Of a DNA stretch of 32,087 nt, positions 1 to 32,087 are shown piece by piece. Every line of letters starts with the position of its first letter. The first letter of the stretch is position 1. A program made the translations under genes and the position numbers. The stretch spans positions 1 to 32,087 of the forward strand of contig MHBE01000012.1 of assembly GCA_001803205.1 (NCBI GenBank), read 5' to 3'. The DNA is from Lentisphaerae bacterium GWF2_38_69 (GTDB taxonomy: Bacteria; Verrucomicrobiota; Lentisphaeria; Victivallales; GWF2-38-69). Under the pieces are notes generated by a model that saw only the letters and a program-made list of their open reading frames with translations, was not told where the DNA came from and did no database searches.

Positions 1-238
1 CAAGATACCCTGGTACCAATCTGGTATTAAGATATGAGAGAATCGGCGAAACATGATTGCATGTGTCATCCTTTTGTCCCCCAGATCAAGATTCCTGAAC
101 TTAAACAATGAGGTTGCAGTTGAATTTTGATGACAGACCAATAGAGTAAGTCCAATTCGTTACGAGATAACACGTACTATCTCCCTATCAAAAGAAAAAC
201 AAAAATATATTATCTTTGGATAATACAGAGGGAAGTTG
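1..238. other. Leader region; possible C-terminal scrap of an upstream gene
   Basis: No complete gene is visible. On the plus strand, positions 3-56 form an open frame ending in TGA (reads RYPGTNLVLRYERIGET), which could be the last codons of a gene starting before the window, but it is too short to identify. The rest is AT-rich leader. A purine-rich ribosome-binding site (GAGGGA, about 228-233) stands just before the radical SAM start. Confidence 0.3.
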
Positions 239-1753
239 ATGAAATTAGGTATTTGTCCTCACTGCAAAGAATTCGTCCCAGTTGAACATATTACAGAAGG
301 CAATAAAGAATATCTTAGCAAAATATGTACCAAATGTGGCAAGACGCGATCGCTTATCTCGAACAATGCTGCTCAATACGCTAAAAAAAGAAACATGATG
401 CTTAACTACGAATATGAAGGATGTTCGTTAAACTGCCTTAACTGCAACCATAAACCCCCAAATATTGTGTTTATTGAGACCACCAACCGCTGTAACATGA
501 ACTGTCCTATATGTATTACTAATGTGCCTTCTATGGGATTCCAGTTTGAACCGCGCATGGAATACTTTGAAAAATTATTTAAACATTATTCAGAGTTTGA
601 ACCTCCTCCTCCAATGCAGCTTTTCGGGGGAGAACCAACAATGCGCGACGATATTTTCGATATTATAAAGCTGGCAAAAAGCTTTGGCCTTTCAGTCAGG
701 CTTGTCACCAACGGCCTGAAACTCGCGGATAAGGACTACTGCGATAAAGTCGTGCAAAGCGGTGCACAAATACTCATTTCTTTTGACGGTCTGAAAAGAG
801 AAATGTATCAGAAACTGCGAGCGTTTCCGGGATCACTTGATTTAAAATTAAAAGCACTCGAAAACCTCTCTGAGCATAAAAAAACAAAAGTTGTGCTCAT
901 GACGGTTATAGATAAAAATATGAACGGCGATGATATGTCATGGCTCCTTGAATACTGCTTAAAAAACCCACACATTATACGAGGAATTTACCTTATGCCG
1001 CTTACTCATGTATGGGAAGAAGAGCGCCTCTCATACACGCCAGACAGAACCACACAGGAAGATGTGGAAAATATCATCGACAAAGCAGTAGGAGGAGATG
1101 CTCAGATTTATCCTGTGAGCTTGATCAGAAAATGGGAACACCTTGCTAATATTTTCAAACTCAAGAATATGCATTTTCTAGGAGTACACCCTAACTGTGA
1201 AAGCTTTACCCTCCTTATTTCTAATGGTAAAAATTTTTTACCGTTCACGCGCTATCTTAAAAAAGGAATTCTTTCGCTTATAGATGATCTCGAATTGTTG
1301 GATAAAAAGTTACAACCCTATACTCCAACTACTATATCCAAATGGCAAAAATATCTGACTATTGTCTCTCTCGTAAAACTTTTCTTTAAACACGCAAACT
1401 TGAATGCTATTGTGAACGCAAAAGGATTGAAATCCGTCGCACGATGGGTAAGTATCCTGGGACATATTGCACTAGGCAAAAAGCTCAAAGACATTATTAA
1501 AGAAAAAACCGAAATAAGAAGTACTTTTAAGGTGTTAATTCTACCTTTTGAAGATAATGACACACTAGAAAGCGAACGCCTTCAGGAATGTTCTTCCTGT
1601 TTTGCCTATGTGGATGTAAAGACGAACAGCATAAAATCAATCCCTTTTTGCATCTGGGAAAAACATAAAAAAGTCATAATGAAAGATATGGCTGAAGTCT
1701 TCAATAAAGAAGGCTACGACAAAGGTCTTTCAAGAAAAAAATTAGAACTTTAA
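239..1753 (+). CDS. Radical SAM protein, MJ0619/Tes-like, with N-terminal rubredoxin-like cysteines
   Basis: This is a 504-residue radical SAM enzyme. The canonical CX3CX2C cluster motif is at residues 85-92 (RCNMNCPIC). Ahead of it lie two CxxC pairs (6-9 and 30-33) resembling a rubredoxin-type metal site, and a second CX3CX2C at 62-69. Further cysteines occur near residue 320 (HPNCESF), 449 (ECSSC) and 470 (IPFC). This cysteine layout is that of the MJ0619 family, which includes archaeal tetraether synthase Tes; members join or modify lipid chains, but substrates vary, so the substrate here is inference. I chose ATG 239 over an in-frame TTG at 236 because GAGGGA sits about 5 bases before it. 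A methyltransferase follows 20 bases later and is probably co-transcribed. Confidence 0.8.
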   Translation: MKLGICPHCKEFVPVEHITEGNKEYLSKICTKCGKTRSLISNNAAQYAKKRNMMLNYEYEGCSLNCLNCNHKPPNIVFIETTNRCNMNCPICITNVPSMGFQFEPRMEYFEKLFKHYSEFEPPPPMQLFGGEPTMRDDIFDIIKLAKSFGLSVRLVTNGLKLADKDYCDKVVQSGAQILISFDGLKREMYQKLRAFPGSLDLKLKALENLSEHKKTKVVLMTVIDKNMNGDDMSWLLEYCLKNPHIIRGIYLMPLTHVWEEERLSYTPDRTTQEDVENIIDKAVGGDAQIYPVSLIRKWEHLANIFKLKNMHFLGVHPNCESFTLLISNGKNFLPFTRYLKKGILSLIDDLELLDKKLQPYTPTTISKWQKYLTIVSLVKLFFKHANLNAIVNAKGLKSVARWVSILGHIALGKKLKDIIKEKTEIRSTFKVLILPFEDNDTLESERLQECSSCFAYVDVKTNSIKSIPFCIWEKHKKVIMKDMAEVFNKEGYDKGLSRKKLEL

Positions 1754-1773
1754 AATATAGAGAATTTTGTAGA

Positions 1774-2388
1774 ATGACGCCAAATAAATTTCACTACTAT
1801 GACGGAAAGATATATAAATGCATTTTTGATCCAGTCTTGAAAGAAGTAAGAGCAATAATTACCGAGCAGATTCCATCAGGCAGCAAAGTTATCGACATAG
1901 GATGCGGTACCGGAGCGCTGGCTTTTAAGCTTGCGAAGTCATGTGAACTAGTAACAGGTATAGAACTTTCTTCCAGAATGATAACATTTGCAGATAAACG
2001 CCGCCGTGAAAAAAAAATCGATAATATTGTATTCGTTCATTCCGACGCCGCTTATTTGCCAAGCATAAAAGATAAAAAGTATGACTATGCTGTAATGTCC
2101 ATGATAATGCATGAGCTGCCATTAAAATACCGCTCAGGTATTCTTAACGAGGCTGTTCGCATAGCAAAAAAAATCATTATAGCTGATTATTCAACTCCTC
2201 TGCCTTTTAACCTGCATGGGACTATTGTACGAGCAGCAGAGTTTTTTGCAGGCATTGAACATTTTTCAGGTTTCAGAAGTTATCAGAAAAACGGAGGAAT
2301 TTATGGGTTTCTTGAAGAGAAAGCCTTACAGGTAAAGTCACAACTAAACGACAGCAGCGGCGTATTTAGCATAGTCCAAGCACAATAG
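1774..2388 (+). CDS. Class I SAM-dependent methyltransferase
   Basis: This is a 204-residue methyltransferase. Motif I is clear at residues 39-47 (VIDIGCGTG), followed by the acidic loop (TGIELSSRM), motif II/III (VHSDAAYLP) and a motif IV region (YDYAVMSMIMHEL). The overall pattern is UbiE/Methyltransf_11-like, on the short side for the family. There is no signal peptide, so it should be cytosolic. It begins 20 bases after the radical SAM gene on the same strand, which suggests one transcript and possibly one pathway (modifying a lipid or quinone-like molecule); that link is inference. It ends convergently, 23 bases from the stop of the next minus-strand gene, and I see no strong hairpin terminator between them. 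Confidence 0.8.
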   Translation: MTPNKFHYYDGKIYKCIFDPVLKEVRAIITEQIPSGSKVIDIGCGTGALAFKLAKSCELVTGIELSSRMITFADKRRREKKIDNIVFVHSDAAYLPSIKDKKYDYAVMSMIMHELPLKYRSGILNEAVRIAKKIIIADYSTPLPFNLHGTIVRAAEFFAGIEHFSGFRSYQKNGGIYGFLEEKALQVKSQLNDSSGVFSIVQAQ

Positions 2389-2411
2389 CCTAGTTTTCAA
2401 GTGTTATAAAT

Positions 2412-3155
2412 TTACTTATTTTTCTTTGATTGATCCAATGAGCTTTTTATTTCCGAAGATACATATTTCCTGAAATCCGGTGATTTTTTTTCATATGCCC
2501 TGGTAAGAGCTCTCAAATAACCGCTATCATAATAAATCCATCCACTTTGACTTTCTATAGCCGAAAATGTCTTGATTGAAAGAGGCATTCCTTTTGAATC
2601 ATATATCTGAGCATCGAATGTCAGGTAAGAGAAGCCATAAGTGTTAGGAACCCCCATTGCCTGAGGAATAAAACCGATGATGCTAAGCCCGAACATTGAA
2701 TATTTAGTTTGCCAATCCATCCTTTCGATGGAAATTTTAATTATAAAATCGGGAAGTTCTTTTCCAGTAATAAGAGTTGAAATCTCTGCAGAGTCAGGAG
2801 ATGCAACAACTGTATTGGCAATTCCTGATGCCTGGAGGTCTTCAGAAACAAGCCTTGCAAAGTCTGCTTCATAATCATAATTATACCCATTAGCCACATA
2901 TACAAAATGTTCCGGTTCTTCAATTATTCTAATATACGGAACAAACGGGATATATGCCTCATAAACGGGTGTCGTTCCGGCATGTCCTCTCATATCAAGA
3001 GGCTTCATAACAACTATCTTTTTGACTAAAGGCTGTTCATCAATCCTCTTGTCAGGAGTATATCCGTAACTTAGTGATGGATACGAACATCCCTGAATAA
3101 AAGCTGCTAGAGCTGATAGAAAGAAGAAAAAAAGCGTTTTGGTTTTTAAATCCAT
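2412..3155 (-). CDS. Outer-membrane lipoprotein of unknown function (last gene of the lipoprotein cluster)
   Basis: This is a 247-residue lipoprotein: a poly-Phe hydrophobic stretch ends in FIQGC with the acceptor Cys at residue 23. The mature part has a KIVVMKPLDMRG strand like the first strand of LpoB/YajG-type domains, and mid-protein a hydrophobic 'MFGLSIIGFIPQAMGVP' segment before further strands, a pattern I associate with uncharacterised periplasmic lipoproteins. A longer reading from GTG 3167 overlaps the previous stop by 4 bases, but the AGGAG element lies on or before that GTG, so ATG 3155 (11 bases after AGGAG) is preferred. It sits 8 bases after the LpoB-like gene and is the promoter-distal end of the cluster. 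Function not known. Confidence 0.72.
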   Translation of the reverse strand: MDLKTKTLFFFFLSALAAFIQGCSYPSLSYGYTPDKRIDEQPLVKKIVVMKPLDMRGHAGTTPVYEAYIPFVPYIRIIEEPEHFVYVANGYNYDYEADFARLVSEDLQASGIANTVVASPDSAEISTLITGKELPDFIIKISIERMDWQTKYSMFGLSIIGFIPQAMGVPNTYGFSYLTFDAQIYDSKGMPLSIKTFSAIESQSGWIYYDSGYLRALTRAYEKKSPDFRKYVSSEIKSSLDQSKKNK

Positions 3156-3163
3156 AATGAATA

Positions 3164-3757
3164 TCACTCCTGAATCTTTCTTATTTCCTTCTCATCACGC
3201 CACTCTATTATACCCGTTTTGAGATTTTTCAGGCTCATTGTGAACTTATAATAAACATTGATACCCCCATTGGTCTGCTTTTGTTTTATTTCAGATAAAT
3301 TTGACACAAGCAGATATTCAGGAGCAAGGTTTGTTCCGTATTGAGTCGCGGTATTCTGGTCATACAAGCCGCTTTCCTGCTGATTTTTTATTTCGTCTAT
3401 GGTTTCCTGATTCGAAGCTTTGTCAGTGAAACGGAATTTTCCGGAACGAAGAAGTTTTGTCACGATAGAATCTGTGAGAGACTGTGTGTCTATATGCTGC
3501 ATTGTTTTATTATTAACCCTGGCAACTTCAAGAATAGGTCTGCGGTTTCTTGTAGCATCAACTATCGGAGGAAAAGTCATGAGTGAATTTACCATAGTTG
3601 AAGCTATCTGCTGCAAATCGCTTGACCCGAAATCTGTAGAAACCGGTGTTGCCGACCCGGCATCCCCGTATTTTACTGTAGACTGACAGGAAACAAGAAT
3701 TGAAATGAGTGCGAATAATGTAGCAAGAAAAGCAATTTTTGAATATTTATTTTCCAT
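3164..3757 (-). CDS. lpoB: LpoB-like penicillin-binding-protein activator lipoprotein
   Basis: This is a 197-residue lipoprotein with a lipobox LVSC (Cys 24), a Thr/Ser/Asp linker, then a globular domain matching the LpoB family: 'RPILEVARVNNKTMQHIDTQSLTD', 'LRSGKFRF', 'GTNLAPEYLLVSNLSEI', 'YKFTMSLKNLKTGIIEWRDEKEI'. In E. coli, LpoB reaches from the outer membrane through peptidoglycan to stimulate the bifunctional synthase PBP1B. Here the linker is short, so reach may differ. A YcfL-like gene lies directly upstream, the same ycfL-lpoB order as in enterobacteria, which strengthens the call. A GGTGG element and a TGGTATAA motif lie just before the ATG. Whether it activates a PBP in this organism is inference. 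Confidence 0.82.
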   Translation of the reverse strand: MENKYSKIAFLATLFALISILVSCQSTVKYGDAGSATPVSTDFGSSDLQQIASTMVNSLMTFPPIVDATRNRRPILEVARVNNKTMQHIDTQSLTDSIVTKLLRSGKFRFTDKASNQETIDEIKNQQESGLYDQNTATQYGTNLAPEYLLVSNLSEIKQKQTNGGINVYYKFTMSLKNLKTGIIEWRDEKEIRKIQE

Positions 3758-3796
3758 ATTAGTTATACCACCATAGTTTTAATTTAATAAGTTCTA

Positions 3797-4234
3797 TTAG
3801 AATAATGGTTTGAGTCTCCACTTGATGACAGAATCGCTATCATCTGCTTCACGGATCTTTATTTTAAAGGATTTTGCTGAGGGATTGGGAGCCAAACCTT
3901 GAATCGTTCTTGTTTCTCTTCCATTCAAATAGATCGGCATCCAGGCAGTGCTTCCCTCGTCGACTTCCATTCCATCAGAGTCGAACCATGAGAATTTATA
4001 CTCGAGAGTATAGGGATTACTTATACCGTTTTCAAGCTGCATATTTACCTTGAGCAGCCCATTAACAAATTTGCTTTTTGTATCAAGAACCTTGATATCC
4101 ACGGGACTGTTTTTGTAGTTTACAGTAGCTGCTCCCTGAGAGGAACCGTCAATGTCCATTACGGCGGTAGAGCATCCTCCGATAAAAACAACCGTTAGAG
4201 CTGTCAGAATAAAAACTATTGTTGTTCTTTTCAT
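3797..4234 (-). CDS. YcfL-like lipoprotein (DUF1425)
   Basis: This is a 145-residue lipoprotein with a lipobox IGGC (Cys 21) and an immunoglobulin-like beta domain of the YcfL/DUF1425 type: 'LLKVNMQLENGISNPYTLEYKFSWFDSDGMEVD' leading to 'GRETRTIQGLAPNPSAKSFKIKIRE'. The family is of unknown biochemical role but is repeatedly found beside lpoB, as here (39 bases upstream of it). AAAGG stands 7 bases before the ATG. The length is normal for the family. I infer a partner or stabilising role for the LpoB-like lipoprotein. Confidence 0.8.
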   Translation of the reverse strand: MKRTTIVFILTALTVVFIGGCSTAVMDIDGSSQGAATVNYKNSPVDIKVLDTKSKFVNGLLKVNMQLENGISNPYTLEYKFSWFDSDGMEVDEGSTAWMPIYLNGRETRTIQGLAPNPSAKSFKIKIREADDSDSVIKWRLKPLF

Positions 4235-4284
4235 ACATAGACCTTTTTAATTATAGTAAATTCTTATGATAAATTATTTTTCTA

Positions 4285-5418
4285 TTATTGCTGCGAGTTA
4301 GAGGGTTCTGCCGGTTTATCTTGGGAAGCGCTTTGATCAGAAGATTCATTACTTTGAACTTCTACCTCATTATCGCTATCAAATGAAAGTGGTTTTTCTG
4401 ATGATCCAGGTGTCATGGGAGCAGGTTCTGCAGGTACTCTTCCGGCTGCCTCAGGCAAAGAACCTCCTGGAGCTGAAACAGGAACAGAATATTCCTTCTG
4501 GTCTTTAGCAACTATTTTTACAATACATCCCTTTGCTACGCCAAGATCCTGTCCTTCAAGTTTCGCATAGGACTGTTTTGCATCAGATCTAATGAGTGTC
4601 CCCTTCCCCACAGATACTTCATTACGAAAAATTTCGCCTGAATCTTCATCTTTTACATCCTCATACGCAAAAAACTCTACAGCTATGCCTTGTTTGAAAT
4701 CAGCCTGATTCCCACGATTTATCAGAATCTGTTTTCCGGTTATTGCTATTACTTTTGCTGGACGGATTAACTTAATTACTTCCTGACAGAGCGCGTTGGC
4801 CAGATCCTTTGCAAGCTCCACATTTAGAGCGTTGCTTCCCTGAATAAACTTTTCATTGCGCGCATCCTGCACCATTTCGTTTTTCGTCATCTGCATACTT
4901 GCTGCTTCAGGCAAATATTGTCCTGTAGTAGTATCCACTATCGCCACGGTTACTGACATATAAAGTTTGCGTCCCATTGAGAAGCGATGGATGTCCTTGT
5001 ATTCCTGAATATCGACCATATCTTCAAATCCATCAATCTGAGGAAGCAAAACATATCTTGCTCCTGCCATCTTCCCGAGTTGCGCGGCATCCTTATCATT
5101 CACATCAACGGCAGTAGCAGCAAATCCCTGTTCCTGTTCAAGATCAGATTTCCTTTTGCGTTCAAGCAGTTGAAAAACTCTTGTCGCGCTTAAGGCAGAA
5201 ATAAATTGAGTGTCAAGAGATTCAGCCATCCGTTTCAAAGATTCAGCTTTACCAGCAGTTGCAGCTGATTGAATTACTGAAGGCTGAATTTCGAGTTTTC
5301 CCACATATATTCCAGGCTGTTCGCCTTTCGCAAGCTCTTCGGCTTTCGCGTTCGACAGCATAAAGATAGATCCCATAAAAAGAACTGAAGCGCATAAAAC
5401 ATTTTTCATATATCTCAT
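4285..5418 (-). CDS. CsgG/HfaB-like secreted protein with acidic low-complexity tail
   Basis: This is a 377-residue exported protein. The signal peptide ends SNAKA|EE (about residue 26) with no lipobox, unlike true CsgG. The body resembles the CsgG/LpoB-type alpha-beta fold: 'SLDTQFISALSATRVFQLLERKRKSDLEQEQ', 'AQLGKMAGARYVLLPQIDGFED', 'MSVTVAIVDTTTGQYLPEAAS', and 'ALNVELAKDLANALCQEVIKLIRPAKV'. A beta-rich domain follows (ILINRGNQADFKQGIAVEFF), then a Pro/Ser/Glu/Gln-rich tail of roughly 50 residues. CsgG forms the curli secretion pore; the transmembrane strands cannot be confirmed here, so pore activity is doubtful. ATG 5418 is chosen because AAAGGA lies 8 bases upstream, whereas the frame extends back to 5448 into the preceding gene. 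Confidence 0.72.
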   Translation of the reverse strand: MRYMKNVLCASVLFMGSIFMLSNAKAEELAKGEQPGIYVGKLEIQPSVIQSAATAGKAESLKRMAESLDTQFISALSATRVFQLLERKRKSDLEQEQGFAATAVDVNDKDAAQLGKMAGARYVLLPQIDGFEDMVDIQEYKDIHRFSMGRKLYMSVTVAIVDTTTGQYLPEAASMQMTKNEMVQDARNEKFIQGSNALNVELAKDLANALCQEVIKLIRPAKVIAITGKQILINRGNQADFKQGIAVEFFAYEDVKDEDSGEIFRNEVSVGKGTLIRSDAKQSYAKLEGQDLGVAKGCIVKIVAKDQKEYSVPVSAPGGSLPEAAGRVPAEPAPMTPGSSEKPLSFDSDNEVEVQSNESSDQSASQDKPAEPSNSQQ

Positions 5419-5444
5419 AATTGGTTTCCTTTCATATAATTCTA

Positions 5445-6680
5445 TCAATAACGATGAATAATTCTTGTAAGCTGTTCTGCAAAACCGTCAGCTCTGATGT
5501 AACTGTTTTTCAGGAAAACTTCTCCGCCAGAAGAAAGTTTTTCCTTCGAATCCGCATCTGCCTGACTCTGCTGTTTTGCAATATCGATTTCAGCGTAAGT
5601 AGTAGCTTTTTCAAGTTCGAGAGATTGTTTGAAAGCAGCCAAATCCTTAAATTTAGCCTGTCCGTCAGCAGTGAATTCCAGAGAAACAGTAAGCTTCTGA
5701 TTTGGATAAATATTCACAGTCTGCTCCCACGGCTCAAAATATTGCCTTGTTATTCTTAACTGATGCAGACCCGGTTTTGTAGTAAAGTTTCCGGGTGGAG
5801 AACCAATAGCTGCTCCATCAAGTTCCGCAGTAGCTCCCGGAACATTGCAATCAAGGGAAAATTGAACAGAAGTAGAATTTTTCAGCGATGTATTTTTTAT
5901 TTTTTCGATATTCTTTGCGATATTATCAGCGAGGACTGAAGTTCCTGAAGTCAGCAGTTTGTCAACAATATTATCCATCAGGATAGAGATACTCTGATTC
6001 TGATTAATATTTAGCGATGGCGTATACATATCCCCATAGATTGATTGCCCTGTCGTTCCATCCATAACTATGATAGTCAGGGGAAGGGTAAAAATATCAA
6101 CTTGATTATTGGTCTTATAAATCGTTCCCTCTCCATTAAAAACTTTTCTTTCATGCCCCAGCTTTCCCATCGAAGCAACAATCATGTATTTAGCATCCAG
6201 GATTTGTGATATGCGTAGAGCTGATGATTTAGCAATACCTCCATCTTTGGTTTCAGCTGTCATAGAATGTTCAGGCTCACTATTTTTAGATACTTCTCCA
6301 GCAGTTGTCATACTGCTATTTGTCGGCGTAGTGGTAGCCGAAACCATAAATGACTGGGCGTATTTATAAATATTGTCATCGGATTCGTCAGATTCGCTGA
6401 ATTTCTGAATTATATCTTTCCAGGTCATGACAGAAATTCCTTTATCTGCTAATTTTGAACACAGCATATCATTAAAAGTATTAATCTCGTTATTCAGCTC
6501 CTTTCCTCCATTATTTCTAACGAACACAGCTGTTTCCAACGAGCTGTTGTCTGAATCTTTAGAGGTTTTTAATTGTCCTCTAACGATTCCTGTGTCAGGA
6601 TCAATGGCAAACAAAATTACGGAAAAGCTTAACGCTACTGTTATTAATAAAACCTTTATCAGTATCTTTTTTTGATTCAT
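5445..6680 (-). CDS. Exported CsgG-like protein with C-terminal PEGA domain
   Basis: This is a 411-residue exported protein with a hydrophobic signal (LLITVALSFSVILFA, cleavage likely near FA|ID). The middle resembles the CsgG/FlgT-like nucleotide-free fold ('FNDMLCSKLADKGISVMTW', 'ISQILDAKYMIVASMGKL', 'TLPLTIIVMDGTTGQSIYGD', 'ILMDNIVDKLLTSGTSVLAD'). Residues about 268-333 form a PEGA domain ('CNVPGATAELDGAAIGSPPG', 'PGLHQLRITRQYFEPWEQ'), an extracytoplasmic beta module. The helical C-terminus is Lys/Glu/Gln-rich. The first in-frame ATG (6695) overlaps the GGGAG element, so ATG 6680, 8 bases downstream of it, is the likely start. The next gene's ribosome-binding site lies in the 26-base gap after it, indicating one operon. 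Confidence 0.75.
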   Translation of the reverse strand: MNQKKILIKVLLITVALSFSVILFAIDPDTGIVRGQLKTSKDSDNSSLETAVFVRNNGGKELNNEINTFNDMLCSKLADKGISVMTWKDIIQKFSESDESDDNIYKYAQSFMVSATTTPTNSSMTTAGEVSKNSEPEHSMTAETKDGGIAKSSALRISQILDAKYMIVASMGKLGHERKVFNGEGTIYKTNNQVDIFTLPLTIIVMDGTTGQSIYGDMYTPSLNINQNQSISILMDNIVDKLLTSGTSVLADNIAKNIEKIKNTSLKNSTSVQFSLDCNVPGATAELDGAAIGSPPGNFTTKPGLHQLRITRQYFEPWEQTVNIYPNQKLTVSLEFTADGQAKFKDLAAFKQSLELEKATTYAEIDIAKQQSQADADSKEKLSSGGEVFLKNSYIRADGFAEQLTRIIHRY

Positions 6681-6730
6681 GAAACACACTCCCATCGTAA
6701 GTATTCAGTAAACTATGTTATCAAACAAAC

Positions 6731-6759
6731 GGGCAGCTCGGAGATCTGTCCCTACCTTA
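6731..6759. repeat. Partial copy of the GC-rich intergenic palindromic repeat
   Basis: The block CAGCTCGGAGATCTGTCCC followed by TACCT in the 193-base gap 6681-6873 matches 28234-28257 with one substitution. It appears to be the right end only of the longer element seen at 28151-28258. The rest of the gap is AT-rich with no gene visible. Confidence 0.65.
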
Positions 6760-6873
6760 ATTCAACCGCATTGAAGAATAGTTTATCAGATTCTTTCTCC
6801 ATTTCGATAGTTTAGTCAAGCTTAATTATCATTACGGGAACAGAAGTTTTTTCCGGAGTACTTAAATATAAAT

Positions 6874-7545
6874 TTAAAAAGGTTCTGTTTCATTTGATGA
6901 AGGGATAAAATCAATTTCAGAGGAAAGCGGTTTGACTCTAGTTGTTTTAATTTTGGAGAGCTTTGCTGTCAGTTCCGGCATCATTGTGTTTATGCAGTTC
7001 TCCATGGCTTCGAGTAGTACATCCTGATATTCTCCAGCTGTAGTAAAAACAGGAATAGCTGAAGCTTCTCCCTGGTAGGATTTGGAGAAAACTACTCTGT
7101 TATTATCTTTCAGGTAAATATATATAGAGACATCTGCCTTATATGAAAAACCATGTATATCGCAATAAAGTTGCGTAAGAGTAGAATCTATTACAAACCC
7201 GTCTTTAGTAGTTTCCTCCGCTTTTACCGCGTTGTACCCTGCTGCCCTGAGATTTTCTATTAGCGTTTCCTGAACCCACTCTTTAACAGGCCTTTTGGCC
7301 AAAACATCCGCTGTATGTATTCCAAAACCATTTCTTACATATCCGATAAAGTTAGGGTTTACCCCTCTTATATCTTCCGGTTCCGACACATGTACTATTT
7401 CAATATCGGTTTTGGTTTCAGTATTCATTTCCTGAGAGGGAACAGGTGTAAACTCAATTTCACGATCGTAAAACGCGCATCCCCCGCAAGTCAGAAATAG
7501 CGGGATTGACAACATCGATATGATTTTAAATAAAGATTTATTCAT
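6874..7545 (-). CDS. YajG-like lipoprotein ending in T-E-P-F
   Basis: This is a 223-residue lipoprotein with an acceptor Cys at residue 23 (LTCGGC). The region 'IRGVNPNFIGYVRNGFG' followed by 'VKEWVQETLIENLRAAGYNAV' and the strand 'ADVSIYIYLKDNNRVVFSKSYQGEAS' follow the plan of YajG-type lipoproteins (an N-terminal strand, an amphipathic helix with a W-x-x-x-x-L pattern, then a resistance/oligomer-like sheet). No enzyme motif is seen. The last residues are NETEPF, resembling the DEEPF and TEEPF ends of two other lipoproteins nearby. The start is ATG with only a weak upstream GGA. It lies 26 bases downstream of the coiled-coil gene, in the same transcriptional run. Family assignment is moderate; function unknown. 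Confidence 0.65.
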   Translation of the reverse strand: MNKSLFKIISMLSIPLFLTCGGCAFYDREIEFTPVPSQEMNTETKTDIEIVHVSEPEDIRGVNPNFIGYVRNGFGIHTADVLAKRPVKEWVQETLIENLRAAGYNAVKAEETTKDGFVIDSTLTQLYCDIHGFSYKADVSIYIYLKDNNRVVFSKSYQGEASAIPVFTTAGEYQDVLLEAMENCINTMMPELTAKLSKIKTTRVKPLSSEIDFIPSSNETEPF

Positions 7546-7571
7546 TCCAAGAAGCAGTATATCATATGCGG

Positions 7572-9062
7572 CTATTTTTTTTGACGCTTTTTTAGTTCAT
7601 TTCTTACTTCATTTAACTGGTTCATTATTTTTATCCGGTTAGTTTCCAGCTGTTCTCTCAGCATCTCCTTCCTTTTATATTCTTCATTAAGAACGCAATA
7701 GTTTGTCCAGACAAGGGCTGTATCAAGTGTATTTTTTGTTACCGTAGTAACACCGTAAAGAGGTGAAGGCGTAAACTTTGTCGGAGCAGATATAATTGAA
7801 TCTCCGATCATCAGGGCGCCTTGCTCTGCAAATTCTTTGAGTTCTCCTTTATCTGCGTAGTCAAGCAGATCTAAAGTATCTTTAGCCTTAGAAACTTGTC
7901 CAACATCTTTTGACAATCTTATAGCGTCAACAGAATCTCTCATGGCTTCAATTTTATCTGCGCCGGGCTGAAACTCTATTGCTCTGTGAATCATTCTTTC
8001 AGAATTCCTGTCTGCAGCCAAAGAAGTGTACCCCATTGCTATACTCATTACTGCATCAGCGGTTGCTTTAACTGCTTCCTCTTTGCCGGCAATTGCGTCA
8101 CTTTCCACATTGTTGAAGCCCTTTACATTGTCAGTCATCAAGTTCAGATTCTGTTTAAGCGCTTCAGTCAGTGCTTCTTTCTTTTTTTCCAGTCTTTCAC
8201 TGCTCATAGACGCATACGGATTTGGTTTTGATTCATCTGAGATGATAGGCGAGCCATAAAGTAAAGAATCGTCTTTCCTTAGCAATTCAGGCATTGAGTA
8301 CTTTGATTCATGCAAATCAACAGCAGCAGGATTACTGGACATTTGGGACTTGTCTTGCTCAGGAGTAAATGGATAATCTTTAACATCATCAGGCATATCC
8401 AATCTGGATTTATTTTCTCCTGCCGCAAAAGGATAATCTTTGATATCGTCCGGAATATCCCATTGGGATTTGATTGTCTGAACGGAAAGGTCTTTCTTAT
8501 TTGATCCCGAATTAATTTCCTGAGAACTGCGGATATTGTCAGCTTCATCCAGAATGTTTCTGCCCAGATTAGCATCAGGTTTACGGAAGAGGTTCGACAA
8601 GTGGGGATCATCCGCAATTGTTCCAGGTCCGTGAAGTCGACCGTCCGCAGGACGAATAGAAACTCCATGAAACATATAGTCTCCAAAGGGATCAATCGTC
8701 TGAAGGGTTTTCTGGTTATTTTTGAACATTTTCTGCTGATTTTGAAGCATCTGTTTTTGCATATTCTGCTTCAGTTGCTGCTGCATTTTCTGCTGTCGCT
8801 CCATCATCTGTTTATTCATCTTCTGCATTTGAAGCTGTGTCTGCCTGGCCCATTGGGTTTTTGCCTGATTCCAAGCGCTTTCAGCTTCATTTAAATAGCG
8901 ATTTACTTGCGCTCTGTCCCCACTTTTCAAACCTCTTGCAGACTGACGAGCCTGACTAAAAGCATCATTGACCTGGCTTTCCCATTGAGCTTGATATGCA
9001 GCCTTTGTCTCAAAGGGCAAAACAATTAAAATAAGCAGAAAAAAAGGTAAGAAAATCTTCAT
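7572..9062 (-). CDS. Exported Gln/Met-rich coiled-coil protein with internal DIPDD-KDYPF repeats
   Basis: This is a 496-residue exported protein, not recognised as a named family. The signal peptide ends ETKA|AYQ. Residues about 74-122 are almost only Gln, Met, Lys and Asn in a strong helical heptad pattern (for example QKMNKQMMERQQKMQQQLKQ). Around residues 200-245 a unit is duplicated: 'SQWDIPDDIKDYPF' and 'SRLDMPDDVKDYPF'. A second helical region spans roughly 290-400, and the last 40 residues are a basic coiled coil (RIKIMNQLNEVRNELKKRQKK). The start codon overlaps the stop of the upstream TPR gene in TAATG, so translation is coupled, arguing the two products act together. It is probably a periplasmic scaffold; that is inference. 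Confidence 0.7.
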   Translation of the reverse strand: MKIFLPFFLLILIVLPFETKAAYQAQWESQVNDAFSQARQSARGLKSGDRAQVNRYLNEAESAWNQAKTQWARQTQLQMQKMNKQMMERQQKMQQQLKQNMQKQMLQNQQKMFKNNQKTLQTIDPFGDYMFHGVSIRPADGRLHGPGTIADDPHLSNLFRKPDANLGRNILDEADNIRSSQEINSGSNKKDLSVQTIKSQWDIPDDIKDYPFAAGENKSRLDMPDDVKDYPFTPEQDKSQMSSNPAAVDLHESKYSMPELLRKDDSLLYGSPIISDESKPNPYASMSSERLEKKKEALTEALKQNLNLMTDNVKGFNNVESDAIAGKEEAVKATADAVMSIAMGYTSLAADRNSERMIHRAIEFQPGADKIEAMRDSVDAIRLSKDVGQVSKAKDTLDLLDYADKGELKEFAEQGALMIGDSIISAPTKFTPSPLYGVTTVTKNTLDTALVWTNYCVLNEEYKRKEMLREQLETNRIKIMNQLNEVRNELKKRQKK

Positions 9063-10990
9063 TAGTTAGGCAATGATTTACGAATTTCATTTTGCTCGTT
9101 GTCGAGAAGGTATTGAAGTTCATAATATCTTTCAATTGCTAAATCAACTTTGTCTGTTCCCTGAATAGCAGCCATATAAGCCTGGATATGAAAGAGTGCT
9201 TCCCTGTACTGTTTCAATGACGCATAAACAGATGACAAACTCAAATGAATATCCGGAGAAAGCGGTGCGTATCTAAGCGCCCATTGATATTGAATAAGGG
9301 CATTTTTTATATCTTGAGCATTTTGCGCATTCTTCAAAATAGCTTGTCCTCTTAAATAGTAAGGCTGGGCTTCTTTTGAAAGCCTGGGAGGATTCTGCAT
9401 TTTTGCGATATAGGCCATATTTTTAATAGTAAGAGTATTGTAAAGTTCACCAGAAGGCAGTTCGGAAAGAACAGCATTCATTAGTTTGACTGCCGAAGCA
9501 AAGTCTCCTTTTGCGGCAGACTGGTCTGCTTCTGCCTGAGCGGATTTAAGATTTTCAGCTACGGACTTCAGAATCTGTTCTTTTAATATTGAAGCTGGAA
9601 CAAAACCTGGCTGAAGGGCAAGGGATCTGCTGACGCATTCCGCGGCTCTCGGTAAATTGTTATTGGCAAACCAGACGCAAGCCAGGCGATAATAATCAAT
9701 ATCTGCCTTATCCGGCGACGCGAGACCATTTTCTATTTCTTCCATCCATTCTTTTGATTCGTCAATATGCCCGCACAAAGCGTAGGCGGCGGCGGCAAAA
9801 CCTGATGATGACGACTTATTATCAATACTGCCAAAAGTTTTCTTTGCCTGTTCAATCTTTCCCTGATGAAGTTCTATAACGCCAAGAAAGTAAGTAGAAA
9901 AACCATTGTCAGAGGAAGAACTGCCCATTGCTTGTATTATTTTTTTTGCCTCATCAAGTTTACCTGCTCTAAAAAGCTCTATAGCCCACTCTTTCCGGGT
10001 AGCTTCACTATTGGAGTTTTTTATCCATTGCTCCATGTATGGAATAGCTTCTTTATAAAAACCGGACGCGGACAATATCCTGCTGAAGCTGTAATCAGTA
10101 TTGGGAGTCTTGGCTTGACCTACTACCTGATCCCAATCTTTGCGTGCGGCAGAAAGAGCTATTTGTACTTCTTTTTCCATTCCAAGACTTCTGCAGATTT
10201 CTGCAATTTCCAACCAGGCAACAGGATGCTTTGGTATTGGAGAAAGAACAAGGTATCGAGAATAAAACCGAAGAGCATTTGGAAAATCCTCGTCTCTCTG
10301 CAAAGCGGATGCCTCTAAAAACAGCGTATCTATTCGAGAAGCATCAGTCGCATAAGCTTGACGGAATGCATCAAATGCCGCGCTATTTTCCCATAAAGCC
10401 AATCTAGCTTGCCCAAGGTTTTCGTAGAGCCTGGCAAGTTCTCTGGCTTTAATTACCTGAGAAGTTTCAACCTCAGACATCATACCGCCTGAAGACATAG
10501 ATATTTCGCCTGGAGTATATGCCATATTCACCATAGTTTGCCCCATTTGAGACATCATCATAGTTCCTGCACCGGCTCCAGGCATCATAGGCATCATGGA
10601 CAGCATGCCTGAAAGCATTTGCTGTTCCATCATTTTCTGCTTGGCTTCTTCCTGTTGCTCCTTCATCTTCCTTTCCGATTCCTGCTGAGCTTTGAATGCT
10701 GCCTGTCGGGCTTCTTTTATCTGTTCTTCAGTTTCTGATGCTGATGAAATAGGATATATTGCTATTGCATGTTCAAAAGCATCTGCGGCTTCTGAATAGC
10801 GGTGAGCTTGGAACAAGGCTACTCCCAGTGCGTTTGCCATGCGCCAACTGAGCGGATTGGCTGCCAGATTGGCTCTCGATAAATCAATAGCGTTGGCGGA
10901 TGCGTTCTGGGGATTTTGTTCGGCGCTAGAAGCAACGACAAACAAAATGGTGCTTAAAAGAGAAACAGTACACAAAACTTTAATTCTCAT
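9062..10990 (-). CDS. Exported TPR-repeat protein with Met-rich insertion
   Basis: This is a 642-residue protein with a signal peptide (VVASSA|EQ). TPR-like helix pairs run through it: 'NPLSWRMANALGVALFQAHR' plus 'YSEAADAFEHAIAIYP', 'LGQARLALWENSAAFDAFRQAYA', 'FPNALRFYSRYLVLSP', and near the C-terminus 'KNALIQYQWALRYAPLSPDI' plus 'LKQYREALFHIQAYM'. Between the first and second TPR blocks (about residues 95-175) lies an insert of charged helix followed by a Met/Gly-rich stretch (MLSGMLSMMPMMPGAGAG, then TMMMSQMGQT). TPR arrays bind partner proteins; the Met-rich insert could be a metal-binding or membrane-contacting segment, but nothing proves this. GGAG lies 8 bases before the ATG. It is translationally coupled (TAATG) to the coiled-coil gene. 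Confidence 0.75.
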   Translation of the reverse strand: MRIKVLCTVSLLSTILFVVASSAEQNPQNASANAIDLSRANLAANPLSWRMANALGVALFQAHRYSEAADAFEHAIAIYPISSASETEEQIKEARQAAFKAQQESERKMKEQQEEAKQKMMEQQMLSGMLSMMPMMPGAGAGTMMMSQMGQTMVNMAYTPGEISMSSGGMMSEVETSQVIKARELARLYENLGQARLALWENSAAFDAFRQAYATDASRIDTLFLEASALQRDEDFPNALRFYSRYLVLSPIPKHPVAWLEIAEICRSLGMEKEVQIALSAARKDWDQVVGQAKTPNTDYSFSRILSASGFYKEAIPYMEQWIKNSNSEATRKEWAIELFRAGKLDEAKKIIQAMGSSSSDNGFSTYFLGVIELHQGKIEQAKKTFGSIDNKSSSSGFAAAAYALCGHIDESKEWMEEIENGLASPDKADIDYYRLACVWFANNNLPRAAECVSRSLALQPGFVPASILKEQILKSVAENLKSAQAEADQSAAKGDFASAVKLMNAVLSELPSGELYNTLTIKNMAYIAKMQNPPRLSKEAQPYYLRGQAILKNAQNAQDIKNALIQYQWALRYAPLSPDIHLSLSSVYASLKQYREALFHIQAYMAAIQGTDKVDLAIERYYELQYLLDNEQNEIRKSLPN

Positions 10991-11028
10991 ATTTACTTCT
11001 CCAAAATTATTATTAAAATCAGATAATT

Positions 11029-11814
11029 TTAAAAAGGTTCTTCTGTTGCCCCTGTCGATGGAGTTTTAATTATTTCAGAAAGCGGCTGTGCTTTATAAGT
11101 CCTGTTTAAATAAGAAGATGTTGTCCAGAAAGATGGGTCTTTTTCCGTTATGGTTCCTGCCAGAGTTGTTACTATAAGCTGAGCGATAATACTCTCGTAA
11201 TAATCAGTAATATTTTTTGTTCCGAACATCATCGTTCCGGATTTTTTCGGAAAGTCTGATTCTCCAGGCACTGAAATAAGAGCAGAAGGAGTTAACAAAC
11301 TGATCCAGGCTTCAGATTCAATTTTTAATTCTTTATTAAGCGAAGAACCTTTTATACCATTATAACCGTTCCAGATTCCGGTTTTTATCGCGATGTTCTC
11401 ACTTGTATCGCTTGGCAACGGAAGGATAAGGCCGCAAATCATTACTGTACAAAGCATCCATAGTGTTGTTTTAGTAGTATGAATGTTTGTATTTTGATTG
11501 ATATCGACCCAAAGAGGAATTGCATCAGAAGAATCATCTGTAAAAAGTTCAGGATAACGGCTGACACTTTCTTTTCTGACAAGAGGAAGTATTCTCTTGT
11601 CGAAATCCTTCATGTATTCTCCTTCCCTTTTATTTTTCAGATCATTAGTGTATGAGATACCTTCGACATAAAACTTCCCTGCTGGTGAATTGAGTTTAGG
11701 GTTTTCCTGGGGTTTGATATTAGAATTTAATTTACCCGAATAACATCCGTTTAATAGAAACAGAGTGCTTATTCCCAGTACACTAAAAAGCTTCATAGAT
11801 TTCATAAGTTCCAT
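11029..11814 (-). CDS. Lipoprotein with internal hydrophobic segment and TEEPF C-terminus (paralogue A)
   Basis: This is a 261-residue lipoprotein with an LNGC lipobox (Cys 24). Conserved blocks shared with the protein at 13883-14683 are KFYVEGISYTND, YPELFTDDSSDAIPLWV, LWMLCTVMICGLILPLP, GIWNGYNGIKGSSLN and GESDFPKKSG. The LWMLC block is long and hydrophobic enough to dip into or span a membrane, odd in the middle of a lipoprotein. The end is GATEEPF. I do not recognise a named family. AGGA lies 5 bases before the ATG, and the repeat end TTATACCAG lies just upstream, giving a TGGTATAAG sequence that could be an extended -10 promoter for the whole downstream gene run. Thirty-eight bases separate it from the TPR gene. 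Probably the first gene of the operon. Confidence 0.72.
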   Translation of the reverse strand: MELMKSMKLFSVLGISTLFLLNGCYSGKLNSNIKPQENPKLNSPAGKFYVEGISYTNDLKNKREGEYMKDFDKRILPLVRKESVSRYPELFTDDSSDAIPLWVDINQNTNIHTTKTTLWMLCTVMICGLILPLPSDTSENIAIKTGIWNGYNGIKGSSLNKELKIESEAWISLLTPSALISVPGESDFPKKSGTMMFGTKNITDYYESIIAQLIVTTLAGTITEKDPSFWTTSSYLNRTYKAQPLSEIIKTPSTGATEEPF

Positions 11815-11837
11815 ATACTTCCTGTCTATTAATTAAC

Positions 11838-11875
11838 TTATACCAGTTCCGTTTTGTTTTTCTAACTTACACCTA
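11838..11875. repeat. 38-base intergenic repeat (TTATACCAGTTCC type), copy 1
   Basis: The segment starting TTATACCAGTTCCGTTTTG and ending CTTACACCTA matches 28102-28139 with two substitutions over 38 bases. Both copies lie directly upstream of a minus-strand gene start and are followed on their other side by the GC-rich palindromic repeat. In the second location the segment forms one arm of an inverted-repeat-bounded element; the matching right arm is not evident here. Confidence 0.8.
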
Positions 11876-12130
11876 GACCCGCATCCACGCAGAGCGTGGC
11901 AAGCTCCGGAGTTTATAACGCAGAAGCGTTAGCGTCCGCATATAAGAGGTGCCCACTGTCACCCGGCGCTTTCGGAGCCTTGCTAAGGCGCATGGTTAAA
12001 AAACACGCCCTACCATCCAGTGCATAGATTATTTCCCGTATTAGGTAGGACGCATCCCTGGCCGTCTCCGACTTGCTCGGGCCGTCTCCGAGGCGTTGCT
12101 CCATCTTTGGCCGACCAGTAAATCTTCCGG
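11876..12130. repeat. GC-rich intergenic hairpin/repeat island
   Basis: No credible gene lies between 11815 and 12156. The stretch is visibly more GC-rich than surrounding coding DNA. It holds small perfect hairpins (CCACGC-AGA-GCGTGG at 11885-11899; AACGC-AGAA-GCGTT at 11917-11930) and degenerate pieces of the palindromic family found at 28151 and 30172, such as CACGCCCTACC, GGTAGGACGCATC, GTCACCCGGCGCTTTCGGAG and GTCTCCGAGGCGT. It looks like several nested or decayed copies of one intergenic repeat rather than a single structured RNA, though an RNA cannot be excluded. Confidence 0.65.
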
Positions 12131-12156
12131 ACTGCTCTTTCTATTATGGATCTAAC

Positions 12157-13611
12157 CTAACCAATTGCGCGTTTTTTTAGCCATGGCGCCAAAATAAAAC
12201 CAACAAGCGCAAACGCCAGACCAATATATGCCATATCGAGAAAAGCTTTTCCATAAATATTCATGGTTGCTCCCAGATTAGAAAGCAGCTCAGGTGGAAC
12301 TTTGGCTAAACTTGCCACAGTCCCTGAAAATTCAGCAGAAAGACCACTGCCGATAAAGAACCATGCCCCCATCATAATTCCATACATTTTTGCTGGTGCG
12401 ATCCTTGTTATCATTGCTACGCCCAAAGCACCAATTAAAAGTTCTCCTAAAGAGTAAACTATTAGATATGCTATAACCCAAAGGCATGAAATTTTACCAG
12501 TTCCATTGTCCATCAATGTGCCAACATACAAAATCAGAAAACCAAGAGTGATTATAAGTATTCCCAACGGAAATTTAGTGGTTATTGACAGGTCTTTTTT
12601 TCGCTTTTCCAGGAAATTATAAATCAATGCTAAAATTGGGCCTAGGATAATTACCGATAGTCCATTCAATCCTAAAAATACGGGAGTAGGAATATCAATT
12701 CCAAAAAGGGTTCTGTCCACATTTCTCTGCAGGAAAAGCACTACTGACTGATATAGCTGGTAATAAAGTGAAAAAAAGCCAACTGCAAGAAATATTAAAA
12801 TAAGACAAACCATAATTTTTTTCTTATCCTCCTTAGGTGAGATAATTATCTCCCAAATAAGATAAATAAAAATGAGTCCGCTTAGCACATAAAAACACAT
12901 TGAACCTATCTCAACATAGAGCATCATCATTGCTGACGCAAGTACGCCTAGAATACAGCAAATAACAACAATAAACCACTTGCCAGGATGAAAAGATTTC
13001 ATGCCTGGAGGAGATTCCAAGTTATCTCCGTGTTTTTTAAAAAACATAAACCAGATAAATCCGAAAAATAGGCCTGCAGCAGATATAGCAAATGGGATAC
13101 CCCAGCCGTATGCATCTTTGACAGGCCCGGCAATCAGAGAAGAAGAAAAACTGCCAATATTTATTCCCATGTAATAAAGCGTAAAACCGCTATCTATTCT
13201 TGGGTCATTATCCTCATAAGCGCGCCCCATCATATTAGTGGGAGCTGTCTTAAAAATTCCCGCGCCTATTACAATAAATCCCAGCGCAATAACAAATAAA
13301 AATATATTATTTGAAGGCAGTGCCAGTAATATGAACCCTGTCATTTCGAGCAATAAACCCAAACCTAAGCATCTTTTAATGCCTATTACTTTATCTGCAA
13401 GAAAACCACCAATTGCAGGAGTCAAATACCCCAATGCTATGAAAATCGCACAAAGCTTGAAGGAATCACTATCAGAAAATTTAAAAATATCCTTCAATAT
13501 CAGAACTATAAGAAAGCTTATTATATAATAGCCGAATCTTTCTGACATCGCAGTTACAAAGCTTAAATTAAATACTTTAGGCTGTTTTAGTTTTCCCTTA
13601 ATTTTTTCCAT
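12157..13611 (-). CDS. POT/PTR2-family proton-coupled peptide transporter
   Basis: This is a 484-residue integral membrane protein with about 12-14 hydrophobic helices, the usual length. PTR2 signatures are present: 'SERFGYYIISFLIVLIL' in helix 1, 'GYLTPAIGGFLADKVIGIKR' (the G-G-x-x-A-D loop), and 'FTLYYMGINIGSFSSSLIAG' (the F-Y-x-x-I-N-x-G motif). The family imports di- and tripeptides or similar small molecules with protons. The usual helix-1 E-x-x-E-R motif reads A-M-S-E-R, lacking the first Glu, so coupling may differ. ATG 13611 is preferred over ATG 13644 because GAGG stands 10 bases before it and nothing precedes the other. It is transcribed separately from the lipoproteins on either side, so a functional link to them is unclear. 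Confidence 0.82.
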   Translation of the reverse strand: MEKIKGKLKQPKVFNLSFVTAMSERFGYYIISFLIVLILKDIFKFSDSDSFKLCAIFIALGYLTPAIGGFLADKVIGIKRCLGLGLLLEMTGFILLALPSNNIFLFVIALGFIVIGAGIFKTAPTNMMGRAYEDNDPRIDSGFTLYYMGINIGSFSSSLIAGPVKDAYGWGIPFAISAAGLFFGFIWFMFFKKHGDNLESPPGMKSFHPGKWFIVVICCILGVLASAMMMLYVEIGSMCFYVLSGLIFIYLIWEIIISPKEDKKKIMVCLILIFLAVGFFSLYYQLYQSVVLFLQRNVDRTLFGIDIPTPVFLGLNGLSVIILGPILALIYNFLEKRKKDLSITTKFPLGILIITLGFLILYVGTLMDNGTGKISCLWVIAYLIVYSLGELLIGALGVAMITRIAPAKMYGIMMGAWFFIGSGLSAEFSGTVASLAKVPPELLSNLGATMNIYGKAFLDMAYIGLAFALVGFILAPWLKKRAIG

Positions 13612-13671
13612 ATCAATATGTCCTCTTTTGTGAAACAGAATCATGCGATTTTTACAATATCACCGATTCTA

Positions 13672-13684
13672 CAATGTTACATTG
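13672..13684. promoter_or_regulatory. 13-base perfect palindrome upstream of the peptide transporter
   Basis: CAATGT-T-ACATTG is a perfect dyad 60 bases before the transporter start, within a 271-base gap (13612-13882) that otherwise shows no gene. Its size and place suit a dimeric repressor operator, but there is only one copy in the window and no regulator gene next to it. Part of the gap must hold the transporter promoter; I could not fix a convincing -35/-10 pair. Confidence 0.3.
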
Positions 13685-13882
13685 AAAATTAGTTTTCCAC
13701 CGTAAATGAAATATTAGTTATTCTTTAACGAATTAGTTCCTATTTCTACTATCACTTTATCTCCCGGTATAACCTGAGATACTTAGCATTACCGCAATAC
13801 CGCTTTTTTTCCCATTTCATAGCTGTTTCCTTTATGTGTTAATATTATAACAAATATTCAGCTAAAAAAATGTTTTCGGATA

Positions 13883-14683
13883 TTAGAACGGTTCCTCGTC
13901 AGTGCGAGGCATAGAGTTTTGCATATCTTTAGGTGTTTGAATATTTAAAGAAGGTTGAAGCGCTGAGGGGATTTCCCGATAAGAATTGCCTCCAGTGTAT
14001 TTAGCCCAAAATGTTGAATCTCTACTCATTATTAACTTAGCAAGAGCAGAAGAAACTAGTTTAGCACTTACATCTAGATAGTATTCTTCCAATCCTTGAT
14101 CGAAGCCTGAGTATTCAGGATAATCAGATTCTCCTGATATACCTACAAGGGCAGTAGGATTCCAGCTGGAGAGAAATTCCGAATGCATCTGTATATCATT
14201 GTTAAGTGAAGAACCTCTTATCCCGTCTCTGCCATTCCAGATACCTGCTTGTATTGCGAAGCTATCGTCCTTACTGCCATTGACGGGGAGGATAATGCCG
14301 CATATTCCTGCTGTACATAGGAACCATAAAAAAGATTTAAGTTCGTTAACATCGGTAGATTGTTTAATATTAACCCAAAGCGGAATAGCATTTGAATAGT
14401 CATCTGTAAATAACTGAGGATACATGCTCTGGCATTCTTTGCGAATCAACGCTTCCAAGTCATTCTTAAACCTATCTGTTGCTTTTTCGCCAACTTTATT
14501 CTTGTACACAAAACTTTCTTCATTGGAATATGAAATGCCTTCTATATAGAATTTCGTTCCATCTGCCTTGATGTCGGGACTATTATCCGGTTTAACTTCA
14601 GAAGTTACTTGTACCGATGAGCAGGAACTCACAACAAGCACACTGCATAAAAATAATGCTCTCAGAATTTTTATATTTTGCAT
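13883..14683 (-). CDS. Lipoprotein with internal hydrophobic segment and DEEPF C-terminus (paralogue B)
   Basis: This is a 266-residue lipoprotein with a VSSC lipobox (Cys 21). It is clearly homologous along its length to the protein at 11029-11814: KFYIEGISYSNE, YPQLFTDDYSNAIPLWV, LWFLCTAGICGIILPV, GIWNGRDGIRGSSLN, GESDYPEYSG. The N-terminal and C-terminal 40 residues diverge, but both end in EEPF. It is divergent from the COG3014-like gene at 14813, with 129 bases between the starts. Function unknown; conservation of an internal apolar segment in both copies suggests membrane or partner contact. An older gene duplication, with the peptide transporter now between the copies, is the simplest history. 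Confidence 0.72.
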   Translation of the reverse strand: MQNIKILRALFLCSVLVVSSCSSVQVTSEVKPDNSPDIKADGTKFYIEGISYSNEESFVYKNKVGEKATDRFKNDLEALIRKECQSMYPQLFTDDYSNAIPLWVNIKQSTDVNELKSFLWFLCTAGICGIILPVNGSKDDSFAIQAGIWNGRDGIRGSSLNNDIQMHSEFLSSWNPTALVGISGESDYPEYSGFDQGLEEYYLDVSAKLVSSALAKLIMSRDSTFWAKYTGGNSYREIPSALQPSLNIQTPKDMQNSMPRTDEEPF

Positions 14684-14812
14684 AAACCTATTAGCTATGT
14701 AGATTTTTAGATAAAATTCATATTAATTTAGTCACTATATAGCTGGCAAAAAATTAATCAATACCTTTAATAATGTCAGGCGCATTTATAATAATCATCG
14801 GAATCCTTTAAT
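14684..14812. promoter_or_regulatory. Divergent promoter region between two lipoprotein genes
   Basis: This 129-base AT-rich spacer must drive both the minus-strand lipoprotein and the plus-strand COG3014-like gene. A TATAAT hexamer at 14787-14792 points toward the plus-strand gene, 21 bases before its ATG, but no good -35 is visible, so this is a weak assignment. No repeat of the intergenic families is present. Confidence 0.35.
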
Positions 14813-16492
14813 ATGTTTCGGACTCAATACTTACTTCTAACTTTAATTTCAATCTCATGTCTATTGTTGTTATCTGGATGTTCTTCAAATAACACAGCAA
14901 GGCATATGCGCTCAATTGAAGGAAATCAACCTATTGATACTGAAAGTTTATATCAGGATGGAATTGAAGGAAAAGACCTCAGTCTTGAAATGTATCTTCT
15001 GGAAAAAGGGCGTATATCTCAACTCGAAGGCAATTACAAAGAGAGTTTGAAAGCTTTTAACGGTGAAATCGATCTGCTCAAAGAAAGAGAGCTCAACGAT
15101 GATACACTGCCGGGAGCAGACATCAATGCAGGCTCTGTCCTTGTCAATGACAATTTACTTCCTTATAAAGCCAGACTCTTTGAAATAGAGATGCTCAGAT
15201 TATATCAAGCATATAATTATCTTGCTTTGGGAAGTATGGAAGGAGCCCTTGTAGAAGTAAGAATTTCAGACTATCTGATGCGCGAGGCCGAAAAAAATAG
15301 AAATTTGATCAATTTCCAGGAGGAAAAATTCAGAACTTCTGAAACGGCTGCTTATAAGAAAACATTTGAAAACCAATCTTTAATCGAGAGCGGAAAACTG
15401 GAAAATGATTATTTGCCGCAAGGATTTCCCGACAAATCACTTCCTGCAAATGACCTTCTGACCAGACCTGATGAGACCGAACTTTATCTCGCAACAGAAC
15501 CTATAGATAATCCCTATAATGAATATCCCGCAAGTTCAGATTCTTCACATGAAAACCAAAATTATTATTTCAATCAGATAGAAGATGCCAACAATCAAAG
15601 CTTTGAAGACATGAAAGATATTCTCTCAAAAGCAAATAGTTCTATTTTAAATCCTTATATCCTTTATGTAAGCGGAGTCCTCCACGAAATGAATGGAGAA
15701 AATGACGATGCTTATATTTCCTACAAGCAGGCTCTGCTCCTAATGCCGGAAAACCCTTATTTCAGACAAGACACAATAAGGTTGGCAATCATTTCAGATA
15801 AAGAATACGACCTTGAAAAACTCAAATCTGCCTACCCGCAGGATTATATGCAGGTTGTTGCAACTAACGCATTAAAAAATAAGGGCCGCTTAGTTGTCCT
15901 CTATGAGGAAGGATGGGCTCCCGGAAAAGAACAGAAATTCATCTCTCTGGGTGCGTTTGCCATAGCTTATCCAATTTACAATTTCACATGGAATGAACCC
16001 GCACCTTTAGTGATTGATTCTGAAACAGGACTCCTTGGAACAACATCTCCGGCCTGTTATATGGGAGCTATGGCGTTGAGAGCTTTGCAAGAAGAGTCTA
16101 AGTGGAGGATAATAAGGCAGAGCGCAAGAGCTGCTTTCAAGGCAGGAGTTTATGGATCAGGCGTTACTGCCGCAGCTGTCGGAACTGCAAGTGACAACAG
16201 TTATATGCAGGCTGCCGGTTTAATGACAATGCTGCTTTCTCAAGCTTATAATAATCTCAGCGAAAATGCGGACTTGCGATCCTGGATGACATTGCCGGGA
16301 AATGCCCAAATCATGTCAAAACATCTTCCAAATGGAGAATATAAACTAGTCTTCTCCCCTCACAATTCTGATTTACAACTAAAGGAAAGAGTGGTGATAT
16401 CAGAAAACAAAACAACTATACTATGGGTGGTAAAAGTCGCAAATAGAATGATTTATAAATGTCTATGGCCAAGTTCAACAGTAAATCAATAA
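14813..16492 (+). CDS. COG3014-like TPR lipoprotein
   Basis: This is a 559-residue lipoprotein with a textbook lipobox (LLSGC, Cys 23). It begins with a TPR-like region: 'LEMYLLEKGRISQLEGNYKESLKAFNGE', then 'EIEMLRLYQAYNYLALGSMEGALVEVRISDYLMREAEK'. A later TPR follows ('YILYVSGVLHEMNGENDDAYISYKQALLLMPEN'). The second half has the family block 'GRLVVLYEEGWAPGKEQKFISLG', then an Ala/Gly-rich segment (FKAGVYGSGVTAAAVGTASD) and a final beta-rich part. This is the plan of COG3014 proteins, whose role is unknown but which often neighbour lpoB and ycfL in gammaproteobacteria. Here it is on the opposite strand, about 11 kb from the lpoB-like gene. It ends 15 bases from the convergent FUSC gene. Confidence 0.78.
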   Translation: MFRTQYLLLTLISISCLLLLSGCSSNNTARHMRSIEGNQPIDTESLYQDGIEGKDLSLEMYLLEKGRISQLEGNYKESLKAFNGEIDLLKERELNDDTLPGADINAGSVLVNDNLLPYKARLFEIEMLRLYQAYNYLALGSMEGALVEVRISDYLMREAEKNRNLINFQEEKFRTSETAAYKKTFENQSLIESGKLENDYLPQGFPDKSLPANDLLTRPDETELYLATEPIDNPYNEYPASSDSSHENQNYYFNQIEDANNQSFEDMKDILSKANSSILNPYILYVSGVLHEMNGENDDAYISYKQALLLMPENPYFRQDTIRLAIISDKEYDLEKLKSAYPQDYMQVVATNALKNKGRLVVLYEEGWAPGKEQKFISLGAFAIAYPIYNFTWNEPAPLVIDSETGLLGTTSPACYMGAMALRALQEESKWRIIRQSARAAFKAGVYGSGVTAAAVGTASDNSYMQAAGLMTMLLSQAYNNLSENADLRSWMTLPGNAQIMSKHLPNGEYKLVFSPHNSDLQLKERVVISENKTTILWVVKVANRMIYKCLWPSSTVNQ

Positions 16493-16507
16493 TCTCTCCC
16501 GATAGCC

Positions 16508-18766
16508 TCAATCAGAAATAATTGCTTTATATAGCGACAAGATTCTCCTAGATGAGAAAAGTTTATTTACATATAGAGTTTTTTCTCTAGCATTCGATGA
16601 ACAGTATGAACTGGAGTAGAACGCAGATTCCAGCTCTGACAAGCCTGATTCAAGCTCATTGATTCTGAGTTCAAGTAGATCTTTTTCATCCATTCCTGGT
16701 TTAGTTATCTCTATATCGGATATGGAATCAATAATCTTATCAAAAAAGTTTCTATTAAGTGCGTACACTTCCCTGAAAGTGCGTTCATTTAAAACCATAA
16801 GGGAACGAAGCTCATAAAAAATCCATTTTAGTGAGTTCATGGATTTAAGATAATAATCTTTTTCCTCTTGCGATATTCTGCCTTTTATTGCAAGTAAAGA
16901 CATCTGATTTAAAACTTTTGAAAACCCCGCGTATTTACCGAAAATAGCAGGCTTACCCTGCAAATAATCCTTGAAGGAAAGCTTCACCTTTCCGCATAGA
17001 GTTTCAATAGAAACAAGTTTGGCCTTGAAATCAGAGTCATCGCTGTATCGCCAGATAAGATTATTAAAAATGTAAACCAGAATCACACCTATTAAAGTCA
17101 TGCAGAAAAGAGTCAGTAAAGGCCAGATAGAGAGTGTCGGGGTAACCCCCTCCAGCTGTCCTCCGGTATAACAATTGAGCAGCCAGATAGTAAAAGCCCA
17201 CATTATCGGCTTTGTGCATGCATTTTTGAGGTAAAAACAAAAAAAGGAAATTATAAAAGTAAAAATGAAAAGCATAAATGTGTAATCCCCAAAAAACATT
17301 ATAAAAATAAGAGATACAACAAGGTTGCAGAATGTAGCAAAAATTATGATAAAAAATATATCATAGTCATCAGTCATTTTGGGACGCATAAATAAAATAG
17401 CGGCAAAGGCAGACATTATAGAAACATCCAGCGCAAATCTCATTGCAAGGGTAAGCCATATGATTGTAACGATGCAAAGACCGGATTTTATTGCTTGTTT
17501 CATAAAAAGTTCCTGAAATCGAAACCTGACTTTGCATAGTGAAAATTCTTTCCAATATGTGTATTGGTCTATTAGAGTATCTGTAGTCTGGTAAATCTCT
17601 TTGATGGTTTTATTTTCTAAGGATTCTTTAATATGCATATAGAGGGAATTAAGAATTGTAATAGCCTCAAGGACAACTGATGAATCTTTATCGGGGTACG
17701 ATGCTTTTTGCTCGTCCTGCTCATAATAAGAAATAAGGCTGTTTAAATCAGATCCGATTTCGGACGAAACAAGTTCAAATGCTTTGAAACCTCCATTATT
17801 CAGAGATTCTATGAGTTTATATAATTTCCCGAGTATTTGTGAGAACTTATCAGCATAGCGTTTCTGGTATTCGGAACGGAAAATGCTTAACTGTTCATAA
17901 AATCTCCAGGCATCATAGAACTGAAATTCCAAATCACCGATATTAAGATCGGCAGAAGCTTCTTCCTTCTTGCTGAATTTTCTTTCAACCTCAGTATAGT
18001 GCAAAACATCTTTTAGTTTCACAAATGCAGAATTAAGCTCCTTATATATGTTATCGAAGTTTTTTCTGTCATACTCATTGGAAGTAAATGAGTTGAAAAG
18101 AGTTGAAATGAATGAATGATATTTGAGTCTTATTTTCTTCGCCGATTCGTGCAGCGTATCTTGAATGTAATTCGGCCATAAATAGAAATTAACTATAAAA
18201 GACCAGAAAATCCCGTTTGTTATGTTCATTGCCCTGTAAGAGCCGGTGTAAACAGCACTTCCAGGTTCGCCTGATATCGTAGGAAAAGTAATTACTATCA
18301 TCACATCAGCAAGAATCCACCAAAAATAATAATCATACCCTCCAGTGGCTCTTTTATATGTAAAATATGTGATATAAAGGAATATGGCTAAAGTAAAAAA
18401 TATGTGGTTATTGAAAAACAATCCGTAAAAGATCAAAGCTATTACAAAGCAGATCCATGTGCCAAAGAATCGATGCAGGGCTTTTTTAACGCTGGAAGCT
18501 ATGTTGGGAAGCATGACCGTGCAGGCAGTCCAGACGGACCAGTTCGGATCAGGCAGCTCCAAGAAGAAAGCAGAACCGAGAGCCAGACAAGCAGCTATGC
18601 TGACCTTCAACGCATATTTTGTGTAACTGCTTGAAATTGAAAAATCGCTGAAAGTTTTTCTGATGTCTTCAATGAAACATTTATAACTTTCTATATGTCC
18701 CAGAATAAAATTTCTGCAAACATCGTAAAGCCTTAATATTTTATCGTCAGAAGAAAAAACACTCAT
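16508..18766 (-). CDS. FUSC-family inner-membrane efflux protein (AaeB-like)
   Basis: This is a 752-residue protein with two membrane blocks (about residues 50-210 and 425-590) separated and followed by long soluble helical domains, the duplicated layout of FUSC/AaeB proteins. Diagnostic text in block one is 'DPNWSVWTACTVMLPNIASSVKKALHRFFGTWICFVIA'-like (shown here only by its start DPNWSVWTACTVMLP) and in block two 'MSAFAAILFMRPK'. AaeB-type proteins export aromatic carboxylic acids with an AaeA membrane-fusion partner. The divergent gene at 18972 encodes that partner. No AaeX/DUF1656 small protein or TolC-like outer-membrane factor is present in the window. There is little ribosome-binding sequence before the ATG. 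The substrate is not determinable. Confidence 0.8.
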   Translation of the reverse strand: MSVFSSDDKILRLYDVCRNFILGHIESYKCFIEDIRKTFSDFSISSSYTKYALKVSIAACLALGSAFFLELPDPNWSVWTACTVMLPNIASSVKKALHRFFGTWICFVIALIFYGLFFNNHIFFTLAIFLYITYFTYKRATGGYDYYFWWILADVMIVITFPTISGEPGSAVYTGSYRAMNITNGIFWSFIVNFYLWPNYIQDTLHESAKKIRLKYHSFISTLFNSFTSNEYDRKNFDNIYKELNSAFVKLKDVLHYTEVERKFSKKEEASADLNIGDLEFQFYDAWRFYEQLSIFRSEYQKRYADKFSQILGKLYKLIESLNNGGFKAFELVSSEIGSDLNSLISYYEQDEQKASYPDKDSSVVLEAITILNSLYMHIKESLENKTIKEIYQTTDTLIDQYTYWKEFSLCKVRFRFQELFMKQAIKSGLCIVTIIWLTLAMRFALDVSIMSAFAAILFMRPKMTDDYDIFFIIIFATFCNLVVSLIFIMFFGDYTFMLFIFTFIISFFCFYLKNACTKPIMWAFTIWLLNCYTGGQLEGVTPTLSIWPLLTLFCMTLIGVILVYIFNNLIWRYSDDSDFKAKLVSIETLCGKVKLSFKDYLQGKPAIFGKYAGFSKVLNQMSLLAIKGRISQEEKDYYLKSMNSLKWIFYELRSLMVLNERTFREVYALNRNFFDKIIDSISDIEITKPGMDEKDLLELRINELESGLSELESAFYSSSYCSSNAREKTLYVNKLFSSRRILSLYKAIISD

Positions 18767-18971
18767 AGATTATTGAAAACTCTTACATTGCCGGACATTT
18801 ATTCTTTTAAGAGTTTAATATAAATGCTCTCAAAATACAGATGCAGACAAATTCAAATATCATTTCAATATGATAAAATAATCTAATGCCGTCAATATTG
18901 TCTTGTTTCTGATATTGAATTATTTCAGGAAACTTTATAATTAAATTAAACACTTTCTAACCTCAAGGTCT
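18767..18971. promoter_or_regulatory. Divergent efflux promoter region with a 9-base inverted repeat
   Basis: The 205-base spacer between the FUSC and HlyD genes contains AAACTCTTA (18777-18785) and its exact inverse TAAGAGTTT (18808-18816), 22 bases apart, next to the FUSC start; it could be an operator or a 5' hairpin. A TATAAT at 18936-18941, with TTGAAT 15 bases before it, faces the HlyD gene. No third gene (such as a DUF1656 protein) fits here. Confidence 0.4.
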
Positions 18972-19940
18972 ATGAAAAAAAGATACAAATTCCTTATTGT
19001 CGCGGTAATTATCGTAATTATACTTTCTTTGATATTCTATGGTTTCGGAGCGTATACTTCTGATGCTTACATAAGAGCCGACTGGACTGAGATAAGCCCC
19101 CGTATAGAAGGCTATGTGAAAGAAGTTTTTGTTAAAGATAATGAGTTTGTCAAGAAAGGCGACAGGCTTTTCCAGTTAGACCCCTATGTGTATCAGCTCC
19201 GCCTCAATAAACTTAATGCCAACTGCAATTTTGCCTTAGCAAAGTACGAAACGATAAAAAATGACATCGACATGGTAAAACAGCTTATCAAGGATTCTGA
19301 CGAATCTTTAGCCGTCGCTGATCTAAACATTCAAAGGTATAAGAAACTGCAGGAACAGAATGCCGTTTCAATACAGGACTATCAGAGTTATATCTCCGAT
19401 TATGAAAACACAAAAACTTCCAACGATCAATTAAGAAGAACCCTGTCGCAAAATCAGGATCTTCTGGTTGAGCAGGAAAATCAGATAGAGCTCATAAAAG
19501 CTGAGAGAGACATCGCTAAGTTCCAACTTGAAATCACCACAGTAGTTGCTCCATTCGACGGTTATGTTACAAACAATTATCTTATGCCGGGATTATTTGT
19601 GCAACAAGGACAAGGAGTCTTCGGTATTGCCGCAACGCAGAACCCATGGATAGAAGCCAATATCAAAGAATACTGGGTAGGAAGAATCAAACCCGGACAA
19701 AAAGTATGGATACTGACCGACCTTCACCTCAGTAAAATCCTGGAAGGAAGAGTCGCAAGTGTCAGAAAAGCTGTAAACAGGGAATCTACCCAGGGGATGA
19801 TTCTGCCATATGTCGAACCGCTGATAGACTGGGTTAGGCTCGAATACAGATTTACAGTAAGGATTGAATTTATTGATCTGCCAAAGGATGTTGAGCTCAA
19901 AATGGGATCCGATGCCAGAGTATTTGTTTTCTTCTGGTAA
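18972..19940 (+). CDS. HlyD-type membrane-fusion protein (AaeA/EmrA-like)
   Basis: This is a 322-residue periplasmic adaptor anchored by one N-terminal helix (residues about 7-27). 'YTSDAYIRADWTEISPRIEGYV' is the classic opening of EmrA/AaeA proteins, followed by the first half of the lipoyl domain (EVFVKDNEFVKKGDRLFQLD), a helical hairpin of about 90 residues, the second lipoyl half (VVAPFDGYVTNNYLMPGLFV) and a beta-barrel. Such adaptors join an inner-membrane pump to an outer-membrane channel. Its divergent neighbour is the FUSC pump, so the two likely form one exporter, with the outer channel encoded elsewhere. An AAGG lies only three bases before the ATG, which is short. Confidence 0.85.
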   Translation: MKKRYKFLIVAVIIVIILSLIFYGFGAYTSDAYIRADWTEISPRIEGYVKEVFVKDNEFVKKGDRLFQLDPYVYQLRLNKLNANCNFALAKYETIKNDIDMVKQLIKDSDESLAVADLNIQRYKKLQEQNAVSIQDYQSYISDYENTKTSNDQLRRTLSQNQDLLVEQENQIELIKAERDIAKFQLEITTVVAPFDGYVTNNYLMPGLFVQQGQGVFGIAATQNPWIEANIKEYWVGRIKPGQKVWILTDLHLSKILEGRVASVRKAVNRESTQGMILPYVEPLIDWVRLEYRFTVRIEFIDLPKDVELKMGSDARVFVFFW

Positions 19941-20049
19941 AAAGTATTTTAAAGCAAACAAGGATAAAAATGATATTCCCGATCAAGATATATCGAAAAA
20001 CTTATCCTATCCGACTCCAAAAACTCAAAAACCAACTTAATGAACTAAT

Positions 20050-20082
20050 CGTCTTTTTTAGATTTTATGGATCAAAAAGACG
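20050..20082. other. 9-base inverted repeat downstream of the adaptor gene
   Basis: CGTCTTTTT (20050-20058) and AAAAAGACG (20074-20082) can pair across a 15-base loop. No run of T follows on either strand, so it is not a standard intrinsic terminator; it may still protect or end the HlyD transcript. A weaker stem, CTCTAAG/CTTAGAG at 20112-20132, overlaps the antitoxin stop and is followed on the minus strand by TTTTC. Confidence 0.35.
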
Positions 20083-20126
20083 GAGGGGAAAAAATTTACA
20101 GGGGACGAAAACTCTAAGCATTTTCC

Positions 20127-20345
20127 TTAGAGAACAGCAATTTTATGCAGTTGAGATTTAATAAAAGTCTGATAAGGCAGACCTTCTTTTGAAGCTTTCT
20201 GCTTAATCTTTTCGAGATCATCAGTATTCATTCTGATAGTAATGCTTTTTGTTTCTATTTTGTATTCAACTGTTGCGTTAGCAGCAGCACCAGGCTGGAA
20301 AAATTTATTTTTTTCTGCCTTCGAAAAATCATATTCTTTTTTCAT
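20127..20345 (-). CDS. Orphan CopG/BrnA-like ribbon-helix-helix antitoxin
   Basis: This is a 72-residue protein beginning MKKEYDFSKAEKNKFF, a lead-in typical of antitoxins that neutralise a small toxin, followed by the ribbon-helix-helix DNA-binding part (SITIRMNTDDLEKIKQKASKEGLPYQTFIKSQLHKIA). Such proteins bind their own operator as dimers. No toxin gene lies before it (58 bases to the PilT stop) or after it, so it is solitary: either the toxin was lost or it acts as a free regulator. The sequence immediately before the ATG (AACTGGTGTAAT) resembles the repeat end found upstream of hemA and the 11814 lipoprotein. The Shine-Dalgarno sequence is weak. Confidence 0.72.
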   Translation of the reverse strand: MKKEYDFSKAEKNKFFQPGAAANATVEYKIETKSITIRMNTDDLEKIKQKASKEGLPYQTFIKSQLHKIAVL

Positions 20346-20403
20346 ATTACACCAGTTCGTTATATCAAGACTATAATCCTTCTTCAGGATTGTCCCATTT
20401 AAA

Positions 20404-21495
20404 TTATCCCAGAATCTTGTTTTCCACGCCCAGAAAAACGCCTTTAAGATTCATTTTGAGCGATTCGGCATTATCTGAAGCGGCAAAAGCTTCATCTTCG
20501 GTCACCAGCCCCCTGTTGACAAGATCCACAAGACACTGGTTGAATGAAAGCATGCCTTCTTCCCTGCTTCCTTCAATGGCGGCATTGAGCTTATCAAGCT
20601 TGTTCTCCCTTAAGAGCGACTGGATGATTGGAGAATTATACAGAATTTCAACGGCCGGGACTATTCCATCGCCTTTTGCATTTGTAAGCAGCCTTTGAGA
20701 TACTATTCCTGCTAAGCTAGCAGCAAGTGCCTGCCTGATTGCAGAATGTTCAGACGATTGATAAAAGTCCAATAAACGATTGATGCTCTGCGCGGCATTT
20801 CTTGTATGGAGAGTCGAAAAAACCAGATGACCTGTGTCGGCGGCCTTCAGTGCTGCGTCAAAACTGTCCTTTGACCTCATTTCTCCTACGATTATTATAT
20901 CGGGATCCTGTCTCAAACTATGTATAAATGCGCTGTCAAAGGAAATTGTATCGAGGCCCACTTCCCGCTGTTCTATGAATGATTCCTTATCTTTAAACTC
21001 GAATTCTATCGGGTCTTCAATCGTTATTATATGCATCTTTCTTGTCTGATTTATATAATCTATTACGGAAGCAAGCGTAGTGGACTTTCCTGAACCTGTA
21101 GTACCTGTTATAAAAACAATTCCGCGTTCAAGAGTCGTGAGCTTCTGTATCTGCGGAGGAAGGCCTAGAGATTTAAAATCAAGAATTTGTGATTTCACAT
21201 GCCTCATTGCCAGAGTAGCCGATCCTCTCTGTTTGTGAATATTCACCCTGAAACGGCCGACTTCAGGTTCGACATATGACAAGTCTACATCCCCGGCTAT
21301 ATTATATTTTTTCCTCTGTTCTTCGGAAAGCATGCATGAAAGTATCTGAGAAAGGCATTTTTCGTCAGTGACAAAATCAGATTCAACAAGGTTTCCGCTC
21401 ATTCTCAAGGTAACCGGTGAGGCTGTTTTTATGTGAATATCGGATGCTTTGTTTTCAACCGCCAGCTTCAATACATCTCGTATAGGATTTTCCAT
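20404..21495 (-). CDS. PilT/PilU-like type IV pilus retraction ATPase
   Basis: This is a 363-residue secretion ATPase of the PilT/PilU class, the normal length. An N-terminal PAS-like domain includes 'ASDIHIKTASPVTLRMSGNL'. The Walker A GTTGSGKST is at residues 131-139, the Asp box IEDPIEF at 159-165, Walker B IIIVGEMR with the catalytic Glu at 205, and the His box HLVFSTLH at 223-230. The C-terminal segment has IIQSLLRENK where PilT has AIRNLIRE, which favours a PilU-like or divergent PilT. It hydrolyses ATP at the inner-membrane pilus base to depolymerise pili. The start lies 2 bases after the stop of the gene upstream, so the two are one operon. No other pilus genes are in the window. Confidence 0.88.
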   Translation of the reverse strand: MENPIRDVLKLAVENKASDIHIKTASPVTLRMSGNLVESDFVTDEKCLSQILSCMLSEEQRKKYNIAGDVDLSYVEPEVGRFRVNIHKQRGSATLAMRHVKSQILDFKSLGLPPQIQKLTTLERGIVFITGTTGSGKSTTLASVIDYINQTRKMHIITIEDPIEFEFKDKESFIEQREVGLDTISFDSAFIHSLRQDPDIIIVGEMRSKDSFDAALKAADTGHLVFSTLHTRNAAQSINRLLDFYQSSEHSAIRQALAASLAGIVSQRLLTNAKGDGIVPAVEILYNSPIIQSLLRENKLDKLNAAIEGSREEGMLSFNQCLVDLVNRGLVTEDEAFAASDNAESLKMNLKGVFLGVENKILG

Positions 21496-21497
21496 AA

Positions 21498-22271
21498 TTA
21501 CTTCATCTCTTCAGGGTGTGTGCTGAAATACTCAAGCGCTGTCTGATAATCAGCGTAACATGGGATTTTTACAAGATCAGGAAGCTGGGTCTGAGTTGAA
21601 TCAGCATAAGGCACGGGAGTGGCAACATTGGTTGTTTGCTGCTGGCCAGAAGTAAACTCCGGCTCGACATTTGAAACATTATTCAACTGCTGGAATGGCT
21701 CCCTGAATGTAGTTGTTTTATTTAAAGGGTACGCATTGCCGACCCAATCCTCGTCAGGCTCTATTGATTCTCCTATCAAACATATCAGGCCAAAAGGTGC
21801 TTCCTTGTCATAATCAGTCGATCGATAAGCATATCCTATACTGGCAAAATTTGACTGGTTTACAGAATTGAAAATTATGCTCACCTGGGTTGCATTCAAG
21901 TAGTCGGTAATTTTTTGATACTGTTCAAGCTGTTGTTTTTGTTGAGCATAATAAGCTTTGTCCTCTGCGGCTTTTTTGGAGTTTATAGCATTAATTTCAG
22001 CTTCTCTCTGAGAATCGTAAGAATCAGCTGCTGTGTCTGTAAGGTAATATTTCTTTTTTAAATCATCAGGCAGCTCCTTGGTGTTTATATGATCGACATT
22101 ATCAAAACCGTTTTCGCCCACAAAGCTTATAACCAGGCCGTCAGGCATAATTTTCAGGACTGTGGCATTTGCGTAGACAGTCCCGTCTTTGGCGGTAAAG
22201 TCCAATGCCTGGATATACGATGAGCAATTTACAATAAGAAAAACCGAAACGAAAATTTTTAATGATTTCAT
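21498..22271 (-). CDS. Secreted protein with PVC-type 'KDG-VY...ELP-KKYYL' domain
   Basis: This is a 257-residue exported protein (signal peptide to about SYIQA|LD). Residues 24-75 hold a small beta domain, 'FTAKDGTVYANATVLKIMPD' then 'GLVISFVGENG' and 'TKELPDDLKKKYYLTD', a module I know mainly from Verrucomicrobia, Lentisphaerae and relatives, where it occurs in many secreted proteins. A charged coiled-coil region follows (about 85-120, KKAAEDKAYYAQQKQQLEQY), then a beta-rich C-terminal part with a Gln/Thr-rich linker. No enzyme motif is seen. It has a good promoter and a GGAG 8 bases before the ATG, and is coupled (2-base gap) to the PilT-like ATPase gene, hinting at a surface or pilus-related role. 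Confidence 0.7.
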   Translation of the reverse strand: MKSLKIFVSVFLIVNCSSYIQALDFTAKDGTVYANATVLKIMPDGLVISFVGENGFDNVDHINTKELPDDLKKKYYLTDTAADSYDSQREAEINAINSKKAAEDKAYYAQQKQQLEQYQKITDYLNATQVSIIFNSVNQSNFASIGYAYRSTDYDKEAPFGLICLIGESIEPDEDWVGNAYPLNKTTTFREPFQQLNNVSNVEPEFTSGQQQTTNVATPVPYADSTQTQLPDLVKIPCYADYQTALEYFSTHPEEMK

Positions 22272-22303
22272 TGAACTAACTCCTGTTTTGTATCTTTACA
22301 AAA

Positions 22304-22332
22304 ATTATATCAAAACTGCCAACAATAATCAA
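22304..22332 (-). promoter_or_regulatory. Sigma70-type promoter for the secreted protein-pilT pair
   Basis: On the minus strand TTGATT (22332-22327) and TATAAT (22309-22304) are separated by exactly 17 bases. This would start transcription near 22297, leaving a leader of about 25 bases before the ATG at 22271. It is the best promoter match I found in the window. Confidence 0.6.
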
Positions 22333-22338
22333 TAATCC

Positions 22339-22998
22339 TTATATACTGATTTCGTTTAACTTAACTTCCACATACTCGCGCCATCTTTCAATTTCAGTTT
22401 CTGTAAGGTTCCGCGGGATATTTATACTTTCGCCAGCAACCAATTGCAATTTACAAAACGGTTTGGGTATCTGAAAGTTGTCCCAACTTCTCAGCTGCCA
22501 GTAGCGCGATGAATTCACGCTGATTGGAAGAATTGGATATCCTGTTTTTGAAGCAAGAATTACCGGCCCCTGGCTCATTTTATATTTTGGTCCTCTCGGT
22601 CCGTCAGGAGTCATGCTAACATTATAAAACCTGTTCAGTATGGCTACAGCCTCATTTAGAACTCCAGCAGAGCGTTTTCTGGAAGAACCTCTTATACTCA
22701 GGACTCCAAATTGTTTGGCAAGATCTGTAATATACTGCCCGTCTCTTGAGGGGCTGATCATGGCATAGGTTCTTAATCTGAATATCTTTTTGAACATTAG
22801 TGGATAAAATAAAAGCCTGTTGTGCCATGTGACAGTAATGTAAGGGAGTTTATCAATATTTATGCAGTCATGAAAATCAATAACCCTGCATCTTAAAAAG
22901 AGAAGTTTATATATCCTCAATACCCAGGCCAATACCACAAAAAAGAAGCTGGGAAGTTTTTTAATTTTCCTGTAGGATTTTAGAATATTTGAACACAT
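22339..22998 (-). CDS. DUF374 lysophospholipid/lipid A acyltransferase-like protein
   Basis: This is a 219-residue membrane-associated acyltransferase of the DUF374/LPLAT group. The motifs are WHNRL (catalytic His-containing block), SPSRDGQYIT, IRGSSRKR and MTPDGPRGPKYK, the last being diagnostic for the family. An N-terminal hydrophobic segment (FFFVVLAWVLRIYKLLFL) should anchor it to the inner membrane face. Family members transfer acyl chains to lipid A or Kdo-lipid precursors or phospholipids; which one here is inference. GAGGG lies 3 bases before the ATG. It sits between the ROK kinase and the pilus gene pair with its own spacers, so it may be monocistronic or the tail of the kinase transcript. 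Confidence 0.82.
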   Translation of the reverse strand: MCSNILKSYRKIKKLPSFFFVVLAWVLRIYKLLFLRCRVIDFHDCINIDKLPYITVTWHNRLLFYPLMFKKIFRLRTYAMISPSRDGQYITDLAKQFGVLSIRGSSRKRSAGVLNEAVAILNRFYNVSMTPDGPRGPKYKMSQGPVILASKTGYPILPISVNSSRYWQLRSWDNFQIPKPFCKLQLVAGESINIPRNLTETEIERWREYVEVKLNEISI

Positions 22999-23013
22999 AA
23001 ACCCTCAATGCTT

Positions 23014-23074
23014 CACGGACGGGACGCCAGTGATAAAACACAAGACTCCTCGTGCGGGCGTCTTCTCTCCCGTG
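23014..23074. repeat. GC-rich palindromic intergenic element
   Basis: CACGG and GACGCC on the left (23014-23018, 23023-23028) pair with GGCGTC and CCGTG on the right (23057-23062, 23070-23074), making a long imperfect hairpin in the 83-base gap between the kinase and acyltransferase genes. It shares the GGGACG theme of the other GC-rich repeats but not their full sequence. No T-run follows it on the minus strand, so it is not a plain terminator. Confidence 0.5.
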
Positions 23075-23081
23075 CATCGTT

Positions 23082-23960
23082 TCACAATTTTAAATTATTC
23101 ATGCAGACGGCGGCAGCTCCAAGAACAGGCGCGTCGGCGGCATTATCTGAAAATTCTATAGTCAGCTTTTCTGCCGCGCGGGCATAAACGAATTTTTTGA
23201 CTTCTTCGCGCATAGAGGTTTCGAAATACTTTCTTGAAGCTACTATGGATCCGCCAATTATGATTGCCTGAGGATCCAGGCACGCAAGAATAATTTTAAT
23301 TATCCTTCCGAGGTGATATCCGAATTCGTTGAATATCCTCAAGGCTTCTGAGTCTCCTTTTTCAGCATTTTTAAAGACTGTCATTCCGTCAGTGTTGTAT
23401 TTTGTTTTGAAGAAGAGTCCGCTGCAGTAATTCTCGGCTTTGGTTTCCATATAGAGAATTTCTCCCAGCTCTCCGGACATACAGTTTTCATCTTTCAGAA
23501 GAAAGCCGCCGTTTATAATCCCCCCACCTAATCCTGTTCCAATGGTCATTCCTACAAAATTTTCATAGTTTCGACCTTTGCCGTAGAATCTTTCACCTAC
23601 TGCAAAGCAGTTGGCATCATTATCAAGAAAAACTGGAACATTGAATCTTTTCTGGAGAATCTCTCCTAAGCGAACTTCCTTATAAGACTTCCAGCAGGCA
23701 ATGTTTTGAGTATCGTAGATAACGCCTTCTTTTCTATTTACGATGCTTGGCACTCCAATCCCTATTCCCTTTACCCCATCCTCCATAACCTGCTCAATAG
23801 CATTGATTATATTACTTATTACAATTCCACCGGAATCAGAACTGTCATTTTTCGGATGTATAGCCTTGAAGGACTTATTAACTTTCTGCCCCGTTACCAG
23901 TCCTGCATTAACTTTCGTCCCGCCTAGGTCAACTCCAATCACTTTAATTTCGTTAGTCAT
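23082..23960 (-). CDS. ROK-family sugar kinase lacking the usual zinc motif
   Basis: This is a 292-residue ROK protein. The phosphate-binding loop DLGGTKVNAG is near residue 11, and the second ATP loop is GMTIGTGLGGGIINGG near 140. The sugar-binding Asp is in NDAN (LDNDANCFAVGE), and the C-terminal adenosine motif is IIGGSIV. The family's CxCGxxGCxE zinc motif is absent; in its place is SGELGEILYME...YCSGLF, as in some zinc-free ROK proteins. There is no DNA-binding domain, so it is a kinase rather than a repressor. It probably phosphorylates a hexose brought in by the two MFS carriers encoded upstream on the same strand. GAGG lies 9 bases before the ATG. The substrate sugar is unknown. Confidence 0.85.
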   Translation of the reverse strand: MTNEIKVIGVDLGGTKVNAGLVTGQKVNKSFKAIHPKNDSSDSGGIVISNIINAIEQVMEDGVKGIGIGVPSIVNRKEGVIYDTQNIACWKSYKEVRLGEILQKRFNVPVFLDNDANCFAVGERFYGKGRNYENFVGMTIGTGLGGGIINGGFLLKDENCMSGELGEILYMETKAENYCSGLFFKTKYNTDGMTVFKNAEKGDSEALRIFNEFGYHLGRIIKIILACLDPQAIIIGGSIVASRKYFETSMREEVKKFVYARAAEKLTIEFSDNAADAPVLGAAAVCMNNLKL

Positions 23961-24102
23961 TTATCTTTTCCTCATATTATATTTAAAGCGAAATGATTTT
24001 CGAAAAATATTTACACAAAATGAGTTCATATGTGCGAAATAAAACCAATATTCAAATACCCTTTGGGTATACTTCCAAATTTCCACTTCAAACTTCTCAA
24101 TT
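23961..24102. other. Spacer between ROK kinase and MFS gene
   Basis: The gap is AT-rich with no gene. It contains, on the minus strand, TTCGAAAATCATTTCG (24003-23988), a 16-base exact match to 28275-28290 in the right arm of the cysN-hemA element, and a small dyad ATACCC-TTT-GGGTAT at 24056-24070. A TATAAT-like sequence lies about 20 bases before the kinase start. Confidence 0.4.
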
Positions 24103-25341
24103 CTAAAATATTTTTCTGTTCTTTATAATAGGTTTAGCCCAAAAAGAAATAAATAGCACATAAAGCAATCCAGCAAAAATCATGCACATGGCCAATCGCA
24201 AACCTATCATGTCAGCGACAAAACCAATCAGCAAGGCCATAACGGCCGCTCCGCAAATGCCAGTGCAAAGTATGCCGGACAGAGCTCCATGGTGTTCAAG
24301 TACAGTATTCATTCCAAGAGAAAGGATGCTTGGATACATTATCGCAAAGAATAACCCGCATAGCGGGAAAGAAAATAAAGCAATATCTCTGTTTCCAAAA
24401 AGAGAAAGAGCCAGCAGAACCATTGAAATCACGGCAAAAGAGCCCAGCAGTTTTTTCACATCCATCAAAAAAATCAGAATGATCCCCAATCCTCCTCCAA
24501 TGCTCAGAAAAAGCCAGAATCTTGAAAAAACCATCGCCCCTTCATTTTCAGGGTTAATGCCGTGATAAAGTTCAAGAAATTTAGTCATCCAGTTTGACAC
24601 GCCCTGCTCTACTCCTGCATAGAAAAAAATACCAAAGAAGAAAACCCAAACTTTGTAATCTTTCAGAAGCAATAAGAATGTGTTTAAACCTCCAATAATA
24701 TCTTCAGAGCTCTTCTGCATTTTTGGAAACTTTATAGTCATGAGCAGAATAAAAACAACTATACAGGAAAGCAAACATACCCAGTAAATCGATATCCATG
24801 TTAAATCAGGAGGAGTCATTTTTTTAATCAGATTTATTATTGTCGAAGTATCCCTATTAGAAGATATTCCAGTGACCAAACTCGTAAAAAGCAATGGGCT
24901 GACTATTGAGCCTCCACCATATACAAGCTGTCCGAAAATCAAGTAGAATGAAAAATATTCCTCTCCCCCTACATTACGGACAAGCGGATTAATCACGACT
25001 TGCACTGCCGCCATCATTGCTCCTGAAATAAACAGTGTAAAAAGCAAAACTCCATAAGAAGGAAACAATAAAAATATAAGAGTAACAAGCGCCGTAAAAG
25101 CAAAAGCTGTCATCATCATGCTTCTGGCGCTTCTTTTTTCATGGATACAGCCCGCGGGAATGGACATAAAAGCATATGCTATAAAAAAGGCAAATGGAAG
25201 CACCCCTGCCTGAGAGAGCGAGAGACTCATTGACTCCTTGGCAAAAGGCAGCACTATCCCTGAAAGATTTGTCAGAATAGACATACTGAAAACAGACACA
25301 GCGACCGTCAGCAGTATTATTATTTTCCTAAACAGCGTCAT
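24103..25341 (-). CDS. MFS sugar transporter, FucP-like (second of a tandem pair)
   Basis: This is a 412-residue 12-helix MFS carrier. 'AGVLPFAFFIAYAFMSIPAG' and 'ILSLGMNTVLEHHGALSGIL' near the C-terminus fit the fucose/glucose-galactose proton symporter (FHS/FucP) subfamily. The second half carries 'FFFGIFFYAGVEQGVSNWM', also typical. It is homologous to the next carrier upstream (25467-26714), so the pair looks like a tandem duplication with diverged specificity. The in-frame TTG at 25347 is possible, but ATG 25341 is preferred; no good Shine-Dalgarno is visible. It lies upstream of the ROK kinase on the same strand, suggesting uptake followed by phosphorylation. Confidence 0.82.
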   Translation of the reverse strand: MTLFRKIIILLTVAVSVFSMSILTNLSGIVLPFAKESMSLSLSQAGVLPFAFFIAYAFMSIPAGCIHEKRSARSMMMTAFAFTALVTLIFLLFPSYGVLLFTLFISGAMMAAVQVVINPLVRNVGGEEYFSFYLIFGQLVYGGGSIVSPLLFTSLVTGISSNRDTSTIINLIKKMTPPDLTWISIYWVCLLSCIVVFILLMTIKFPKMQKSSEDIIGGLNTFLLLLKDYKVWVFFFGIFFYAGVEQGVSNWMTKFLELYHGINPENEGAMVFSRFWLFLSIGGGLGIILIFLMDVKKLLGSFAVISMVLLALSLFGNRDIALFSFPLCGLFFAIMYPSILSLGMNTVLEHHGALSGILCTGICGAAVMALLIGFVADMIGLRLAMCMIFAGLLYVLFISFWAKPIIKNRKIF

Positions 25342-25409
25342 AATCAATTAAATTTCGAAATCCTAATTTCTAAACTCGAAACAAGTCCAAATTCTTCAAA
25401 ATTTCATTA

Positions 25410-25469
25410 ACTCAAAACCCATCATTCAAAACTCAAAACTCATCATTCAAAACTCAAAACTTCTCACTA
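25410..25469. repeat. 21-base tandem repeat, two full copies plus a partial
   Basis: ACTCAAAACCCATCATTCAAA (25410-25430), ACTCAAAACTCATCATTCAAA (25431-25451) and a diverged partial copy (25452-25469) fill the end of the 125-base gap between the two MFS genes; the last copy overlaps the stop of the upstream gene. The rest of the gap is similar low-complexity text (TTTCGAAATCC, AAACTCGAAAC). Adjacent copies without spacers exclude a CRISPR. Confidence 0.85.
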
Positions 25470-26714
25470 CTCTTTATCAAAAATCGTCTTGTTTTTCACT
25501 AATGGTTTAGCTGTCAAAGAGATGAAGAGCATAAATAGGATAGTAAGATAAACAAGGCACATGCCTAAACGCAGATTTGTTATATTGCCGAGAGCCCCAA
25601 CTAGAAGGGGAACTACAGCTCCGCCTATTATCCCAGTACAGAAAATGCCTGAAACGGAACCGTGATGCGCAGCAAGAGAATTCATCCCTAGAGAGAAAAT
25701 ACTTCCATACATAACTGAAGTGAGAAATCCGCATACTACAAAAGCTACAAGAGATACATTCGCAGAACCGAACAAAGCCAAACTCAAAGATATAAGCTGT
25801 GCCAGCAAAAATACTACAAGTATCTTTTTTACATCAAAAAGCTTGAGGAGCACTATCCCAAGAAGGCTTCCTACGCTCTGCATGGCCCAGAAAAGCGCGA
25901 CAGCTTTGGCTCCTGTAGTGTTTGCATCAAACCCATGATAATCTTGAAGGAATTTTGACATCCAGACGCTAATTCCCTGCTCCTGTCCCACATAACAGAA
26001 TATCCCGAAGAAATAGAAGATAACGATAGGATTTTTAATAAGGCTTTTGATCATTCCTAGACCTTCGAGTTTTTCAGTTTCGGTGAGTTCAACTTTAGGG
26101 AATTTTATAAGTGTGATAATTACTATCATCACTATCATCACAAGGGCATTAAGCCAGTATATCGAAACCCATGAGAGGTTCTGAGGAACAAGTTTGGACA
26201 TGCCTTCAAGAAAAAAGTTGGCATTAGCGTTCTTCGGCAGATTCAGTACCAGGTAGGAATATACAAGGGGGCTGATAAAAGAAGCAGCTCCAAAAAAAAT
26301 CTGGGTTAGAACCGAATTAAAGGAATAGTGCTCTTCTCCTCCCGCGGTTCTGAGAAGAGGCCAGAAAGCTGTCTGAAGCATAGCCACACATGCGCCCACA
26401 ATAAAAAGACCGATAAGATAGGTCATATAGTTAGGATGGACTGCAAAAATCAATGAACCTATAGCGCCAATTACAAAAGCTAAGGTTATAACAAATTTCG
26501 CCCCATATTTTTCCAGCATATAACCAGCCGGCAAAGAGATAATATAAGCTATAAAGAAAGCAAACGGCAGGATTCCCGCCTGGGCAAGTGTCAGATTTAG
26601 ATCGCTTGTGGCCTGAGGCATTATAGGGCCTAATATATTTGTCACAAAAGAGATGACAAAGAACGAAACCATTACTAAACTGACCATGAATAGACTTCTG
26701 CCGCTATTTGACAT
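25467..26714 (-). CDS. MFS sugar transporter, FucP-like (first of a tandem pair)
   Basis: This is a 415-residue 12-helix MFS carrier. Blocks shared with the downstream copy include AGILPFAFFIAYIISLPAG, 'FYFFGIFCYVGQEQGISVWM', FSLGMNSLAAHHGSVSGI and the tail AKPLVKNKTIF. These fit the FucP/GluP subfamily of proton-coupled sugar symporters. The start is well supported: AAGGAG with an 8-base spacer. It appears to be the first gene of a three-gene sugar set (carrier, carrier, ROK kinase), all on the minus strand, although low-complexity spacers of 100-150 bases separate them. Confidence 0.84.
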   Translation of the reverse strand: MSNSGRSLFMVSLVMVSFFVISFVTNILGPIMPQATSDLNLTLAQAGILPFAFFIAYIISLPAGYMLEKYGAKFVITLAFVIGAIGSLIFAVHPNYMTYLIGLFIVGACVAMLQTAFWPLLRTAGGEEHYSFNSVLTQIFFGAASFISPLVYSYLVLNLPKNANANFFLEGMSKLVPQNLSWVSIYWLNALVMIVMIVIITLIKFPKVELTETEKLEGLGMIKSLIKNPIVIFYFFGIFCYVGQEQGISVWMSKFLQDYHGFDANTTGAKAVALFWAMQSVGSLLGIVLLKLFDVKKILVVFLLAQLISLSLALFGSANVSLVAFVVCGFLTSVMYGSIFSLGMNSLAAHHGSVSGIFCTGIIGGAVVPLLVGALGNITNLRLGMCLVYLTILFMLFISLTAKPLVKNKTIFDKE

Positions 26715-26872
26715 ATACTTCTCTCCTTGAAGGGGGGTGTTATTTTATCGACAATTTTAGCCGGAAACAGGAAAAAACAAAAATAAATTTAGGTTTTCCA
26801 TTAAAAAAACTAGATAATGATAGGGCTTCATTAGATTCCAATTAACATAAAAATAATTGTATTGGAAAGTGA

Positions 26873-27134
26873 TTAGACAGGGAATTCAAGAGTGAACTTT
26901 GTGCCGTTGCAATTTTCTATATTAGTTCTACCAGTTAACTGTTTTGCCATCATATCTACAAAATCAAGGCCAAATCCTTTGGAAGATTTATGCTTTGCAT
27001 TGGTGTTTTTTTGATAGCTTCTTTCCCTGATGCAGCGGTAATAATATCCGCATCGACTTCCTCAAGTAAAAAAAATTGAGCTTAATGCTTAGAGGATCGT
27101 CATCAAGTACTAATATTTTCTGCCTGTTTCCCAT
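26873..27134 (-). pseudogene. Remnant of a response regulator / histidine kinase hybrid gene
   Basis: Reading the minus strand from ATG 27134 gives MGNRQKILVLDDDPLSIKLN, a receiver-domain N-terminus with its acidic DDD pocket. After an A/T homopolymer (27068-27075 on the plus strand) the protein continues in another frame as LEEVDADIITAASGKEAIKK, the next receiver elements. Near 27000 a third frame takes over: SKGFGLDFVDMMAKQLTGRT followed by NIENCNGTKFTLEFPV and a stop, which is the G2 box and C-terminus of a HATPase domain as in HisKA_2-type kinases. So at least one frameshift and a large internal deletion have joined the two ends of a two-component gene. It follows hemA on the same strand. 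The flanking 26715-26872 is AT-rich and empty. Confidence 0.75.
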
Positions 27135-27206
27135 GTTTATTACTTTTTTTTGCGGCCGGTGTTATTGTTGGCAGCCTTATATTTATGCCCTTCTTCAGAT
27201 AAAGAG

Positions 27207-28091
27207 TTAAGCCAAAGAAGCAGATATATTTCTGAATCTCTCAAAATACTTCGAGCACTCTTCTTCTATAATTTTTTCAGCAATATTTATCTCTTTTGAT
27301 CTCGCCTTTAGATTGTTATCTATCTGTCTTTCTATATCTTCTATATTATAAAGTTCGATATTGCCAAATGAAGATATTTCGGGGTCAATATCCCTAGGTA
27401 CTGCAAGGTCAAATAATATCTGCTTTCCCTCTACCTGATAGAGCTCTTTTCTTATAACAAAATGAGGAGCAGCTGTTGCAGAAATAACCACATCTACTTC
27501 GTTCAATAAATCATAAAAGCTATCAAATCTGATAGCTTCACAATTCATTTCCCTGCTAAGAAGAAGAGCTTTTTCAAAGGTTCTATTTGCTACAAATATC
27601 GTCCTTCCTCCCTTTCTTGTAAGATATCTGATTACATCTTTATTGATATTGCTTGCGCCTAGGATCAGGAATTTCATTTCACCCAGGTTCAAATTCTTCC
27701 GCAGCAGTATCTCAAGAACAGCGAGGCTGTGTGACATAGCACCATGAGATATTTTTGTTTCCGCGCGGACTTTTTTGCCGACAGCTATGGCCTTCTGGAA
27801 TAAAATGTTCAGACCTTTTGAAACCATTCCCTGATTTAACGCATTGAAGTAAGAATCCTTAAGCTGGCCGAGAATGGCATTTTCTCCTAATAAAGCAGAA
27901 TCCAAACCTGAAGCCACCCTGAAAAGATGTCTGGCCACATCCTCAGGAGCTGGGCCGTCTCCTGTATAGAGTTCGACTCTGTTGCATGTAGCAAGGAGAA
28001 CATGATTTTCTTTCGTTTCAGGAAGTTTTTTCAGAAATCCTTCCCTGTCTGCCAAAGTTGAATCCAGATCTTTTTTATAAAGTAAAATCAT
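27207..28091 (-). CDS. hemA: Compact glutamyl-tRNA reductase (HemA) lacking the dimerisation domain
   Basis: This is a 294-residue protein; typical HemA has about 420. It contains the catalytic block ATCNRVELY (nucleophile Cys 36), SGLDSALLGENAILGQLKDSY-like text (here SGLDSALLGENAILGQLK), a Rossmann segment with GASNIN in place of the usual GAGExx, and VANRTFEKA. It stops in what should be the spinal helix (YFERFRNISASLA), so the C-terminal dimerisation domain is missing. The N-terminal HKTA motif is also absent (KKDLDS instead). The enzyme reduces glutamyl-tRNA to glutamate-1-semialdehyde for tetrapyrroles. Next to cys genes, the likely end use is siroheme for sulfite reductase. No Shine-Dalgarno precedes the ATG; a TGGTATAAT 10 bases upstream suggests a leaderless or near-leaderless message. 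Confidence 0.8.
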   Translation of the reverse strand: MILLYKKDLDSTLADREGFLKKLPETKENHVLLATCNRVELYTGDGPAPEDVARHLFRVASGLDSALLGENAILGQLKDSYFNALNQGMVSKGLNILFQKAIAVGKKVRAETKISHGAMSHSLAVLEILLRKNLNLGEMKFLILGASNINKDVIRYLTRKGGRTIFVANRTFEKALLLSREMNCEAIRFDSFYDLLNEVDVVISATAAPHFVIRKELYQVEGKQILFDLAVPRDIDPEISSFGNIELYNIEDIERQIDNNLKARSKEINIAEKIIEEECSKYFERFRNISASLA

Positions 28092-28101
28092 CTTTATGAG
28101 A

Positions 28102-28302
28102 TTATACCAGTTCCGTTTTGTTTTTCGAGCTTACACCTATGGATGCCCAAGGTAGGGACGCATCTCCGAGGCGTCCGCTGATTTCGGCGCTTTCGGAGAA
28201 AGTCGCCCTACCGAGGTGTCCGTCAATTACGGTCAGCTCGGAGATCTGACCCTACCTAATAAAGCTACATGAAATTCGAAAATCATTTCGTTATAGGTAT
28301 AA
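28102..28302. mobile_element. MITE-like intergenic element with terminal inverted repeats
   Basis: The left end TTATACCAGTTCCGTTTTG (28102 onward, continuing TTTTTCGAG) resembles the inverted right end, TTATACCTATAACGAAATG then ATTTTCGA (28302 down to about 28275): 7 outer bases are identical, then about half the positions match, ending TTTTCGA in both. Inside are GC-rich palindromes, GGTAGGGACG...CGCCCTACC (28151-28212) and CAGCTCGGAGATCTGACCC (28234-28252). It fills nearly all of the 248-base cysN-hemA gap and encodes nothing. The left arm recurs at 11838-11875. No transposase is in the window, so mobility is inferred from form only. Confidence 0.5.
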
Positions 28303-28339
28303 CATACCAGAATTAAAATCATTTTGGCAAAGTTTACTC

Positions 28340-30139
28340 TCAAATAGTGTATTCTTCAAGGACTTTGCTGCTCACCAGCAGTTTAAAAATAGCTTCTACC
28401 ATCTGATCTTTTATTATACCCTGCTCCAATTGGAGATCTATTTTGAATTTATTGAAGTTATTGTCCCCAATATTTACCACCATAATCTCATAAGGCTCAT
28501 TCAGGAGCTTGAGTCTTTCCAGATCATAATCGTCAAGGTTAGATATGCTGGTAATAAAAATCTGTCCTGCTTCAGTCATAATTCTGGCAAGTTCTCCAAT
28601 CATTCTGATATGATCATAAGGATTGTTCGGTCTGTCAAGTGAATCTGATTCCAGGCCTAAAGCTAAATTAGACAATCCAAGATAAAAAACCTTGTGCCCG
28701 CTTATAAAGAGCCTTCTTTCCAGCGCTTTAGCTATCTCGTTTTTACCCGTATTTTTCGGACCGGTAATGACTATGAACTTGCTTCTGTGCCCGTATTCAA
28801 TAGCTCTTTCGTCAGCATTTACAGAACTCTTTTGCCAGATATTTTCTCTGTCTTTAATATACTTCTTAAGGCTGTTCTCATCAGAATTAAAAGATTCAAG
28901 AACAATTCCTCCTCCGGCTATCTCGTAATTGTCTACAATCACAAAACGGCTAGTATTTTCTATCTGGCTTACAATATCAAACGCAATTGGCTTTTGGGTT
29001 TCAAATACGCATTCGGCCACTTCATGCCTTTCTATTTCCTGTTTATTTTTATCAGCTGTAAGTTCAGAAGCATTCATCACGCTTTTTATTTCAACAAGTT
29101 TAAGAGGCATTCTAACTGCGCCGAGTTTCAGTTTATAAGTCTTGTTCTTTACCATAGGAGCCTTGCCCACCCAGAAAAGATTAGCTCTGAATTTATCATT
29201 CACCTGAGGGAAAGCTTCAGAGGATTTTACAGCAAGCTCGCCGGGCTTGATGTAAATCTGAGTTTCAAGAGTGAATCCTGCAGCTTCGCCGACAGATGCG
29301 GAAATTTTGTGTTTTGTATTAAAACTTTCGATAGTTTTAATTTTGGATTTCTTGCCGGAAGGAAGGAAAACCACCTCGTCTCCAATAGAAATCTTTCCGG
29401 TTTCCACCGTACCTGCCACGATTCGCCTGTCATCGTTTTCCTCAGTAAATTTATAAATATCCTGAACTCCCATTCTAAACGGCTTATCTTCAAGACTCTC
29501 GCTTTTCTTGAAAGAATCGAGTTGTTCCAATACGCTATGCCCGTCGTACCAGGGAGTGTTTTCCGATTTACCAACCATGTTATCGCCATGAAACGCGCTG
29601 ATTGGAATAAAGCTTATAGGTTTAACATTAATTTGACTCAGAAAGTCCGTGAACTCTTTTTGGATTGATTTGAATACTTTTTCTTCATAGTTCACTAGAT
29701 CCATCTTATTGACAAGTATCGAAACTTGTTTTACTCCAAGCATCGAAATCATGAATCCATGCCTTCTCGAGTTCTCCTGAATTCCTTCGTCAGCGTCAAT
29801 AACTAGTAAAGCCGCTTCAGCGTGCGCCGCCCCTGTAACCATGTTTTTAAGAAACTCAATATGCCCTGGCGCGTCTAGTATTATGTAATCCCTGTTAGCT
29901 GTTTTGAAGAAACATCTTGCTATATCGATTGTAATTCCCTGAGATTGTTCATCTTTGAGGGCATCTAGAAGAAAAGCATATTCAAAAGGTTTTGCATTTT
30001 TTTTGCACAACGCCTTTATGCTTTCGAGCTTTCCCACAGGCAAAGATTTGGTATCAGCAAGCAGCCTGCCGATTACCGTGCTTTTACCGTGATCGACATG
30101 ACCGACTATAACTATATTCATCTGTTCTCTACTAATCAT
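28340..30139 (-). CDS. cysN: Sulfate adenylyltransferase GTPase subunit CysN with degenerate APS-kinase-like tail
   Basis: This is a 599-residue protein. GTPase motifs are G1 GHVDHGKST (13-21), G3 DAPGH and G4 NKMD, with the EF-Tu-like domains II and III after (to about 440). It couples GTP hydrolysis to APS formation by CysD. Residues about 450-599 resemble APS kinase (CysC), but the P-loop reads GPKNTGKN, with Asn replacing the final Ser/Thr, and the LDGDNVR block reads YLGLSNLAL. The helix '[20 protein letters not shown]' is kept. Kinase activity is therefore doubtful; I believe related CysN-linked variants without the DGDN motif exist. AAGGTG lies 7 bases before the ATG. It is separated from cysD by a 236-base repeat-filled gap. 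Confidence 0.88.
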
Positions 30140-30171
30140 ATTTCAACACCTTAAATAGATTAACTGTTTTT

Positions 30172-30253
30172 GGATAGGGCGTGTCTCTCCGAGACTGCCG
30201 GGTGACTGTGGTCACCTTTCATCAGCGGACGGCTGCGGAGAGCCGTCCCTACC
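30172..30253. repeat. 82-base GC-rich palindromic element between cysD and cysN
   Basis: The left end GGATAGGGCGTGTCTCTCCG and the inverted right end GGTAGGGACGGCTCTCCG match closely, so the unit is itself a long imperfect inverted repeat. It shares TAGGG, CTCCG, CGTCCGCTGAT and GTCACCCGGC-type blocks with 28151-28212 and 11876-12130. No gene is encoded. Confidence 0.75.
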
Positions 30254-30257
30254 TTTT

Positions 30258-30277
30258 AGACGCAAGATTTTGCGTCT
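30258..30277. repeat. Perfect 8-base-stem hairpin AGACGCAA-GATT-TTGCGTCT
   Basis: This short perfect stem-loop directly follows the GC-rich element. It resembles the widespread 'GTAGAGACGCAAAATTTTGCGTCTCTAC' class of bacterial intergenic palindromes. The remaining gap (about 30300-30370) is a low-complexity phrase repeat with recurring AATATCCAAC, GAATTATCAATAACC and GATATTGAGTG, again non-coding. cysN must be read through or started within this region. Confidence 0.7.
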
Positions 30278-30375
30278 CTACTTCCGCCTTTGACTGCGAT
30301 CACAATATCCAACAAGGAATTATCAATAACCAAGTATTATTTGGAAATTGAGTATTCGATATTGAGTGTTCTGCA

Positions 30376-31257
30376 TTACATATATCCTTCTTTCCTAAGT
30401 GTCTCCAATCCTCCTCCGTCTTCCTTGTCCTGCGCCCTTCCTGAACGCTCGGCAATATTAGAGAATTTTCCGCTTTTCAGTTCTTCAATTATCTCTCTGA
30501 CATTTCTGGCATCAGATTCCACAGGTTGCGTGCATGGATAACATCCTAAAGAGCGGTAGCGCTTTCCGCTGCCTTGATTGTAATAGAGTGAAACAGTCGG
30601 AATATTCTCTCTTTCAATATATTCCCAGATATTTAGTTCGGTCCAATCGAGAAGAGGATGAACTCTGATATGCGTACCTGGGGCAAAATCTGTCTTGAAC
30701 TGATTCCAGAATTCAGGCGGCTGGTCTCCGATGTCCCATTCATTGGTTTTGTCCCTTGGAGAAAAATAACGCTCCTTCGAACGGCTCCCTTCTTCGTCAG
30801 CCCTAACTCCCACTATCACGCCTGTGTAAGGATCCTTATTTGCGTCAGGAACATATTTTTTGAGATTATGATCCATCCTGTAGCGCGTCCATTCTCCTGA
30901 TAGTGTGTTCTTTAGTGCTTCGCTTTTTAATTTTCTGCAGCATGTAAGTCTATCAACTTTGCCATCCGGAAAAGTCTGCTTTGCCTCAATAGCTTCTTTA
31001 TTTTCGCCATAAACCATATTAAGGTGCCATTGCAGTGCAAGGTTGTCTCTATATTCTATCATTTCAGGTATTTTAAAATGGGTATCGATATGAACCAAAG
31101 GGATCGGCACATGTCCGAAAAATGCTTTTCTTGCCAACCACAGAAGAACTGTGCTGTCTTTTCCGATAGACCAAAGCATGCAGAGATTTTTAAATTCCCT
31201 GTAAGCTTCCCTTAAAATAAAAACGCTTTTAGCTTCAAGTTTTTCCAGATGATCCAT
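30376..31257 (-). CDS. cysD: Sulfate adenylyltransferase catalytic subunit CysD
   Basis: This is a 293-residue PP-loop enzyme that makes APS from sulfate and ATP together with the GTPase CysN. The PP-loop SIGKDS is at residues 30-35. Other family blocks are 'VPLIHIDT'-like [48 protein letters not shown] and [16 protein letters not shown]. The length is normal and all expected motifs are present. AAGGA lies 6 bases before the ATG, inside the 3' end of cysH, and the gap to cysH is 2 bases, so the two are translationally linked. cysN comes 236 bases further on. Confidence 0.93.
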
Positions 31258-31259
31258 TA

Positions 31260-31991
31260 TTATTCCTTCCTGACGACTTTACCGTCCTTAATATGAATTC
31301 CGCATTCCTTCTTTTCTTCATTTTCCCACCACCAGCGTCCTGCCCTTGTACTTTCGCCTTTCTTTACCGGTCTGGTACAGGGTGCGCAGCCAATGCTGGT
31401 ATATGAACAGTCATAGAGTCTGTTGTACGGAACTCTATTATTTCTTATATAATCCCAGATATCTAGTTCTTCCCAATCAGCTATTGGATTAATCTTGACT
31501 AGTCCGAAGGCTTCATCCCATTCAATAAAAGGAACATCTGAGCGCGCTTCGGACTGTTCCCTTCGAAGTCCTGTTATCCATGCCTTCAAAGTCGACAGTT
31601 TCTTCTTAAGCGGTTCGATTTTACGAATAGCGCAGCATTCTTTTCTATTCTCAACGCTTTCAAAAAATGAATTAGGCCCCTTTTTCTTTGTCATTGCCTC
31701 CACGGCAGATGCATCGGGAAAAAACATCTCAATGCTGATAGCGTATTTTTTTCTTGTTATTTCTATAAGGTCGTAAGTGGCCTGCGGAAGTCTTCCGGTA
31801 TCAAGTGTAAATATCTGAGCTTTCTTATCTACTTTCAGAAGCATATCAAGAATCAACTGATCCTCTATGCTGAAACTTGATGCAAGCGCTATATTATTGA
31901 CTCCAAAATATTTCAAAGCCCAATGCAGAATCTCATCTGCGGAAACAGATTCAAACTCTTTATTTAACTGTCTAATTTCATCTCTATTCAT
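31260..31991 (-). CDS. cysH: Assimilatory APS/PAPS reductase, iron-sulfur type
   Basis: This is a 243-residue thioredoxin-dependent reductase making sulfite. The PP-loop-like SSFSIEDQ is at 38-45, TLDTGRLP follows, and the Arg-rich ITGLRREQS loop is present. The pair CC (119-120) with CAPC (202-205) forms the [4Fe-4S]-binding set diagnostic of APS-type reductases, and the catalytic Cys is in KKECGIH (230). With a doubtful APS kinase in CysN, direct use of APS is likely. ATG 31991 is preferred over ATG 32003 because GAGGGA lies between the two, correctly spaced for the second. It is the first gene of the cys group visible; upstream genes may lie beyond the window. Confidence 0.92.
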
Positions 31992-32003
31992 CAATTCCCT
32001 CAT

Positions 32004-32087
32004 ATAATGTTGATGGGTGGATAAGTATATGCGTTAATGCGTTCACTCATCTACTCTTTTACTCATTCACTTCTTTCAAATTACCTC
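32004..32087. other. Low-complexity intergenic tail upstream of cysH
   Basis: The last 80 bases are a degenerate phrase repeat (ACTCATCTACTC, TTTTACTCATTCAC, ATGCGTTAATGCG) with no gene. It belongs to the same kind of low-complexity filler seen between the MFS genes and between cysD and cysN. Any cysH promoter would lie here or further on; none is clear. Confidence 0.5.

Follow-up and report, generated by a model that had tools for sequence, protein, structure and literature searches.

We describe a set of six genes, encoding a COG3014-like lipoprotein, a PEGA protein, a CsgG/FlgT-like protein, YcfL (DUF1425), LpoB and a PqiC/LptE-fold lipoprotein, which is conserved as a unit in Lentisphaeria and occurs in variant forms throughout Verrucomicrobiota. 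The searched literature contained no description of it. The copy studied is located in Lentisphaerae bacterium GWF2_38_69 (GTDB lineage Bacteria; Verrucomicrobiota; Lentisphaeria; Victivallales; GWF2-38-69; assembly GCA_001803205.1, contig MHBE01000012.1, positions 1-32,087 of the forward strand). This whole stretch of 32,087 nucleotides is called the window in the following, and the region under study covers its positions 2,412-16,492. Genes are designated by the letters C to N (Table 1), genomes by G and loci by L labels, with G000 for the genome of the window. The window holds a rearranged copy of the conserved operon. The core probably encodes a putative outer-membrane lipoprotein complex of CsgG-fold subunits involved in envelope maintenance without class A penicillin-binding proteins (PBPs).

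Gene content of the region

An earlier note on this DNA had described nine consecutive minus-strand genes for exported proteins (11814 to 2412) and two more lipoproteins beyond them. The nine open reading frames (C to K) and the two additional lipoproteins (M and N, the latter the COG3014 candidate) were indeed found. A simple lipobox pattern is present in C, D, E, K, M and N, the N termini of F, G, I and J resemble signal peptides without a lipobox, and H contains only a degenerate box (TCGGC), in line with the claimed export of the nine products. The array itself stood, but not its unity: it consists of two separate parts, the six-gene core (N, G, F, E, D, C) and six other genes (H, I, J, K, L, M). 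A scan for promoters and terminators gave results close to the shuffle expectation.

Table 1. Genes of the region, with positions in the window and the evidence for each assignment
Gene	Position	Strand	Product	Evidence
C	2412..3167	-	lipoprotein (251 aa) at the end of the core operon	AlphaFold fold, orthologues, lipobox IQGC
D	3164..3757	-	LpoB-family lipoprotein (TIGR02722/PF13036)	profiles, orthologues, lipobox LVSC
E	3797..4234	-	YcfL/DUF1425 lipoprotein	PF07233, orthologues, lipobox IGGC
F	4285..5448	-	exported CsgG/FlgT-like protein without lipobox	PF03783, fold match, orthologues
G	5445..6695	-	exported protein, C-terminal PEGA domain, CsgG-like N-terminal region	PF08308, relatives
H	6874..7545	-	YajG-like lipoprotein candidate	PF03923 below cut-off
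I	7572..9062	-	exported low-complexity/coiled-coil protein	no meaningful Pfam match
J	9062..10990	-	exported TPR protein	TPR_2 6.5e-17, repeats over cut-off
K	11029..11814	-	lipoprotein, paralogue of M	K-M match E=5e-59; lipobox LNGC
L	12157..13644	-	POT-family (PTR2) transporter between K and M	PF00854 9.3e-49
M	13883..14683	-	lipoprotein, paralogue of K	K-M match E=5e-59; lipobox VSSC
N	14813..16492	+	COG3014-type lipoprotein	orthologue position, lipobox LSGC

The LpoB-like and YcfL-like assignments of the earlier note were borne out. D matches PF13036 with E=2.9e-45 (154 bits, cut-off 22.3) and reaches the equivalog level of TIGR02722, the NCBI LpoB model (173 bits, cut-off 110.55); its hydrophobic N terminus with the LVSC box constitutes a lipoprotein signal. 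Against the sequences of solved structures, the D profile matches E. coli LpoB marginally (E about 0.8). The adjoining gene E matches PF07233 with 2.9e-24 (85 bits, cut-off 28.3). Orthologues of D (66-69% identical) and E (62-68%) occupy the same operon positions. For N, lipoprotein character and position hold, while the family name is the call of the earlier reader, COG3014 having no model in Pfam or NCBIfam; its family is that of the gene preceding ycfL-lpoB in Aeromonas and Azospirillum. N orthologues (44-49% identical) are found immediately upstream of the PEGA gene at L018, L020, L024 and L025 and 1.75 kb upstream of it at L019. N, which opens the operon in relatives, is inverted and 8.1 kb away in the window.

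Two CsgG-like proteins, one with a PEGA domain, had been claimed. This is correct for F, which exceeds the cut-off of the CsgG model PF03783 (2.5e-8), and for the PEGA domain of G (PF08308, 1.5e-10, over cut-off). G itself has no Pfam CsgG match, and its kinship to CsgG is seen only via relatives, in which the corresponding region matches with E=0.03 (L029) or, for the PEGA protein of L097 against a CsgG profile, 3e-8. Orthologues of F (44-59% identical) share the invariant tail motif TPGSS(E/D)KPL, and those of G are 48-54% identical; a search of a plasmid collection for F gave no match. C, whose orthologues (50-57% identical) occupy the same operon position, has no family match at the sequence level in Pfam, NCBIfam or solved-structure sequences. 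Its AlphaFold model (pTM 0.64) shows an alpha/beta fold of the PqiC/DUF330-LptE-CsgG type, with the DUF330 protein XCC0632 as the best PDB match (E=3e-7), followed by an HpaA homologue, LptE and CsgG. Profiles of F, G and C gave nothing meaningful against solved-structure sequences, and profile-profile comparison of F, G, C and D, based on shallow alignments, yielded no significant score. LpoB, F, G and C carry or relate to one alpha/beta fold family (CsgG/FlgT, LpoB, PqiC/LptE), G weakly so.

Conservation of the core operon

The conserved gene order in other genomes for which the earlier note had asked was found for the six core genes, which lie together with the same order and orientation in five further genomes of Lentisphaeria. 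The order N-G-F-E-D-C on a single strand is present at L018, L020, L024 and L025, and at L019 with one additional gene after N. Victivallis-like and other relatives show PEGA-CsgG-COG3014-YcfL-LpoB-C, Ca. Euphemobacter frigidus has G-F-E-D-x-N, and Ca. Auribacterota contain a near-complete core set. Furthermore, 20 Verrucomicrobiota loci from other orders and classes were picked by YcfL alone. At all 20, COG3014 and LpoB were located on the same strand and no more than 6 kb away, and CsgG or PEGA were also present at 17, counts that rest on broadened COG3014 and LpoB profiles because narrow alignments miss diverged members. Control loci (53.7 kb) gave zero matches. Chance clustering was rejected, since 20 of 20 loci chosen by one gene showed this neighbourhood. 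At L097, the CsgG-like protein and YcfL are fused in a single open reading frame of 490 aa, which argues for physical association.

The earlier note had considered the CsgG/PEGA extension to be the new element. It is undescribed in the searched literature; the 17 of 20 YcfL-picked loci with CsgG or PEGA, however, make it phylum-wide, and the idea that it is special to the genome of the window was rejected. Clustering is not obligatory, as the PEGA-CsgG, LpoB-C and COG3014 genes of G011 are split over separate contigs, each amid unrelated genes. The module is missing from two genomes of the same family; as the genomes are draft assemblies, single absences are soft. The position of the COG3014 gene of the window, 8 kb off and on the opposite strand, counts against a unit.

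The block between N and G

Only in the window does the block H-M separate the inverted COG3014 gene from the other core genes. The YajG-like assignment of H is weaker than had been claimed: a match to PF03923 exists (E=1.9e-4, 21.6 bits), but the curated cut-off of 25 is not reached. The TPR plus coiled-coil pair joined by TAATG was confirmed, J and I overlapping at a junction that reads ...AACTAATGAAG... The POT transporter L was unmentioned in the earlier note.

The shared strand, the short gaps and the export of every product would fit a single machine to which the whole set of nine to eleven genes belongs, with H, K, M and the TPR/coiled-coil pair among them. We regard this as improbable, because no equivalents of H, I, J, K and M were seen in the operons read from relatives, I has no homologue among 60 related genomes, a gap of 178 nt separates H from G, and N is parted from G by an insertion in the window only. 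Missing from the relatives' operons, the TPR, coiled-coil, YajG-like and K/M proteins are not in the conserved unit, contrary to the machine parts they had been taken for. Together with the POT transporter gene, their genes may make up a distinct insertion separating N from G.

Relation to known systems

In E. coli K-12 (hinT-ycfL-lpoB-thiK-nagZ), ycfL and lpoB are adjacent on one strand as in the window, and both were recovered by profiles built from the window's family. Unlike the window, 8 kb of this locus contain no COG3014, CsgG or PEGA gene. The ycfL-lpoB-COG3014 neighbourhood said to be known from proteobacteria was found in Aeromonas caviae (L119) and Azospirillum sp. TSH100 (L118), as COG3014-YcfL-LpoB in the order and strand of the window's relatives. 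In the latter, an extra CsgG/LpoB-like gene follows two genes on, with a DUF6844 gene between. In contrast to the window, a PEGA protein and the C lipoprotein were not recognised in either.

E. coli LpoB stimulates its synthase from the outer membrane, and in 2010 it was described as limited to gamma-proteobacteria/enterobacteria, together with the PBP docking domain (PMC3060616). That D would likewise use a UB2H domain to activate a class A PBP is suggested by its equivalog-level TIGR02722 score, yet this appears extremely unlikely. E. coli has PBP1b with UB2H, whereas no GT51 match (PF00912) was found in G000 or in the six close core carriers G009, G011, G033, G055, G078 and G079, which contradicts the LpoB-PBP1b mechanism here. 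GT51 is missing in 121 of 168 YcfL-bearing genomes, and LpoB and GT51 show no association across 137 genomes (p=0.66). A UB2H profile matched 17/17 genomes at E<=0.1; as a PBP1b signal these matches were rejected, the four frames read (G000, G009, G041, G055) being UvrB or Mfd. The sole match in G000, below cut-off, is UvrB, and none of three class A PBPs read from the order matched UB2H. The tie to peptidoglycan synthesis through the known mechanism of LpoB, as the earlier note implied it, is thus contradicted. Alternatively, the module could activate SEDS-class B PBP pairs (RodA/FtsW), with D reaching a synthase that is not a class A PBP. The LpoB homology of D and the action of E. coli LpoB from the outer membrane (PMC3060616) favour this reading, and SEDS genes, present in all seven GT51-free core carriers and in 8/8 genomes tested, make a synthase available. 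It nevertheless seems rather unlikely to us, as mreBCD or rodA were not noticed beside the operon on inspection of the listed loci. To our knowledge, no SEDS enzyme is known to be activated by a lipoprotein of such a fold.

Curli secretion and the flagellar motor offer two further readings. F shares the PF03783 domain with the CsgG pore and exceeds its cut-off, and CsgG is among its fold matches, so that the module might be a secretion system with a curli-type export pore. This has little in its favour otherwise, as F and G lack the lipobox of CsgG, no curli partners are among the scanned window genes, and the low-confidence model of F (pTM 0.45) is nearer to FlgT and the LPHT ring (E=9e-13), CsgG ranking behind. 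The same model matches FlgT of the Vibrio H/T ring (PDB 3w1e, 8z5n) over about 293 columns, and a weak FlgT_M match exists. A role of F as a T/H-ring component in an operon serving the motor is still hardly credible: FlgT_M reaches 14.7 bits against a cut-off of 31.2, FlgT_M and the weak FlgT_C matches stay below cut-off in F and its relatives, the neighbours differ, and no flagellar genes were seen within the window. The fold class of the Neisseria lipoprotein GNA1162 (PDB 4hrv) and of comparable small CsgG-fold lipoproteins (PqiC, LptE, HpaA, PelC) is represented among the matches of C and F; C differs from the GNA1162-type lipoproteins in having no sequence-level family match.

Proposed complex and implications

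We return to the outer-membrane complex proposed above. LpoB, YcfL, COG3014 and C would be lipid-anchored at the periplasmic face of the outer membrane, where the non-lipidated CsgG/FlgT-like and PEGA proteins may join them, perhaps forming a ring or scaffold, in an assembly for whose role in envelope maintenance class A PBPs would not be needed. From the multi-lipoprotein machine that the earlier note had envisaged, the conserved unit remains, while the genome-specificity of CsgG/PEGA, the full membership and the LpoB-PBP link do not.

The PBP1b-activating role of LpoB in enterobacteria is probably derived, and might reflect the later recruitment of a single subunit. Just short of probable, in our estimation, is the wider proposal that LpoB ancestrally belonged to a COG3014/YcfL/CsgG/FlgT-fold outer-membrane complex without class A PBPs, its PBP1b role being late and lineage-specific. 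If this is true, the annotation 'penicillin-binding protein activator LpoB' is wrong for many of the genes that bear it. Databases would name D as the cell-wall-enzyme activator LpoB in a genome with no detectable gene for the target enzyme type, and caution is required when LpoB function is transferred by name. For the little-studied COG3014 and YcfL proteins a defined gene set is now available. With a phylum-wide operon that carries LpoB-family genes in bacteria lacking class A PBPs, the questions of where LpoB came from and what it first did can be put to a direct test.

Gene array in the window

The contig, which the window covers entirely (32,087 bases), belongs to a draft genome of 3.12 Mb. 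The array of nine consecutive minus-strand genes described in an earlier note is present (Table). Signal-peptide-like N termini were found in all nine as well as in the lipoproteins M and N, and a lipobox is recognisable in C, D, E, K, M and N. Profile searches confirmed D as LpoB, E as YcfL (DUF1425), F as CsgG-like, G as a PEGA protein and J as a TPR protein. The assignment of H as YajG-like is weaker, its score lying under the profile cut-off, and no useful profile match was obtained for C, I, K, M and N. A promoter and terminator scan was uninformative, with results close to those for shuffled sequence.

Table. Positions of the genes and gene groups in the window and in compared loci
Feature	Sequence	Positions	Strand
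Nine consecutive genes K, J, I, H, G, F, E, D, C	Window	11814 to 2412	minus
Beyond K: POT transporter L, lipoprotein M	Window
Beyond M: N (COG3014-type lipoprotein)	Window		plus
F (CsgG/FlgT-like)	Window	4285-5448	minus
K and M flanking the POT-family peptide transporter	Window	11029-14683
Radical SAM protein with HMPTM-type zinc ribbon, then small methyltransferase	Window	236-2388	plus
FUSC-family exporter and divergent HlyD-type membrane fusion protein (likely aromatic-acid efflux pair)	Window	16508-19940
223-aa barrel-like protein in the post-LpoB slot, in place of lipoprotein C	L029 (Ca. Euphemobacter)	7574-8245
CsgG/FlgT-like protein and YcfL domain in a single 490-aa ORF	L097 (genome G296)	5960-7432	plus
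DUF6844 protein directly 3' of lpoB	L118 (Azospirillum sp. TSH100)	8142-9488

Conservation of the core

A search with F retrieved orthologues of 57-60% identity in four genomes from other families of the same order. The gene-neighbourhood comparison bore out a conserved order: L018 and L020 carry N-G-F-E-D-C on a single strand, L019 has the same arrangement apart from an additional gene separating N from G, and L024 and L025 are two further loci with the core gene order. The window proteins are 44-69% identical to their orthologues, varying by gene, and adjacent core genes overlap or lie a few tens of bases apart in most of these loci. Named relatives retrieved by the PEGA protein were mostly Lentisphaeria assemblies, and on this basis the host is assigned to that class. 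Candidatus Euphemobacter frigidus (phylum Ca. Auribacterota) carries G-F-E-D, a barrel-like gene and then N, its D being 53% identical to that of the window. The order is not obligatory, since in genome G011 the core is spread over separate contigs among unrelated genes.

More distant members of the order carry PEGA-CsgG-COG3014-YcfL-LpoB-C, CsgG-COG3014-YcfL-LpoB or shorter variants. A further 20 loci, which belong to other orders and other classes within the phylum, were picked by YcfL (PF07233) alone, so that the selection would not depend on the genes being tested. In all 20, COG3014 and LpoB lie on the same strand at a distance of at most 6 kb, and a CsgG or PEGA gene was found additionally in 17; these counts hold for mostly strong YcfL matches such as those sampled. 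Control loci (53.7 kb in total) gave no match. Of the 388 genomes sampled from the phylum, 168 have YcfL. Outside the phylum, Aeromonas caviae and Azospirillum sp. TSH100 both carry COG3014-YcfL-LpoB, the latter with a CsgG/LpoB-like gene two genes further on, and E. coli K-12 has the ycfL-lpoB pair. The DUF6844 protein of the Azospirillum cluster is a possible further member in Alphaproteobacteria. From this distribution, the CsgG/PEGA extension, which had looked new, regularly belongs to the operon in the phylum; the core of three genes is older. No description of the operon was found in the open-access papers searched.

Relation to peptidoglycan synthesis

In E. coli, LpoB activates PBP1b via the UB2H domain of the latter, and LpoB and UB2H have been described as confined to enterobacteria/gamma-proteobacteria (PMC3060616). 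D reaches the LpoB equivalog cut-off, as do the LpoBs of seven compared loci (L018, L020, L024, L029, L107, L053 and L099). No GT51 domain was detectable in the genome of the window or in six close core carriers (G009, G011, G033, G055, G078 and G079), so that class A PBPs and the monofunctional glycosyltransferases of this family both appear to be missing from these seven genomes. At completeness values of 78-95% a single such absence is soft, but seven joint absences are not easily put down to gaps in the assemblies. UB2H matches were considered as a PBP1b signal and rejected: every genome looked positive, but all four frames read, including that of the window's genome, are UvrB or Mfd by sequence. 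In the genomes read, the UB2H Pfam model (PF14814) responds to these two proteins, so that its matches alone are no sign of PBP1b. Three class A PBPs were read elsewhere in the order, and none of them has UB2H.

Across the order, LpoB and GT51 show no association (both in 9 genomes, LpoB only in 43, GT51 only in 18, neither in 67; p=0.66). For YcfL and GT51 in the phylum, the corresponding numbers are 47, 121, 90 and 130, a mild anti-association in a count that ignores relatedness (odds ratio 0.56, p=0.01). Among the 388 Verrucomicrobiota genomes, the occurrence of class A PBPs is uneven from one family to another: in f25, 25 genomes have YcfL and GT51 gave no match, and in f22, 38 genomes have GT51 and none has YcfL. 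With no GT51 detected, the UB2H matches read being UvrB or Mfd, and LpoB and GT51 unassociated, the E. coli mechanism cannot be transferred here, which contradicts a tie to peptidoglycan synthesis by this route.

Folds and possible function

For C, an AlphaFold model from six sequences (pTM 0.64) matches folds of the DUF330/PqiC and HpaA types as well as those of LptE and CsgG. The model of F is poor (pTM 0.45); its best matches are FlgT and the LPHT ring, followed by HpaA, GNA1162, LptE and CsgG. An F-type protein profile also matches LpoB (4.5e-7) and PEGA-type proteins (3e-8) of a relative. Thus, one fold family appears to underlie much of the operon, weakly so for G. The fusion in L097 is evidence that the CsgG-like and YcfL parts act together. 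The C-terminal tail of F contains the motif TPGSS(E/D)KPL, which does not vary within Lentisphaeria and Auribacterota; the sequences of several more distant relatives finish with ATPGW (TPGW) or PPGSSERPVKW. This motif is possibly a docking peptide.

It is unlikely that the core and the neighbouring genes together form one larger machine. N is inverted in the window, and the 8.1 kb separating it from G hold H, I, J, K, L and M; a gap of 178 nt lies between H and G. H, I, K and M were not detected in the operon regions of relatives, and I had no match among 60 related genomes, which speaks against the earlier inclusion of the TPR, coiled-coil and YajG-like genes and the further lipoproteins in one set. 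An independent insertion is the best description of these six genes. The lipoproteins K and M are paralogous to each other (E=5e-59) and may form a separate uptake unit with the transporter.

For the core itself, a curli-like exporter, in keeping with the CsgG matches, is unlikely, and a motor ring, in keeping with those of F to FlgT, very unlikely. Regulation of SEDS synthases is a further alternative, at least two SEDS genes being present in each of the seven genomes without GT51. Most likely, the core lipoproteins form an outer-membrane complex, which soluble CsgG/FlgT-fold partners would join in the periplasm; conservation, fold kinship, the fusion and the lack of GT51 have been demonstrated, and formation of the complex, its location and its role in the envelope are inferred. 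Such a complex would work independently of class A PBPs.
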